Part shown: piece by piece, positions 1 to 64,000 of the stretch
How the letters are laid out: each line of letters starts with the position of its first letter
Numbering within the stretch: position 1 is the first letter of the stretch
Source: Candidatus Streptomyces philanthi
GTDB lineage: Bacteria > Actinomycetota > Actinomycetes > Streptomycetales > Streptomycetaceae
Reading direction: 5' to 3'
Assembly: GCA_018114805.1 (NCBI GenBank)
Contig: CP073042.1
Location: 682,001-746,000, forward strand
DNA: 64,000 bases
The notes under the pieces: model-generated
The model's input: only the letters and a program-made list of their open reading frames with translations
Database searches by the model: none
Told to the model about the DNA's origin: nothing
Made by a program: the position numbers and the translations under genes

Positions 1-467
1 GGCTGGCCAACCGCCTGTGGAAGCGCGGCAACCGCACCATCGCCCGCGCGCTGTCGCTGATGGCGCGGGCGGTCAGGGGGATCGAGATCCACCCGGGCGC
101 GACGATCGGCCGGCGTTTCTTCATCGACCACGGCACCGGCGTGGTCATCGGGGAGACGGTGCGCATCGGCGACGATGTGATGCTCTACCACCAGGTCACC
201 CTCGGCTCGGTGGGTTGGTGGAAGGACCTGAAGCGACCCGCCCGTTCGCGCCGCCACCCGGTGGTGGAGGACGGCGTGATCATCTGCACCGGGTCCAGCG
301 TGCTCGGCCCGGTGTGCATCGGCGTGAACACCCGGATCGGCGCGCACGCCGTGATCCTGGACGATCTGCCGCCGGACGCCTGTATCGGTGCCGGCGTCAC
401 GTACCCCCATGCGTCGGACGACATCGTCTCCGCCCTCCGTATCGCGGAAGGAAGCAGCGTTTCGTGA
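1..467 (+). CDS. cysE: Serine O-acetyltransferase, C-terminal part (5' end outside window)
   Basis: Serine acetyltransferases transfer acetyl from acetyl-CoA to L-serine, giving O-acetylserine. The visible part, read in the frame starting at base 3, is the left-handed parallel beta-helix with hexapeptide repeats. It holds the family motif GIEIHPGATIG, then FFIDHGTGVVIGET with the catalytic-type Asp-His, and a GSSVLGP coil. The gene is cut by the window edge, so the N-terminal helical domain cannot be checked. Its stop overlaps the next start as GTGA (464-467), which indicates translational coupling to the MetRS-like gene. A duplicate cysE inside a specialised operon would more likely feed an O-acetylserine-derived amino acid than housekeeping cysteine synthesis; that role is inferred. 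The family call is secure. Confidence 0.88.
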   Translation, partial: LANRLWKRGNRTIARALSLMARAVRGIEIHPGATIGRRFFIDHGTGVVIGETVRIGDDVMLYHQVTLGSVGWWKDLKRPARSRRHPVVEDGVIICTGSSVLGPVCIGVNTRIGAHAVILDDLPPDACIGAGVTYPHASDDIVSALRIAEGSSVS

Positions 468-2119
468 ACACCTACATCGTCACCAGCGCGCCGCCCAACC
501 CCAACGGGGACCTGCACCTGGGTCACATATCCGGTCCCTTCCTCGGCGCGGACGTGCTGAGCCGGCACCTGCGCCAGCGCGGCCACGAGGTGCGCTACGT
601 CGGCTACTCGGACGAGCACTCCTGGTACGTGCCGCGCCGAGCCGCCGAGATCGGGTCCACTCCGTACGAGACCGCGTTGCTGTTCGGCAACCGGATGGAG
701 GAGACCCTCTCGCTGGGCTCGATGCACCACGACTGGTTCACCCGTCCGCTGATGACGCCCAAGCACACCGAGATCGTCCAAAGCTTCTTCACCCGGCTGT
801 GGGAGGAGGGCAAGCTCAGGGTCGTCGAGCTGCCGGTGTTCCACTGCCCCCGGTGCGAGCGCTACATGTACGAGGCCGAGGTCCGCGGCGAGTGCCAGTT
901 CTGCGAGGCGCCGTCGGACGGCATCTACTGCGAGGCGTGCGGCCTGGCCCAGGAGTCCGGTGCGCTGGGCGCCGCGAAGTGCACGGCGTGCTGGGAGACC
1001 CCGGAACTGACCACGCTCCAGCGCATCGTCTTCCCGCTGGAGGAGTACCGCGAGCAGTTGCTCGCCTACTACGCGAAGAACGGCGGCCAGTGGCGGCCCC
1101 GGCTGCGCGCCTACCTGGACACGTTGTTCGAGAACGAGCTGCCCCTGACCCCGATCAGCCGGCAGGCCGACTACGGCATCCCGGTGCCGCTGGACGGCTG
1201 GGACGGGCACATCCTGGACACCTGGTTCAGCGGCATCTGCGGCTACCTGGCCGGGACCGCCTGCCTGACCAAGGCCCAGGGACGACCGGGGCTATGGCAG
1301 GAGCAGTGGTCCGACCCGGACACCAGGATCGTCAACTTCCTGGGCTTCGACTGCTCCTTCTCGCACGCGGTGCTGTGGCCGGCGCTGCTCCTCGCGCACG
1401 GCGACTACACGCTGCCGAGCCAGGTGATCAGCAACGAGTTCTACCGGTTGGAGGGCGACAAGTTCTCCACCAGCCGGGGCCACGCGATCTGGGGCGGGGA
1501 ATTCCTGCACCAGGTCAACGCCGACGCGCTGCGCTTCCACCTGTGCCTGACCGGGCCGGAGCGGGAGCAGGGCAACTTCGCGATGAAGGAGCTAGTCAAC
1601 TCGGTGGAGACGATCCTCGTCGACGGGTTGCAGCGGTGGGCGCAGATAGTGCTGTCGCTGCTGGCCGAGGACTTCGGCTCGACGGTGCCGGAACACGAGG
1701 GCCTGACCAAGCCGCTGACCATCTCGCTGCTCGAACTCCCCAAGGCCATCGCCGGCTCGCTGTCGGCCAACTCCTTCTCGCCGCAGCGCGCCGCGGGTGA
1801 GCTGGCGGCCACCATCGACCGGGCCGTGAAGGACCTGCCGCGGCTGAACGAGGCGCGGGGCGCGGCCGAGGGCTCCGAGGCGGCGCGGTCGGCGTACGCC
1901 TCGCGCCTGGTGACGCACGTGGAGACGCTGGCACTGGTGTCGGTGCTGGCCGCGCCGCTGATGCCGGGGTGGGCCCACCTGATCGCCAAGCACCTGGACA
2001 TCCCGGTGGACGTGGCGACGCGGATGCCGAGCTGGCCCGAGCTGGCGGACCTGCTGCTCGTGCCCGCGGGCCGGCAGGTGAAGACCCCGCTGCCGGACGT
2101 CTTCTACGAGCTCGGGTGA
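464..2119 (+). CDS. MetRS-like class I aminoacyl-tRNA synthetase homologue, short form
   Basis: A protein of about 551 residues with the methionyl-tRNA synthetase catalytic core. The HIGH-type motif is HLGH near residue 22. It is followed by a connective insert with several Cys pairs (HCPRC, CQFC, CEAC, CTAC) like the MetRS zinc knuckles, then the KMSKS-type motif KFSTSR. There is a reduced anticodon-binding region and no C-terminal tRNA-binding extension. Housekeeping MetRS is usually longer and is not flanked by cysE and an EctB-like gene. The GTG start at 464 overlaps the cysE stop and has GGAAGGA upstream. MetRS-like proteins in biosynthetic clusters can activate amino acids for non-ribosomal chemistry (known from hydrazine-forming MetRS-cupin proteins), but no cupin domain is visible here. 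Alternatives are a resistant spare MetRS or an amide ligase. Confidence 0.85.
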   Translation: MNTYIVTSAPPNPNGDLHLGHISGPFLGADVLSRHLRQRGHEVRYVGYSDEHSWYVPRRAAEIGSTPYETALLFGNRMEETLSLGSMHHDWFTRPLMTPKHTEIVQSFFTRLWEEGKLRVVELPVFHCPRCERYMYEAEVRGECQFCEAPSDGIYCEACGLAQESGALGAAKCTACWETPELTTLQRIVFPLEEYREQLLAYYAKNGGQWRPRLRAYLDTLFENELPLTPISRQADYGIPVPLDGWDGHILDTWFSGICGYLAGTACLTKAQGRPGLWQEQWSDPDTRIVNFLGFDCSFSHAVLWPALLLAHGDYTLPSQVISNEFYRLEGDKFSTSRGHAIWGGEFLHQVNADALRFHLCLTGPEREQGNFAMKELVNSVETILVDGLQRWAQIVLSLLAEDFGSTVPEHEGLTKPLTISLLELPKAIAGSLSANSFSPQRAAGELAATIDRAVKDLPRLNEARGAAEGSEAARSAYASRLVTHVETLALVSVLAAPLMPGWAHLIAKHLDIPVDVATRMPSWPELADLLLVPAGRQVKTPLPDVFYELG

Positions 2120-3102
2120 GCTGGGCCGGCATGAGTGTCGTGCGCACCGCGTTCGGTACCACGACCGCGGTCCTGGGAGCGGGAACACTGCTGGTACCCG
2201 CGGCACTGGCACCCGTGTCGAAGAGCGGATCGGCCTCGCTCGTCCTCGCCGGGGCGTTGTTGGCCTGGGCCCTGTTGGTCGGGGCCGCCGGCGGGACGCG
2301 CGGGGTCGGGGCGGCGGAGTTCGTACGGGAGCGGGTCGGGCCGGGCGTGGCGTACGTCGTGCACGGCCTGTACTTCGGCGGCTTCGCCATCGGACAGGCC
2401 GTCGTGGTCGGCGCGGCCGGCGAGCTCGCCGGCTCCGGCCCGACGGCCTACGTCCTCGGGGTGGCCGTGCTGCTCCTGGCCGGGGTGCTGGCCTGGGCCG
2501 GGGTGACGCCGTCGCCCGCGGTGCGCGACGCGCGGACGGTGGTGGTCCTGGCGCTGGCCGCGCTCTGGTGGCTCTCGCCCCGGTCGCTGTCGCTCGACAC
2601 GGGCGACTCGTTCCCGGGCGGGGCGCCGCTGCTCGTCGTACCGCTGCTCTTCGCGTGGGTGGGGCTTGAGTCGACGGTGCCGTCCCTGCGCTCCTACCCC
2701 ACCTCCGGCACGCTGGGCGTCGTGCTGGGCCTGGCGGCGCCGGCCCTGCTGTACGCCGTGCTGTTGGCTCCCCGGGACGCCGCGCCGCCCGGGGGCCAGG
2801 CCGGCGAGACGGCGCTCGGGTGGTTCACCGCCCTCGTCCTCGCCTCCTACTGTCTGACCAACCTGCTTGCCGTGGGGGCCCGTTGGCGGCACCTGCGTCC
2901 CGAAGCCACCGGGGCGGGGGCGGCGCGCGGCCCCGAGCGGCGGGGGATCGCGGTGGCGGTCGTCATCGCGCTGGCCGCCCTCAGTCTGGCCGCCGCGCTC
3001 GACTGGAGCGTCGCCCTCCTGTTGCTCGGCCCTGGCACGGCCACGGCCTCCATCTACGCCCTGCTCGCCCTGTCGGCCGCCCGTCGACCGCGCGGCGCCT
3101 AG
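2116..3102 (+). CDS. APC-like multi-pass membrane permease
   Basis: About 328 residues, almost wholly hydrophobic, with roughly ten predicted transmembrane stretches. The N-terminal segment [20 protein letters not shown] is a glycine-rich first helix as in amino acid-polyamine-organocation transporters. The protein is shorter than typical 12-TM APC permeases. A GTG at 2116 overlaps the MetRS-like stop (GTGA); the ATG at 2131 is an alternative start. Position at the end of the cysE/MetRS-like operon and just before a hairpin at 3172 suggests it exports or imports the amino-acid-like product or substrate of that operon. Substrate is unknown. Confidence 0.7.
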
Positions 3103-3171
3103 GGGTGCCACCACCTGCCACACCGCCGGGGGCGTGCGCGGACCACGTGCCGGTCCCCTTGCTGCACCACG

Positions 3172-3207
3172 GGTGGCGGCGCCGGTCGCACGACCGGCGC
3201 CGCCACC
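3172..3207. terminator. Perfect 17-bp hairpin after the permease
   Basis: Arms at 3172-3188 and 3191-3207 are perfect complements with a 2-nt loop. It lies in the gap between the permease stop and the EctB-like start, so it probably ends the first operon. There is no U-tract, as is common for Streptomyces terminators. Confidence 0.7.
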
Positions 3208-3326
3208 GAAGCCCCTTCGTCGACAAGCCCCAGGGCCGCCTCCGCGACCGCGAGCCACTGCACTGCGCAGCAGCCGGCACCACACGGCTTCTCGATCCTT
3301 CCCCTTGTTCCCCCTCGGAGGATGCT

Positions 3327-4593
3327 GTGACCATCACGCCCCCCGACCTGAGCGTCTTCGAGACCCTGGAGTCGGAGGTGCGCAGCTACTGCCGAAGCTG
3401 GCCCACCGTCTTCCACCGCGCCCAGGGCAGTCACATGTACGACGAGGACGGCCACACCTACCTCGACTTCTTCGCCGGGGCCGGGTCACTCAACTACGGC
3501 CACAACAACCCGGTCCTCAAACGCGCCCTGATCGACTACATCGAACGCGACGGCGTGACCCACGGCCTGGACATGTCCACCACGGCCAAGCGCGCCTTCC
3601 TGGAGTCCTTGCAGCGGACGATCCTGCGCCCGCGCGACCTGCCGTACAAGGTGATGTTCCCGGGCCCGACCGGCACCAACGCCGTCGAGTCCGCGCTCAA
3701 GCTGGCCCGCAAGGTCAAGGGCCGCGAGTCGATCGTCTCCTTCACCAACGCCTTCCACGGCATGTCCCTCGGCTCGCTGGCCGTCACCGGCAACGCGTTC
3801 AAGCGCGCCGGCGCCGGCATCCCGCTGGTGCACGGCACGCCGATGCCGTTCGACAACTACTTGGACGGTCGGGTGCCCGACTTCCTGTGGTTCGAGCGGT
3901 TGCTCGAGGACCAGGGCTCGGGGCTCAACCAGCCCGCCGCCGTGATCGTGGAGACGGTGCAGGGCGAGGGCGGCATCAACGTCGCCCGCGCGCAGTGGCT
4001 GCGCGAACTGGCCGACCTGTGCAAGCGCCGCGACACGCTGCTGATCGTCGACGACATCCAGATGGGCTGCGGCCGCACCGGCGCCTTCTTCTCCTTCGAA
4101 GAAGCCGGCATCGTCCCCGACATCGTCACCATCTCCAAGTCCATCAGCGGCTACGGCCTGCCCATGGCCCTGACCCTCTTCAAGCCCGAACTCGACGTCT
4201 GGGAACCCGGCGAGCACAACGGCACCTTCCGCGGCAACAACCCCGCCTTCGTCACCGCCGCCGCCACCCTCGACACCTACTGGGCCGACGGCCAGATGGA
4301 GAAGCAGACCCTCGCCCGCGGCGAGCAGGTCGAGGAGGCGCTGCGCGCCATCTGCGACGAGCACCGGCGCTCCATCGTCAGCGTCCGGGGCCGGGGCCTG
4401 GTGTGGGGCATCAAGTTCGCCGACAAGGAGCGGGCCACCAAGGTGTGCGTGCGCCTTCGAGCTGGGGCTGATCGTGGAGACCTCGGGGCCGCAGAGCGAG
4501 GTCGTCAAGCTGCTGCCGGCGCTGACCATCTCGACCGAGCAACTGGACGAGGGCCTGCGCGTCCTGGCCCGCGCCATCCGGGAGACCGCCTGA
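3327..4593 (+). CDS. Diaminobutyrate--2-oxoglutarate transaminase-like class III aminotransferase (one frameshift)
   Basis: PLP-dependent class III aminotransferase of the EctB family, which makes L-2,4-diaminobutyrate from aspartate semialdehyde. Visible marks are [19 protein letters not shown], the [14 protein letters not shown] segment, [12 protein letters not shown], and the [12 protein letters not shown] segment with the PLP-binding lysine. The start is GTG at 3327 with GGAGGATGC just upstream. The reading frame breaks near 4450; the C-terminus continues in another frame as [13 protein letters not shown] and ends at 4593, so one base is probably missing or extra. No ectA or ectC neighbour is present, so ectoine synthesis is unlikely. 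Next to cysE and a MetRS-like gene, diaminobutyrate may be a building block; this is inferred. Confidence 0.85.
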
Positions 4594-4595
4594 TC

Positions 4596-4640
4596 CACCC
4601 CACGGGCCGCGCGGCCACGGCCGTCGCGGCCCGTGGGGTG
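4596..4640. terminator. Hairpin terminator after the EctB-like gene
   Basis: Perfect 16-bp arms at 4596-4611 and 4625-4640 around a 13-nt loop, starting 3 bases after the transaminase stop. Confidence 0.75.
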
Positions 4641-4646
4641 GAGCCC

Positions 4647-4685
4647 GGCCCCGTGACCGACGGCCCAGCCGTCGGTCACGGGGCC
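4647..4685. terminator. Second hairpin terminator between convergent genes
   Basis: Perfect 18-bp arms at 4647-4664 and 4668-4685 with a 3-nt loop. It sits between the + strand transaminase and the - strand serine hydrolase stop, so it can serve both directions together with the hairpin at 4596. Confidence 0.75.
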
Positions 4686-4692
4686 GCGTGCC

Positions 4693-5832
4693 TCAGGCGG
4701 CGTGCCGCGCCACCGCGCGCAGGAACGCCACCGTCTCCATCTCGCGGTTGCTCTGCTCGCCGGTCGTGGTGCCGTACCGCCGGTTGGTGGACAGCTTCAC
4801 GATGGTGGCCCGGTGAGCGGGGGCGACGTAGAGGAACTGGTTGTACACGCCGATCGCGCTGAACTCGCCCTCGTCGCCCTCGGGAAGCCACCACTGGTAG
4901 CCGTAGCCGACGTCGACGGCGTGGTCGGCGATGATCGGGCCGCCGGGCGCCAGGTGGTCGGCGGCAAGCGTGACCGAGTCCCGCACCCACTGCTCGGGCA
5001 CGATCCGCCGCCCCTGGCACTCGCCGCCGTTGCGGTACAGCTCGCCGAACTTGGCGTAGTCGCGCGCGGTCAGGTTGAGCCCGGCATACGCCAGCTCGGT
5101 CCCCGCGGGGTCCACCAGCCAGTAACCGGGCGCCTCCGTGCCCAGCGGCTCGCACAGCTTCTCCTGCGTGTACGCGGTGAGCGAGCGACCGGTGGCACGG
5201 GCCAGCAGGGTGCCCAGCAACTGGGTCTCGGCCGAGTTGTAGCGGCACACCGTGCCGGGCTCGCTCTCGCGCTCCAGGCCCTCGGCGAAGCCCTCCAGGG
5301 TGGCGCCGGTGAGCCGGTTGAAGTCCGAGGACGGGTCGCTGTAGTCCTCGTTCCACCGGGCGCCGGAGGACATCTGGAGCACGTCCCTGATCGACACCCC
5401 GTCGTACGCGGAGCCCGCCGGCACCGGCACGTAGGAGCTGATCGGGTCGTCGACCCCGGCTATGTGCCCGTCCGCGACGGCGATCCCCACCAGCGCGGAG
5501 ACGTAGCTCTTGGCTATCGACATCGACAGCCACTACGCGTCCACGCCGCCGGTGAGGGTGTAGCGCTCGTACCTGATCGCGCCGTCCACCGGCACCAGCA
5601 GCGCCGCGGTGTCGGTGTCCGTCAGGAACTCCTCACACGACAGCTCGGTGCCGTCGAACGCGAAGGTCTCCGGGAAGCTGAGCGACGCGCCGTGCGGCCA
5701 GGTGTACGGCCGGGCGGCGGGGGTCAACTCGCTCGTGGGCAGGAGCCTTTGCAGGCGACTGAAGCGCTCGTGCTGCGGGGCGCCGGTGAAGAGGTCAAGT
5801 TCGCCCAGCGATCTCCATCGGGGCTCAGGCAT
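4693..5832 (-). CDS. Beta-lactamase-fold serine hydrolase (in-frame TAG)
   Basis: About 379 residues of the class C beta-lactamase/esterase family. The catalytic SxxK is seen as SIAKS, followed by [11 protein letters not shown] as the second motif and GYGYQWW near the end. A TAG at 5533-5535 interrupts the same frame eight codons upstream of the SxxK, right after GGVDA, so the ORF appears as two pieces. CAG at this place would restore one protein. The ATG at 5832 overlaps the flavin reductase stop by 8 bp, making this the last gene of a coupled three-gene operon. Enzymes of this fold often act as esterases or amidases in specialised metabolism; no substrate can be named. Without readthrough or correction the catalytic part would be lost. 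Confidence 0.8.
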
Positions 5833-6377
5833 CTTCTTCCTCGTGCTGGAGAGGTGACCCGGTCACGGTCCGGAAGCCGCCCCGGGTGAAGACGAGGGGG
5901 GCGGCGTCGGGCCGGTGGATGTACGAGCCGGCGACGGCGCCGACCATCAGGCTGTGGTCCGCCACCGGGATGCGCTGTTCCAGGCGGCACTCCAGGACGG
6001 CCACGCTCGCGGCGAGCACCGGGTCCCCCGTCTCGGGCGACGGTCGCCACGCCACCCGGTCGAAGGTCCTCCTCCGGGTTGGAGCGCGCGAAGAGCACCG
6101 CGAGGTCCTCATGGTCGGCGGCCAGGAAGTTGATCGCGAAGCTCGACGCGCCGCGCGGGATCGCGTACGTGTTCGTCTCGTGGTTGACCGCGGCCAGCGC
6201 CATGGGCGGGTGCAGCGACAGGGACATCACCGCGTTCGCCGTCATGCCGTGCGGTCCCGGGGGGGCGATGGTGGTCAGCACGGTGACGCCGGTGGGGAAG
6301 TGCCGCATCACGGCACGGAACTCCTCGGCGTCGGTGCCGCGCACCTCGGGCGCGGTACGCGTGACGGACTCGGTCAC
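5825..6377 (-). CDS. Flavin reductase-like FMN-binding protein (frameshift)
   Basis: Small flavin reductase-domain protein that would supply reduced FMN to a partner monooxygenase. The N-terminal half reads FRAVMRHFPTGVTVLTT then MTANAVMSLSLHPP and SSFAINFLA, which is typical of the family. The frame breaks near 6065. The second half continues in another frame (ECRLEQRIPVADHSLMVG) and ends at 5825. The start is GTG at 6377, overlapping the stop of the luciferase-like gene as GTGA. The pairing of a luciferase-like enzyme with a flavin reductase in one operon is a classic two-component flavin monooxygenase layout. The single indel is probably a sequence error. Confidence 0.82.
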
Positions 6378-7381
6378 CACGTCGGCTGGTGCGGCGCGGG
6401 CCCGGCCAGGGCGGGGAAGTGCGGGACGACCTCCTCGGCCAGTTGGTCCACGGCCTCGGCGGCCGGCCGACGGCCGTGCTGCACGCCGAGCGCGGCGTGG
6501 TTGACGCCGGCGTCCTGCCAGCGCTGGAGCAGCTCGATGAGGCCGTCGGAGCCGGTGCGCAGGACGAATCCGCCGCGCAGCGGGGTGGGCTTGTACTTGC
6601 GGTCCTCGACCAGGTCGATCCACTCGTTGGTGGCCACCGGCTTGAACTGGCCGCCGGGGATCAGCTCGCGCCACGCGGCGGCCTTCTGGCCCAGCGCCTT
6701 CGGGCCGGCCGGGGTCGCCGTGGCGCCCGGGTAGACCAGCCAGCCGTCGGCGTTCTCCGCGATCCACTGCGGCTTCTGCTGCGAGGAGCCCGTGACCAGC
6801 AGCGGGATGCGCCCGGCCACCGGCTTCGGGAGCACGTCCACGCCGCCACCGAAGCGCCCCAGGCTGGAGCTGATGGAGGGGTTCCTGGCCTCGGTCAGCT
6901 CGCGGAACCAGGTCACGGCGTCGCGGTAGCGCTCGCCGCGCGTCTGGTGGTCGATGCCGTACGCGGGGAACTCGGAGGCGCGGTCGCCGGAGGCGGCGCC
7001 CAACACGACGCGCCCGCCGCTGAGGTGGTCGATCGAGGCGGCCTGCTTGGCCAGGTCGATGGGGTGGCGCAGGGTGAAGATGGCGCTGCCGGCGGCCAGC
7101 GAGACCCGCTTGGTGTGCGCAGCCAACCACGCCAGGTAGGTCCACGGGTCGAAGACCTGGCCGGCGTCGCCGAACCCGGGGTCGAACAGCGGCACGTCGC
7201 GCACCCACACGGCCGAGAACTTCGCCTCGTCGGCGCGCTTGATCGCCTCCGCCTGGCCGGCCGTGGCCTTCATGTCACCCGCGTACTGCCACAGCGGCAG
7301 GAAGAGACCGACCGTCAGCTTCCCCTCGCCGAACATGCGCGCGAAACCCGGGTGCGCATCACGTACGAACGCGTCACTCAT
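6374..7381 (-). CDS. Luciferase-like (LLM class) flavin-dependent monooxygenase
   Basis: A complete TIM-barrel luciferase-like monooxygenase of 335 residues. It starts at the ATG at 7381 (MSDAFVRDAHPG) and shows KLTVGLFLPLWQ, the AIFTLRHPIDLAKQAASIDH segment, GRVVLGAASGDR and PLLVTGSSQQ. These are typical of LLM oxidoreductases that use FMNH2 or F420. The next gene, overlapping by 4 bp, is a flavin reductase, which favours FMN. The promoter region carries a large inverted repeat (7400-7447) shared with the divergent TetR gene, so the operon is probably repressed by that TetR until an inducing substrate appears. The substrate is unknown. Confidence 0.88.
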   Translation of the reverse strand: MSDAFVRDAHPGFARMFGEGKLTVGLFLPLWQYAGDMKATAGQAEAIKRADEAKFSAVWVRDVPLFDPGFGDAGQVFDPWTYLAWLAAHTKRVSLAAGSAIFTLRHPIDLAKQAASIDHLSGGRVVLGAASGDRASEFPAYGIDHQTRGERYRDAVTWFRELTEARNPSISSSLGRFGGGVDVLPKPVAGRIPLLVTGSSQQKPQWIAENADGWLVYPGATATPAGPKALGQKAAAWRELIPGGQFKPVATNEWIDLVEDRKYKPTPLRGGFVLRTGSDGLIELLQRWQDAGVNHAALGVQHGRRPAAEAVDQLAEEVVPHFPALAGPAPHQPTW

Positions 7382-7399
7382 GACATCAGCCTTCCCTAA

Positions 7400-7447
7400 A
7401 TGGATCGATCGCTCTAGTCCGTACGATAGCAGAGTAGATCGATCCAT
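7400..7447. promoter_or_regulatory. TetR operator: long inverted repeat between divergent genes
   Basis: Ten-base arms TGGATCGATC (7401-7410) and GATCGATCCA (7437-7446) are perfect inverted repeats, extended imperfectly inward by CTCT/AGAG. Each arm also contains the palindrome GATCGATC. It lies exactly between the luciferase-like operon and the TetR start. Confidence 0.75.
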
Positions 7448-7464
7448 CCGGTAGCCTGAGTGGC

Positions 7465-8070
7465 ATGAACGCCACGGAACGGACGACTGCTCAGCCAGAA
7501 GCGCGCAGTGACACCCGAACCCGGCTCGTGGTGGCGACGGCGACGCTGCTGCAACGCCAGGGGTACGAGGGCACCAGCGTCAAGCAGATCGTGCGGGAGG
7601 CGGAGGCCACCTACGGCTCCCTCTACCACTTCTTCCCCGCCGGCAAGGAAGAACTGGCGGCCGAGGCGCTGCGCTTCGGCGCCGCCGACTTCACCGAGCT
7701 GCTGCGCCGGGGGCTCTCCAGCGCCGACGAGCCAGCCGAGGCCGTCGCGAACTGCGCCCACCTGCTGGCCGACACGCTCCGCGAGTCCAACTGGACCGAC
7801 GGCTGCCCCGTCGCGGCCACCGCGCTGGAGATCATCGGCCGCTCCCCAGTCATCCAGCGCACCTCAGACGAGGCGCTGCGCCAGTGGCGCGAACTGATCG
7901 CGTCCAAGCTCAAGGACGGCGCGATCCCCGAGGTCAAGGCGGTCGCCCTGGCCTGCACGATCCTCTCCACCCTCGAAGGTGCCGAGCTGCTCAGCCGCGT
8001 CTCCAGCGACGACGAGCCGCTGCACCTCGCGGCCGAACACCTGGCCCAGCTCGTCCGCGCCAGCGCCTGA
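7465..8070 (+). CDS. TetR/AcrR family regulator (LmrA/YxaF-like)
   Basis: A 201-residue repressor. The N-terminal helix-turn-helix spans roughly residues 15-60 (ATLLQRQGYEGTSVKQIV, then TYGSLYHFFPAGKEEL). The ligand domain carries the GCPVAATALEI segment typical of the LmrA/YxaF branch. It is divergent from the luciferase-like operon and shares with it the inverted repeat at 7400-7447, so it most likely controls both. The inducer is unknown; this subfamily often senses aromatic compounds or flavonoids (family knowledge). Confidence 0.9.
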   Translation: MNATERTTAQPEARSDTRTRLVVATATLLQRQGYEGTSVKQIVREAEATYGSLYHFFPAGKEELAAEALRFGAADFTELLRRGLSSADEPAEAVANCAHLLADTLRESNWTDGCPVAATALEIIGRSPVIQRTSDEALRQWRELIASKLKDGAIPEVKAVALACTILSTLEGAELLSRVSSDDEPLHLAAEHLAQLVRASA

Positions 8071-8276
8071 CGCCGCCCACCGGCCGACCGCCCGCACACC
8101 CGGCCGCCGGTCGCCCGGTCGCCCCGCGCGGCAACTCCGTCAAGCGGAGCGCGTGTCGGGACCTGTAGAGAATTCTCATGACGCCTCCGCAGGCGGCCGA
8201 GCGTGCCGGCGTACGTAGCGCGCACGAGCGGTGGGCCTCGGCTCCGGCGTGCTGCCGGGTGCGTCACGATGGGGGC

Positions 8277-9152
8277 ATGAGCCCCGCCGCCTCGCCCGAA
8301 CCAGGTCGTCCAGCACCTCCCGAGCGTCCGACGGGCCCCGAGCGTCCGACGGGCTCCGACCGGCCGCCGGGCCCGCCCGGTGCGAGCGCCGGCCCCGCGG
8401 AGTCCGGCCCTACGGAGTCCGGCGCCGGGCCCGAGGGCGCGGACCAGGGGACGGCCGATGAGGAGGCCGGGGACGGGATCGGAGAGGAGGCCGGGGACGG
8501 GATCGGGGAGGAAGCCGCCGGGAGGTCGTTGCTCGCTGGTTCCGGTGCGCGGGGGCTCGGGGTCGCCTTCGGGCCGCTGCACTTCCAGCTCGTGCTGCTC
8601 CGGCGGATGGCCGACCACCAGGGAGAACTGGTCGCGGAGGCGCTGCGGGAGCTGCGGGTGAGCCGGGCCGACCGGCGCGAGGCGAACCGGCGCTGGCAGG
8701 CCATGGTGCGCTCGCCCCGACAGCAGGGGGCCGTGCGGCGCTACCGGTCCGTGCTGGGGCCGCCACAGGCGGTGGGGCGGCGTCGGATCAGGGATCTGAC
8801 CTGCGAGGCGCTGAACTGGCCGGTGCCGCTGTGGCCCACGCTGCGGTTCGAGGTGCTGGCCGGCCCGGGTGGGGCGGTCTGGAACGAGTGGCTGGTCCGC
8901 GCCCCGGGGGTGGCGGGGCCCACCCTGCGCACCGCCGCCGATCTGGTGCCCTGGTCGTGCACGGTGGACGAGGTGGCGCGGGCCTTCGCCCCGGCCCGCC
9001 CCCTGGAGGGGACGGCTCCGACCCGCTGGCGGTTGGCCTTCACCGCCCCCGCGGGGCCCGCCGGGCCGGTCGGGGACGGCGGCCTGGCGCCGGAGTCGTA
9101 CGTCGCGGAGTTCACCTGGGGGCTGCTCCAGCGGGTGTCCGGGGCCGGGTGA
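8277..9152 (+). CDS. Hypothetical protein with disordered Pro/Gly-rich N-terminus
   Basis: I chose the ATG at 8277; an in-frame ATG at 8178 would add 33 poorly coded residues. The first 80 residues are low-complexity Pro, Gly, Glu with two exact copies of EEAGDGIG at the protein level. The remaining ~200 residues form a more ordered basic domain (LHFQLVLLRRMADHQGELV, later PVPLWPTLRFEVLAG and a C-terminal WGLLQRVSGAG). I do not recognise a family. There is no signal peptide or transmembrane segment. It stands alone between the TetR gene and the convergent histidine phosphatase. Confidence 0.6.
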   Translation: MSPAASPEPGRPAPPERPTGPERPTGSDRPPGPPGASAGPAESGPTESGAGPEGADQGTADEEAGDGIGEEAGDGIGEEAAGRSLLAGSGARGLGVAFGPLHFQLVLLRRMADHQGELVAEALRELRVSRADRREANRRWQAMVRSPRQQGAVRRYRSVLGPPQAVGRRRIRDLTCEALNWPVPLWPTLRFEVLAGPGGAVWNEWLVRAPGVAGPTLRTAADLVPWSCTVDEVARAFAPARPLEGTAPTRWRLAFTAPAGPAGPVGDGGLAPESYVAEFTWGLLQRVSGAG

Positions 9153-9260
9153 GGACGCGTACGGCCACGCACGGCCCGCCTGCGGCGGGCGCGGCGGTCC
9201 GTGGCGTGCCGGCCCGTTCGGTAGCGCGCGGGAGGCGGTCGGCGCTCGTGGGTGGTGGCG

Positions 9261-9858
9261 TCAGCCGGCGGGGACGTTCCACCCGGTGACCACGGGGCGC
9301 CCGCGCTCGACGCCGACGCGGCTCACGGTCGCCGTGTCCAGTCGGAACAGCGCGCCCGCCGCCACCGGCAGGCCCAGCCGACGGGCCGCGACGGCCCGCA
9401 GGATGTGCCCGTGACCGAAGAGCAGCACGTCACCGGCGCCGTCGGTGCCCGCGTCCAGCAGCGGGGCCAGCCCGGCGAGCAGTCGGTCGACCCGGGCGGT
9501 GACCTGCTCAGGGCTCTCCCCCCGGGCGGTCGGGGGACTCCTGTGGGGCGCCGTCGGTCCACAAGCACCAGTCGTGGATGTCGGGCGTGGTCCGGCCCTC
9601 GTACGCGCCGTAGGCCCATTCGCTCAGGTCCCCGTCGACCTCGGCGCGGTCGAGCAGACCGGCCAACCGGGCCGTCTCCCGCGTCCGTACCCGCGGGCTG
9701 ACCAGGACCCTCGCGAGGGTCCTGGTCGCCAGCAGCGGACGAAGGGCGCGCGCCTGCTCCGCGCCCCGCTCCGTGAGCGGCAGCTCGGTCCAGCTCGTGT
9801 GCTGGCCCGAACGGCTCCAGTCCGTCTCGCCGTGCCGCACCAGCAGCAGTTCAGTCAC
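9261..9858 (-). CDS. Histidine phosphatase family protein (frameshift)
   Basis: Phosphoglycerate mutase-type phosphatase. The signature LLVRHGETDW is at residues 4-13 with the phospho-accepting His. The second catalytic His is visible in another frame as LLFGHGH near 9420, and the protein would end VVTGWNVPAG at 9261. The break falls at about 9525-9540 inside GC homopolymers, a typical indel site. The GTG start at 9858 overlaps the thioredoxin stop by 8 bp, so the two genes are co-translated. Substrate is not predictable from sequence. Confidence 0.85.
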
Positions 9859-10233
9859 TCGCGCCCTGCTGCTTGGCCGCCGCCTCGGCGACCGAGGCGC
9901 GCACCTCGTCCATGTTCAGCGCGCGCCTGTCCGATGACGTCCTCCAGCGCGGTGGCCGGCAGCGCGCCCGGCTGGGCGAAGACCGCGATGTTGTCCCGGA
10001 CGATACATCAGCGTCGGGATGGACTGGATCTCGAAGGCAGCCGCCAGTTCCGGCTGCGCCTCGGTGTTGACCTTGGCGAAGACCAGGTCGTCGTGGCACT
10101 CAGACGCGCTCTCGAAGACTGCGGAGAACGTGCGGCACGGGCCGCACCAGGAAGCCCAGAAGTCGATCAGGACGAATTCACTCCCGGAAACGATCTCGTC
10201 GAAGTTGTCCTTGGTGAGTTCCACCGTGCTCAT
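9851..10233 (-). CDS. Thioredoxin (two frameshifts)
   Basis: Starts at ATG 10233 (MSTVELTKDNFDEIV) and contains the active site ASWCGPC at about residues 30-36, which reduces protein disulfides. The frame breaks near 10005 after SIPTLM and again near 9930 after ALEDVIGQ. The C-terminal RALNMDEVR is as in other Streptomyces thioredoxins. Two indels in a short, conserved gene point to sequence error rather than decay. It is followed by an overlapping histidine phosphatase gene. Confidence 0.85.
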
Positions 10234-10642
10234 GTGCGGCTCCCTGCTTTCCGTCTCGGCGGTGGTTCCGGCAACCCTAACGGTCCCTGCGCACGCGCTA
10301 TTCCCGCGAGCGCCGCGTATTCTGGAGCCGTCCGCCGCCGGGCGTGGTCGGAGGTTCGACGGACGTCTGCTGGCCAGTCCTGGGCCGCCATAACACCTGA
10401 CGTTATGGGCTTTTGACATTGGCCGCACAGCGAGCGGCGGGGGATAGTGAAGCCACGGCCGGGTCGTTCGCAAGCCGTTCGCCCATGGGGAGCGGTGGCC
10501 CGGCCCGTGCCGGTCGCCGGGTTCCGGGGCCGGCGCAGCCACCCCCCACGCAAGACTCCAGCGGCCGGCAGCCGTGGTCTCACACGCCTGTCGGCCGGCT
10601 GGCCCAAGGGCGCCGGCGCGCGCTCGCGCACCCCGCCCGCCC

Positions 10643-11557
10643 TCACTCCAGGTCCGCCGCGCCCCGTCGGCTGGCGAAGCCCTCCTCAGCGGCCTTGACC
10701 AGCATGTCCTGGCAGTCGGCGAGCCGCCCGGGGTCCCGCCAGGCCAGCACGTGGCGCACCCGTATCGGGTCGCCGGTCAGCCGCTTGGCGACCGTCCCCT
10801 CGCGCATCCGCACGCCGCCCTGGGCCAGGGCGATCGCGGCCACCTGGATCACCAGGTCAAAGGCGGTCCCGGCGTCGACAATGTCGTGGTCGATGCGGGG
10901 CGTGAACCCGGCCGCCATACAGGTGGCGATGAACGCCGCGCGGTCGCCCCCGTCACGCTCCAGGGGCGACATGGTCCAGCTCTCGTCGGCCAGGTCCGCG
11001 AGGTCCACCCGCTCCTCCTCGGCCAGCGGGTGTCCGTGCGGCAGCAGCACCAGCGCGGGCTCGATGCCGATCACCGCGTGCACGATGCCGGCCTACGGTC
11101 TGGACTCGTAGCCGGGCACGTCGGTGATGGCGGCGACGTCGAGCTGGTCGCCCGCCAGACGGTCCAACGCCCAGGAGGCGGAGGGGAACTGGTGCGAGAC
11201 GACCGGAGCGTCGATCAGGCCGGACAGCTTGGTCGCCAGGTGCGAGAAGACCGGCCCGGGCGAGCCGCCGAGCCGTACCGTGACCGTCTCGGTCGCCGCG
11301 ATGCGCTTGCTCTCGCGGATACGGTCGGCGCTGGCGACGGCGTTGCGCGCGTGCGCGAGCACCTCGTCCCCGAAGCGTGTCGGCCGCACGCCCGTGGCCT
11401 CGCGGATGAACACGGGGCGCCCCAGCGCCGCCTCGATGCGTTTGAGCTGGGTGGAGACCGCGGGCTGGGAGAGCAGGAGGGTGGCAGCGGCCCTGGTCAG
11501 ACTGCCGGTGTCCGCGATCGTCACTAACGTGCGCAGGTGACGCAACTCCAGTTCCAT
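10643..11557 (-). CDS. LysR family transcriptional regulator (in-frame TAG)
   Basis: A LysR regulator with an N-terminal winged HTH (ELRHLRTLVTIADTGSLTRA, LLSQPAVSTQLKRIE) and a C-terminal periplasmic-binding-like effector domain. A TAG at 11093-11095 splits the frame after GYESRP; the same frame continues with AGIVHAVIGIEPALVLLP to the stop at 10643. CAG would restore one 304-residue protein. No divergent partner gene is clear: the next 600 bp upstream hold no convincing ORF. The target is unknown. Confidence 0.85.
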
Positions 11558-12151
11558 AGGACCGGCAATCTATCGTCCTTCCGCCGCGCCGAGAAGGCGT
11601 CCCGCAGGCCATCCCGGCGCCCCGGACGCCCCTACGGGCCCGGACCACCGCGCGGACCGCCCGCTTCCGCCCCGGCGGGTGGTGGTCACTCGGCGGCGCG
11701 GGACGGTGGTGCCAACGGCGGTACGGCGGCTGCCCGAAAAGCGGGGCGGGGTGGTGAGCGGGGAAAACGCCCACGGGTGCGTCACGCGGGCGTCCGCCTT
11801 CTTCCACGGCCCGGTCGTCGGCCATTTCTGCTGCCTCTCCTCTTGCCGCCACACCGCCCGTCCCCGCCCTTTCGGTGCCGTACGCGAGGGCCGTACGTGA
11901 GGACCGTACGCAAGGGCCGTGCGTCGCGCGTTCCGCGCCGCCTCGGTGGCTGTTTTCCTCCGGCGGCATAAGACGTGCGGGGGGAATTGCTCTCACGGTG
12001 GAGCCGCCACGCCGTGGCGGCCGCGCGCCGGCTTTCCCGTTTCCACGACTTCGTACGCGGTCACGCGGTGGCGGCACGGGCCGAGAGAAACGCGCGAGAC
12101 GTGCGGGTCGCCCGCGGCGCGAAAAGGCGGGGAAATGCGGCGGCCGGCGCG
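11558..12151. other. About 590-bp stretch without a convincing gene
   Basis: Upstream of the LysR gene and downstream of the channel gene. One - strand ORF starts at about 11834 (MADDRAVEEGG) with GGAGAGG seven bases upstream. It runs on with no family resemblance and poor composition, so I do not call it. Confidence 0.4.
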
Positions 12152-13988
12152 CTATTCGGCGCGGCGCGCCTGCGGGCGGCCCAGGAGTTCGGGCAGACCG
12201 CGGCGGGTGGCGACCAGGACGACGCGGTCGGCGGCGCGCAGTTCGTACGTCGGGTCCAGGTCCCACACCAGGCGGCGGGGGCGTCGGCGCCGGACTCGCC
12301 CCCGGGCGGCAGGGCCGCGCTCAGGTCGGCCGACCGGTCGCCGGGGGCCGAGGTGTCCAGCGCGAGCACCCGCCAGGCCCCGGCCCGGAACGCCTGCGCG
12401 ACGGTGCGGCCCGCGAGTCGCGGGTGGCCCGCCACCTCGACGGCGGCCACCAGCAGCACCGTTGCGCTCCACCGAGAAGGCGCCGAGGACCTGACGGCCC
12501 ATCATGGCGCCGGCGAAGGCGGGCGCGGCCAGCGAGGAGACGCTGCAGCTGCGGGTGAGGGCCTGCGGGTGGGCGGCGCGCAGGGTGCGGTAGACGGCGG
12601 TGGCGAAGTCGTCGTCGTACAGCCGCAGCGCCACGCGTACGCCGGGGTGGACCGAGCGGGCGTACAGCGCGGCCTCCAGGTTGGTGATGTCCGCGCTGGT
12701 CAGGGCCAACAGCGCGTGGGCGCGGTGGATCTTGGCCGCCTCAAGGACGCCCTCCTGCGTGACGTCGCCGAGCACCACGGGCACTCGCAGGCAGCGGGCC
12801 AGCGCGATGCCCCGGGCCTCCGGGTCGTTCTCCACACAGACCACTGCAATGTCCAACTCCCGCAACCTGACCAGCACCCGCGTGCCGATCTTGCCGAGGC
12901 CCAGCAGCACGACGTGGCCCGAGAGGGCGCGTGGCGGGCGGCGGAGCGCGGAGGCGGTACGGAAGGTGCCGAACGCCTACAGCGCGGCGGCGACCATGAC
13001 CGGCAGCAACAGCAGCCCGATCAGCCCCGTCAGGAGTTGCATCGCCTGTCGACTGGTGCGCTCCCCCACCGCCGGGTCGCCCATGGCGAACAGGTCGAGC
13101 AGCGTCAGGTACGCGGCGTGCAGCGGGTGGTCGCCGGTGGTCAGCCAGGACGTCACGGCCAGCGCGAGCACCGCGGCGCTCACACCCGCAATCGACCAGC
13201 GCAGCCGGGTGGGCAACAGCGCGGTCAGCGGCGCGCGGAGCAGGTGGGCACGTCGTGCGAGACCGCCTCCAGGACCAGTCTGCGGCTGCCGGCCGGGTCC
13301 GCCCTCGGTCGAAGAGAGCAGCGCGAGGACACCGAGCCCACGGTCGGCGTCCTCGCCGCCGGACGCAGGGGCGCGCTCCACCACGCGCAGCATCAGCCCG
13401 TCCGCCTGGACGACCTTGCTGGTCCCGGCGATGGCGGTGACCGCGAGCGCGGGGGCGGCGGTGTCGGCGTCAGAGAGCACGGTGATGACCGCCTCCGGCG
13501 TGGCTCCCGCGCCGGAGGCGCCCCCCGGGTCGACGACGGCCGCCGCCTGGTCGAGCAGTTCCTCCAGGCGCTGGCCGAGCTTGCGGTTTGTACAGCCGGA
13601 TTACCAGGCGCAGGTGGGGGCTGAGGCGGCGAGCGCGGCCCGGATGTTGGCCTCGTCGTCATCGTGGACCAGGGCGAGCCCGGCGGCTCGCCGCACGCCC
13701 GCCTCGATCAGCACGCTCTCGTCAAGCTCCGTCGCCTCCAGGATCGTTGGCGCCTCGTCGGCGGGGTCCGGCGCGGGGTCGGCGCCGTTCCCGGTGGCGG
13801 TCGCGCGGGCCATCGCCGCGCTCACGCGCCCGAACAGCGCGGTGGCGCGCCCGACGGCACGTCCCCGCGCGGCGCCGCCCCGCGGCCTCCCGCGCGGGCG
13901 GCACCACTAGCGTCACCCGCTCCCCGTAGACGCCGCGCAGCTCGGCGGCGAGCCGGTGGGCCAGGGCGTCGTCGCCGGACACGATCAT
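12152..13988 (-). CDS. TrkA-N/RCK-type ion channel protein, CASTOR/POLLUX-like (several breaks)
   Basis: The locus encodes about 610 residues. In order: an N-terminal NAD-binding RCK-like part (MIVSGDDALAHRLAAEL, then LDESVLIEAGVRRAAGLALV and RLVIRLYNR), a pair of membrane helices flanking a short pore-like loop (LALAVTSWLTT, LFAMGDPAVGE, LTGLIGLLLLPVMVAAAL), and a second Rossmann RCK domain (VVLLGLGKIGTRVLVRL with VVLGDVTQEGVL). It ends ELRAADRVVLVATRRG. This is the layout of actinobacterial TrkA-like/CASTOR-related channels. It is broken by indels near 12290, 12455, 13250, 13590-13610 and 13860 and by an in-frame TAG at 12977. As printed no functional product could be made, but conservation across every break argues for sequence error. 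Confidence 0.72.
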
Positions 13989-14566
13989 GTGCCCGGTCAG
14001 CGTCGCGGAGGGATCAGCCTGGGTGGAGGGGGAGAGTGAGGACACACCTGTAGAGAGTCCCGTGCCACGGCGACAGTTCCCTCCGTCTCCGGTTCTGGCC
14101 CGGGCGTACGGGGCGGGTGGGGCGGTGGTCGGGTGCGTGGGCCGGGAGGTGGGGGCGGCTGCCGGGCGGATGGTTTCATGACGCAATTGGTCGGTCGGTG
14201 GCCGCCAGTCGGCGCGTACGGAATTCCGCTCACCGGATGGTCGGAGCGCACTGCCGTCCCGTCAATGTGGCCTCTTTCGCAGCCACGCGGGCGTGGTTCC
14301 GTGGCACAATGCGGAGCGTCGCCGCCAAGATCTCTCATCGACCCGGGAATTACCGGGAGGGGCGGCGGCGACTGACCGCGCGAGGCGAAACGGGGGGCCT
14401 TGTTCCGCTCGGTTCGCGAGGGGCACGCACGTACCACCGACCGCCCCCGGACAGTGGACGCCGGGTAGCCGACGCTTTCGTTTCCGGCCGTCTCCCGTTC
14501 CGCCAGTTCTGCCGCACACTCACTAATCCGCAAGATAACCGCAAGTTCATGTGCTAGGAGCACCGC
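13989..14566. other. About 580-bp divergent intergenic region
   Basis: It lies between the - strand channel gene and the + strand MaoC-like gene. I find no ORF with family resemblance and no tRNA. It should hold both promoters; an AGGAG ribosome site precedes the start at 14567. Confidence 0.4.
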
Positions 14567-15013
14567 ATGCCCCTCGACACCTCTTACGTCGGACGGGTCT
14601 ATCCGCCCACCGCTCCTTATGAGGTGGGCCGCGAGAAGATCCGCGAGTTCGCGACGGCCGTGGGGGACGCGAACCCGGTCTTCACCGATCCCCGGACGGC
14701 GCGGGAGCACGGGCACGCCGACGTGATCGCCCCGCCGACGTTCATCTTCACCCTCGCCCAGCGCGCCACCGACCAGGTGGTGCACGACCCCGAACTCGGC
14801 CTCGACTACGGCCACGTGGTCCACCGCGACCAGCGCTTCGTGTACAGCCGGCCCATCTACGCCGGTGACCGGCTGACGGTGGTCGTGCACGTGGACGGCA
14901 TCAAGGCGCTGGCCGGCAACGACATGGTGGAGCTGCGCGGCGAGGTGGGCACCGACCAGGGCGAGCACGTGGTCACCGTCTACCTGACCCTGGTCTCCCG
15001 GGCCGCGGACTGA
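14567..15013 (+). CDS. MaoC-like (UPF0336/FAS1-type) dehydratase subunit
   Basis: A 148-residue hot-dog fold protein, complete, with AGGAG upstream of ATG. It shows PYEVGREKIREFATAVGD, then DANPVFTD and VIAPPTFIFTLAQRA, typical of the N-terminal MaoC-like dehydratase family in actinomycetes (HadA/UPF0336 type). These proteins hydrate or dehydrate acyl thioesters with a partner. The downstream gene is convergent, so there is no operon partner here. It may be a chromosomal gene beside the biosynthetic cluster rather than part of it. Confidence 0.82.
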   Translation: MPLDTSYVGRVYPPTAPYEVGREKIREFATAVGDANPVFTDPRTAREHGHADVIAPPTFIFTLAQRATDQVVHDPELGLDYGHVVHRDQRFVYSRPIYAGDRLTVVVHVDGIKALAGNDMVELRGEVGTDQGEHVVTVYLTLVSRAAD

Positions 15014-15102
15014 CACTTCGCGGCACCAGGTGGGGGCGCCCACCGCGAGCGCGGGCCGCCCCCGGGAGGCCGCCGTGCAGGTGCTGACCGACCGCGACCG
15101 GT

Positions 15103-16377
15103 TCAGGTCTTGCTCGGCACCCGCTCGTCGCTGTCGCCGCTCGGTACGGGCCCGCTCGGCGGAGTCCGACGCGGCAGAGGCCGGCTCGGCGAAGTCCGGC
15201 GTGCCGGGCACCACGCCCTCCTCTCGCGCGGCGCCGCCGCTGCCCGGGGCTGGCCGCGTCGACCGGGAGCCGCTGAGGTAGCGCGTGCCGGGCTTCTCGA
15301 CCACCTCGTACAGTACCGCCGAGATCGCCAGGCTGACCAGCAGGAAGCCGATGATGACGAGGACGGCCTGGCCGGTCTCCCAGTTCCTGCCGCGGCCCAG
15401 CCAGTCGTGCCCGTACAGCAGGACCAGCAGGTGCACCAGGTAGAAGGCGAACGAACGCTCGCCGAGCCAGACCATCGGCCGGCTGGCGAACCAACCGCCC
15501 CTGCCGCGGATGTCGGCGGCGGCGGCCGGGATGAACAGCGCGATCAGGATGATGGTGGCGGCCACCAGGCTGTAGAGGTACGGGACCTCCCGCGCGGCCA
15601 GGTAGTAGCCGACGCCGAACAGCGCGATCGGCATGACCAGCGGCAGCCGGAACCACCTGCCCTCGGCCACGACCCGGGCCAGCAGCATGCCGAGTACGAA
15701 CTCCAGGGCCCGTACCGGCGGGAAGACGTAGACGAACCAGTACTGCTTGAGGCTCGCGGTGCCGTCGGGGAGCATCATCACCGGGTCCTCGGTGACCAGC
15801 TTGGCCACCAGCGGCACGCACATGATCGCGGCGGTCACGACCACGGTGGCGGGCCACAGGTGCGAGGCGCGGATGCGGGAGACGCCCGTCCACAGCACGG
15901 GGAAGGCCAGGTAGAAGAAGAGTTCGCAGGCAAGCGACCAACTGACGGCGTTGCCGCTGAGGAACATGTCGTACTCGGGCCACCAGGAGTGGATCAGCAA
16001 CAGGTTGGTGATCGCCTCGTCGGCGTCGACCGTGCCCGCCGCGGCCAGCATGCCGTCGGTGCGCGAGAGCAACCAGAAGGCCACCAGGGCGGTCACGAGG
16101 TGCCCGGGGTAGACCTTGGCGATCCGGCGGCGCCAGAACCTTGGCGCGCGCTCGCCCTCGCGGCGCGACCAGGCGAGGACGAACCCGCTGAGCACGAAGA
16201 AGAACGAGACGCCGATCCAGCCGGCTTTGTTCACGACGTCGGCGTAGTCGCCCTGCGCCTGGGATCGCGGAAGAAGCGCTCCCAGGCGACGTGGAAGGCG
16301 AAGACCATCAGCGCGGCGATGAAGCGCATGCCGGTCAGCGAGGGCAGGCGGGACGTGCGTTGGTGCGTGGGGGTCAT
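15103..16377 (-). CDS. Acyltransferase 3 (OafA/YrhL-type) membrane protein (frameshifts)
   Basis: An integral membrane O-acyltransferase with about ten helices. It starts at ATG 16377 (LPSLTGMRFIAALMVFAFHV, with the conserved R and H of the family). After an indel near 16262 it continues GWIGVSFFFVLSGFVLAW. The core ends near LYEVVEKPGTRYL, followed by a charged, Glu/Ala/Arg-rich tail. The long open frame runs on through the MaoC gene on the other strand, which is implausible. A second indel near 15140 would end it as VPSKT at 15103 and give an even multiple of three. It is the last gene of the - strand cluster and could acylate the product or an exported glycan. Confidence 0.75.
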
Positions 16378-16437
16378 GGTGTGGTGCTCCCTAGAGGCCC
16401 GGCGCCTGGCCGGCTCGGTGTGTCGGTGGTGCCCCGT

Positions 16438-17868
16438 TCAGGCGCGGAGGGCCCGGTCGGTGAGAGCCGACGCCGCCCCGGTGTAGCGGGCGGGATCGAG
16501 CAGCCCGTCGATCTCCTCCTGGTCGAGGTGGGCGGTGACGTCGGGCAGTTCGGCGAGGACCGCGCCGAGCCCCGGGCCGCGCTCGACGGCGGTGGGGGCC
16601 GCCGTGCAGAGCACGGCCTTGGCACGCGCCTTGCCCAGGTGCGGGGTGAGTACGGCGGCGACGCGCTCGGAGACGATCTGCCCGTCGGTCAGGGCGAGGT
16701 TGGCGCGCATCCGCTCCGGGTGCGGCTCAAGGCCCGTCAGGAGTTCGGCCGCGGTGTGCGCGGCGCCGCCGGCCAGCCGCAGGCACTCGCGCAGCGGCTG
16801 CCACTCGGCGTGCCACGCGCCGCCGGAGCGCTCGTCCTCGGTGAGCATGCAGCCGTACAACCCGGCCGCCAAATGAGGCAGTTGCAGGGCGGCCGAGCGG
16901 ATCAGGGTGGCCAGCACGGGGTTACGCTTGTGCGGCATGGCCGAGGACGCGCCGCGCCCGGCCGGCCCCGGCTCGCTGACCTCGCCGACCTCGGTGCGGG
17001 CCAGCGACTGCACGTCCACGGCGATCTTGCCGAGCGCGCCGGCCAGGAACGAGGTGGCCGCCGCGACGTCCGCCAGCGGGGTGCGCAGCACGTGCCAGGG
17101 CAACAGCGGGACGGCCAGGCCCAGTTCCTCGGCGTACGCGGCGGTCAGGGCCTCGCCGTACGCGGCGGCCTCGGCTCGCCGCCGCTCCCGGTCCGCACCG
17201 TCCCCGGTGTCCCCGTGGCCCGCGTACTCCAGGTAGCCGGCCAGCGTGCCGGCGGCGCCGCCGAGTTCTACCGGCAGCGTGTCGGCCAGTGTCTGGAGGC
17301 GGTGGGTGGCCTGGCGGACCAGGTCGAGCCAGCCGGCCGCCTTGAGCCCGAAGGTGGTCGGGACCGCGTGCAGGGTGAGCGTGCGGCCGGCCATCGGGGT
17401 GTCCCGGTGGTCGCGGGCCAGCCGTTCCAGGGCGACCCGGCAGCGGTCCAGGTCGGCCAGGATCAGCCGCACGGCCCGCCGGGTGACCAGCATGGCCGCG
17501 GTGTCCAGCACGTCCTGGCTGGTGGAGCCGCGGTGGACGTAGTCGGCCGCCAGCGCGTCCCGGTCGGCCACGGCGGCGGTCAGCGCCTGTACGAAGCCGG
17601 CGACCGGGTTGGCGGTCTCCCGGGCCGCGTGCGCGAGGGCCACCAGGTCGAGTTCCGCGTCGGCGCCGACGGCGGCGATGACCTCCGCCGCCCGGGCCGG
17701 GACCGTGCCCAGCCTGGCCTGGGCACGGGCCAGGGCGACCTCCGCCTCGATCATGGCGCGCAGCCACGCCTGGTCGTCGACCTCCGCTTCGACGGGCGTG
17801 GCCGCTCTGACCGGGGACAGCAGTCCCGCGTCCAACGACCCGGCAGGTTCACTGCGGTGGGCTGTCAT
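16438..17868 (-). CDS. CreD-like nitrosuccinate lyase (fumarase/aspartase superfamily)
   Basis: A complete protein of about 476 residues of the argininosuccinate lyase/fumarase superfamily, PcaB-like branch. The signature SSAMPHKRNP is present, with HRGSTSQDVLDT and LTLHAVPTTFGLKAAGW. Such enzymes perform beta-elimination. Taken alone it could be 3-carboxymuconate cycloisomerase or adenylosuccinate lyase. Directly upstream lies a CreE-like FAD protein, and this pair defines the aspartate-nitrosuccinate route, in which the lyase splits nitrosuccinate into nitrous acid and fumarate. No protocatechuate or purine genes are near. The two genes are 97 bp apart and co-directional. The family is certain; the CreD function rests on context. 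Confidence 0.85.
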   Translation of the reverse strand: MTAHRSEPAGSLDAGLLSPVRAATPVEAEVDDQAWLRAMIEAEVALARAQARLGTVPARAAEVIAAVGADAELDLVALAHAARETANPVAGFVQALTAAVADRDALAADYVHRGSTSQDVLDTAAMLVTRRAVRLILADLDRCRVALERLARDHRDTPMAGRTLTLHAVPTTFGLKAAGWLDLVRQATHRLQTLADTLPVELGGAAGTLAGYLEYAGHGDTGDGADRERRRAEAAAYGEALTAAYAEELGLAVPLLPWHVLRTPLADVAAATSFLAGALGKIAVDVQSLARTEVGEVSEPGPAGRGASSAMPHKRNPVLATLIRSAALQLPHLAAGLYGCMLTEDERSGGAWHAEWQPLRECLRLAGGAAHTAAELLTGLEPHPERMRANLALTDGQIVSERVAAVLTPHLGKARAKAVLCTAAPTAVERGPGLGAVLAELPDVTAHLDQEEIDGLLDPARYTGAASALTDRALRA

Positions 17869-17965
17869 CTCGTTACTCGCGTCCCTTCGTGGGCCTTCTT
17901 GGGCCTTCGTGGGTGGGTGGGGTACGTCGGGTCGGATGGTGGGGTGGGCTGTGGGTCGGGCGTGG

Positions 17966-19951
17966 CTAGGCCGCGCTCTGGGTGCGGGCCGGCTCCGGGG
18001 CGGGGGCGGGGGCGGTCGCGGTGCCGCAGGCCAGGGCGGCCAGGGCGATGGCGTCGGAGTCGGTGAGGGTCACCGATCCCGCCCCCGGTCTGATGCCGGC
18101 GGCGGTGACCCAGTGCACGGCCTCGGTGGGCACGCCGAAGGCGAAGCGGCGCGGGTGCGGGCGGTCGGCGGCGTCCAGGAGGTGGAACGGGCGGGCGGTG
18201 ACGGCCAGGCCGTCGGTCTCGTACCAGCCGCCGTCCCGGGTGGCGACGCGGTGCGCGCGGCACTGTCCGCTGGCCTGGAGGTGGCGCAGCAGCGCGTCGC
18301 CGGTGCGGCGCAGCGTGATGTCGGGCAGCCGGGCCTCGATGAGGAACCGCGCGCGCACCGTCGAGTCCGGGACGTACGGGGACCAGGCGCGGTAGCCGTC
18401 CTCGGTGACGTCCACGCGCAGGTCGGGGCCGATCACGCGCAGCACGCCTGCCTCGATGAGCGCCACCGTCTCCTCGGTACGCCGGGCGGGCGGGCCGATG
18501 GACAGGTAGGCATTGAGCGGAGTGTACCAGCGGTCGAGGTGTTCGCGGTGGCTGTCGCCGTGCAGACCGCCGTGGTCCACCACGAGCCGGATCTCGTTGC
18601 GCAGGTCGCGCAGCACGTCGAGGGCGGCCTTGTGCGGGCCGCTGACGTTGCCCTGGCGGGCCTGGGCGACGTCCTCCCGGAGGTGGTCGACGAGCCAGCG
18701 CTCGAAGTGGTCCGGGCCGCCGAACTCCTGGTCGCGATAGGGGTGGGCGAGGCCGTCCCAGTCCCAGCGGTCGGCGCCGGTGATCCCGTACGCGTCGAGC
18801 ACCCGGGACTCCTCGGCGCTGTTCCAGGGGCGGTCCAGGTACTCCTTGCGGAACGCCTCGACGTCGGCGGCCAGGCCGCGGCGGGTCAGCAGGGCGCTGT
18901 AGTAGACCGTCTCGGCCTCCTTGGCGACCAGCGGCCACACCTCGGCACGGAAGTCCACGCCCGGGCTGTCCTCGGGCCTGCGGTGCAGCTCCGCGATCTT
19001 CTCGGGAGTGAGCAGCAGCGGCTCGTGCCGGCCGTGCGGGCCCTTCTGGTTCTCGCCGCGCGCCTGGTACGGGATGCCGCGGCGGGAGCCGGCGTACAGG
19101 CGCGGCTCGCGGCCCGACGGCCGGTAGACCAGGCGGCCGGCCACGCGCTCGAAGGCGCCGCCGCGGCCGGCGGTCAGCAGGGCCTGGTAGTCGAAGAAGT
19201 TCAGCCCGAGGCCGCGCAGCAGCATCGATTCGCCGGCGCCGATCGCGCTCAGGTCGACGTCGGCCGGGTTGGCCGGCGGCAGGTAGCCGAGTCCGTGGGC
19301 GCTGGCCTGCTCGGCGATCGCGCGCTCCCCCGCGCCGGCGTCGGCGGGCAGGTGGCCCAGGGCGAGTACCACGGTGTCCAGCCCGTCCAGCACGGTGCCG
19401 TCGGACAGCGTCACCCGCTGGAGCGGCACCTCGTGTCCCGGCCGCGGCTGCGCGTCATCCAGGGCGACGGCCCGGGCGGCGTGCGTGGTGAGGCGCACGT
19501 GAGCCGGGGCGCCGGCGACGATCCGGTCGAAGACCCAGGTCAGGTACTGGCCGTAGAAGGCACGGGTGGGGTACGAGTCGGGGCCCAGCTCGCGCGCCTC
19601 GGCGAGGGTGACGTCGCGGTAGGCCGGGTCGCCGCAGTCGGCCGCGCCGCCCGGGGCCAGCAGCGCCCGGGCCCACTGGTAGAGGCTCGGGCCCGGTTCG
19701 AGGGGGCCCTGGAGTTCGACGCTGTCGTCGGTGAACAGGGATATCTGTCCCGCGACGGTGTTCATGAGCAACTGCCGGGACTGGTCGACGCGCCAGACGC
19801 GGCCGGGCCCGGGCGGGTAGGGGTCGACGAGGTGGATATGGAGCCGGGTGTCGCGGCTGGTCCCGCGCGCGGCGGCGCACAGGCGCTCTAGCACGGAGAG
19901 GCCACGTGGCCCCGCGCCTACTACGCACACGGCTTGCTGCCTGGAGGTCAT
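17966..19951 (-). CDS. CreE-like FAD-dependent aspartate N-oxygenase
   Basis: A complete protein of about 661 residues starting at ATG 19951. The FAD site is CVVGAGPRGLSVLERL at residues ~8-23. NAD(P)H-binding elements follow (LDTVVLALGHLPADAG, and LRGLGLNFFDYQ), and the C-terminal third is rich in conserved W/Y (VPTEAVHWVTAAG). This architecture matches the FAD/NAD(P)-binding family containing CreE, which oxidises L-aspartate to nitrosuccinate. Together with the CreD-like lyase it would generate nitrous acid. Direct alternatives in this family are uncharacterised FAD-NAD(P) proteins. The upstream gap to the anthranilate synthase gene is a purine-rich tract (19975-20085). Confidence 0.85.
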   Translation of the reverse strand: MTSRQQAVCVVGAGPRGLSVLERLCAAARGTSRDTRLHIHLVDPYPPGPGRVWRVDQSRQLLMNTVAGQISLFTDDSVELQGPLEPGPSLYQWARALLAPGGAADCGDPAYRDVTLAEARELGPDSYPTRAFYGQYLTWVFDRIVAGAPAHVRLTTHAARAVALDDAQPRPGHEVPLQRVTLSDGTVLDGLDTVVLALGHLPADAGAGERAIAEQASAHGLGYLPPANPADVDLSAIGAGESMLLRGLGLNFFDYQALLTAGRGGAFERVAGRLVYRPSGREPRLYAGSRRGIPYQARGENQKGPHGRHEPLLLTPEKIAELHRRPEDSPGVDFRAEVWPLVAKEAETVYYSALLTRRGLAADVEAFRKEYLDRPWNSAEESRVLDAYGITGADRWDWDGLAHPYRDQEFGGPDHFERWLVDHLREDVAQARQGNVSGPHKAALDVLRDLRNEIRLVVDHGGLHGDSHREHLDRWYTPLNAYLSIGPPARRTEETVALIEAGVLRVIGPDLRVDVTEDGYRAWSPYVPDSTVRARFLIEARLPDITLRRTGDALLRHLQASGQCRAHRVATRDGGWYETDGLAVTARPFHLLDAADRPHPRRFAFGVPTEAVHWVTAAGIRPGAGSVTLTDSDAIALAALACGTATAPAPAPEPARTQSAA

Positions 19952-19974
19952 GCGCGTCCGTCCTGCCGGTAGAG

Positions 19975-20085
19975 GTGGTGGTGGGGTGACGGTGGAGGTG
20001 GAGGTGATGCTGACTTGCAGGGGGGTGAGGGTGGAGGTGGTGCTGCCGGTTGGGGGGAAGGTGCCGGTGGGGCTGGCGGGTTCAG
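19975..20085. repeat. G/A-rich strand-asymmetric tract with GGTGGAGGTG repeats
   Basis: On the + strand this gap is dominated by repeated GGTGGAGGTG/GGTGGTGGTG and a GGGGGG run, so the transcribed RNA of the - strand operon is C/U-rich here. It lies between trpEG and the CreE-like gene. It could pause polymerase or form a G-quadruplex on the template strand. Confidence 0.5.
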
Positions 20086-20124
20086 TGGGCTGGCGCTGTC
20101 GGCGGGCGGGGCCCGCCGGTCCGT

Positions 20125-22372
20125 TCACCGGCCGGTTCCGCGCGGCGCCCGGCGCATCAGGTGGGTCACGGCGTTGCCGATGACGGTCGGGCCGGTGTAC
20201 CCGGCGACGGTGAGGATCGACTCCGGGTGGAACTGCACGGCGGCGAAGCCGCGTTCGGGCATGTCCACGGCCATCGCGCCCCCCTCCTCCGTGGTCGCGG
20301 TGACCTTGAGCTGTTCGGGAAGCAACTCGGGCACCGCGTACAGCGAGTGGTAACGGCCCGCTTCGAAGGCCGGGGGCAGCCCGTCCAGCAGGAGGGAGTC
20401 GGTGGTGGTGCGCAGGACGCGCGAGCGCTTGCCGTGCACGGGCGCGGGCAGCGTGGCCAGGCGTCCGCCGAAGTACTCGACCAGGCCCTGGAGTCCCAGG
20501 CAGACCCCGAAGGCGGGGATGGCCAGGCGTTCGGCCTCGGCGATGTTGGCGGCGGTGGCGAAGTCGGAGGGGGTGCCGGGGCCCGGCGAGAGCACCACCA
20601 AGTCGGGCAGCCGCTCCTCCAACAGGCGCAGGTGGCCGCCGCTGCGGTAGGTGTCCACCTGGGCGCCGGTCTCGCGGAAGTAGCCGGCCAGGCAGTGCAC
20701 GAAGGAGTCGCGGTGGTCGACGATGAGCACGCTGCGCCCCTCGCCCGGTGCCTGGCGCACGTGCAGCCGGCCGGCGGCCGGCCGGTCGACGCTGTCCTCC
20801 AACACCTCAAGCAGCGTCCTGGCCTTGAGTTCGGACTCCTGCTCCTCGTCCTCGGGCCGCGAGTCGTGCAGCAGCGTCGCGCCCACCCGCACGGTGGCCA
20901 CGCCGTCGCGCAGCTCGATGGTGCGCAGCGTGAGCACCGTCTCCAGGCCCGTCGAACCCGACCCGGCCGACGGCCCCGCCGTACCAGCGGCGCGGCGAGC
21001 GCTCGTGCCGCTCGATGAACTCGACGGCCGCCAGCTTAGGCGCGCCGGTCACGGTGACCGCCCACAGGTGGGCCATCAGGGCGTCCAACACGTCTAGGCC
21101 CGGGCGCAGTTCGCCCTCGACGTGGTCGACGGTGTGGATGAGGCTGGAGTACATCTCGACGCGGCGCCGGGCGGTGACGCGTACGGTGCCCGGCACGCAC
21201 ACCCGGGACTTGTCGTTCCGGTCCACGTCGGTGCACATGGTCAGCTCGTTCTCGTCCTTGGCCGAGTTGAGCAGGGCGCGGATGTGCTCCGCGTCCTCCA
21301 GGGCGTTGCCGCCGCGCCGGATGGTGCCGCTGATCGGCGACGACTCGACGAGGGTGCGCGTCCCGTCGGCGCCCGTGTCGCGGCGGACCCGGACGAACAC
21401 CTCCGGTGACGCGCCGACCAGGAACTCCCCCTCGGCGAGGTTCATCAACAGGCTGCGCGGGGTGGGGTTGCGGTGCCGCAGCCGGCGGAAGAGCCGGGCA
21501 GGTCTTCCGGCGCTGACCGCGCGCCGGAAGACCTGCCCGGGCACGGCCTCGAACAGGGCCCCGGAGCGGAACAGCGGCATGGCCGCGTCCACGACCCGGG
21601 CGTACTCGCCGGGCTCCAGGTCCCGCTGCCTGAACGGCCGCCGGCCGGGGGTGACCGGACAGGCGGGGGTGGTGCGCTCCAGCCCCTCGGTGCTGCCGCC
21701 CGGCACCCGGAACTCGTAGGCGTGCCGCAGCGCCTCGTCGCTGTGCAGGTCGAGTTCGTACAGCGCGTCCGGCAGGTGCAGCACCATGTCGCGGTCGCCG
21801 GGCGCGCGCCGCTGGTGCTGCTCCATCGGGTCCACCTGGAAGATCAGGTCGTAGTCGAACGCACCGTACAAGCCGAACAGCGGGTCGGGCCCGGCCATGC
21901 CCTCGACCAGGGCCCGCACGGCGGCGAAGACGCCGACCTGGCGGGTGCGGTCCTCCTCGGCGAACAGCCCGGCCGGCGGCGCGCCCTGCACCCGCACGCT
22001 GTCCCCGCCGCGCGCGGTGCCGTCGGCCCCCGTGAGGCCGCTGATCCCGGTGAGCGAGGGCACCCCGTCCAGGAGCGCGCCGAGCACCGGGAGCAGCAGC
22101 CCGCCGCGGTCGTTGAGGGCGCGGAAGGTGACTTGGGCGCCGGACGCGGTGACCTCGACGGGCGGGTCGAGGTAGCCGATGGCCTGGTCGCCGTCCCGGA
22201 ACTGGAGCAGCCCGCGGCGTTCACACAGCGCGTCCTCCAGGACGCCGCGGGTGGCCGCGGCGCTGCCGACGTGCTCGGTGGTGCGCACCACGCGCACGCC
22301 GGCCGGCGTGGTCCACAGCATGGTCTCCGCCGCCCGGGCGGCGGGTGGCTCGGCGGCTTCCAGCAGGGTCAT
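20125..22372 (-). CDS. trpEG: Fused anthranilate synthase TrpE-TrpG (one frameshift)
   Basis: Converts chorismate and glutamine to anthranilate. The TrpE part (start ATG 22372) has EFLVGASPEVFVRVR, SPISGTIRRGG, the strongly conserved ELTMCTDVDRNDKSRVCVPG and AVTVTGAPKLAAVEFIE. After a one-base break near 20945 the frame continues LTLRTIELRDGVATVRVGAT and then the glutamine amidotransferase domain. That domain holds VLSPGPGTP, FGVCLGLQG with the catalytic Cys, and the QFHPESIL His-Glu. This is the fused clade known from alphaproteobacteria and Streptomyces, about 749 residues. A cluster-borne copy supplies an aryl amine precursor. PhzE-type ADIC synthase is less likely, since no phenazine or isochorismatase gene is near. 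Confidence 0.9.
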
Positions 22373-22427
22373 CTCCCGGCTCCTTTCAAGCCCAGGTGCC
22401 GCGTGGGCACCCATGTCAGTCACCGGG

Positions 22428-24098
22428 TCACGCGGTGGTGGTCCAGAGGAGGTCTGCGCGGGCGGACTGCACGTGGGTCCAGCCCTGACTGAGTTCGGCC
22501 GGCGGGCAGACGTAGGCGGTGCGGGCGCCGGTGGCGGCACGGACGCGTTCGCTCAGCGCCATCTGGGCGGCCCGGTTGTCGGCCGCGTCGCCGTCGCCCG
22601 GGGCCACCGCCACCACGTCCACGGGCTCGGCACGCACCAGTTCGGCCACCCGTGCCACGGCCGCGGCAACCGGCTCCTCGGCGGGCGCGGTGGCGCGCAC
22701 CAGGACGCCGGCCCGGGCGCCGGGCGCCGCCGCGCGCGCCTGCCGCAGACGGGCCCTCGCACCGTCCGGGAACGCCTCCGACGGACCCGTCGTCGCGTCG
22801 AGTTCGACGACCACGGTCTCCGCGTCCCGCGCCGGCGCCACGGGTTCGTCCGCCCGCCGCACGAGCACCGCGTCGCCGGGTCGGGCCGGCTCGCCCGCGC
22901 GCACCAGGGCGGGCACCGGCTCGGTGGGCCTGGGGGTCCACGCGTGCCCGCAGCGCTCGGCGAGCCCCTTGTCGAGGCGCAGCAGCAGGTCGGCCGGGGA
23001 CTGTCCGCTGCGGCTGAGCAAGCGCAGCATCAGCGTGCCGACGTCCAGGTCAGCGTGGTCCTCCTGGTGCTCCCACATCCGGCAGCTGGCCCAGGCCGCC
23101 CGCTGGATGCCGGCCACGATCGGCCGACGCGCCCTCTCGTACGCGACCAGGGCGTCCGCCAGCGCGTCGGGGCCTGTCCCGGCGGCGCCATGCAGGCGGC
23201 GGGCGAGTTCGGTGCCGTCCTCCAGGGCCATGGTGGTGCCGGAGCCGACCGAGAAGTGCGCGGTGTGCACAGCGTCGCCGATGCCGACCAGGCGGCCGTG
23301 GGACCAGCGGTCGGCGTCGACGTGCGAGAACGTCAGCCAGCGCGACCCGTTGCCGATCAGCCGCGCGCCCTCCAGGTCGGCGGCGAACACCTTGGTACAG
23401 TACTCCATAGCCTGCTCGTCGTTCCACCCCGGCGGCTGGGTGCGCCCGTCGACGAACCCGCCGGCCCGGAAGGTCTCCGCGCTGATCTCCACCAGGAAGG
23501 TGGACTTGTCCCGGGTGTACGGGTAGACGTGCGCGCCGACCGGGCCGTGCCAGCTGTCGGCGAACAGGAAGGTCATCGCGTCGAAGGCGCGCTCCACGCC
23601 GAACCACGCGTACCGGCTCCCGCCGGTGACCTGGCGGGCGCCCCACTGGGTGGCGTGGGCCGCGCGGGTGCGGCTGCCGGCGCCGTCGGCGGCGACCACC
23701 ACGTCGTAGCGCTCCAGCAGTTCGCCGGCGTCGGCCTCGGTGCGGTAGTGCAGTCGGGCGCCGGACGCGCGGGCCAGCTCCTGCAGGCTCAGCAGCAGCG
23801 CGCGGCGCTCGACGGCGGCGAAGCCGTGCCCCGAGGAGCGCACGGCGTGGCCGTCGCGGCGCACCTCCACGTCCTCCCAGCGGGCGCCCTGGTCGAGGAG
23901 GGCGGCGACCACGTCGGGCGCGGCCTGCCGCAGCCGGGCCAGGCTCAGCCGGGAGAAGACCACGCCGAAGCCGAACGTGGCGTCGGCAGGGCTGCGCTCG
24001 AAGACGTCCACCTCGTGGTCGCCGAGCCGGCGCAGCAACAGGGCGAGCATCAACCCGCCGGGACCCGCTCCCACGCATGCAACTCGCATCGTCCTCAT
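22428..24098 (-). CDS. Anthraniloyl/salicylyl-CoA-type FAD monooxygenase
   Basis: A 556-residue single-component FAD hydroxylase. The N-terminal dinucleotide motif CVGAGPGGLMLALLLRRLG is followed by FGFGVVFSRLSLARL and the diagnostic GDAVHTAHFSVGSGTTMALE. This matches salicylyl-CoA 5-hydroxylase and the monooxygenase half of 2-aminobenzoyl-CoA monooxygenase/reductase. Those relatives carry a C-terminal old-yellow-enzyme domain. Here only about 150 residues follow, of which the last part (ERVRAATGARTAYVC) still resembles the end of such a barrel. The start ATG overlaps the upstream ligase stop as ATGA, so aryl-CoA formation and ring hydroxylation are coupled. Likely step: hydroxylation of an anthraniloyl thioester. 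Confidence 0.85.
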   Translation of the reverse strand: MRTMRVACVGAGPGGLMLALLLRRLGDHEVDVFERSPADATFGFGVVFSRLSLARLRQAAPDVVAALLDQGARWEDVEVRRDGHAVRSSGHGFAAVERRALLLSLQELARASGARLHYRTEADAGELLERYDVVVAADGAGSRTRAAHATQWGARQVTGGSRYAWFGVERAFDAMTFLFADSWHGPVGAHVYPYTRDKSTFLVEISAETFRAGGFVDGRTQPPGWNDEQAMEYCTKVFAADLEGARLIGNGSRWLTFSHVDADRWSHGRLVGIGDAVHTAHFSVGSGTTMALEDGTELARRLHGAAGTGPDALADALVAYERARRPIVAGIQRAAWASCRMWEHQEDHADLDVGTLMLRLLSRSGQSPADLLLRLDKGLAERCGHAWTPRPTEPVPALVRAGEPARPGDAVLVRRADEPVAPARDAETVVVELDATTGPSEAFPDGARARLRQARAAAPGARAGVLVRATAPAEEPVAAAVARVAELVRAEPVDVVAVAPGDGDAADNRAAQMALSERVRAATGARTAYVCPPAELSQGWTHVQSARADLLWTTTA

Positions 24099-25960
24099 AC
24101 CCCCTTGGCCGGGGTGGTGGGCGGAAGGTCCGCCTCACCAGTCCCGCTGGTGTCCTGTGCGGCGCCGTCGGTCGGCGCCTGTGTGCTGGTCGAAGCGGCG
24201 TCGGCACCGCTCGGCCGGGCGCCCGAAGCGCCCCCGCCCGGGCCGGTGGTCGGCCCGCCGCCCGGCGTCGGACGGGTCGCCTCTGCGTCCCTGGCCCGGG
24301 CGTCGGTCGCCTGGACGTCCGTGGCCTGGACGTCGGTGGTCGGCGTGTCGGTTGCCCGGGTGTCGGCGCCCGGCGCGCCGGTGGGCGGGACCTCGGCGGG
24401 CTGGGACGTGGCGGGCCGGTCGGTCGGGCCCCGGGTGCCGGTGGCCGGCTGGTCGAGCTGGGCGCGCAGCACCCGGCGCAGCACCTTGCCCGCGGTGCTG
24501 CGCGGCACCTCGGGGACGAACACGACGCGCGCCGGGCACTTGTAGCCGGCCAGTTCGGCGACGCAGGCGGCGAGCAGGGGGGACGCCCTCGGCGCCGGCT
24601 CGGCCGGGGCGACGAACGCGACCGGCACCTCGCCCCACCGGGCGCACGGCTCGCCCACCACGGCCACGTCCGCCACCCCCGGCTGGGCCGCGAGCACCCG
24701 CTCGACCTCGGCCGGGTAGACGTGCCGGCCGCCCCGGTCGATGACGTCGCGGAGCAGGTCGACGAGGTAGAGATAGCCGTCCGGGTCGGCGTACGCGGCG
24801 TCGCCGGTGCGCAGCCAGCCGTCGCGCAGCACCTCGGCCGTCGTAGCCTCGTCGCCCCAGTAGCCGAGCATCCGCCCATCGCCGCGCACGGACAGCTCAC
24901 TGATCTCGCCGGGCGGCACCCGGCGGCCCGCGCGGTCGTGGACCTCGATGTGGCAGCCGGGCAGCATCCGCCCCGCCGAGCGCAGTCGCAGTTCGGCGGT
25001 GGCGTCGGCGGTACCGGCGGCACCACCGGTCACCTGGGCGCGGTCGAAAAGCGCGGCGGCGACGGGCCCGCCGCCCTCGGTGATGCCGTAGACGTTGCGC
25101 AGCGGGCACGGGAAGCGCTCAAGGGCCTCCCGCAACACCTCGTCGGGGAGGGGCGCGCCGCCGCACATCACCTCGGTGAGGGTGGCCAGCTCCGTCGCGT
25201 CGAAGGCCACCTCGCGCAGCACGGCGCGGACCATGGCGGGCACCAGGAAGGCGCGGGTGGCGCGGTACCGGGCCACGTCGGCCAGGAAGCGCCCCGGGGC
25301 GAACCCGGGCTCCAGGACGAGGGTGCCGCCGGCGGCCAGCAGGGCGAGGCCAATCACCACGCTGCCGTGGAACAGCGGGCACGGGTGGACCATGACGTCG
25401 TCCGGGCCGAAGCCCAGCTCGGCGGCCATGCCGGTGTAACAGGCGGACTGGGAGCGGTGGGTGACCGTCACGCCCTTGGCCCGGCCCGTGGTGGCCGAGG
25501 TGTGCAGGATCGCGTGGACGTCGTCCTGCCGGGGCAGCGGCAGCACGCGCACCGGCCCGGTGGCCATCGCCTCGTACGCGGGCGAGCCCAGCGCCACCCG
25601 CCAGCCGTCGCCGAACGCGTCGCCGTGCCGGTCGAGCACGGCCCGCTCGGCGAAGACGGCCACCGGCTCCACGGTGTCGATGACGTACGCGACCTCGGGC
25701 CCGGGGAAGGTGTGGTTGACGGGACAGACGATGACGCCCGCCTTGGCCGCCGCGACGTACAGCTCAAGGACCTCGGCGCGGTTCGGCGAGCTGACCGCGA
25801 TCCGCTCGCCGCGCCGTACGCCCCGGTCGAGCAGCGCGCTGGCCAGCGCGTCAGTGCGGGCGTCCAGCTCGCGCCAGGTCAGCTCGCGCGCGCCGGCAAC
25901 CACCGCCAGCGCGTCGGGGCGCTGCTGGCGGTGGCAGCGGACGAAGTGCGCCACCCACAT
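24095..25960 (-). CDS. Acyl-AMP/CoA ligase with long disordered tail (CreM-like candidate)
   Basis: Adenylating enzyme of the ANL superfamily, about 621 residues. The P-loop-like motif is degenerate: TSATTGRAKGV instead of TSGTTGxPKG. Other motifs are intact: YGITEGGG, WLRTGDAAYADPDGY, the GGRHVYPAEVE hinge, and RSTAGKVLRR with the catalytic lysine. The last ~110 residues are a Thr/Pro/Ala/Gly tail with short TDVQATDVQATD repeats, unlike the family. Its gene overlaps the aryl-CoA monooxygenase start. It may make anthraniloyl-CoA. In clusters with CreE/CreD, fatty-acyl-CoA-ligase homologues (CreM) instead use ATP and nitrite to diazotise an aryl amine, so both roles are open. Confidence 0.82.
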   Translation of the reverse strand: MWVAHFVRCHRQQRPDALAVVAGARELTWRELDARTDALASALLDRGVRRGERIAVSSPNRAEVLELYVAAAKAGVIVCPVNHTFPGPEVAYVIDTVEPVAVFAERAVLDRHGDAFGDGWRVALGSPAYEAMATGPVRVLPLPRQDDVHAILHTSATTGRAKGVTVTHRSQSACYTGMAAELGFGPDDVMVHPCPLFHGSVVIGLALLAAGGTLVLEPGFAPGRFLADVARYRATRAFLVPAMVRAVLREVAFDATELATLTEVMCGGAPLPDEVLREALERFPCPLRNVYGITEGGGPVAAALFDRAQVTGGAAGTADATAELRLRSAGRMLPGCHIEVHDRAGRRVPPGEISELSVRGDGRMLGYWGDEATTAEVLRDGWLRTGDAAYADPDGYLYLVDLLRDVIDRGGRHVYPAEVERVLAAQPGVADVAVVGEPCARWGEVPVAFVAPAEPAPRASPLLAACVAELAGYKCPARVVFVPEVPRSTAGKVLRRVLRAQLDQPATGTRGPTDRPATSQPAEVPPTGAPGADTRATDTPTTDVQATDVQATDARARDAEATRPTPGGGPTTGPGGGASGARPSGADAASTSTQAPTDGAAQDTSGTGEADLPPTTPAKGV

Positions 25961-26143
25961 CAGAGGACCTCCCGGCCGGCGGCGTCCCCGCGAGCGCCGG
26001 GCGTGGCGCGGGCGACGGAGTCGACCGCTGCCGGCAGGTCGCCGCGGCCCGGCGGCAGTCGGTGACCCTGTGTGAACTGGTCGGTCACGGCTTCGGCTTC
26101 CCCTCGTGGTGTGCGGGTGGTGCGGGCGCGCGGGCGCGGTGGG

Positions 26144-28226
26144 CTAGCAGCCGGCCTCCGAGTCCCCGCGCGACGCGGCCGGGGCGGGGGCGGTGGCCGC
26201 GCCGCCCTCCCGGAGCCCGAAGCGCCGGCGGAGGCTGGCCAGCGGGCCGGGGGCCCACCAGTTCCACGTGCCGGCCAGTCGCATGAAGGCCGGCACGAGC
26301 ACGCCACGCACCAGGGTCGCGTCCATGATCACTGCCAGCGCCATGCCGAGCCCCAGGATCTTCATGTACGTGATGCCGGAGACGGCGAAGGACAGGAAGA
26401 CCGTCGCCACGAGCACGGCGGCGGCCGTGACGATGCAGCCGGTGCGCTCCAGGCCCAGCGCGACGGAGCGGGTGTTGTCGCCGGTCAGGTCGTACTCCTC
26501 CTTGATCCGCGAGAGGAGGAAGACCTCGTAGTCCATGGAGAGGCCGAACACCACGCAGAACATCATGATCGGCGTGGTGGCCACGATGCCGCCGGTGACC
26601 GTGAAGTCGCCCACCAGCCACCGCAGGTGCCCGTCCTGGAAGATCCAGACCATGGCGCCGAAGGTGGCCGTCAGGCTGAGCAGGTTGAGTACCAGCGCCT
26701 TGACGGGCACCAGGACGCTGCCGGTGAGCAGGAAGAGCAGGACGAAGGTGGAAACGGCGATAAGCGCGATGCTGTACGGCAGCCGGTCGCCGAGCGAGTC
26801 CATGGTGTCGCGGAACGCGGGCCCGGTGCCGCCCACCGTGACGTCGAAGGGCGCCTTGGTGGCGCGGACTTCGCGCACCACGTCCTGGCCCTCGTCGCTG
26901 TAGGAGCCGACGCTGGGCACCACCGACAGCCAGGTGCCGTCCTCGCCCGCGTACCGGGCTGACTCCTTGGTGGCCCGGCCGACCTGGCGGTCCTGGGCGT
27001 ACGAGCCGGTCAGCGCGTCCACCCGGGCGACGTTGTCGAGTTGGGACAGCGCGCTGGCGTAGTCGCCGATCTCGGCCGTCCTGGCGCTCGGGTCGCCGAG
27101 GCCCTCGGCGACGACCATGACCGGTTCCATCTCGCGGGCCGTGTAGTCCCGCGAGAGCGTGGTGTTGACCCGGTGCGCCTCGGCGTCCTCGGGCAGCGCG
27201 CGCTCGTCGGCGAGGTTGAAGCTGATGCCGAGGAACGGGCCGCCGAGCACGAGGAACGGGCCGCCGAGCACCAGGAGTACGACGACGACACCGGAGGCGA
27301 ACGGGACCGGGCGGCGCATCACCTTGGTGGCGACCTGGTGCCAGAACCCGTCCTCGACCGATCTGGTGCGCTGCTTGGTCCACGACCACTTGTTGATGCG
27401 GGGCCCGATGACGGCCAGCAGCGCCGGCAGCATCACCAGGGTGGAAAGCGCGGCGAAGGCCACGGCGGTATCGGCTGACGACAAAGAGGCTGTAGCCGAG
27501 TCCGAGTCCGAGCCCCGTCGTCATATTCATCGCGAACACCGAGACGTCGGTGAACGAGACGAGGATCTGGAACACCAGCATGGCGCCGATGATGGAGACG
27601 ATTCCGAGCGCGAGCGGCAACAGGGCGGCGATGACGCCGCGGAAGACCAGAATCAGCAGAATCAGGGTGATGGGCAGCGCGATGGTTTCCGCGAGCAGCA
27701 GGTCGTCCTGCGTCTGGACGTTCAACTCGCGGTACGCCTCGGCCCGGCCGCCTAAGAGGACGTCGAGCCCCTCGAAGCCGTCCGCGTAGTGCGGGAGCAG
27801 CTTCTCCAGGTTGTCCTCCACCTCGTCCTCGTCGCCCTCCAGGTGGGCCAGGACGAGCGCGGAGTCGGACTCCTCGCCGCGCAGCGAGGGGTCCTTGCCC
27901 AGGGTCCAGTAGGAGCCGGCCGACTGGACGCCGGGCTCCTGGCTGAGCTTCCTGGTCAGTTCGGCGCCCTTGCGCGCGGTCTGCGCCTGGTCCGCACCCT
28001 GTGGGGTCCTCACCAGCAGCACCAGGTTGGGTTCGCCGGTGCCGAAGCGGTCGGTCAGCGCCTTGCTCGCCTTGGTCGACTCCGCGTCCGGCACCTCGTA
28101 CCCGCCCGACGACAGCTTGCTCGACACGCTGCCGCCGAGCCCTCCGGCGACCACGCAGAAAAGCAGGCACAAGATCAGCACCAGCTTTCTGCGTCCGGTC
28201 GCCAGCGCTGCCAGCTTGTTGAACAT
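26144..28226 (-). CDS. MMPL/RND-family exporter (one frameshift)
   Basis: About 694 residues. It starts MFNKLAALATGRRKLVLILC with the first helix, then a soluble porter domain with FGTGEPNLVLLVRTPQG and a membrane bundle (LLLAETIALPITLILLILVFRG, LGLGYSLFVVSRYR). After a break near 27480 come DTAVAFAALSTLVMLPALLAV, a second porter domain and SMDYEVFLLSRIKEEYD, typical of MMPL proteins. These transport lipids or lipophilic metabolites by proton motive force. Its place in the middle of the cluster suggests export of a lipophilic product. A TTA leucine codon is printed at 27753-27755. Confidence 0.88.
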
Positions 28227-28298
28227 CAGATCCTCCAGTGCGGAGTTTTCGGAACCGGCCGATTCGGTTCTGACGAGGGTGTGTCGGAGATGATCAGA

Positions 28299-29285
28299 TC
28301 AGTCGGCCAGTGGCAGCGGGCGGCAGTCGACCAGAATTCGCTCGCCATTGGCGGAGACGTGATCGGCCAGTGGCTCTTCGGCCGTCCGGTCCCAGGCGAG
28401 TACGCGGTTGTGAACGGAGCCTCGGCAGAAGTCGGCGAACTCCGGTGCGGTATTGCGCTGGCGTCCGCCGAGATAGGCGAGCACCGGGTCGAGCACCAGC
28501 CAGCGCCCCTCCTCGTACACCTCGGTCCAGGCGTGCTCGACGCCGATGAGACCGAGCAGGAACCCCTTGCGGGTGCGGGCGCGCAGGCCGGCCTCCTCGG
28601 CGTGCTCGCGCATCAGTCAGGCGGAGACCACGCAGTCGGCCATCCGGTGGGCGAGGGCGGTGCGCGGCTCGGCGCGCAGCGTGCCGGGGATCCAGCCGTA
28701 CTGGTAGACGCCGGTGGCCAGTTCGTCCAGGAGTTGGTCGTGGATGTCGCGCACGGCGTCGGTGCGCGGACCGTCCACCAGGCCCCGGGTGGTCAGGCGG
28801 GCCTCGGCGGTGCCGGGGCCGTCGACATCCGCCTGCCAGTCGATGTGTTCGCCGCCGAGCACCTTGGGCGCCGGGGGCAGCGGGGCGACCACGGTCTCGG
28901 GCGAGCCCTCGACGGAGGCGGCGAGCCGCACGCGCCACTTGCGGGGCGCCGTGCAGCTCTCCGGCTTGCCCGTGGCCAGCCGCATGCAGGAGCGCTCGCC
29001 GAGTTCGGCCACCGACCGGCCGGTGCCGGACTGCAGGCCCAGGTTCATCACGTCGTGGTAGTCGAACCGCGGGCCCTGCGGCGTCTCCTCGGCAGGGAAG
29101 CCGGCCGCCACGAGCAGCTCCACCAGGTCGGCGTAGACGCCGAGTTGGTGTGCCGCCTCGTCCACGCCGAGCCTGGCGTCCCGGTGCCCGGTGGGCACCG
29201 GGATCATCTTCTCCACGCCGCGCTTCATGGCCTCAAGCCGCGAGGTCAGCGGGTCGCCTGCCGCGTTCCGGTGATCGGTCGTCAT
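28299..29285 (-). CDS. Transglutaminase-fold protein (in-frame TGA)
   Basis: About 328 residues. A transglutaminase/cysteine-protease catalytic triad is visible: Cys in MADCVVSA, His in VEHAWTEVY and Asp in LVLDPVLAYLGG. A TGA at 28617-28619 falls two residues after the Cys motif, in the same frame, and the frame continues LMREHAEEAGLRARTRKG. TGG would fit. In the andrimid and related pathways a transglutaminase homologue forms an amide bond between carrier-bound acyl groups and amines. Located next to an ACP and its ligase, an amide-forming role is a reasonable inference. Readthrough or correction is needed for activity, since the His and Asp lie beyond the stop. Confidence 0.75.
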
Positions 29286-29307
29286 CTTCCGGGCTCCTTG
29301 CCGCCGT

Positions 29308-30858
29308 TTACCGTTCCGCGAGCCGGGTCAGCTCGCCGGCGGCGAGCCGGCGCGCGACCTCACGTCGCTTGACCTTCCAGGTGGCGGTGTGCGGGACATC
29401 GTCCCAGCGGCAGTGCACCGGGTCCGCTAACGGCGGCAGTTCCTTGATCGCCGCCGCCCAGGCCACCGGGTCCAGCGGCAGGTCGCCGCGCGTGCACACC
29501 AGCGGCACCGGCAGCCCGTCCTCGACCGGGATCAGCACGGCCTCGGTGAGCTGCGGGATCCTCTCCAGGATGTGGTCCTCGGTGGCCAGCAGGCTGTCCA
29601 CGCCGCTGGCGCGGTCCACCAGCCGGTCGTACAGATGCAGGCAGCCCTTCTTGCTGATCAACCCGTAGTCCCCCATCGCCCACCAGCCGTTCTTCCGCTG
29701 GTCGGGGTAGCCGATGTAGCTGGGGGTGATGCCGCCGGAGCGGGCGAAGATCGCGCCGGGGGTCTGCTTGCCGAGGTCGGTGTCGCCGTCCTCGTCGCTG
29801 ACGCGGATCCTGGTGTGCCCGAAGACCGGCTTGCCCACGCAGCGGCCGTCCTCGCAGCCGCCACCGAGCCGGTGCAGCTTGACGGTGACCGGGCCGGTCT
29901 CGGAGTGGCCGTACGCCTGGAGGTAGCGGGCCTTCGGCTTGGCGACCCGCAGCAGCGTGTTGATCGTCCTGGGGTGCGCGGCGTCGAAGGAGCTGAGGAA
30001 CATCCCTATGCCCGCGAAGAGTTCGGGCCGCTTCTCGGCCACCTCCTCCCAGCGGATGAACACGTTGGGCACGGTCTCCAGGAGGCCGGGGCGGACCCGG
30101 GCCATCATGGCGGCGGCGTTGGCCGGCTCCGGGTCGACCATGAAGCCCAGCGGCACCCCGAGGGCGAGGATGGCGAGCATGCCGGACATGCTGCGCGCGT
30201 GCACCGGCGACAGGCACATCAGCAGCGGGTCGTTGACGCGCAGCACCCGGCCGATCATGACCTGCGGCTTGGCGTGCCCGGCGACGCTCCTGACGGAGTG
30301 CACCACCAGCTTGGGCACCCCGGTGGTGCCGGAGCTGTGCGTGACCAACTGCGCGGAGTCCTGCGGCGGTACGGCCAGCTCTGGCAGCGGCGCGGGGTCG
30401 AGGTCGCGGAGCGAGCGGCCGTGGGCGCCGGCGTCGCCGACGTACCAGCGGGGCGCGGCGTCGGCGGCCACCTCGGCCAGGGTGCCGCCAGCCTCGATGG
30501 CGGCGTCGGTGACGATCGCGAGCGGTTCGGCGGTGCGCACCAGCGCGCCGAGCGAGGCCGCCCCGACCGCGTCGTGCACCAGCACGGGCACGGCGCCGAT
30601 CCGGGCGCACGCGAAGGCGAGCAGCGGCACGTCGAAGTTGGACCGCTTGACGATGACGACCCGGCCGCCGGCACTGACGCCGGCGGCGGCGAGCAGGCCC
30701 GCGGCCTGGTCGCCGCGGTCGCGGAAGTCCACGAAGCTCAGCTCGGTGCCGGCGGCCGGGAACAGGTCGAGCGGGCGGTCCAGGTAGAGGGAGGCGCCCG
30801 GGTGGCGGCGCGCGGCCTCCGCGGGCGCGGTGGCCAGCGCCATGGTGCGCCGGCTCAC
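29308..30858 (-). CDS. Acyl-AMP ligase adjacent to the ACP
   Basis: A complete ANL adenylating enzyme of about 516 residues. The GTG start at 30858 overlaps the ACP stop as GTGA; an internal ATG follows six codons later. Motifs: THSSGTTGVPKLVVHS (phosphate-binding), AYGHSETGPVTV, NGWWAMGDYG, and the C-terminal TATWKVKRREV with the catalytic lysine. It is shorter in the hinge region than acyl-CoA synthetases. Tight coupling with the stand-alone ACP indicates that it loads an acyl or aryl acid onto that carrier. A TTA codon is printed at 29428-29430, possibly a bldA control point. Confidence 0.85.
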   Translation of the reverse strand: MSRRTMALATAPAEAARRHPGASLYLDRPLDLFPAAGTELSFVDFRDRGDQAAGLLAAAGVSAGGRVVIVKRSNFDVPLLAFACARIGAVPVLVHDAVGAASLGALVRTAEPLAIVTDAAIEAGGTLAEVAADAAPRWYVGDAGAHGRSLRDLDPAPLPELAVPPQDSAQLVTHSSGTTGVPKLVVHSVRSVAGHAKPQVMIGRVLRVNDPLLMCLSPVHARSMSGMLAILALGVPLGFMVDPEPANAAAMMARVRPGLLETVPNVFIRWEEVAEKRPELFAGIGMFLSSFDAAHPRTINTLLRVAKPKARYLQAYGHSETGPVTVKLHRLGGGCEDGRCVGKPVFGHTRIRVSDEDGDTDLGKQTPGAIFARSGGITPSYIGYPDQRKNGWWAMGDYGLISKKGCLHLYDRLVDRASGVDSLLATEDHILERIPQLTEAVLIPVEDGLPVPLVCTRGDLPLDPVAWAAAIKELPPLADPVHCRWDDVPHTATWKVKRREVARRLAAGELTRLAER

Positions 30859-31142
30859 TGGTCGGCTCCCTCGCGGACGGCCGCGCGGGGGTCGGGCTCG
30901 GCGGCGATGTGCGCCACCAGGTTGTAGAACGAGGAGACGGCGTCGACCGAGTCCAGCAGGTCCCACTCGACGCCGAAGGTCTCGTCGATGGCGTCGAGCA
31001 GGCGCATGAAGCCGGTCGAGGTCAGGCCGAGGTTCCACAGCGGCACCGTGCGGGCGCCCGGCTCGTCCAGCGGCACGGCGCCGCCGACTATGTCCTCCAG
31101 CAGGGCGCGCAGCTTCTCCGCTACCGCTTCCGGGCTGTGCAT
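30855..31142 (-). CDS. Stand-alone acyl carrier protein
   Basis: Ninety-five residues with a typical carrier fold. The phosphopantetheine attachment serine is the Ser of NLGLTSTGFMRLLDAID, followed by FGVEWDLLDSVDAVSSFYNL. GGAGGA precedes the ATG at 31142 by a normal distance. Its stop overlaps the downstream ligase start, so the two are made together. It probably carries the acyl unit that the neighbouring transglutaminase-like or reductase proteins act on. Confidence 0.85.
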   Translation of the reverse strand: MHSPEAVAEKLRALLEDIVGGAVPLDEPGARTVPLWNLGLTSTGFMRLLDAIDETFGVEWDLLDSVDAVSSFYNLVAHIAAEPDPRAAVREGADQ

Positions 31143-31155
31143 TGGGGTCCTCCAT

Positions 31156-32470
31156 TCACTGCCCGCGTGTGCTGGCAGGCTCGGGTGGTACGGGTGGTAC
31201 GGGTGATGCTCGACAGTGCGGGCGTTACGGAAGGTGCGGCGGTCGCGGCCACCGTGTGCGGGCCGCGACCGCCGCGGCCTGGCCGTGGCATAGGCCACGC
31301 GCAGGCGCTCGGTGGCGGGCTTGACCACGCGCCCGAGGCCAGCGCTCTCGTCGAACCCCCGCTGCTGGCGGAGGAAGTACAGGACGTACTCGGCCAGGTC
31401 GTAGAGCCCATCGAAGCCCGCGAGGCGTCCGCGCCGCAGACCGCGTCGGTGTGCGTCAGGTCGAACGTCTTGCTGTTCTTCATGTGCGGGCGGTAGAAAT
31501 GTGCGGGCAGTAGAAGTCCATGCCCTTGTCGAAGACGTCGTCCACGGGCGTGAAGTCGGTGGTGTCCGAGGCCCAGATGGGGCTGGGCAGGCCGACCAGG
31601 TCCATCACCGTGGTGATGACGTCGCTGGGGTGGTGGGCTGCTCGGAGTTGGCCAGGTGGAAGAAGGTCTCCGGGGAGTCGGAGAGCGCGATGGAGACCGC
31701 GTTGCGGGCCACCATGTCCACCGGCACGAAGTTCAGCCAGGACCCGGGGTCGGCCAGCAGCCGCACCGGGGTGTCGGGCAGCATCTCCACGCCGAGCCGG
31801 CGCCCGGCCACCCGCTTGAAGAGCAGCACCTGGCGGGCGAAGCCGTACATGCCGGACCAGTTGATGCCGTGCCGGGTGACGCTGTGCCCGATGACGATGC
31901 TGGGGCGCAGCACGCGGACGCGCATCCGCTCGGCGGCGTCCAGGACCAGCGCCTCGGCCTGGATCTTGGAGCGCTCGTAGCTGTTGTTGGCCACCGAGGT
32001 GTCGGTGGCGCGCTCCTCGCAGATCAGGCCGCGCCGGGCGCCGGCGACGTAGGAGGTGCTGACGTAGTGGAACGTGGTGGCGCCGAGGTCCTGGGCGAGT
32101 CGGAGGATGTTGCGGGTGCCGCCGATGTTCTGCGCCTCGATCTCCTCGCGGTACTCCTCCTCGTACCGCAGGGACGCCGCGCAGTGCCACAGTTCGTCGA
32201 TCCGGGGGGCGGTGGTCAGGTCGACGCCACCGCCGGCGACCGTCATGTCGCCGCGGACGGCTCGGGTGCGCTCGGCGATCGCGGTGGCTAGCTCGGGGCG
32301 TCCGTAGCCTTCGGCCAGGCCGTTCAGCGCCTCGTGCAGGCGCTTGGTCGCTACCTCGTCGTCGCTGCCGCGCACCATGGCGTAGATGACGCCATGGTGC
32401 GCTCCAGCAGTTCCAGGACCACGGTGCCGCCGACAAAGCCGGTGGCCCCGGTCAGCAGACGGATCGTCAT
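31156..32470 (-). CDS. Thioester-reductase-like SDR (several breaks, 3' end unsure)
   Basis: Extended short-chain dehydrogenase of the fatty acyl/thioester reductase type. It starts MTIRLLTGATGFVGGTVVLELL at 32470 with the NADP motif TGATGFVGG. After an indel near 32395 it reads DELWHCAASLRYEEEY, FHYVSTSYVAG, and NSYERSKIQAEALV with the YxxxK catalytic pair (Tyr, Lys). Breaks follow near 31628, at a 17-bp tandem duplication (31482-31515) and near 31425. The tail includes LYDLAEYVLYFLRQQRGFDE. The end at 31156 is my estimate. It could release a carrier-bound acyl group as aldehyde or alcohol. Confidence 0.72.
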
Positions 32471-32655
32471 CAGTGCTTCTCCCACGGGATGGTGACAGCG
32501 CGGTCGGTCCGCACGCCGTGGCGGCGGTGACTGTCGGTCGGTCGCGTGGGTGCGGCGGGGGCGGGCCTCGGGGGCGCGCGGGCACGGGGTGGCGGCCGGT
32601 GCGCGCCGGTCGGTCGGGCGGTTCACGCCGGCCCGCTCCCCCGCCGGGTGGTGGA

Positions 32656-33556
32656 TCAGGCCGTGACGTGCCGGCCGGCCGCCACCAGTTCGCGCAGGAA
32701 CTCGCCGGTGGCCTTCTGGAAGCCGTCCGGGTCGTCGAAGAAGGGCACGTGGCCGGCGCGGGCCAGCGTCACGGCGCGCGAACCCGGGATGCGGGCCAGC
32801 GCGTCCTCGACGACCGACTCGCTCCAGGAGAAGTCGCCGTCGCCGAGGATGCGCAGGGTGGGTGCGGCGATCCGGGACAGCAACTCGGTTTCGTCGTCCA
32901 GTTCGAGGGAGGCGAGGAAGTTCTCCTTGATGCGCTCGGCGGTGAACAGCGAGGCGAAGCTGTCGCGCAGCGCCAGGTAGGCGGGCGGGCCGCCGCCGTT
33001 GATGGTCTGGTCGCAGAAGGACATGGCGTACAGGTGGTTGAAGAACTGCGGGATGCTGCCCGAGTCCAGGCTCGCCACCCAGGAGCGGGTGACCAGTTCG
33101 CGGCGCAGCCCGCCGTTGGGCGAGAACGCCGGGCCGACCAGGACCAGGCCCGCGACCCGCTCAGGGTACCTGAGCGCGAAGTCGCGCACGATGAGGGTGG
33201 AGATCGAGGTGCCGATCAGGTACGTCTTGTCCACCGCGAGGTGGTCCAGGAGCGCCTTGAGGTCCTCGACGTGGTCCACGAAGCGGACCTTCTCCGGGCC
33301 GGGCTTGGAGTTGCCCTGGTTGCGCAGGTCGTAGTTGATGAGCTGGAAGTCGCCCTCCAACTGGGTGGTGAAGCCGTGCCAGAAGGGGCTCACCATGGGG
33401 AAGTTGTTGAGCATGACGACGGCGGGGCCCTCGCCGCGCACCTCGTAGCTCAGCTCCACACCGCCGTCGAGCGCCAGCGTCTCGTGGGCCGTCGAGCGCC
33501 AGCGTCTCGTGGTCGGCGTACCGGACGTCGAGTTGTCCGAACTCCAGGTCTGCCAT
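32656..33556 (-). CDS. Alpha/beta hydrolase, disrupted by a 25-bp tandem duplication
   Basis: A hydrolase of about 290 residues. The start is ATG 33556 (MADLEFGQLDVRYADHETLA) with GGAGG upstream. The nucleophile is in IGTSIST, the acid in ILGDGDFSW and the His in ARAGHVPFFDD. Bases 33463-33487 are repeated exactly at 33488-33512, which shifts the frame after HETLALDG. Removing one copy gives GGVELSYEVRGEGPAVVMLNN in frame. It may be a thioesterase or tailoring hydrolase of the cluster. If the duplication is real the enzyme is inactive. Confidence 0.8.
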
Positions 33557-33642
33557 GTTGGTTTGTCCTCCGTTGTCATCGCACGACTGCGCAAGTGCGT
33601 AGGTGCGCTCGGCGTGGTGGGCCTGGGGCGGGGGGGTGACCG

Positions 33643-33828
33643 TCAGCGGCGGGACGCCCGACCGCCGTGGGCCGGGTCGGTGCCGACCCCGGCGTGCGGG
33701 CCCGGGTCCGCGGCGCGCTCGGTCGCGCAGTGCACCTCGAAGCGACATCCGCTGATGTCACCGTGGCCCGCTGCGACGACCTCCACGTCAAGCCCTGCGG
33801 GCACGAGCGGCCATCCGCCGTGTCCCAT
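33643..33828 (-). CDS. Possible small protein of 61 residues upstream of the hydrolase
   Basis: Starts at ATG 33828 with GGGGGTG just upstream, and reads MGHGGWPLVPAGLDVEVVAA, then a His/Cys-containing middle and an Arg-rich end. It matches no family I know. It lies in the 635-bp gap between the SARP stop and the hydrolase start, in operon direction. It could equally be chance open frame in GC-rich leader DNA. Confidence 0.3.
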   Translation of the reverse strand: MGHGGWPLVPAGLDVEVVAAGHGDISGCRFEVHCATERAADPGPHAGVGTDPAHGGRASRR

Positions 33829-33908
33829 GGGGCACCCCCTATCTGCTTCGCCCGCCGGCCGCGGGGCCGCCGCTTCGTCGCGGTCGGCGCACGGCCGGTG
33901 GGGAGGCA

Positions 33909-33937
33909 TGTCGGAGCGTTGCTCGAACGCTCCGACA
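33909..33937. terminator. Perfect 12-bp hairpin after the SARP gene
   Basis: Arms at 33909-33920 and 33926-33937 with a 5-nt loop. It sits in the gap between the regulator and the first enzyme gene on the - strand, so it probably ends the regulator transcript or attenuates readthrough into the cluster. Confidence 0.6.
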
Positions 33938-34191
33938 GCGATCCTGGTGGCCGGCGGCCAAGGCGCGTTCAAGGCGCGGAAAAGGGGTGCCCAGGGATAG
34001 GGGTTGACCTACGCGGAGGTACCCGCCGCGGCCGGCACGGCTCGCTCGGGCGCTCCGGGTAGGACGTGCAACGCGGCGGTCGCCGGTGCGTGTACGGGCA
34101 CGGACAGCCGGATGAATACGGGGATACGAAAGAGCGGCACAGCGTCCGCGCCCTCGTGCCCCATCTCCGCCCCGCAGTGGTCGAGGAGCTG

Positions 34192-36027
34192 TCAGACCAG
34201 CATCTCCGCGCTCCAGGCGTCCACGCCGAGCAGCGTCGCGGCGCGCGCGATGGTGAACGGCTCGCCGCCGGCCGCCGACAGCAGCGTCAGCGCCTCGTAC
34301 GCGATCTGGTCAAGGCGCGCGCAAGCGCTGGCAAGGCGGGCCAGGACATCGAAGGAGCCGGTGCGCAACTGGGCGATGCGGTGGTCCTCCTCGGCCAGCC
34401 GCGCGGCGAGGTCGGTGACCGACCACATGGGCCGGGCGGCCAGTTTCTCGCCCGCGGCGCGCACCGCGAGCGGCAGGTTGCCGGTCAGCCGCACCACCTG
34501 GCGGGCCACCGCCGAGTCCGCGCCGACCCGGTGGCGGCCGGCCAACGACGCGAACAGCTCGGCCGCCTCGTCGGTCTCCATCGGGCCCAGCTCCACGGCG
34601 GCCGGGCCCGGCAGCCCCGGCAGCCGTACGCGAGAGGTGACCAGCACCGTGCTGCCCGGGCCGCCCGGCAGCAGCGGTGCCACCTGGTCGGCCGACGTGG
34701 CGTCGTCGAGCAGGACCAGCAGCCGCCGCTCCGCGCTCCAGTTACGGAAGATGCGCCCCAACTCCTCGGTTTCGTCCGGGAGGTCGACCACCGGGTGCCC
34801 CAGGTCGCGCAGGAGCGCGCGCAACACGCCCGCCGGGCGCACCGGCCGGTCCTCGTCGTCATGCAGCCGCGCGTACAACTGCCCGTCGGAGAAGAGTTCG
34901 CGCAGCCGGTGCGCGGCGTGCACGGCCAGCGCGGTCTTGCCGGCGCCCGCGCCGCCGAGCACGGTGACGATGCGCGGCGCGGAGCGCGCGCCGGCGGCCG
35001 GCTGCGCCAACTCCTCCAGGCGCGCCAGCTCGACCAGTCGGCCGGTGAAGTCGGCTGTTTCCAGCTCGAGTTGGGCCGGCGGACGGTGGCGCGGGGCCGG
35101 CGGCGCAGTGAAGGCGGCGGCCGGCCCGGGGGCGGCGGGCGCCAGCGGGGCCGGCTCGGACTGTGCGGGGACGGCGACGGGTGGGGTCAGGACGACCGGT
35201 TCGGCGCGCGCCGCGGGCTGGTCGGGTTCGAGGGTCTCGTTGAGCATGTCCCACTGGAGCTTCTGCAACCGCTCCGAGGGGTCGATGCCCAGGTCCTCGA
35301 CGAGGTTGCGGCGCAGCCGGGAGAACGCGTCGAGCGCCATGCTGCGCTGGTCGGCCCGGTAGGCGGCGCGCATGAGCTGCGCCGTGAACTCCTCGTGTAC
35401 CGGGTGCGCCGCGGTGAGTTGCCGCAGCTCGCCGAGCAGGCTGCGGTGCCGGCCGAGTTGCAGCTCGGCCTCGATGCGCAGTTCGAGGGCGCTGATCCGG
35501 GCCTCGGAGATCTGCGTGATCCGGGCCGCGAGCACCGGTCCCGCCTCCAGCCCGGCGAACGGGTCGCCGCGCCACAGGGCCAGCGCGGAGCGCAGCGTGG
35601 CCACCACGTTCAGCGCGTCCCCCTTGCCGAGGACACGCCGCGCCTGGGTGACCCGGCGCTCGAACTCCCGCAGGTCCAGCTCGTCCACCAGCAGGTTGAT
35701 CCGGTAGCCGTTGGGGCACGTCTCCAGCCGGTCGCTGGGCCCCGACGCGCTCTGCAGCGCCCTGCGGAGCTGGTAGACGTAGGTCTGTACGGTCTTGCGG
35801 GCGAGCCGTGGCGGCTCGTCCTCCCACAACTCCTCGATCAGCGCGGACGTCGTGACCAGCCGGTTGGCGTGGATGAGCAGTACGGCCAGGGCGCGCCGGG
35901 CCATGGGCGCCGACGGCGTGCGGCTCTCGCCCCGCTCTCTGACCTCCATCGGGCCGAGCACCCCGATGCGCAGGGCCGTCGGCTCGGTACCGGGTGTGCC
36001 CGCAGCGGGCGACGCGCCGTCCTTCAT
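34192..36027 (-). CDS. SARP family cluster activator with NB-ARC domain
   Basis: A complete protein of 611 residues. The N-terminal OmpR-like winged helix (LRIGVLGPMEVRERGE, VQTYVYQLRRAL) is followed by the BTAD helical domain to about residue 260 (LVEDLGIDPSERLQKL). A Pro/Ala linker leads to an NB-ARC ATPase with P-loop LGGAGAGKTALAVHAAH and LLVLLDDATSADQVAPLL. This is the medium-length AfsR/SARP layout without TPR repeats. SARPs activate antibiotic operons by binding heptamer repeats near promoters. It is the first gene of the - strand block and is preceded by 2 kb without clear genes, so it is the likely pathway-specific switch. Confidence 0.9.
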   Translation of the reverse strand: MKDGASPAAGTPGTEPTALRIGVLGPMEVRERGESRTPSAPMARRALAVLLIHANRLVTTSALIEELWEDEPPRLARKTVQTYVYQLRRALQSASGPSDRLETCPNGYRINLLVDELDLREFERRVTQARRVLGKGDALNVVATLRSALALWRGDPFAGLEAGPVLAARITQISEARISALELRIEAELQLGRHRSLLGELRQLTAAHPVHEEFTAQLMRAAYRADQRSMALDAFSRLRRNLVEDLGIDPSERLQKLQWDMLNETLEPDQPAARAEPVVLTPPVAVPAQSEPAPLAPAAPGPAAAFTAPPAPRHRPPAQLELETADFTGRLVELARLEELAQPAAGARSAPRIVTVLGGAGAGKTALAVHAAHRLRELFSDGQLYARLHDDEDRPVRPAGVLRALLRDLGHPVVDLPDETEELGRIFRNWSAERRLLVLLDDATSADQVAPLLPGGPGSTVLVTSRVRLPGLPGPAAVELGPMETDEAAELFASLAGRHRVGADSAVARQVVRLTGNLPLAVRAAGEKLAARPMWSVTDLAARLAEEDHRIAQLRTGSFDVLARLASACARLDQIAYEALTLLSAAGGEPFTIARAATLLGVDAWSAEMLV

Positions 36028-38073
36028 GTCTTCCCCCGTGTTGCGTTGTCACATCGCGCATGGCTCCCACCGACGACTCGCGGGGCGAGTGGGCCCCGCG
36101 GGCTCACCGGGGTGGGGCTCTGCCGGCCGGTCGGTCCGGCGCGGGGCCGGGCACCGGGCCGCGGCGTTGGGCGCCTGCCGCGGTCGCGGCGCAAGTATCG
36201 GGTGTCGAGCGGCGCCACGGCGCGCCCGGTGCGGGCCGGCGGCGCGGCGCCCGGGCGACGAGGCGGTCGACGGCGGGCGGGTTGGTGGCGGACGGTTTGA
36301 TGGCGGGCGCTTTGCTGGCGGACGGGTTCGTGGCGGATGAGGTGGTGGCGTACGCGATGACCACGCGCGAGGCCGTCGGGGCGGTCCGCGACAGCGTTGC
36401 CACGGAGGGCGTGTCGGTCGGCGGCGCGGGCGCGACGGGCGGCGCGAGCGGCCCGGCGGGTGTCGCGCACCGCACGGCGGTGGAGGTGGGCTGCCCGACA
36501 GTAGTGGTGGGCGACGCGATCCACGGGCGGGCCGCGCGCACCCGGCCGGGGGCCGGCCCCGTGCCACACCGGAGGCGGGGCGATCCACCGCTCACCGCCC
36601 GGGTGCGCGCTAACCGCGGACGAGGTGGCCGGGTGCTCATGGGGCTGCGCGCCGCGGATCGGCGCAGTAGCACCACCGGAATCGGGTGACTAGCAGGAAT
36701 TTGCCGTTGTCTTCGGCGGCCTTGCCATTGGGCGAACGAAACGACTGGCAGAAATGCGGAGCGCGCTTCCCGCGCACGCCCGCACCGCCAGGGCCGGAAC
36801 GGGTTCCGTCGCCGACGGAAGTGACGGTTTCACCCGGTCGACGCGCGCTACGGGCCGTGGTGTCGACCATCGCGCGGGATAGTGGAAGAGAGAAATGAGA
36901 ACGGTGACCGCTCGGTGCGGCGACACGCATCCCTGGACCCTCCATGTCTCGTGCTGACGAGTTTTCCCAGCGATCCCAGTAGCTCCGTGGCAAGTTGGGT
37001 CGCATCCAGTGCGTCGCGCCGCTGAATCATGGCATAGGACCCGGCCAGATTTCCATGGTGATTCCGAGGCGCCGTTCCCCCTCGCACCGATCAACGCCTT
37101 GTTCATTGCCGCGCCATATGACTGCCATCCCTCGTGGGCCACCAGTGTGAGCATCGGCACAACGGCCGGCCCCGGAGACCCACGCGCGGCCCGTATCGAC
37201 GGGGCCCGGTGTCCGCCACAGCGAATACGCCGCCCCCGACCACCGACCAGGGCGCGCGGGCCTCCCCGCGCCCGTCCGCCGGGCCGGCCGACCACGCCCG
37301 ACGCCTGCCATCGCACCAGGACACGCCCCATACCTGGGGTGCCCGATGACCGCGTCGCGACACCCGCCACGGGCCGATGGCAGCCCGTCCCGACCGCGCG
37401 ACCGACTCCGGGGCCTATCCCCCGGACCCGCGAACACATCGCACCCACGGAATCCGCACCGATTGGCCGGGTATGCACCGGGCTTTTCCTCACGACCCGT
37501 CAATTCCGTTCCGCTGACGGCCCGGGAAACGTAATCCACCGCTTCAGCGACCCTGGCGCGGCGACATTCGCCGCCGTCTCCAACCCCCACGACACCCTCC
37601 AGGCGCCGCAACGGGATTGCGTGAATTGCGGTCGCCGCGTTACGGACACCGCCGGACGGGGAAGCCTGCGAGGCCGGGCATGCCGTGCCGGGCCATTCCC
37701 CGACCCGCAAATCCAGCCGAGCGCACGACGCGCCCCCAGCGCAGGACCGCTGCTCGGGAGCCGTTCCGAACGCGTAGCGCTACACACGGAGTTCACCGCT
37801 TCGCGCATTCAGTCGCTGGCCCGAGCGTACGTCACATCCCTTACGACAACGGCCTTTCCCTCACGTTCGCGCTCTATGGACCAAGACGCCCGGGCGCCGC
37901 ACTCCACCGAGAACTCCCACCGCGCGCCCGGGAATGCGAGCACCCCCTGAATCGCGCAATTCACAGGGGGCGGCCCGGCCTCCCTCACCTCGGACGGGCA
38001 CCCACGCCGAGGCCCCCGCCGGGCCGCCCCGGGGGCTCCCACGGCGACCGGCGGGCGAGCCGCGAACGCCGCA
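36028..38073. other. Two-kilobase stretch without a convincing gene
   Basis: Many short frames exist but none shows a recognisable domain together with a ribosome site. At 36270-36350 the + strand has imperfect repeats of a GGCGGACGGTTT/GCGGACGGGTT type unit. Between 36690 and 37960 the base composition is less GC-rich and no frame dominates. One small - strand frame beginning at 37963 (GTG, VNCAIQGVLAFPGARW) and another at 37042 (MIQRRDALDATQLATE) are the best candidates for small proteins, both weak. The region must hold the SARP promoter near 36028-36100. Confidence 0.4.
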
Positions 38074-38649
38074 CTAGCCGAGCACCGCCGCTGCGAACCC
38101 CGCCAGCCGCCGCCGCACCTCCTCCCCCGTCAACCCCTCGACCGTCACCAGGTGTTCCACGAGGTCGGCCCGGGTCGCGGCCAGCAGCACGTGGGCGGCG
38201 TAGTCGGCGTCGGGCACATCGGGCAGCTCCCGCAGCACGTCGCAGAGGGTCGCGTGCCACCCGACGTAGTGCCCGGCCTGGTACGGGCTGGCGCCGCCGG
38301 CGTCCTCCAGGGCCAGCGTCAGGTGCCGGTTGGCGAGCTTGAACTCCAGCACGGCGTCGAGCAGCGCCAGTGCGCGTTCCCGGGGCGCGGCGCCCGGGCC
38401 GAGCGGCGGCGGCCCCGCCTCCACGGCCTGTCGGAGCGGCTCGATCCGGGCCTCGGCCAGGGCGCGGATCAGCCCCGTCCGATCCCCGAACCGCCGGAAG
38501 AGGGTCCCCTTGCCGACCCCGGCGGCCGCCGCCACGTCGTCCATCGAGATGCCACGCGGGCGCTCGCTGCGGGCGAACAGCGCGTCGGCCGCGGCCAACA
38601 CGGCCTCGCGGTTGCGCGCGGCGTCCGCGCGCTCCCTGCGTACGGTCAC
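38074..38649 (-). CDS. TetR/AcrR family regulator
   Basis: A complete 191-residue repressor. The HTH is at about residues 10-55 (REAVLAAADALFARS, SMDDVAAAAGVGKGTLFRRF). The ligand domain ends EEVRRRLAGFAAAVLG. It is divergent from the NTF2-like/NmrA-like pair, and two near-identical palindromes lie between them, so it most likely represses both directions. Ligand unknown. Confidence 0.9.
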   Translation of the reverse strand: MTVRRERADAARNREAVLAAADALFARSERPRGISMDDVAAAAGVGKGTLFRRFGDRTGLIRALAEARIEPLRQAVEAGPPPLGPGAAPRERALALLDAVLEFKLANRHLTLALEDAGGASPYQAGHYVGWHATLCDVLRELPDVPDADYAAHVLLAATRADLVEHLVTVEGLTGEEVRRRLAGFAAAVLG

Positions 38650-38669
38650 GGAACCCTCCTCTTACAAAT

Positions 38670-38721
38670 CGGACCGACGGTCCGCATATTGCCGACGGAC
38701 ACAAGCGGACTATCGGTCCGC
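38670..38721. promoter_or_regulatory. Two copies of a TetR-type palindrome
   Basis: Copy 1 is CGGACC-GAC-GGTCCG (38670-38684). Copy 2 is GCGGAC-TATCG-GTCCGC (38705-38721). Aligned, both fit GGACnnnnGGTCCGCAT. They are spaced about 36 bp apart between divergent genes, a good pair of operators for the adjacent TetR. Confidence 0.75.
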
Positions 38722-38745
38722 ATCGTATCGGACGGAGCACTTCCG

Positions 38746-39180
38746 ATGACCGACCCCACGACACCGGCGGACCTCTTCCGTCACGGGCTGCGCCTGCTGC
38801 TCGCCAAGGACATCGACGGCTGGGTGGCGCTGAGCGACGAGCGGGTGCGGGTCGAGTTCCCGTACGCCCCACCCGGCTACCCGCGGCGGCTGACGGGCCG
38901 CGCCGAACTCGCCGCGTACCTGCGGGACTACCCCGACCACATCGACCTGCGCGAGGTCGCCCACCTGGAGATCCACGAGACCGCCGACCCGACGACCATC
39001 GTCGCCGAGTGGCGCGGCACCGGCCGCGTCGTCGCGACCGGCGGGCCCTACGACATGACGTACGTCGTGGTCGCGACCGCCCGCGACGGGCGCTTCACCC
39101 ACTACCGCGACTACTGGAACCCGCTCGCCATCCCGGACTCGATGGCCGCCGAGCAGACCGCCGCGAGGAGCGCGCCATGA
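38746..39180 (+). CDS. NTF2-like/SnoaL-like protein
   Basis: A 144-residue cone-shaped fold protein: DLFRHGLRLLLAKDIDGWVALSDE near the start, a middle GRAELAAYLRDYP, and YDMTYVVVATARDGRFTHYRDYWNP at the end. This is typical of the nuclear transport factor 2/SnoaL superfamily, whose members act as isomerases, hydrolases or binding proteins. The stop overlaps the next start as ATGA (39177-39180). Probably regulated by the divergent TetR through the operators just upstream. Confidence 0.85.
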   Translation: MTDPTTPADLFRHGLRLLLAKDIDGWVALSDERVRVEFPYAPPGYPRRLTGRAELAAYLRDYPDHIDLREVAHLEIHETADPTTIVAEWRGTGRVVATGGPYDMTYVVVATARDGRFTHYRDYWNPLAIPDSMAAEQTAARSAP

Positions 39181-40133
39181 CCGAGCACCACACCGCACCG
39201 GCCGCCCCGGGCACCGGGGCCACCTTGGTCACCGGGGCCACGAGCAACACCGGCGGGCGCGTCGTCCGTCGGCTCGTCTCGCTCGGGCGGCCCGTCGCCG
39301 CGGCGAGCCGTGGCGCCGCCGCGCCGGCGGGCGCCCGGGGGCGCGCTTCGACTGGTACGACCCCGCCACCCACGGCGACGCCCTGCGCGGCGCGGACCGA
39401 CTGTACGTCGTCCCGCCGGTCGGCGACGTGGACCCGGCGCGGGTCGTCCTGCCGTTCCTGCGCCGGGCGCGCGGCCGGCGTGCGCCGCGTCGTGCTCCTC
39501 AGCTCGCCCGCGATCCGGGCCGGCGACCCGGGCGTGGGGCAGGTGCACGCCGCGCTCGGCGACCTCTTCGAGACCTGGGCCGTGCTGCGGCCGTCGTGGT
39601 TCATGCAGAACTTCACCGGCCGGCACCAGCACGCCGACAGCGTCCGCGGCGACGGCGTGCTCACCACCGCCACCGGCACCGGCCGCGTCGGCTTCGTGGA
39701 CGCCGACGACATCGCCGAGGTCGCCGTGCACGCGCTGACCGACGACCCGCCACCCACCGGCGACCTGGTCGTCACCGGCCCCGAGGCGCTGAGTTACGAC
39801 GAGGTCGCCGCCCTGCTCAGCACGGTGACGGGCCGCCCCATCAGCCACGTCCCGGTCGGCTTCGCGGACCTGCGGGACCGGTTGGCGGCCGGGTTGCCCG
39901 TGGAGTACGCCGCGTTCCTGGCCGGCCTCGACCGCGCCATCGCCGAGGGCGCCGAGGACCGCGTCACCGACACCGTGCTGCGCGTCACGGGCCACCCGCC
40001 CCGCACCCTCGGCGAGCACGCCCTCGCCCACCTGGGCCAGCGCCCCGCGCAGGCCACGCGCCCCGACCGTACGCGTCCGACGTACGCGCCTGGTGACACG
40101 GCACCGTGCGAGCGACCCCGACCGCGCGCCTGA
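39177..40133 (+). CDS. NmrA-like NAD(P)-binding protein (two frameshifts)
   Basis: Starts at ATG 39177 with the dinucleotide motif LVTGATSNTGGRVVRRL. The frame shifts near 39330 into GARFDWYDPATHGDALRGAD and DRLYVVPPVGD, and again near 39470. It then reads RRVVLLSSPAIRAGDPG, VLRPSWFMQNFTG and VTGPEALSYDEVAALLSTVTG, a typical NmrA/ergot-type oxidoreductase. It is coupled to the NTF2-like gene. Substrate unknown; the pair resembles small detoxification operons under TetR control. Confidence 0.8.
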   Translation: MTEHHTAPAAPGTGATLVTGATSNTGGRVVRRLVSLGRPVAAASRGAAAPAGARGRASTGTTPPPTATPCAARTDCTSSRRSATWTRRGSSCRSCAGRAAGVRRVVLLSSPAIRAGDPGVGQVHAALGDLFETWAVLRPSWFMQNFTGRHQHADSVRGDGVLTTATGTGRVGFVDADDIAEVAVHALTDDPPPTGDLVVTGPEALSYDEVAALLSTVTGRPISHVPVGFADLRDRLAAGLPVEYAAFLAGLDRAIAEGAEDRVTDTVLRVTGHPPRTLGEHALAHLGQRPAQATRPDRTRPTYAPGDTAPCERPRPRA

Positions 40134-40332
40134 CGCCCCGTTCGAGGGGCCATGAGCGGCCCGTGCCAGCGCGGGCCGGTCCCGGCCGGCGCGCGGTGCG
40201 CGGACCGCCGCCGGCGCGCGCGCCGTGGCGACAGCGCGGGGGGCGTGGCCGGCGACCGGGCGTTATCAGTGGTCGGTTGTAGTGTGAGAACCGTCCCTAT
40301 CCACGCTGCTGGCTGCTGCGCGATGCGGACAC

Positions 40333-40398
40333 CGGGCCGGACCCACCCGGGTCCGGCCCGCACCCGCCCCCGCCACCGGCCGCGCGCCGGCCGGTGGC
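40333..40398. terminator. Two hairpins between convergent genes
   Basis: Perfect 12-bp arms at 40333-40344 and 40349-40360, then 10-bp arms at 40372-40381 and 40389-40398. They lie between the NmrA-like gene and the convergent large gene. Confidence 0.65.
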
Positions 40399-40516
40399 AC
40401 CGACCGCTGACGTCCCGCCCCGACGGCTGACCGCCCCGAGGAGGGTGCCGGTGTTCACCGCCCGACGCGGCACGGCGGTCGGCCGACCGGGCCCGTGGCA
40501 CCGGTGCGTGGCGCGG

Positions 40517-43500
40517 CTAGGACCGCAGGGCGGCGACGAACTGAGGGATGGCCGCGGCCACGTGCGCCCCCAGGTCGATCGCCGCGTGCGCCTCCGGCAC
40601 GCCGGGCGCCCGCGCGAACTCGGGGAGGCCGAGGAAGGCGAAGAGCGGCCCGATCGGGCCGAGGGCCACCGCCCACTCCCCCGCGCCACCCTCGAGCCGC
40701 CCCTCCTCCCACGCCCGCAGCAGCGACAGGAGGACACACAGCGCCGCCAGCGTGTTGACGGCGGGCGCCGCCTGGTTCAGGGTCCGGCCCGCCGCGGTGT
40801 CGTGCCCCAACAGGCCGAGCAGGCTGCCGATCCCGGCGACGCCCTCCCCGAGCACCGTCGGCAGGGACGGTGGCCAGCGTCCAGTCGCCGAAACCGGCCG
40901 CGAGCACCACCAGGCTCATCGCCAGGACGCCGCCGTGGAAGTGGCGCAGCAGCGGCTGGCCGGGCTCGCGCGGGGCCCACAGGTCGACGCCGGGCTGCGC
41001 GAACGCCAGACAACAGGTGCTCATGCTGGTCAACACGCCGAGTGCCAGGGCCTGTTCCTCCCCGTGCGGGCCCACGGGCCCCTCGCCGCCGTGGAAGGGC
41101 CACACCCCACCGGGGAACAGGCTGGCCCGCGCGTCCCCCGTGGTGACCTTGTACGCGATGGTCGCGGGATAGGCGGCCGTGAGCGCGAGGAGGCCGCCGA
41201 CGGTCGGCGTGTCGTCCTCGTCGTCACGCCGCGCGGCGTGGGCGGCCAGTTGCCACAGCGGGGTGAGGTGCGGCCTGCCCGACGTGGCGTCCAGTGCGGT
41301 GTTCAGCACGCCCACGATCGCGTCCACGGCGGCGTCCAGGACCCGCAGCAGGCTGTGCGCGATCTCACGCACGCACCCCATGACCGCCCGCAGGCTCTCC
41401 TTGGCCTCGGCCAGCAGGTGGGCGAGTTCCTGGCCGTACACCCGCCGCTGGTCGCCGACGAGGCCGCCGACCGCCTCCCACAGGGCGCGCAGGTGGCGCG
41501 GGAGGCAGTCGCTGACCGCGCCGAAGTCGTCGACGAAGGCCCGCTCGACCGCCGGGTCGAGGCGGGGGCGGGGAAGGTCAGCGGGCCGTGCCGCTGGAGC
41601 CACTCCTCGAGCCAGCCGGCGATCGGGTCGTTGAGGGCATCGAAGACCACCGGGTGGGGCGTCACGAGGGCGATGCCGGCCTGGAACGTCCGGTCCCCGA
41701 GCAGGCCGTGCGCCAACGTGTCGAGCAGCCGGTCGAGGCCCTCATACCGCGCGTCGAGCCAGGCGTCGACGGCCCGGTCCAGGCGCGCGAACCCGTCGGC
41801 GTCCAAGCACCCGCCGGGTACGCCGCATGGCCTGCTGGAGGGCGTCCTTGGCCTCCCACACGGCCTTCCAGTCGGTCGCGGTGCTCAGCCAACCGATCGC
41901 CTCCCGGGCGGGGACGCCGACGCCGGCGAAGCACGCGCCCAGCGCCCGCCCGCCCTCCTCCAGGTCCCGCACGGGCAGCCGCACGCCGGGGGCGACGGGC
42001 CGCCCCGCGAGCGTCAGGTCCGTCGCCGCCCAACCCGCCCCGTCCGCGGCCCAGCCCCCCACCTCGACCACGCCGTGCTCCACCCCGAACCACAGGTCTC
42101 CGACCATGAGCGCGTCCCCGTCGCCGTCCGCCTCGGCCGCCCCGGCGGTGGCCGGGGCGTCGTCATCGCCCGGCGTGAGGCTCGCGGTGACCATGCTGGC
42201 GAGCACTGCGCCGGTGCTCACGCTGGCGGTGCCCGTGCTGACGGGCGCGTGCTCGTCGGACGGGCCGGCCGGTCCTGCGAGCGCGTGCCGGGCGATCGCC
42301 CGGATGGCGCCGGGGGTGCGGGCGAGCCGGTCGGGAGCGGCGCCTGTGGCGAGGCCGCCCAGCGCCGCTCCCCCGGCGTCGAACGCGGGCAGTCGCCCCC
42401 GGGGGTCACACTCGCGCAGGGTGCCCGCGCCGGCGAGGTAGGCGAGCGTCTTGGTGCCGGGGCGGAACGTGGCCACGCCGGCCCCGGCCGCGTCCGTGAG
42501 CACCACCTCCGGCCTGGCCAGCGTGGTGGCCCGGACCATGAACCGCAGCACCCCCGCGTGGTGGGTCAGGAACGGCTGCGGCGCGGCGGTCAGCGTGTGC
42601 ACCGTCGGCTCGGCGCCGGTCACCCCGGGCCGCCGCCAGTAGATCTCGCAGTCGCCGGCGTGCGCGGCGCTGGCGAGGCTCACCTCGTGCAGGGGCAGCG
42701 GGGTGCCGGTCGCGTCGAAGACGCTCACCTCCACGTGGTGGAAGTCCGCCGTGTACGCCTCGCCGGCCACGGCGGGCCCGGTGCACCTGGACGGAGCGCC
42801 AGCGCCGCGTACGCGCCTGCTGGACGGCGAGTCGCAGCAGCGGGCCGTCGCGGTGGCAGGTGAACAGGGCGGTCTCCCGCTCCCCGCGCTCCCGGCCGGC
42901 GACGGCGAAGCGGCCGACCTCCCGGTCGATGGGCACCTGCGGCAGCCAGCGCCCCGGCGCGGACCGGCTCTCGCGGATCACCCACAGCCGCTGCGCCACG
43001 TCCAGCGCGTACACGTCCCGGAAGTCCCGCTCGCCCCCGCCGTACGGCTCCCGGCTACGGTGCGGGACCACGTCGGCGAACTCCACGGCGACGGGCATCG
43101 GCGGGACGGGCGCCGGCGCGAGCCGCCCGTCGCGGGGCGCGCGTCCATTGACGCGGGCGGACGAGAAGGAGCCGTCCTGGTTCACGACCAGGAGCAACAC
43201 CCCCGCGCCGTCCGGGTACAGCGCGACCAGCCGCCGCGCCCGCTTGCCGTCCTCGTCGGCGAGGCGCGCCTGCCCGCCCCGCGCCCCGTCGGCGCCGCGC
43301 CACCGCACGCGTACGGGGTACGCGTCGGCGGGCGTCACCCGCGGGGCGTAGACGTACCGACAGTCGCCCCGTTCGACGTCGGCCAGCAGGTCGCTGCCGG
43401 GCCCCGCGTCGTCGAACTCCGCCTCCCGCGACTCCCCTTCGCGGATCAGGCAGTACCGGCCGGCCCCCTGCCGCGCGTACGCCAGCCCCTCACCGTCACA

Positions 43501-43992
43501 GTGCAGCGCCTGCCACCGGGTCCCGTCGGTGGCCGACACCCGCCGGGCCGGGCCGAAGCCGCCGCCCTCCGGGTCGAGCGCGCAGGTGTGCAGGGCGCCC
43601 GTGGTGTCGAGGAACACGCACTGCGGCGCGCGACGCGCGACGACGACCTCGGCCGGTTCGACGCCGGCCCCGAGGTCGAGCGGGGCCACCCGCCAGCCGA
43701 GCGGGGCCCGCGCGTCGCGCACCACGTGTAGGGCCCGGCGCGGCAGCCCGTCCACTGCGCTGACCACCACCGCCTGCGGCACCAGGTCCCCGCCCACGGG
43801 CTCGATACCGGCGGGCGGGCGAGCGCCCCCGACCGTGGCCGTGTCCCGTGCGTAGAACGGGGCGACGGGGCGGGCGGACGAGGTGTCGACCGGCACGCCC
43901 ACCGCCAGGAGCACGTCCTGCATCATCACGTCGAGGGCCTGCGCATGGGCGACGTCCACCGGGGCCGTCTCGCCGGGCGCTGGTGTGTCCAC
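40517..43992 (-). CDS. Very large unrecognised protein (about 1,150 residues, several frameshifts)
   Basis: Four frame segments join into one locus. From 43992: MDTPAPGETAPVDVAHAQAL, then ~400 residues of beta-rich sequence with repeating units such as QCVFLDTTGALHTCALDP and DVYALDVAQRLWVIRES, like propeller or lectin-type blades. After a break near 42772 comes a domain with DFHHVEVSVFDATGTPLPLH and IYWRRPG. After breaks near 41810 and 41575 comes a helical region (AFVDDFGAVSDCLPRHLRAL, LLAEAKESLRAVMG). It ends with hydrophobic segments (MSLVVLAAGFGDWTL) and GLPEFARAPGVPEAH. No signal peptide. I do not recognise the family and infer no function. The breaks are at GC runs. Confidence 0.6.
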
Positions 43993-44250
43993 GCGGGCCT
44001 CCCTCCTGCCACTGACGTCGAGAACCGTGGCGACAACCGAGTCGAAACGCTAGAAATCCGAAACATCAGGAAAGTGAGTAGTCGAAAAGAGGTCCCTGAG
44101 TTACCCGATCGGCGCGCCGAATATGCCTGGATCGACGGGAGGCGACAGGTACGGACGTCGGCGACGCACAGGCCCGAGGCGACGCCGGCCCCCACCCGGG
44201 CCACCCGCCCCGCCCCCACCGCCGAGCGGCCCGAACCGGCGCGGCCCGGG

Positions 44251-45036
44251 TCAGCGATGCGGAGGGCAGCCCTGGGCCGCACCGCCCCCACCAGGGCCAC
44301 CCGGGCCACCCGCATCCGGGCTAACCTCGCCCGAGCCACCCGCACCCGCGCCGCCCCAGGCCGGCGCGAGACCGGCCGCGTGCGCGATGACCTCAGCCGT
44401 GGCCCGCCTGCCGGCCACCGCGTGCGCTGCCCGCGCCGGGACGCACCGCCCGCGCTCCGCGCTGAACTCGGCCATGACGACGCCGGCGTGATCCGTCGCC
44501 AGCTCCGTCCGCCGCACGGGCCAGCCGCGCCCCCGCAGGGCGGCGGCGAACTCGCGGGTGTGCTCCGCCGCCACGATGTCGTCCGCCGTCCCGTGCACCA
44601 GCCGCACGGGCAGCGGCCCCGCCGACGTGGTGGCCAACTCCGCCAACGGGCTAACGCCCGTGGTACGGGCGGGCCGGCCGTAGTGGCCCGCGACACCGAC
44701 GACGGCCGTCGGCCGCCATGCGTCGCACGAAGCGGGCCGCAGCGCGAGGCCCGCCGCGGCCCCGGCCCCGGCTGACCAACCGGCGAGCACGCACCGGTCG
44801 ACATCGCCCCCGTGCGCGCCGGCGTGCTCCCGTACGAAGCGCAGCGACTCAAGGAGGTGCGCGCGCCAGCCGTCCGCGGCGTCGGAGCGCCAGTCCGGTA
44901 CGTAGACGAGCAGCCCGAGCCGCGCGACCTCGCGCGCCAGCGGCCGCAGGACGTCCCGTTCCGCGGGGCCGATGCCGTGCCACAGCAGGGCGACGGGCGC
45001 CGCCGTCCGGGCCCCGCCGGGTCAGTGCACGTCCAT
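44251..45036 (-). CDS. Alpha/beta hydrolase, dienelactone-hydrolase/esterase type (5' frameshift)
   Basis: Reading from about 45000: VALLWHGIGPAERDVLRPLA, LLVYVPDWRSDAADGW, then the nucleophile elbow LAGWSAGAGAAAGLAL, VRLVHGTADDIV with the acid, and TELATDHAGVVMAEF with the His. The best start, ATG 45036 (MDVH), runs into a TGA at 45022-45024 in the printed frame, so an indel is likely within the first ten codons. The C-terminus is a Gly/Pro tail. Substrate unknown. Confidence 0.65.
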
Positions 45037-45413
45037 GGCCAAGGCGTCGGCTCCGCAGGTGGTGGTGTGCGTCGCGGGTGGCTGGGTGGTCGCGTCCGTG
45101 CGCTCCTGATCCGCTGGTGTTGACAGACCTTCGACCCTGCCCGCACCACCGACCGACCCGACGACCGCCCCCGCCACCTCGCCCCGATCCACCGGAGCGC
45201 CGCACCCCGTCTTCCGGCCCCCGCGCGGTGTCTCCTTGCCTTCACGCGACGGGGAGGCGAACTTTCGGCGGCCCGCGTACGGGCGGTTGACGCGCGTAGC
45301 GTGCCGGCCACAGGCTAGATCCCGGCCACCAACGAGGCGTTGCGGATGGCCATTTCAGCCGGGGGCCGACGGTTCCCGTTCGCGATGTGACGGTTGACGG
45401 TCGGGAGGCCGGG

Positions 45414-46148
45414 ATGCTCAGACGAACCACACGTTTGCTTGTCTTATTTGTCATAGCCATGGCGCGCCCGGTGATCGGCGTCGGCACGACGTCGGGCACG
45501 GCGCAGGCGGCCTCGTGCTACACCTGGAACCGCACCCTCTCCCAGGGCTCGTCGGGCAGCGACGTGACCCAGTTGCAGATCCGCGTGGCCGGCTGGGTGA
45601 CCTTGGGCGAGCGGCTCTCGTACGACGGCCACTACGGCGCCCGCACCGCCGCCGCCGTGAAGAAGTTCCAGGCCGCGTACGGCATCAGCGCGGACGGCGT
45701 GGCGGGCCCGAAGACCTTCAGCAAGATCTACTCGCTCCAGGATGCGGACTGCACGCCGATCCACTTCACGTACGCCGAGCTGAACAAGTGCAACTCCACC
45801 TGGTCCGGCGGCGCGGTCTCGGCCACCACCGCCAAGGCCAACGCCCTGAAGACCATGTGGAAGCTGGAGGCGATGCGGCACGCGCTCGGCGACGTGCCGA
45901 TCCAGATCTCCAGCGACTTCCGCTCCTACGCCTGCAACAGCGCGGTCGGCGGCGCGTCCAGCAGCCGCCACCTGCACGGCGACGCCGCCGACCTCGTCGG
46001 CCCGCCGACCCTGTGCGGCCTCGCACAGCAGGCCAGGACGCACGGCTTCTCGGAGATCCTCGGCCCGGGCTACACCGGCCACAACGACCACACCCACGTG
46101 GCCTTCGACCCGTCGGCGTTCTGGTCCGCCCCCAAGTGCGGCATCTGA
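45414..46148 (+). CDS. Secreted M15-family D-Ala-D-Ala carboxypeptidase with peptidoglycan-binding domain
   Basis: A complete protein of 244 residues with GGGAGG before the ATG at 45414. A signal peptide (LRRTTRLLVLFVIAMARP) ends near TAQAASC. Then comes a PG_binding_1 domain (SSGSDVTQLQIRVAGW, YGARTAAAVKKFQAAYGISA, DGVAGPKT) and the peptidase M15 domain with zinc ligands in SSSRHLHGDAADL and HNDHTHVAFD. It should trim cell-wall peptides outside the cell. Confidence 0.9.
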   Translation: MLRRTTRLLVLFVIAMARPVIGVGTTSGTAQAASCYTWNRTLSQGSSGSDVTQLQIRVAGWVTLGERLSYDGHYGARTAAAVKKFQAAYGISADGVAGPKTFSKIYSLQDADCTPIHFTYAELNKCNSTWSGGAVSATTAKANALKTMWKLEAMRHALGDVPIQISSDFRSYACNSAVGGASSSRHLHGDAADLVGPPTLCGLAQQARTHGFSEILGPGYTGHNDHTHVAFDPSAFWSAPKCGI

Positions 46149-46160
46149 ACCTCGCCCTCC

Positions 46161-46207
46161 GCCCGCCCGTCGGCACCCCACCCCAAGCGGCGAGCCGACG
46201 GGCGGGC
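46161..46207. terminator. Hairpin after the M15 peptidase
   Basis: Perfect 14-bp arms at 46161-46174 and 46194-46207 around a 19-nt loop, 12 bases after the stop. Confidence 0.65.
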
Positions 46208-46272
46208 CCGCGGCTTTCCGGCCATTCGCGGGGGGAGCGGCACGGCCAGCCGCCACTCCCCCTGAACATTTA

Positions 46273-46305
46273 GTTGTGTGAACGCAATAGTTATAGCCAC
46301 ACAAC
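46273..46305. promoter_or_regulatory. MarR-type operator before the MFS/MarR operon
   Basis: Inverted repeat GTTGTGTG (46273-46280) and CACACAAC (46298-46305). The spacer contains TAGTTAT, a possible -10 box, about 25 bp before the GTG start. Position suggests autoregulation by the downstream MarR gene. Confidence 0.7.
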
Positions 46306-46321
46306 GAATCGAGGATGTCCC

Positions 46322-47778
46322 GTGACCCAGCTCGCTCCGCGCCGGCGCTGGTTGGTGCTGGCCATCTGCTGCCTGAGCTTGTTGATCGTCAGCCTCGACG
46401 TCACCGCTCTCAACATCGCGCTGCGCTCCATCCAGCGCGATCTGGGCAGCTCGGTCTCCGGCCTGCAGTGGACGGTCGACGGCTACACCCTCGTGCTGGC
46501 CAGCCTGTTGATGTTCTCCGGTTCGCTCGCCGACCAGGTGGGGCGGCGGCGCGTCTTCCAGGCCGGGCTGACCGTCTTCACCACGGCCTCGCTGCTGTGC
46601 AGCCTCGCGCCGGGGCTCGGTTGGCTGATCGCCGCGCGGGTGCTCCAGGCAGTCGGCGGGTCGATGCTCAACCCCGTCGCCATGTCGATCATCAGCAACG
46701 TGTTCGCCGACTCACGCGAACGCGCCCGCGCGATCGGCGTGTGGAGCGGCGTCGTCGGGATCAGCATGGCGGCCGGGCCGATCATGGGCGGCGCGCTCGT
46801 GGAGGCGGCCGGCTGGCGCGCCATCTTCTGGATCAACGTCCCCATCGGCCTGGCCGCGCTCGCGCTGACCCGACGCTACGTACCCGAGTCCCGCGCCGCG
46901 CGCCCCCGCCGCGTCGATCCCATCGGGCAGGTCCTGGTCATCGTCCTCCTCGCGACGGTGACGTACGCGATCATCGAGTCGCCGGCCCGGGGCTGGGACG
47001 CACCGCTCGTGGTCGCGTGCGCGCTCACCGCCCTCGGCGCGCTCCTGGGGCTCCTGTGGTACGAGCCCAGGCGCGCCGATCCCCTGGTCGACCTGCGGCT
47101 CTTCCGGTCCGTGCCGTTCTCGGGGGCCACCGTCACTGCCGTGGCCGCGTTCTTCTCGCTGGGCGGGTTCCTCTTCATCAGCTCCCTCTACCTCCAGCAC
47201 GTACGGCGCTTCGACCCGCTGCACGCCGGCCTGTTCATGCTGCCCATGGCCGTGATGGCGCTGGTTAGCGCGCCGCTGTCAGGGCGGATCGTCGGGTCGC
47301 ACGGGCCCCGCACGCCACTCCTGGTGGCCGGGGCCGCGCTGGGCGCGAGCGCGGCGCTCCAGGCGCTGACCTACTCCGCGCACCTCTCGGTGGGCGTGCT
47401 GTTCCCCGCCTACGCGCTGTTCGGCATCGGCTTCGGGATGGTCAACGCCCCGATCACCAACACCGCCGTGGCCTCGCTGCCGCGCTCGCGGGCCGGCGTG
47501 GCCGCCGCCATGGCCTCCACAGCCGCCAGCTCGGGGTGGCGGTGATCGGCGCGCTACTGGCGGCCGGCGCCCACCTGGACCCGACGGGGAACGACGCGCA
47601 CCCGGACCCGACGGCCTTCATCGACGCGAGACGGACCGCCTGGTGGCTCATCGCCGGGTGCGGCGGCGCAATCCTGCTGGTGGGTACGCTCACCTCTGGC
47701 CGCTGGGCGCAGTCCACGGCCCGGCGCACCGCGCGGCGGCTGGCCGCCGAGGAGACCCAAGCGACAGTGAAGGCCTGA
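46322..47778 (+). CDS. MFS drug/H+ antiporter, DHA2 type (one frameshift)
   Basis: A membrane exporter of about 485 residues. GTG start at 46322 after GAGGATG. It has DVTALNIALRSIQRDL in helix 1, ADQVGRRRVFQAGLTVF (loop motif A), LQAVGGSMLNPVAMSII and the motif C segment GVVGISMAAGPIMGGAL. About 12-14 helices. The frame breaks near 47525 after AAAMAS and continues QLGVAVIGALLAAG to 47778. Its stop overlaps the MarR start, so pump and regulator form an operon, probably induced by the pump's substrate. Confidence 0.88.
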
Positions 47779-48227
47779 TGGAACGCCCACGCGAGACGGA
47801 CCGACCGGTGAACGACGCCACCCCCCAGGCCACCACCCGAGCCTGGCAGGGGCTGCACACCCTCCTGTTGGAGCGCCACAACCGTCGCAAGGAGGTCGCC
47901 GACGCGCTCGGCATGAGCTTCAGCTGCATCCGCGCCCTGCGCCGGATCGCTCCGGGCCCGCTCACGCTGCGGGACCTGGCGCAGCGGATGGGCGCCGACC
48001 CGCCGTACACCACCGTCATCGTCGACGACCTGGTACGACGCGGCTTCGCGGAGCGCGTCACGCACCCCGTCGACCGGCGCTCCAAGCTGGTCCGCCTCAC
48101 CGAGGAGGGCAAGGCCGCCGCCCACCGCGCCGCCACGATCCTCGCCACCCCGCCCGACGAGCTGCTCGCCCTGCCCCGCGAGGACATCGAGGCGCTCGAC
48201 CGCGTGGTGACCCGGCTCCTGGGCTGA
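47778..48227 (+). CDS. MarR family transcriptional regulator
   Basis: A complete 149-residue winged-helix protein with LTLRDLAQRMGADPPYTTVI (recognition region), VDDLVRRGFAERVTHPVDRR (wing) and LVRLTEEGKAAAHRA. The ATG shares one base with the transporter stop (TGATG). It probably represses the operon through the inverted repeat at 46273-46305. Confidence 0.88.
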   Translation: MERPRETDRPVNDATPQATTRAWQGLHTLLLERHNRRKEVADALGMSFSCIRALRRIAPGPLTLRDLAQRMGADPPYTTVIVDDLVRRGFAERVTHPVDRRSKLVRLTEEGKAAAHRAATILATPPDELLALPREDIEALDRVVTRLLG

Positions 48228-48246
48228 CCTGCCCACGGCGACCCGG

Positions 48247-49014
48247 TCAGGGCGTGGGAATGCCCGCGGGGGCGCGCGGCGGGCGCCCGAACCGGACCGG
48301 GACGCCCGGCGAGTACAGCACGCTCACCGGTCGCGCCGCCGGCGCCGGCAGGCCCGCGGCGGCGATCAGGTTCTCGTCGCAGCGCAGGAGTTCGGCGCGG
48401 TGCAGGGGCCAGCGGGGGTGGGTGTTCGGGAGGTACGTTGAGCGCCCGAAGAACGTGTTATGCATGCCCCAGCGGGGAGTCAGGAAGTGCTCAAGATCGG
48501 TGGGCTCGTCAACCGGCCCGGCGACCCGGACGGCGATCCGGCTGTACGCGCCCCGCGGCCCGGGCCAGCGGCGACGGCTGGCGTACGTGACGGTGTCCCC
48601 GACCCGGCGCACGCTCATCCTCGACCAGAGGTAGGGGAGGCGGAAGGCGGCTCGGGCGACGGAGACGGGAACGAGTCGGGACGCGTCCAGCGAGCGGAAG
48701 ACCACCCCGCGCCGGCCGCGGGCGTCCACCGAGTACAGGCGGACGTTCGTATCCGGGAAGGTCCCGAGGTAGGGGACGCCCGGGAGGCGGAACCAGCCCA
48801 CCCGGTGCATCCGGAAGGCGACCAGCCCGACGTAGGTGCGGCCGTCCAGCGTGTCCGGACGGGTGCCGACGGGCAACAGCGGCGTCACGACGGCGGGTTC
48901 GACGGCCCAGTGCAGGAAGGCCAGGTCGAGCCAGGACTGTGTGAGCAGCGGGTGCTCCGCGCCGTGCGGCGGGTCGGCCGATATCGGCTCGGGAACCCTC
49001 TCCAGCGACACCAT
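48247..49014 (-). CDS. DUF2071 (YqjF-like) protein
   Basis: About 255 residues from ATG 49014 (MVSLERVPEP). It shows LTQSWLDLAFLHWAVEP, TYVGLVAFRMHRVGWFRLPG, RRGVVFRSLDASRLV and the C-terminal TPRWGMHNTFFGRSTYLPN, which match DUF2071 proteins common in Streptomyces. Function unknown; the fold is related to acetoacetate decarboxylase-like barrels. It converges on the MarR gene with a 19-bp gap. Confidence 0.85.
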   Translation of the reverse strand: MVSLERVPEPISADPPHGAEHPLLTQSWLDLAFLHWAVEPAVVTPLLPVGTRPDTLDGRTYVGLVAFRMHRVGWFRLPGVPYLGTFPDTNVRLYSVDARGRRGVVFRSLDASRLVPVSVARAAFRLPYLWSRMSVRRVGDTVTYASRRRWPGPRGAYSRIAVRVAGPVDEPTDLEHFLTPRWGMHNTFFGRSTYLPNTHPRWPLHRAELLRCDENLIAAAGLPAPAARPVSVLYSPGVPVRFGRPPRAPAGIPTP

Positions 49015-49351
49015 CACCGCAGTATCCCAGGGCACCGCCACCCTCCTACGGGCCGGCCGGGAGTGGGAGTCGGCCGGGAGCCCCGCTCGGGCTGGTGGGG
49101 GCTCGGCCGCGGGCCGGGGTACGGCTCGGTGGGGGCTCGAACGGGGGCGGACACCGGCCATGCCGACACGCAAGAGAAACACGCCGAAGAGAAACCACCT
49201 TTCGCCGGCCTTTCCCTGGTAGGCGGCTGTCTCCCCCGCTCGTCCCGCTCACCGGGTTCACCACTTCGTTGATGACGGTGCGCCAGTTGGCTAGCTTCTA
49301 CGGGTCATGTCGGGCCAGCGCCTGACGGGACGATGAACAAGGGGGAAACAC

Positions 49352-50026
49352 ATGCTGCGCACGAAGTTCACGGCCATAGCGGCAGCGACGGTGATGACCG
49401 TCGGCGTCGCCGGAACCGCCTCAGCGGTCAGCGACACGAACTCTCCGCCGGCCCCTCCGTCGACGGCAGCGGACCCGGCGTACAAGATTCTCAAGCACCT
49501 CAAGTACAAGGGGCCCGGCCATGCCTCGCTGCGTGTTGGTTACTACAACAGCGGCCAGGACAAGGGCTTCGGCTGGAACAAGCTGAAGAAGAAGCACAAC
49601 ATCACCAAGTACGGCGCCGTCGAATACGTCGCGCAGTCACCCAACCGTCAGCGCATCGGCGGGAAATCGCACCGGGAGATCGCGTACGCGGGCAAGTACA
49701 AGTGCCGGAACGGCGTCTGCAAACTCGTCAAGCAGTACAAGGTGCAGCTCACCGTCAACGAGAAGAAACTCCGGGACGGCTAGGACAAGGGCGTCATCAC
49801 CATGTACTGCACGGACGTGGTCAAGTGCCCGAAGTGGGTGTCCACCACGCTGGCCAAGCTCAACCGCAGGTCAGCGGCCAGCTCCGACGAGCAGTACCAG
49901 CGCTCCTACCGGCCGCTCGCCACCAGCACGCGGACGTCGACGGCCACCGAGGTGCCTGCTGGGAAAACCGCGGCCGCTCACAAGCCGTCGCTGAACACGC
50001 CCGCATTCGGCGGCGTCGCTGAGTAA
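49352..50026 (+). CDS. Secreted small protein of unknown function (in-frame TAG)
   Basis: A signal peptide (MLRTKFTAIAAATVMTVGVA) ends near GTASAVS. A Pro/Ala linker is followed by a Lys/Tyr-rich domain with HLKYKGPGHASLRVGYYN and two Cys in KYKCRNGVCKLVKQY. A TAG at 49781-49783 interrupts the frame after KKLRDG. The same frame continues DKGVITMYCTDVVKCPKW with two more Cys and ends at 50026, so the complete protein would be ~224 residues with four Cys, possibly two disulfides. No family recognised. The next gene is co-directional and intracellular, which would suit a secreted-protein/partner pair, but this is speculation. Confidence 0.65.
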
Positions 50027-50056
50027 ATTCCCCGCATCCTTTCGGAAGACGTGCCT

Positions 50057-50085
50057 GCTTCGACTCCGACCGGTGGGGTCGAAGC
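50057..50085. terminator. Hairpin between the secreted gene and the next ORF
   Basis: Arms GCTTCGAC (50057-50064) and GTCGAAGC (50078-50085), extended imperfectly inward. It lies 30 bases after the stop at 50026. Confidence 0.5.
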
Positions 50086-50123
50086 GGGCGCCCAAAGCCC
50101 GGCCACCGCCCAGGAGCTGAACC

Positions 50124-50636
50124 GTGCACACCAGCACCCCGTTTCTGGCGCGCGCCGCCGAAGCGGCCATGACCATGGGCGGCGACAGATACCGCCTGCT
50201 CCATCTCGATATGCCGACCCGCAGGCTCACCTTCGTGGATACCGGCGCCCCTCCCGCACCCGGGATTTTCCTCCACGGAAACCCCCGACAGGCCGCCGAT
50301 CGTGCCTGGCGCGCGGACCACGACTGGCAACCCGCCCCGGAATCGCCTCCCCATCTCCAATTGGCCTGGCTGCTCGATGACATGAGCACCTGGCTTGCGG
50401 ACCTTTCCGAAATCCAGGTCACCGTGGACGGCCTCGACGCCCCCGTACCGGATTGGTGTGACGTTCTCCTCCGGGACGGTGACACCCGCCTCCGGGCCCG
50501 CGTCCAGCTCGCGAACCGAAACGAGCCCCTCGACTTTCCGGGAATGTACCTGCGCGACCTTTTCGCGGAGGGCCGGGCGAGCGACTACGTCGCGGATGAG
50601 TCGCCGCACGTGGTCGACCTGAGAACGGTGCTGTGA
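50124..50636 (+). CDS. Hypothetical acidic protein
   Basis: 170 residues from GTG 50124 with CAGGAG upstream. Segments include RYRLLHLDMPTRRLTFVDTG, APGIFLHGNPRQAADRAW, QLAWLLDDMSTWLADLSE and a C-terminal LRDLFAEGRASDYVADE. No signal peptide or membrane helix, acidic overall. I do not recognise the family. It follows the small secreted protein in the same direction, with a hairpin between. Confidence 0.65.
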   Translation: MHTSTPFLARAAEAAMTMGGDRYRLLHLDMPTRRLTFVDTGAPPAPGIFLHGNPRQAADRAWRADHDWQPAPESPPHLQLAWLLDDMSTWLADLSEIQVTVDGLDAPVPDWCDVLLRDGDTRLRARVQLANRNEPLDFPGMYLRDLFAEGRASDYVADESPHVVDLRTVL

Positions 50637-50707
50637 GCCCGACCACGGCGCCGGCGGAAGCAGCGATCGCTCCCCCGGACCGTCGTACGGGCGCCACCGA
50701 CGCGACC

Positions 50708-50743
50708 GGTGTCCGCGCCCGACGCGCGCCGGGCGCGGACACC
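50708..50743. terminator. Hairpin between convergent genes
   Basis: Perfect 14-bp arms at 50708-50721 and 50730-50743 with an 8-nt loop, between the hypothetical gene and the HbpS-like gene stop. Confidence 0.75.
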
Positions 50744-50755
50744 GTACGGGGATGG

Positions 50756-51281
50756 CTACCGCCCCAGGGCGGCCACACCGGCGCGGGCGAACTTCTCGTC
50801 GAGGTCGCCGCTGGGGGCACCGGCCACGCCGATGCCCGCGATCGGAGCGCCACCGGCCAGGAACAGGGTGTTCGGGATATCCTTCAGGTTCGGCGCCTTC
50901 TTCTAGGCGTTCGGCCAGCTCGGAGGTGGGCGCGTTCCAGGACACCGAGGTGTACGCCTTCCTGACCGCGGACTCGTAGGACTGCGGGCCCGCGCCGTCC
51001 CCGCGCAGGGTGACCACGGTGTTGCCGTCGCGGTCGACGACCGCGACGGACACCCGCTCGTTGTGCTTGCGCGCCTCGTCCAGGGCGGCCTTCGCGGCCT
51101 TGGTGGCGGCCTCGACGGACAGGTGCGTGGTCTGGGTGGTGTGCGCGCTGGCGACGGCGGCGGCCGGCGCGGCCGCCGGGGTCGGGGCGTTGGCGGAAAG
51201 CGCGCCGAAGGTGCCGGCCGCGAGGGTGGCGGCGACGGCGGTGCCGGTCAGGGCACGGGCGCCACGGGAAAGCTTCTTCAT
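50756..51281 (-). CDS. HbpS/GlcG-family secreted haem-binding protein (one frameshift)
   Basis: About 175 residues. A signal peptide (MKKLSRGARALTGTAVAATL) leads to the DUF336/GlcG fold: LSVEAATKAAKAALDEARKH, VSVAVVDRDGNTVVTLRGDG and YESAVRKAYTSVSWNAPTS. The frame breaks near 50905 after ERLEEG and continues NLKDIPNTLFLAGGAPI, IAGIGVAGAPSGDLDE. In Streptomyces reticuli HbpS binds haem outside the cell and modulates the SenS kinase. Here a SenS/SenR-like pair is divergent right next to it, which supports the same role in redox and haem sensing. Confidence 0.85.
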
Positions 51282-51593
51282 CAGGTGTCTCCTGCTCCTC
51301 GGTGACGTGCTGTGCTTCAAGCCTACGGTCGGTGTCCGCCCTCGCGGCTCGACGGATCGGGCTCATCACCGGCGCCGTACGGCCGAGCACCAAATCATCC
51401 GATCGGTTGACCCGGCGGTCGGCGCTTCGACGGACAATGAGGGAATCCGCGCAGGTCCGGGCAGTGTCGATCCGTCCGCGTACAGCGCGGGCACGAGGGG
51501 GAATGGTGCCGCGCGCCTCATGCGGCGCGCACGCGAACAGAACGGAGCGCACGGGGTGCGTACAGCCTCCAGGGACCTCGCGGGGTCACGGCC

Positions 51594-52780
51594 GTGAGCT
51601 GGGCCCGGGGCGGCCCCGACGAGCCGACCGGCGCGGGTGAACGCGACTCCCGCTGGCTCTCGGCGGTGATGCACGCGGCGTTCTTCATGCTGCTCGCGGC
51701 CTCCCTCACCCGCTACCTCATCCGGCACCCGGGGTCGCCGCACACGGTGTGGATCGTCGCGCTCAGCGCGGTGCTCGGCCTGCTCTACGTCCTCGGCCCC
51801 GCGATGGGGTCCCGTCCCACCCCTGCGCAGGCTGCTGTGGCTCGGCGCCGAAGTGGGCGTCTGGGTCGTGCTCGTGGTGCTCGCCCCCAGCTTCGGGTGG
51901 TGCGCGGTGCCGCTGTTCTACACGGGGCCGCGCACCCTGCCGCCCCGCGCCGCGCTCAGCCTGGCCGCGCTGCTGACCACGTTCATGGTGGTCACCCAGC
52001 AGCGCCTCGTGTCCGGTGTGGACCCCAACCTGCTGATCGACCCGCCCGCCGTGGCCGCGCTGGCGATCGCGGTCTTCGTCCACATGGACCGGCAGGCCCC
52101 CGGCAGCGGGCCCTGATCGACGATCTGGTCCGCACCCGCCGCGACCTGGCCGCCACCGAACGGCGCGAGGGCATGCTCGCCGAACGCCAGCGGCTCGCCA
52201 TGGACATCCACGACACCCTCGCGCAGGGACTGTCCAGCCAGCGGATGCTGTTCCAGGCGGCGGAGCGGATCTGGGACACCGACCCGGCCACCGCCCGGAG
52301 CCACCTGCGCGCGGCGGCGGGCATCGCGGAGCACAACCTGGCCGAGGCCCGCCGCTTCGTCCACGACCTGGCCCCGGCCGACCTGAACGAGGGCGGTTCC
52401 CTCCCGGCGGCGCTGCGGCTGCTCGCCGCGCGCGAGTCCACCGAGGAGCTGACCGTACGCTGCCGGGTCGAGGGCGCCTGGACCAGGCCGCCCGCGCGGG
52501 TGGAGTCGGCGCTGCTGCGGATCGCGCAGGGCGCCCTCGCCAACGTACGCGAGCACTCCGGCGCCCGCACCGCCCAACTCACCCTCACCCACCTCGGTGA
52601 CCTGGTCGTCCTCGACGTCGCGGACAACGGCCGGGGCTTCGACCCGGCCGCCGTGCCCGCCGCGGGCATGCGCGGCCACGGGCTGCCCGCGATCCACGCC
52701 CGGGTACGGCAGTTGGACGGCACCCTGACCATCGAGTCGGCACCGTCCTGTCCGCCGCGATCCCGCTGGAGAACCCATGA
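51594..52780 (+). CDS. senS: SenS-like membrane histidine kinase (HisKA_3; frameshifts)
   Basis: Starts at GTG 51594. N-terminal membrane helices (MHAAFFMLLAASLTRYL, VWIVALSAVLGLLYVLG) continue after an indel near 51830 (VGVWVVLVVLAPSFGW, LSLAALLTTFMVV). After a second indel near 52110 comes the phospho-acceptor region RQRLAMDIHDTLAQGLSSQ with the His, and the HATPase domain (ALLRIAQGALANVREHSGA, VLDVADNGRGFDP). A last indel near 52745 restores VLSAAIPLENP. The stop overlaps the regulator start (ATGA). With the divergent HbpS-like gene it fits a three-component HbpS-SenS-SenR system. Confidence 0.8.
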
Positions 52781-53314
52781 CAGCCCCGGTCCGTCTCCTG
52801 GTCTGCGACGACCACCTCGTCGTACGGGCGGGCCTGCTGGCCCTGCTCGCCAGCGCCCCCGACATCGAGGTCGTGGGCGAGGCGGGCGGTGGCGCGGAGG
52901 CGGTCGCGCTCGCCGCGAAGCTCACCCCCAACGTCGTCCTGATGGACCTCCAACTCGGCCCCGGCATCGACGGCATCGAGGCCACCCGACGGATCTCCGG
53001 GACCGGGGTGCGGGTGCTCGTGCTGACGACGTACGACACGGACGCCGACATCACCCGCGCCATCGAGGCCGGCGCCACCGGTGGCCAGTCGGGTGATGGC
53101 CCGGATGCGGGCGCCCGGGCCCACGCTCACCGCCCGCGAGCTGGACATCCTGCGCCAGTTGGCGCGCGGGCTCGGCAACCGGGAGATCGCCCGCGCCCTG
53201 TTCGTCTCCGAGGCCACGGTCAAGACCCACCTGCGCCGCATCTACGACAAGCTGGGCGTGGAGACCCGCGCGGGAGCGGTGGCCGTGGCGAAGGAACAGC
53301 GCCTGCTGCCCTGA
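52777..53314 (+). CDS. senR: SenR-like NarL/FixJ response regulator (frameshift)
   Basis: Receiver domain from ATG 52777: VRLLVCDDHLVVRAGLLALL, phospho-Asp in VVLMDLQLGPGIDGIEAT, and VLVLTTYDTDADITRAIEAG. An indel near 53085 interrupts the linker. The C-terminal LuxR helix-turn-helix then reads LTARELDILRQLARGLGNRE, SEATVKTHLRRIYDKLGVET and ends at 53314. It is coupled to the kinase gene. Known SenR targets are catalase-peroxidase and hbpS; whether that holds here cannot be seen. Confidence 0.82.
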
Positions 53315-53374
53315 CGTCGCCCGCGGGCGGCCGGCCCGCCCGTGCGGTCCGAGCGCTCCGCGCGGGTGGCCGGC

Positions 53375-54707
53375 TCAGACGAGTTCGCCGTCGCGGGCGA
53401 CGACCTGGCCGCCGTGTACGACCATGTCACGGCGCGGCATGTCCACCACGACCTGCGGTACGTACTCGCCGCGCAGCAGGTTGAAGTCCGCCGGGTCACC
53501 CGGCTTGAACTCCACCCGGTCGAGTCCCAGCACGTCGGTGCCGCCGTGCGTGCCCAGGGTGTGGCACGCCACCAGCTCGTCGTCGAGGCGCACACCGGTG
53601 ACCCAGCCCAGGATGTGGGTGCGGTGCAGCATGTCGGCGTTGCCGAAGGGGCTCCACGAGTCGCGCACCCCGTCCCGAACCCAGACCCACGCGCACCCCG
53701 TGTTCGCGCAGCGTGGCCAGGGGCAGGACCAGGGAGCCGCTCGGGGCGACGGTCGTGAGGGCGATGTCCTGCTCGGCCAGGTCCCGCGCCATGGTCTCCA
53801 ACTCGCCCTCGCCGAGGAACGGCAGGCAGAAGACGTGGCTGACGGCCACCTTGCCGCGCAGCGACAGCGCCCTGGTGCGCTCGACGATGCCGCGCAGCAC
53901 GCGGACGCCCTTCTCGTCCCGGTCGTGCAGGTGGATGTCGACGCCCACGCCGTAGCGGTCGGCGAGGCCGAAGACGAGGTCGAGTTGTTCGTCGAGGGCG
54001 TGGTCGAAGCTGATCGGGTCGATGCCTCCGACCAGGTCGGCCGGGCCGCTGCGCGCCGCGTCCTCCAGCAGCTTCGCCGTGCCGGGGGTGCGCACCACGC
54101 CGTGCTGCGGAAAGGCCACGATCTGCACGTCGAGCGCGTGCGAGAACCGCTCGCGGGCCCTCGGTGACACCTTCGAGCCCCGCAGGCCGTAGGCCGGGGC
54201 CACGTCGGCGTGCGCCCGCATCGCGCGGGTGCCCCGCGTCACCGCGTGGGCCAACAGCGCGTGGGCGCGCTCGGCCACCGGGCGGCGCTGGCTATGGAAC
54301 AACACGACGTCCTGCTCGCAGTACTCGGCGATACCGGAGGCCGGCTGGCGCGAGACCCAGTCGCCGCCCCAGGTCGTCTTGTCCGGGTGGATGTGGGCGT
54401 CGACAAGGCCGGCCAGCGCGATGCGACCACCGCCGTCGACGATCCACGCGCCCGCGGGCGCCGGGCCGTCGGTGAAGCGCCCGTCGACCACGATCAGGTC
54501 CACGGGGGTCCTCGCCCCCAGCGGCCGTACATCACGGAAGACGACCGCCTTCCCGAGGCGCCCACGGGTGCCGTGGCCGGCCGCTACCCGAGAGGCGGGC
54601 GCGTCGGAGGCGGCCGCGGGACCGGCGGACGCGGAGGGCGCGGTGCCGGCGCCCGCGAGCGCGGCGCTGGCCAGGGCGTGACGGCGGGACAGCGGAGGGG
54701 GAACCAT
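53375..54707 (-). CDS. CodA-like amidohydrolase with Tat signal (one frameshift)
   Basis: About 443 residues starting at ATG 54707 with AGGAGA upstream. The N-terminus has SRRHALASAALAGAG, a twin-arginine type signal, so the enzyme is probably exported. Metal ligands appear in LVDAHIHPDK, then HADVAPAYG, VDIHLHDRDEKGV and VAVSHVFCL. After an indel near 53665 the frame reads GVRDSWSPFGNADMLHRTHI, as in cytosine deaminase/CodA-type enzymes. It deaminates or hydrolyses a cyclic nitrogen compound, not identifiable from sequence. Two GntR-like palindromes lie upstream. Confidence 0.82.
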
Positions 54708-54785
54708 GACCGGTCTCCTTGCGGGTTCGAGGGGCGGCGGCGTAACGACGCGACGCCGCGCGGGGCCCGGACCCCGCCTCCCGAT

Positions 54786-54798
54786 TTTGTATACCAAG
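54786..54798. promoter_or_regulatory. GntR/FadR-type site 1 upstream of the amidohydrolase
   Basis: TTTGTATACCAAG, whose reverse complement matches site 2 at 10 of 13 bases around a GTATAC core. About 80 bp before the amidohydrolase start. Confidence 0.6.
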
Positions 54799-54932
54799 CC
54801 CGGAGCGCGGCAAGATCGCCCTGAGCGGACAGGGCCCCTCCGAGCCGATATCTCTCCAATAGCCGCTTTTCAAGGCGAGCGATCCGCCCCGGAATCGCAC
54901 CTGCCAGCGCTTACGCACAACGCTCCGCACGC

Positions 54933-54945
54933 CTCGGTATACAGA
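54933..54945. promoter_or_regulatory. GntR/FadR-type site 2
   Basis: CTCGGTATACAGA, the second copy of the GTATAC-centred site, just downstream of the GntR gene stop. The spacing to site 1 is about 147 bp (14 helical turns), so looping is possible. Confidence 0.55.
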
Positions 54946-54960
54946 CTCCCGAGTGGGCGG

Positions 54961-55600
54961 CTACGTGTCACCGAAGAGTGAGCGCAGGGCCACCGTGCGA
55001 CTGTCGCGTACGTGCAGCAGGGTGCTAGCCGCCGTCAGCTCCTCGTCCCCCGCAGCGATGTGCCGGAACATCTCGGCGTGCTGCGCCCGCATCTGGGCCG
55101 GCTCCTCACGCAGCCCGAACAACAACTGGAGCTGCCAGCTCAACTGCTCCATGGTGCGCGCCAGCAGGGGGTTGCCGCCGAGCGCCACGATCTGTTCGTG
55201 GAACGCGGTGTGGGCACCGACCTCCCGATCGGCCTCACCGGCCGCGGCCGCGCTCTCGGCCCGGTCCAGCAGCGCCCGCAGCGCGGCGAGCTCCGCAGAC
55301 GCCTCCGCCGCGCCCACGCGGCGCGCCGCCAGCCGCGACGCCTGGACGGCCAGCGGCTCCCACCCCTCGTACCAGATGCCGCACGTCGACCGGCTCCAGC
55401 GTGCGCACCCGCACCCCACTGTGCGGCGACAGTTCGAGCAGCCCCTCAGAGACGAGGGCACGCAGCGCCTCGCGCACGGGCACCCGCGACATCCGCAGCT
55501 CCTCGACCACCTCGCGCTCGACGAGCCGCGAGCCCATCGCGTAGCGCCGGTCCACGATGCGCTGCCGCACCGCGTCCCGCGCCCGCGCGCTCAACGACAT
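54961..55600 (-). CDS. GntR family regulator, FadR subfamily (frameshift)
   Basis: From ATG 55600: MSLSARARDAVRQRIVDRRY, EREVVEELRMSRVPVREALR (HTH), SEGLLELSPHSGVRVRTLEP. After an indel near 55380 the FCD ligand domain follows: WEPLAVQASRLAARRVG, HTAFHEQIVALGGNPLLART and RAQHAEMFRHIAAGDEE with metal-binding His. It is upstream of and co-directional with the CodA-like gene, with two palindromic sites between, and probably represses it. Ligand unknown, probably a small acid. Confidence 0.82.
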
Positions 55601-55797
55601 CCGCCCCTCCGCCGACCCACCACCCACCAGACCCGCCCCGCTGCCCGCCATCCGCATCGCCCTTCACGTTCCGTGTCCCCCGGCGAGAATACGGCGGCGC
55701 GGCCGCGCGATCGGGTCCGCGCATCCCGAAGCCAGCGGCCCAGGCGCAAGGCCGGTGTGCGGTCAAGGCACCTGACCGCACACCGTGGCGCGCGCCA

Positions 55798-56025
55798 CCG
55801 ATTCGAGGTTCCCTCGCCGCCGAGCACATGAGTGCGGCAATCGCTGTCGCCGAAGGGTAGGCCGACACTGACGGCGAAAAGGGCATGGGATTGATCGATG
55901 CGACGAGCGTGGCCCTGGCCGCCGCGTACCGAACCGACGCCATGTTCACCACGGACCGCCACTTCCGCATGGTCCGCCCTCTTACCGGCCACAAAGCCTT
56001 CCGACTTCTGCCCGACGACCGGTAA
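55798..56025 (+). pseudogene. C-terminal remnant of a PIN-domain (VapC-like) toxin
   Basis: The translated fragment LAAEHMSAAIAVAEG, an in-frame TAG at 55858-55860, then MGLIDATSVALAAAYRTDAM, FTTDRHFRMVRPLTG and FRLLPDDR matches the last third of PIN-domain ribonucleases, including the acidic GLIDA motif. The N-terminal half and any antitoxin are missing. It lies at the edge of a zone with an IS30 element and a tRNA-like fragment, so it was probably cut off by recombination. Confidence 0.65.
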
Positions 56026-56212
56026 GCACTGGGCTCGACGCCGCCGCGAACCATGCCGAAACAGCGTGCCGACTCGGAAAGACCTACGGGGGCCACGGCC
56101 ACCTCGACGAGCCGGCGGCTCGACCATGCCCTAACCGTGGGCGCCCACCTGAAGTGGCGCCTCTCACACTCGCGTTCCCGCAGGTCAGAACGATCCTGCA
56201 CAGGAAGCGCCG

Positions 56213-56300
56213 AGTGGGGCGGGTGAGACTCGAACCTATCCAGGTGACGCTTCTCACCTGCGACTTTACCAAAGTGCGCGATTTGCACCCCCGATTCGAT
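56213..56300 (-). other. tRNA-like fragment, D-arm missing
   Basis: Read on the - strand: an acceptor-like GGGGGTG, an anticodon-loop-like CTTTGGTAAAG (loop TTGGTAA, GGT triplet), a perfect 7-bp stem CAGGTGA/TCACCTG like a long variable arm, a T-loop-like GGTTCGAGT and an end CGCCCCA. The T-stem pairs poorly and there is no room for a D-arm, so this cannot be a normal tRNA. It may be a decayed tRNA or an attachment-site scar. Confidence 0.4.
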
Positions 56301-56901
56301 CCTGTTGGGCCCTACTCGATCCCGCTCAATCCAGAGTGGTGCAGCGTTCGCTGCACCACCCGACCGCGCACCGGCGAACACGAGCAGCTCCTCAAGGCCT
56401 ACCGTACGTGGCCCACGACGACGGCCCCTGCCGAGGCGAGCACCGATCCGTGCGGCCGACTCTCCTCCACCAGAGCGGTGGGCAGCAGGGTCACCGTCAG
56501 TGAAATTTTCAGCCTGGCGTCGCTGCCCGGACAGCACGAGCGAAGCAGCTCTGCGGAAGTCACTCGTCCGCCACTTCGTCATGCGGCTCGTCTCCGCTCG
56601 TGCGGGAGCACGATGCTGTACCCGCAGATGGCGAGTTCGCGCAGCAGGTACGCCTCGCCGTCCAGCAACGGCTTGGCCGTCGGCGCTCGCAAACCCCTGC
56701 CGACGGGGTTCGATGCCTCGACCAACGTGGGCTTGATGTTCCCGCTCACAGGTATGTGGGGTGAATGCGAGCCGCCGGCGCGCACGAGTGGACGCCGGCG
56801 GAATGCTCGCGGAGTGCCGGGGGCACAGAAGGTGCGTTCTCTACGGGTCCTCGATGCGGTTGGTTGGTCGGCCGGTGTGCATGAAGGTCCGACCCGCTCC
56901 T
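56301..56901. other. About 600 bp without a convincing gene
   Basis: Between the tRNA-like fragment and the IS30 transposase. A - strand frame around 56600-56740 (TAKPLLDGEAYLLRELAICG) looks protein-like but has no start site or full domain and may be a remnant. Confidence 0.35.
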
Positions 56902-58113
56902 TGATCATTGTAGAGTGTTTGATGGCGAGGCGGGGACGCAAGCGCAGGCTCGAGCTCGAGGCCGAGTACTGGCGCTTTCTGGCGTCCGGCGTGGGCAGCG
57001 TCGAGGCGTGCAGCAGCTCGGGATCGGGTGTAGGACAGGCTACCGGTGGCGGGCGGAGAAGGGCGGCCTGAGGCCGGACTACCTCCCTGAGTCCTCCCGA
57101 TCCGGCCGGTATCTGTCGCTGTTGGAACGCCGCAGGATCGCTGCGTTGCGTGAACGTGGCCTGCCGATCCGAGATAGCCGGCTTGATCGGCCGGGCGCCG
57201 TCGACGGTCAGCCGGGAGTTGCGGCGCAACAGCCGTCCGCACGATTACGGCAGATACGACGCCGACCTGGCTCACCACCGCTGCCGTGAGCGAGCCGGAC
57301 GCCCCAGACGCGCCAAGTTGGCTACGGATTCTGAACTGAAGACCGAGGTGCAGTCCAAGCTGGGTCCGGAGTGGAGCCCGGAACAGATCGCTTCGCACCT
57401 GCGGACCCGCTGGACCGACCGGTCAGAGCGGCACCTGTGCCACGAGACCATCTACAGAGCCCTCTCCCAGGGCGCGAAGGGTGGCCTGAGCAGGACTCTG
57501 ACGCGGAAGCTCCGGACAGGTCGGCCGCTGAGGAAGAAGCGTCGCCGCCCTGACCAGCGCATGCCGAGATTTGTCGCGCCCGCCGTCCTCATCGACAGCA
57601 GACCACCCATCATCGAGCTGCGCGAGCGCGTCGGCTACTGGGAAGGAGACCTCGTCGTGGGCGTCCGCAGCCAGTCCGCCGTCGCCAACCTGGTCGACCG
57701 ACGCACCCGCTATCTCCGTCTGGTCCCGCTGCCCGAAGGGCACTCGGCCACCCACCTACGCGATGCCCTCATCACCGTCCTCAGCCAGCTGCCGGAGCAC
57801 GCTCGACAGAGTCTCACCTGGGACCAGGGCTCCGAGATGGCCCGCCATCACGAACTCGCGCCCTACTTCGCCGACGGCATCTTCTTCGCCCGCCCGGGCA
57901 GACCCTGGCAGCGGGGCACGAACGAGAACACCAACGGCCTTCTCCGCCAGTACCTACCCAAGCGCACGAACCTGTCCCTCTACACCGTGGACGATCTCCG
58001 CGGCATCGAGCACCGGCTGAACAAACGACCCCGCAAAAACCTGAGTTGGCAGACTCCTGCCCAGGCATTCGCCGCCGCTCTGGCACCATGAGCCTGCAAC
58101 GTTGCGACGATCA
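56902..58113 (+). mobile_element. IS30-family insertion sequence
   Basis: About 1.2 kb around an IS30-type transposase. Imperfect terminal repeats: TGATCATTGTAGAGTG (56902-56917) against the reverse complement of 58098-58113 (TGATCGTCGCAACGTT), 11 of 16 matching. An alternative longer pair is the exact 10-mer GGTGAATGCG at 56760-56769 and its complement at 58116-58125. I see no clear target duplication. Confidence 0.6.
56922..58091 (+). CDS. IS30-family transposase (frameshifted 5' part)
   Basis: DDE transposase. N-terminus MARRGRKRRLELEAEYWRFL breaks near 57010. A middle segment GYRWRAEKGGLRPDYLPESS and SLLERRRIAALRERGL follows, then after ~57160 the long frame begins. That frame has the HTH EIAGLIGRAPSTVSRELRRN, QSKLGPEWSPEQIASHL, and the catalytic core: Asp in VGYWEGDLVVG, Asp in TWDQGSEMARH, Glu in GTNENTNGLLRQYLPK. 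It ends WQTPAQAFAAALAP. As printed it is inactive because of two early frameshifts, though IS30 elements do not normally use frameshifting. The core is intact. Confidence 0.85.
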
Positions 58114-58253
58114 TGCGCATTCACCTTAGAACCCAAGCATCGGAACTGGGTCACGATTCACGCGTCGCCAACAATCTGCTCGGACTGTCACCGGCGCGCA
58201 TGGGCTGCCACGGGTCCAGGAAGGCCCGACGTGCCGGATGATGCGGGGTGGTC

Positions 58254-59268
58254 TCAGTTCCGGAGCATGCGCAGGACCGCCTGCTCGGCAGGGCCCCGAG
58301 TCGCAGGGATGCCGTACGCGCCCCGTCCCCCAGTTGCGGCAGCGCATCGGCGATCGTCACACCCTCCTCGTAGAGCTCGATCACTCGGGGGTTAATGTAA
58401 GAGGCACGACAGACCGCGGGTGTGTTGCCGAGGAAGCCGGATACCTCGCCCACCGCGCGGGCGATGGCGCGGCATTTCGCGGTCTCACTACGCGCGACGT
58501 ACTGCGAAACGGCCAGCGCCACGGCGGCCATGACCGTCGCGTGCCAGGTACGGAAATCCTTCGCTGAGATCTCCAGACCGGCCGCTTCCTTGAGGTAGGC
58601 GTTGACGTCGTCGCCACTCACCTCGTGCCAGGTGCGCCGCTCCCAGAAAAGGACAGGAGCCGGTCACCGCCGCCGCGGCGCCCCAGCAGGGCGGTCAGGG
58701 CGCGGCAGGCGACCGGATCCGCGACGGTCTGGACGATCTCCTTGGCGCCCTTGCCGACGTAGGTGAACAGGACGGCACCGGCCCGGCAGCGGGAGTGTTC
58801 GCGCAACAGTGTGGTGAGGCCGTAGCTGTTGTTCAGTTCGGTGTAGCGGTCGCTGCCGATACGGAAGAACCCGAGATCGAGCAGGCTTACGGCCGTGGCG
58901 AGGACTCGTCGGCGGGTCAGCCCGCGGTCGCGCAGGTCCTGCTCGACGACGTTGCGCAGGGCGGGAAGTACCTCGGCGGCCTCGAGTACGTGGTCGTGTT
59001 TGGCCTCTTCCTGCTCGGCACGGAACAGCGGGTTATAGAGGTACTGACGGCGTCCGGCGGCGTCGGTGCCGACGGCCTGTAGGTGCCCGTTGGCGCGACT
59101 GCAGATCCACACGTCCTGCCAAGCCGGCGGAATCACCAATCCGCGGATCCGGGCCAGCTCTCCCGGATCGCTCAAGGGCTGTCCCTCTGTGTCGAGGTAC
59201 CGGAAGCCGCGACCGTGGCGTCGACGACGGTATCCCGGCTCAGTGGGCCGACTGTGATGAAGGCGCAC
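58254..59268 (-). CDS. DNA topoisomerase IB, poxvirus/bacterial type (frameshifts)
   Basis: Relaxes supercoils by nicking and rejoining one strand. Start GTG 59268 with GAGGAGG upstream. N-terminal RGFRYLDTEGQPLSDPGEL and IRGLVIPPAWQDVWICSRAN, then the catalytic domain LLDLGFFRIGSDRYTE with Arg, an indel near 58640, VNAYLKEAAGLEISAKDFRT WH, and the active-site Tyr in AVCRASYINPRVIELYEEG. A further indel near 58305 gives the end EQAVLRMLRN at 58254. Bacterial TopIB genes are accessory and often sit in stress or plasmid-like regions. Confidence 0.85.
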
Positions 59269-59500
59269 CCCAACCTCCTCGAAACCACGTCTCTGCACGG
59301 AAGGCGTTCGCTCTCTTCGCGTACCCAGAACGTGGGCCACCAGCGGCAACGCGCCCCGGACGCGCTCTACCAGCAGAGCGCCAAGAGCGTAAGCGGCCCA
59401 CGATCAATCGGCCAGGACGTGGGAGCGCCAATCGTCTAGGGGTACTCGGCGGCTGCACGGCGGTACCCAGCACCGCCCCACTCCACGGAGGGAAATTACC

Positions 59501-59921
59501 ATGACCCGGCATGTCCGCGACATCATGACGTCCGACCCTATGACCGTCGACCCGCAGACCTCGGTGCAGACGGTGCCGCATGATGCGCGACGAGGACATC
59601 GGTGCCGTACTGGTCACCGAGAGCGAGCAGCTGCGTGGGCTGGTCAGTGACCGTGACCTGGTGATACGTGCGTTGGCCGAGGGCGGCGACCCGGACCGTA
59701 CGACGGTGGCCCAGGCATGCAGCGAGGATCTGGTCACGGTCGGGCCCGACGACGACCTGGTCGTCGCGGTGCAGGTGATGCGCAAGCATTCCGTCCGACG
59801 GATACCGGTCGTCGATCAAGAAAGTCACCCGGTGGGCATCATCTCCATCGGCGACTTGGCCATCGAGCGCGACCCCGACTCGGCTCTCGGCGACATCAGC
59901 GCCGCGCGCCCCAACCAGTGA
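59501..59921 (+). CDS. CBS-domain pair protein (one frameshift)
   Basis: About 139 residues with GGAGG before ATG 59501. First CBS: VRDIMTSDPMTVDPQTSVQ, a one-base break near 59570, then DEDIGAVLVTESEQLRGLVS and DRDLVIRALAEGG. Second CBS: DLVTVGPDDDLVVAVQVMRK, HSVRRIPVVDQESHPVGIIS. Such small proteins bind adenine nucleotides and are frequent in Streptomyces stress regions. Partner unknown. Confidence 0.85.
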
Positions 59922-60177
59922 AGGTGGTGCCACTTCTGGCAGAGCTTCCGTTCTCAGCGACAGCGCAGCATCCGTTCTTCATGTCGGCAAGTGACGGCAA
60001 ACCAGACAGCCCAAGCTGCCCCGGCGCCATGCGCCTTGGTGCACCCCTAGGTGGCCTTGCGGGCATGTAGCAAGGCAGGTTGGCGATCACGAGGGTCGAA
60101 GCGCTGAGCTGCGGGGCGCGGACGCGGCCAGTCGCCATCGCGCACGCGCAGCGCCCTGCGTTCAGGAGACGTTCAAC

Positions 60178-60290
60178 CACACGGTCGCGATCACCCGCCC
60201 GGAGACGTCGACTGCGGTGACCGTCCACCGAGGCGGGCCGCCTCGACCGCGAGAATGCCGCTGCCGCTGCCCACGTGCAGTGCGTCTCTC
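60178..60290 (-). pseudogene. Fragment of a SAM-dependent methyltransferase
   Basis: On the - strand a short stretch reads HVGSGSGILAVEAARLGG and, after a one-base break, VTAVDVSGRVIATV, which is SAM motif I plus the following acidic strand as in HemK-type methyltransferases. Nothing else of the domain is found. The surrounding 59922-60415 holds no other supported gene. Confidence 0.45.
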
Positions 60291-60415
60291 GCGCAGTGAT
60301 CCCTTGTGGCCTGATCAGGGCCTATCGCCCTCCACGGACTGTCGTTAGAGCACCCGGAAGAACCAGTGGCAGACCCGAGGGGTGCGCGAGAGCTTCGCTT
60401 GTCATAGCAGCCTTC

Positions 60416-61018
60416 TTAACCTGGCGGCGGCAACGGCAGCGCGGACAGAGCTCGCGCGACTCCGCAAAGGTTGTCGGCCATGGCGCGACCGGTCTGGTGG
60501 GCCCAGTCGCGCCCCCGCTGTTCTTCGAGGTAGTCGGGCCCCGGGCCAGGTCCGAGGTGCCAGTACGTCCACGCCTGGCCGGGGATGGTGTAGCCGATGT
60601 CCGCGAGCGCTCCCGAGATCTCGCTGATGACGTGGTGCGCGCCGTCCTCGTTCCCGGTGACCACCACACCGGCCACGCGGTTGTAGGCGACAGGGCGCTC
60701 TTCATCGTCCGTTTCGGACATCATCGCGTCCATGCGCTCCATGACGCGTTGCGCCACCAAGGACGGCCGGCCCAGCCATGTGGGCGAGGCGACGATCAGG
60801 ATCTCCGACTCGAGGAGCCGCTCGTGGACGCGAGGCCACTCGTCACCGTCACCCGCGTCGGTGACCACACCCGGGGCGATGTCGAGATCGACGGCCCGTA
60901 CGGAGGACACCTCCACGCCCTTGTCGGAGAGCCGCTGCGCGACCACCGAAGCCAGCGCCTCGGTGTTGGAGGGCTCCGGAGACCTCTTGAGGATGCAGTT
61001 GATGACGAGTGCTTTCAC
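60416..61018 (-). CDS. Flavodoxin-like/NADPH-dependent FMN reductase family protein
   Basis: A 200-residue flavoprotein from GTG 61018 (GGAG upstream). The FMN phosphate loop is NCILKRSPEPSNTEAL; then come ILIVASPTWLGRPSLVAQRV and VAGVVVTGNEDGAHHVISEI, as in the WrbA/FMN reductase group. It would reduce quinones or other small electron acceptors with NAD(P)H. Complete and in one frame. Confidence 0.85.
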   Translation of the reverse strand: MKALVINCILKRSPEPSNTEALASVVAQRLSDKGVEVSSVRAVDLDIAPGVVTDAGDGDEWPRVHERLLESEILIVASPTWLGRPSLVAQRVMERMDAMMSETDDEERPVAYNRVAGVVVTGNEDGAHHVISEISGALADIGYTIPGQAWTYWHLGPGPGPDYLEEQRGRDWAHQTGRAMADNLCGVARALSALPLPPPG

Positions 61019-61602
61019 GATCGCTCCGACATCGAGATAGATGGGCCACTCACGCCGCCACGGACGACAGCTCGCGCCGGGTACCCCCTGGCAGCAGACA
61101 TAACGAATCGCGAACAGCTCCATGGAACCTCGGGGCCTTTGGAGGCGGCCGGACAGTCAGACCGGCTCATGCGGAGCGATAGGCGCGAAGCACCGGGTCC
61201 TGATATCGGTGGGCAGAAGGGCCTGTACTCGAAACGGCCGGCGCGCCGGGTGCTGCGGCGTAGAACGCCTCCCGCTCCGGTTCCGTAGAGCGCGGCCGGT
61301 TGATTCCCCCTATTTGAGGCACACGCTGCCGGGCCGGTGTCGTCAAGCAGCGTCATCGCGGTCACCTCCGCGAGCCTTTGCGACCGAGTCCGCTGCCGAG
61401 GTGCCCCTCCGGGCCAAAGCGGGCAAGTCAAGGTCAGCGGACCCTCCGCTCACGTTGGCCCGATCAATGACAACCCCGAGGGGCCCATGAATGCCGGTTC
61501 ACTGCGCGCCAGCGCACGAGGGCGTACTTTTCCGAGGGGTTGATTGGAAAGTCACCGAGTAAGAGTGTGTTCGCAGGACGGCCCGGGAAGGCGCATCCGC
61601 GC
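61019..61602. other. About 580 bp without a supported gene
   Basis: Short overlapping frames only, no ribosome-site-plus-domain combination. It should contain the flavodoxin-like gene promoter on its left side. Confidence 0.35.
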
Positions 61603-61827
61603 TCAACGTATTGAAAGCGACGGCTCCACCGACAACGGCTCCATCGTGATCGACGAGCTCGCCCCGGAGGCGCTACAAGGACGATGGCCGCCGAACGAAG
61701 GCCGAAGCAAGCCGTGCACATAGTCGAGTTGGCCGGCCAGTGCCACGAGCAAGATGTCTGACGCGGCATGTTCGCCCGTCCCACCATGGCCGCGAAGGCC
61801 CTGTGGCGGCGTTTTGTCGACCTTCAT
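61603..61827 (-). CDS. Possible 74-residue protein coupled to the iron permease gene
   Basis: The ATG at 61827 shares one base with the permease stop (TGATG). It reads MKVDKTPPQGLRGHGGTGEH, then LLVALAGQLDYVHGLLRPSF. No family recognised; supported only by the coupled start. Confidence 0.35.
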   Translation of the reverse strand: MKVDKTPPQGLRGHGGTGEHAASDILLVALAGQLDYVHGLLRPSFGGHRPCSASGASSSITMEPLSVEPSLSIR

Positions 61828-62195
61828 CAGGTCTCTTCCTCCAGCCTGATCGCTCTGCGCAGAGCGTCGAACTCGTCCCCACACTGGTCGGAGTGGGCCG
61901 CCAGCAGGGCCCGGGCGATGGCGTCGAGCTTGGGCTGCACGGCGTGCTCGGCCCGCATCTCGGCGTTCTTCAACAGCGCCAGGAGGAGCAGGGTGACTGC
62001 GGACATGGACCCGCCTGGCAGCAGCAGCACCTCAATACCCAGGTGCGCCACGTGGGCGGCGACGAAGAAGGCGATGACGGCCAGGCAGGCCAGGAAGAAG
62101 AACGGAGAGCTGGTGAAGTTGGAGGCGTACTGGGCGAACTGCGCGAACCGGCCGTGCCCCGATCCACCGCGCTCAGCTGGGGTTTTGAAGGACAT
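61827..62195 (-). CDS. Low-affinity iron permease family protein
   Basis: 122 residues with two membrane helices: FFFLACLAVIAFFVAAHVAH and MSAVTLLLLALLKNAEMRAE, followed by LDAIARALLAAHSDQCGDEF and EFDALRRAIRLEEET. This matches the low-affinity Fe/Cu permease family (PF04120), which is short in bacteria. Complete in one frame. The transport role is by family name only; many bacterial members are uncharacterised. Confidence 0.8.
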   Translation of the reverse strand: MSFKTPAERGGSGHGRFAQFAQYASNFTSSPFFFLACLAVIAFFVAAHVAHLGIEVLLLPGGSMSAVTLLLLALLKNAEMRAEHAVQPKLDAIARALLAAHSDQCGDEFDALRRAIRLEEET

Positions 62196-62317
62196 GAGCG
62201 AGCCTTACCCCCGAAGTCGGTGCGGGTGCGGCGCTTGCCGCTCATCGAGGGCTGGAGCGGAGCGGCAGCACTCGGGGGGGATAACCGGCGACGACATCGT
62301 GGTAGTCATCCTCGCCC

Positions 62318-62785
62318 TCAAGAACTCTCGTCCGCCACTCCTAGGTCGGCACCCCGCGCAGCCTGACCGTCCGGCTCGCTTCCCGTAGGCCTGTGGTCCT
62401 GCTCCAGCTGCACCGCCTCCTTCTCCATGGCCCCGGCGGTGGCCTGCGCCCGGGCACGGATGCGGTTGCGAGCCGCCATGCCGAGGGCTGCGGCTCCGCA
62501 AGCGTACGCACAGGTAAGGGCGGCCGATGCCTTTCCCCGTGGCAGCACCGACTCGAGGGCCCTTAGCAGCGTCTCGTGCGCCGCCCACAAGGTGAGGATT
62601 CCGCAGGTGCCCGCGCCCGCGAGCAGTATCCCGCTCGCAGCAAACCTCCGGAGCGCGGTCACGGCCTCGTCCTGGATCACCCTTACCTCCCGCCGGGCCA
62701 ATTCTGCGGTGTCCTCCGCCAGCCGAGCTGCGGCGTCGCCCATACGGCCCCCCGCCGACCCCGCATCGTCACCTTGGGTGTGCAT
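62318..62785 (-). CDS. DUF1469/phage-holin superfamily membrane protein
   Basis: 155 residues from ATG 62785 (AGGAGA upstream). An amphipathic N-terminal helix (RLAEDTAELARREVRVIQDE) is followed by two membrane spans (FAASGILLAGAGTCGILTLW, ALTCAYACGAAALGMAA) and a charged tail. This is the pattern of actinobacterial DUF1469 (holin 3_6) proteins, often found with stress genes. No lytic role is implied. Confidence 0.75.
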   Translation of the reverse strand: MHTQGDDAGSAGGRMGDAAARLAEDTAELARREVRVIQDEAVTALRRFAASGILLAGAGTCGILTLWAAHETLLRALESVLPRGKASAALTCAYACGAAALGMAARNRIRARAQATAGAMEKEAVQLEQDHRPTGSEPDGQAARGADLGVADESS

Positions 62786-63082
62786 CGCGCTCTCCTGCCT
62801 GCCTGTCGACGAACTCACCGGCGACCTTGTGGTAAGTGGCTCCGGAACACACGCAGTACCCCCTCAGCCAGGTCCCTACCACCGCGTTCGTCCATCGGTC
62901 GGCGTGTCAGACAGGCGCAGTCCATCCGAGAGCTCATCAAGTTTGCGATCTTCGCCAACGGGCTGCATTCCGCAGGGCGGCTTCTCGACGTGCGGTCGGC
63001 TGCGGTCGCGACCGGATGTATCGCGGAATGCGCGCCGGGTACTCCGTAATGAACGAATTGACGAAGGAAAGGTCAGGGCACG

Positions 63083-63436
63083 ATGCTTTCTCATGGGCTG
63101 GAGCAGGGAGTGCTTGTCATTACAGTGAGTTCCGCCTCTGCGGTTGGTGAGCGAGCTCGGATCCTGGACAGAATCGGCGGCTTGGTCCATGCGCATAAGC
63201 CGGCCCCCGTTGTCATCGTCCTCGATGACTCGGCCGTGGGCATGGAGGCGGTGAGGCTGGTGCTTCGCGCTCACCGTTTGTGCGGGCACGCCGGAGTCCT
63301 GATGTCCGTCGCCACCCACAGTGCCCCGGCGCGGCGGCTATTGGCGGCGAGTGCGGAAACCACCGGCATCTGCCTGGTCATCCACGCTCGCGCCGACACC
63401 GCGATCACCACTACCGCGTATGCGGCTGCGGCCTGA
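63083..63436 (+). CDS. STAS-like small protein
   Basis: 117 residues with GGAAAGG upstream of the ATG. VLVITVSSASAVGERARILD, PAPVVIVLDDSAVGMEAVRL and GVLMSVATHSAPARRLLAAS follow the beta-alpha pattern of STAS anti-sigma antagonist domains, with DDSAVG at the place of the phosphorylatable Ser loop. Similarity is weak; the call is by pattern. Confidence 0.55.
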   Translation: MLSHGLEQGVLVITVSSASAVGERARILDRIGGLVHAHKPAPVVIVLDDSAVGMEAVRLVLRAHRLCGHAGVLMSVATHSAPARRLLAASAETTGICLVIHARADTAITTTAYAAAA

Positions 63437-63525
63437 CAGCGGGTTACTAGCGTAATCGCCACCTGCAACACATCCAGCAATGCCCAATCTGGAATGTGCT
63501 GGGTGAGCAGACTCCGCTGCGCTGG

Positions 63526-64000
63526 TCAGGTAGCGCCGAGCAGGCCACCGATCAACGCGGTGATCCTCCGCCTCAATGAGCCACCGGCAAGCTGTTTCAG
63601 CGAATGACCTCCAGCTCCAGCCGCGTCGTGGAATTCTGCCCAGTCCGGCGGTGTGTCGCCGTCCACCATGAATTCCAGCAGCATCGGCCCGTGCGCGGAC
63701 AGCGCGTGCTCCCAGACGCCACCCACCTCGCCCGGTCGGTCGCAGCGGACAGCGGGCAGGCCGAGCAGCCGGGCGTACTGCGCATACGACACGGCAGGGA
63801 CCTCGCCGGTCACCGGGATGCGCGGATCGCCAGCCACTTTCCGGCGTTCCCAGGTGAGCCGACTGAGGTCCTCATTGTTGAAGACACAGAAGATCGTCGG
63901 TGACAGTCCTGCGAGGCGGTCCAGATGCCGCCGCACGGTGATCAGCTCGTTCATGCCACCCGCTTGCAAGGCTCCGTCGCCGACCAAGGCGATCACCGTA
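63526..64000 (-). CDS. Thiamine pyrophosphate-dependent enzyme, C-terminal part (runs off window)
   Basis: The visible 157 residues are the TPP-binding domain: VGDGALQAGGMNELITVRRH with the GDG motif, then PTIFCVFNNEDLSRLTWERR with the Asn-Asn pair, YAQYARLLGLPAVRCDRPGE and LLEFMVDGDTPP. This suits pyruvate oxidase (PoxB) or acetolactate synthase-type enzymes. The N-terminal domains are beyond base 64000, so the exact member cannot be decided. Confidence 0.8.
   Translation of the reverse strand, partial: TVIALVGDGALQAGGMNELITVRRHLDRLAGLSPTIFCVFNNEDLSRLTWERRKVAGDPRIPVTGEVPAVSYAQYARLLGLPAVRCDRPGEVGGVWEHALSAHGPMLLEFMVDGDTPPDWAEFHDAAGAGGHSLKQLAGGSLRRRITALIGGLLGAT

What the first reader, a model, noticed from the sequence alone, without database searches (positions are those of the whole stretch)
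15103..25960. Nitrous-acid (CreE/CreD) genes joined to a dedicated anthranilate synthase: likely N-N bond forming cluster
Seen: a CreE-like FAD protein (17966-19951) next to a fumarase-superfamily lyase with SSAMPHKRNP (16438-17868), then fused TrpEG, an anthraniloyl-CoA-type monooxygenase and an ANL ligase, all co-directional. Known: CreE/CreD make nitrous acid from aspartate, and CreM-type ligases use it to diazotise aryl amines. Inference: the cluster makes anthranilate, may hydroxylate it as a CoA thioester and nitrosates or diazotises it, giving a diazo, triazene, benzotriazinone-like or hydrazone product. The combination with the carrier-protein branch does not match a cluster I know.
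Basis: partly seen in the sequence, partly recalled or inferred. Interest (0 to 1): 0.88.

Follow-up and report, generated by a model that had tools for sequence, protein, structure and literature searches.

The report
Nitrous-acid anthranilate diazotisation gene cluster
A conserved Streptomyces gene cluster encodes close relatives of the two enzymes known to make nitrous acid, beside a dedicated anthranilate synthase and a likely diazotase, and it is predicted to make a reactive diazonium form of a hydroxylated anthranilate lipid ester, probably by the route known for the tasikamide side chain.

Summary
The lyase is a nitrosuccinate lyase (728.9 bits, cut-off 650; 15 of 16 CreD residues discussed in print identical). 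The FAD protein matches the solved L-aspartate N-hydroxylase (E 1.6e-208; 10 of 12 named residues identical, the two others peripheral). The likely diazotase is a second ANL protein at 29308-30843 with D-A-A-H at the same site, as in solved CmaA6 and Tri17. The rest fits an anthranilate ester: a 5-hydroxylase-type flavoprotein, carrier protein, thioester reductase, a transglutaminase-like enzyme and an MMPL exporter. The closest known system is the tasikamide aha cluster, which makes and diazotises alkyl 5-hydroxyanthranilate; I could not obtain its gene list. So this is most likely a new member of a known kind. New here: a D-x-x-H signature in diazotase-type ANLs, and a second anthranilate/ANL2 locus without CreE/CreD in related genomes. 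Several window genes carry frameshifts or a stop, probably record errors. No product or activity was shown.

The parts
34192..36027 (-). SARP-type (BTAD, NB-ARC) regulator
   Evidence: Pfam BTAD 1.9e-39; a SARP also sits upstream of the G175 cluster (L042:5395-7338)
32656..33594 (-). alpha/beta hydrolase; frame broken by a 25-bp insertion relative to G170
   Evidence: Pfam; 63-94% identical orthologues in the same place; frame comparison
31290..32626 (-). thioester reductase (R-domain type); one 387-aa ORF in L009, five frameshifting differences from G170 in this record
   Evidence: Pfam NAD_binding_4 on the intact L009 orthologue; thioester-reductase models, below cut-off
30858..31142 (-). 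ACP1, carrier protein with LTST as likely attachment site
   Evidence: sequence located; PP-binding on the L010 orthologue
29308..30843 (-). ANL2, likely nitrite-activating diazotase (FDAAHPRT at 29965-29988)
   Evidence: motif; best PDB sequence match Tri17; best Foldseek match diazotase CmaA6
28299..29285 (-). transglutaminase-like protein, 328 aa in L009; in-frame stop at 28617-28619 in this record
   Evidence: Pfam Transglut_core on the L009 orthologue 1.4e-7; Cys218/His251/Asp266 invariant in 32 of 32 aligned
26085..28226 (-). MMPL-family exporter, broken in this record by a deletion of about 160 bp and a frame change
   Evidence: Pfam MMPL; 745-aa single ORF in L009
25963..26088 (-). remnant of a second carrier protein (ACP2); intact 85 aa in L010, L011, L012 and G175
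24095..25960 (-). ANL1, acyl-CoA/ACP ligase, predicted to activate anthranilate (GGAPLPDEV at 25136-25162)
   Evidence: Pfam AMP-binding and AMP-binding_C; best PDB matches 8weu/8wev, fatty-acyl-/feruloyl-CoA synthetase; motif
22428..24098 (-). flavoprotein monooxygenase, predicted to hydroxylate the anthraniloyl thioester
   Evidence: NCBIfam salicylyl-CoA 5-hydroxylase 322.8 bits (cut-off 1078), VioD 153.8 (cut-off 620); VioD best in PDB
20125..22540 (-). TrpEG-type anthranilate synthase (two ORFs here, one in relatives)
   Evidence: NCBIfam TrpE-clade3 / PRK13566 best on both parts, each part alone below cut-off; 749-aa ORF in L009
17966..19951 (-). CreE-type L-aspartate N-hydroxylase (nitrosuccinate synthase)
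   Evidence: 8cp2 E 1.6e-208; 10 of 12 named residues identical
16438..17868 (-). CreD-type nitrosuccinate lyase
   Evidence: NF052556 728.9 bits, cut-off 650; 15 of 16 residues identical
13997..16234 (-). membrane acyltransferase (Acyl_transf_3), 428 aa in L009, frame broken here; present in L009 and G170, no match in L010, L011 or the G175 stretches
   Evidence: Pfam

Best explanation
The cluster is predicted to make nitrous acid from aspartate with its CreE and CreD proteins and to use it, through the second ANL enzyme at 29308-30843, to diazotise an ester of 5-hydroxyanthranilate, most likely by the same logic as the tasikamide aha cluster. Steps, each inferred unless marked: (1) TrpEG would turn chorismate into anthranilate. 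(2) ANL1 would load it as a thioester on CoA or a carrier protein. (3) The flavoprotein would hydroxylate the thioester, probably para to the amine (C5), as the name of its best-matching family suggests. (4) ACP1 and the thioester reductase would supply an alkyl alcohol, and the transglutaminase-like enzyme is the best candidate for joining it to the aryl acyl group as an ester. (5) CreE and CreD (family and catalytic residues shown here) would supply nitrous acid. (6) ANL2 (diazotase-type motif and fold match shown here) would adenylate it and diazotise the ester. (7) The MMPL protein would export the lipid. The diazonium would then couple without an enzyme to a carbon nucleophile, as reported for tasikamides.
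For: CreD and CreE identity and residues. ANL2: D-x-x-H at the A4 site in 44 of 44 aligned sequences (ANL2 and 43 of its 120 listed homologues), in 30 of 30 AvaA6-model loci (of 40 listed matches; 11 over the cut-off) and in 30 of 30 P0045-family loci (of 116 hits). Same motif in solved diazotase CmaA6 (8ztz) and Tri17 (9bq0). GGAP in FadD13 and 4CL, 8weu and ANL1; GGAP, GGSP, AGSP, AGEP or GGCA in the six other own-genome ANL regions readable, two of them ANL1 and its paralogue. CmaA6 is ANL2's best Foldseek match. Genomes with P0045-family ANLs carry CreD in 58 of 65 cases against 71 of 134 without (p 1.4e-7), AvaA6-model genomes in 34 of 34. Conserved order in 7 genomes, one only as far as TrpEG. 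Transglutaminase-like homologues share contig length with 16 of 29 close ANL2 homologues and 0 of the next 34. Aha11 takes AHA esters but not the free acid and needs the para-hydroxyl (PMC11705231, passages).
Confidence: 0.66

Rival explanations
1. ANL2 is an acyl-ACP ligase that charges ACP1 for reduction by the thioester reductase, and the diazotase is encoded elsewhere, for example at the second CreE/CreD locus at 1.71 Mb.
For: ANL2 lies beside ACP1 in the loci checked; ANL2' sits beside ACP2' in a locus without CreE/CreD; AvaA1/CmaA1 are proven acyl-ACP ligases in diazo clusters (PMC10777205, passages); two of the 120 listed relatives are named FadD22; CoA ligases outrank CmaA6 in the PDB sequence list.
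Against: D-A-A-H replaces the GGAP motif of acid-activating ligases; the two best distinct PDB sequence matches carry D-A-x-H; CmaA6 is the best Foldseek match.
Confidence: 0.2
2. Diazotisation is cryptic: the diazo group is removed by a reductase, as in avenalumic or p-coumaric acid biosynthesis, giving a 3-hydroxybenzoate-type ester.
For: The ava and cma clusters do this, and more than 100 related clusters are reported (PMC10777205, abstract and passages); the cluster has an SDR-fold reductase.
Against: The reductase is of thioester-reductase type, and it gives no match to the SDR gene between AvaA6 and CreE of an ava-type locus even at E 10 (L147). No other AvaA7-like gene was seen among the genes annotated here.
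Confidence: 0.08
3. The cluster is a decaying relic in this strain; CreE, CreD, the flavoprotein and both ANLs are intact but the pathway makes nothing.
For: Frame or stop damage in six genes, including a tandem duplication of 25 bp; ACP2 is a remnant.
Against: Damage is not confined to the cluster: CreE and CreD at 1.71 Mb are split over several frames here while the S. buecherae counterparts align in one piece each (L145), and condensation-domain ORFs are 154-1580 aa in G000 against up to 7486 aa in G047 (not matched gene by gene). Orthologues of the six genes are single ORFs in S. buecherae.
Confidence: 0.15

Closest known systems
aha cluster (alkyl 5-hydroxyanthranilate part of tasikamides, Streptomyces tasikensis P46, BGC0002661)
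   Same: CreD (Aha1) and CreE (Aha2) homologues, an ANL diazotase (Aha11), an anthranilate ester as product; all from PMC11705231 passages. Anthranilate synthase, C5 hydroxylation and ester formation, inferred here, fit that product.
   Different: The aha gene list was not available, so gene order and the remaining genes could not be compared. No condensation-domain hit falls in the window; whether this genome has a tsk-like NRPS is unknown (one large NRPS region at 6.14-6.17 Mb and hits at 1.45, 5.26 and 6.33 Mb).
pzm (penzonemycin) cluster
   Same: CreD, CreE and CreM-type enzymes and an anthranilate-synthase-type gene, for an anthranilate-type amine (PMC9323291, passages)
   Different: pzm uses isochorismatase and a dehydrogenase for 3-hydroxyanthranilate; here there is a flavoprotein, carrier proteins and a thioester reductase instead
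ava and cma clusters (avenalumic and p-coumaric acid)
   Same: CreE/CreD and an ATP-dependent diazotase with D-A-A-H
   Different: 3,4-AHBA precursor, type II PKS and a denitrification reductase (PMC10777205, passages); none among the genes annotated here
aurachin starter unit (AuaEII, AuaE, AuaB; recalled)
   Same: anthranilate activated by ANL enzymes next to a carrier protein
   Different: no nitrite genes as far as recalled; AuaE itself was not compared because no sequence was to hand

Membership tests
ANS nitrous-acid pathway (CreE + CreD) | nitrosuccinate lyase family membership | tested here: met
   NF052556 728.9 bits, cut-off 650
ANS nitrous-acid pathway (CreE + CreD) | CreD catalytic and structural residues incl. 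S302, K308, R341 | tested here: met
   15 of 16 identical; the exception, V96, is reported as not relevant (residues from PMC13411527 passages)
ANS nitrous-acid pathway (CreE + CreD) | flavin-site and entry-chamber aspartate-binding residues of the N-hydroxylase | tested here: met
   10 of 10 identical to 8cp2 (residues from PMC10404684); the two residues at the tunnel entrance, R593 and R597, are Leu and Ala here
ANS nitrous-acid pathway (CreE + CreD) | nitrite formed from L-aspartate | not testable with these tools
   needs enzyme assay
ATP-dependent diazotase (CreM/AvaA6/CmaA6/Tri17 type) | ANL fold with the A3, A5 and A10 (lysine) motifs | tested here: met
   model pLDDT 92.5, CmaA6 best Foldseek match; shared with other ANLs
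ATP-dependent diazotase (CreM/AvaA6/CmaA6/Tri17 type) | D-x-x-H in place of GGAP (signature derived here, not from print) | tested here: met
AvaA6 equivalog (NF058622) | score above the curated cut-off | tested here: not met
   ANL2 49.8 bits, cut-off 975; so it is diazotase-like but not an AvaA6
ATP-dependent diazotase (CreM/AvaA6/CmaA6/Tri17 type) | ATP- and nitrite-dependent diazotisation | not testable with these tools
   needs enzyme assay
aha-type alkyl 5-hydroxyanthranilate cluster | CreD, CreE and an ANL diazotase together with anthranilate synthesis | tested here: met
   the diazotase by motif and fold only
aha-type alkyl 5-hydroxyanthranilate cluster | same gene content and order as BGC0002661 | not tested
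   primary paper not held; Aha protein letters not available
aha-type alkyl 5-hydroxyanthranilate cluster | product alkyl 5-hydroxyanthranilate or its hydrazone | not testable with these tools
   needs metabolomics

The most novel reading that the evidence does not exclude
Carrier-tethered diazotisation split over two loci: a second locus without CreE/CreD (DAHP synthase, PPTase, TrpEG', ANL1', intact ACP2', ANL2') works with the window cluster, whose own ACP2 is a remnant. Anthranilate would be diazotised while bound to ACP2', with nitrous acid supplied in trans, which would be a new mode of diazo formation on a carrier protein.
Probability: 0.15. Interest if true: 0.75.

Novelty: new member of a known kind. 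Interest (0 to 1): 0.5.

Why it matters
It places a cluster of S. buecherae and relatives, for which I found no product in print, in the small group of pathways that make aryl diazonium species, which react spontaneously and can stitch two pathways together. It gives a sequence signature (D-x-x-H in place of GGAP) that may separate nitrite-activating ANL enzymes from acid-activating ones, where generic annotation says only 'acyl-CoA ligase'. It also points to an unassigned transglutaminase-like family that occurs with these genes and may form the ester.

Tried and rejected
Adjacent ANL (24095-25960) as diazotase: rejected on its GGAP motif and CoA-ligase matches. TR as AvaA7-like denitrification enzyme: no match in an ava-type locus. 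P0045-family ANLs as acyl-ACP ligases: considered; the gene lies about 80 bp upstream of CreE in L143 and 1.3 kb upstream in L142, but in L144 neither ANL has CreE or CreD in the 20 kb fetched, so their role stays open. Tree of ANLs: five AvaA6-type rows were read from the wrong strand there and form a long false branch; they were corrected for the motif alignment, but the tree was not rebuilt, so I do not rest the case on it. NRPS search for a tsk-like partner: frame-broken hits, inconclusive. VIA-align does not separate diazotases from CoA ligases. Foldseek of the transglutaminase-like model: weak, general cysteine-protease/transglutaminase matches only (best 3isr, TM 0.36). Absence statements: no open paper held three of five cluster terms; of 17 papers with two of four terms, 10 were listed and none of those held S. 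buecherae; a search for two of CmaA6, diazotase and crystal structure gave two papers, neither a CmaA6 structure paper, so the D-x-x-H signature was not compared with print. Counts use 69 CreD places, 68, whose list was cut off and of which I did not copy the weaker part, and one; they are lower bounds. Relatedness of genomes is not controlled. An earlier count said that the ANL is directly upstream of CreE-CreD in L142-L144; that holds for L143 only.
Full report
Setting. The window is bases 682001-746000 of a 7.34-Mb single-contig genome (G000, 99.54% complete), a Streptomyces by its relatives: its cluster proteins are 81-98% identical to those of S. buecherae AC541 (L009). All cluster genes are on the minus strand.

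Nitrous acid genes. The lyase (16438-17868) passes the nitrosuccinate lyase model by a wide margin (728.9 bits, cut-off 650). It also just passes one pcaB model (362.4, cut-off 355.75) and fails the other 12 models listed. Its best solved relative is CreD, E 2.2e-167; the next, a cycloisomerase, has E 1.7e-77. Of 16 ScCreD residues discussed in PMC13411527 (passages), 15 are identical; the exception, V96, is reported there as not relevant. The FAD protein (17966-19951) has one PDB match, the Streptomyces sp. V2 L-aspartate N-hydroxylase 8cp2, E 1.6e-208. Of 12 residues named for it in PMC10404684 (one section read and passages), the 10 at the flavin, the arginine cluster and the entry chamber are identical; the two at the tunnel entrance, R593 and R597, are not. 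That the pair makes nitrite is inferred with high confidence but not shown. No phylogeny of either protein was built.

Anthranilate genes. The two ORFs at 20125-22540 are the halves of a TrpE-clade3 / PRK13566 anthranilate synthase; the orthologue in L009 is one 749-aa ORF. The flavoprotein (22428-24098) matches salicylyl-CoA 5-hydroxylase best (322.8 bits, below the cut-off of 1078; only positions 1-378 of 768 are matched) and VioD second. Of 41 genomes searched (own included), 37 have a match at E <= 1e-40; the matches other than the window gene are 33-46% identical, many inside much longer open frames. Hydroxylation of an anthraniloyl thioester at C5 is an inference from these families. ANL1 (24095-25960) is an acid-activating ligase by Pfam, PDB matches (8weu/8wev) and its GGAPLP motif.

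Association with nitrite genes. Among 199 Streptomyces genomes, those with a P0045-family ANL (E <= 1e-70) hold a CreD homologue (E <= 1e-110) in 58 of 65 cases, those without in 71 of 134 (Fisher p 1.4e-7); for AvaA6-model hits (E <= 1e-60) it is 34 of 34. Locally, CreD lies within 25 kb of at least 15 of 18, 13 of 25, 1 of 31, 4 of 7 and 10 of 35 hits going down the ranking; the 1 of 31 shows that the motif family also occurs without local nitrite genes. These counts do not correct for relatedness.

The rest of the cluster. Between the two ANLs lie an MMPL exporter (nearest model MmpL3, below its cut-off) and a 328-aa transglutaminase-like protein with Cys, His and Asp invariant in 32 of 32 aligned sequences. 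That protein has 32 homologues at E <= 0.001 among the 8000 candidates scored; 16 of the 29 closest ANL2 homologues share contig length with one of them, and 0 of the next 34 do (equal length of the longest contig is taken as the same contig). I infer an acyl-transfer role, most likely ester formation, from its fold class; Foldseek gave only general matches. ACP1 and a stand-alone thioester reductase could supply an alkyl alcohol. Two lineages exist. In L010, L011, L012 and G175 a second carrier protein, ACP2, sits before ANL1. In the window, L009 and G170 only a remnant of it is left. The G175 cluster also has a DAHP synthase; other members of that lineage were not checked for it.

Distribution and the second locus. 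ANL2 at E <= 1e-130 is found in 4 of 392 Streptomyces genomes sampled, own included, and all four carry this cluster. Three of them (G000, G047, G170) also hold a second ANL2 copy, 63-66% identical, with no CreD found within 25 kb. In the two examined (L041, L043) it lies with TrpEG', ANL1' and an intact ACP2'; DAHP synthase and a PPTase were identified in L043 only. That the second locus keeps what the first lost suggests a split pathway, the novel case above.

State of the record. Relative to G170, frameshifting differences fall in TR (5), AcT (2), abh (1), TrpEG (1) and at the last codon of CreE (1); MMPL lacks about 160 bp. The transglutaminase-like gene has an in-frame stop at 28617-28619 where L009 has Trp. 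Elsewhere in G000, CreE and CreD at 1.71 Mb are split over several frames while the S. buecherae counterparts align in one piece, and NRPS condensation-domain ORFs are 154-1580 aa against up to 7486 aa in G047. Record errors are the likelier cause, though decay is not excluded.

Comparison with the known. PMC11705231 (passages) reports the aha cluster of S. tasikensis: Aha1 CreD, Aha2 CreE, Aha11 a CreM-type enzyme that diazotises alkyl 5-hydroxyanthranilate esters but not the free acid, after which a non-enzymatic Japp-Klingemann coupling gives tasikamides. The enzymes found here can be arranged into such a route. The primary paper is not held, so gene-by-gene membership is untested; I file the window as a probable aha-type member. 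Searches for a paper that names this combination found none among the papers listed, within an open-access library only.

Noticed in passing
L022 (G000:C1:1706000-1725999), about 5.9-11.4 kb in the locus: A second CreE/CreD pair, frame-broken in this record, with a divergent D-A-I-H ANL gene (about 34% identical to ANL2), an amine oxidase, a polyprenyl synthase and a LuxR regulator; the same CreE/CreD/ANL arrangement occurs in S. buecherae (L145).
   Followed up: partly
L023 (G000:C1:6280000-6299999), 9.08-10.84 kb: A third CreE-like gene (about 41-44% identical to the window CreE) without a CreD match in the 20 kb fetched, beside a luciferase-like monooxygenase.
   Followed up: no
L041 (G000:C1:2050000-2069999), about 5.5-11.6 kb: Second anthranilate locus with TrpEG' (frame-broken here), ANL1', intact ACP2' and ANL2', but no CreE/CreD match.
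   Followed up: partly
L142, L143, L144: Stretches of other Streptomyces with D-A-I-H ANL genes and a chorismate-binding enzyme about 30% identical to TrpEG (possibly PhzE-like); in L143 the ANL gene lies directly upstream of CreE-CreD and in L142 1.3 kb upstream, resembling the penzonemycin gene set; L144 shows no CreE/CreD in the part fetched.
   Followed up: partly
window 6374-7447 and L024 11494-12577: A luciferase-like monooxygenase gene in the window has a paralogue (about 61-78% identical, frame-broken) about 14 kb upstream in the genome.
   Followed up: no
PDB 9xb8 / 9xbs: Deposited as 'Fatty-acid-CoA ligase FadD', this chain carries the D-A-V-H motif and matches an AvaA6-type diazotase strongly (E 6.3e-95), so it may be a diazotase.
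   Followed up: no
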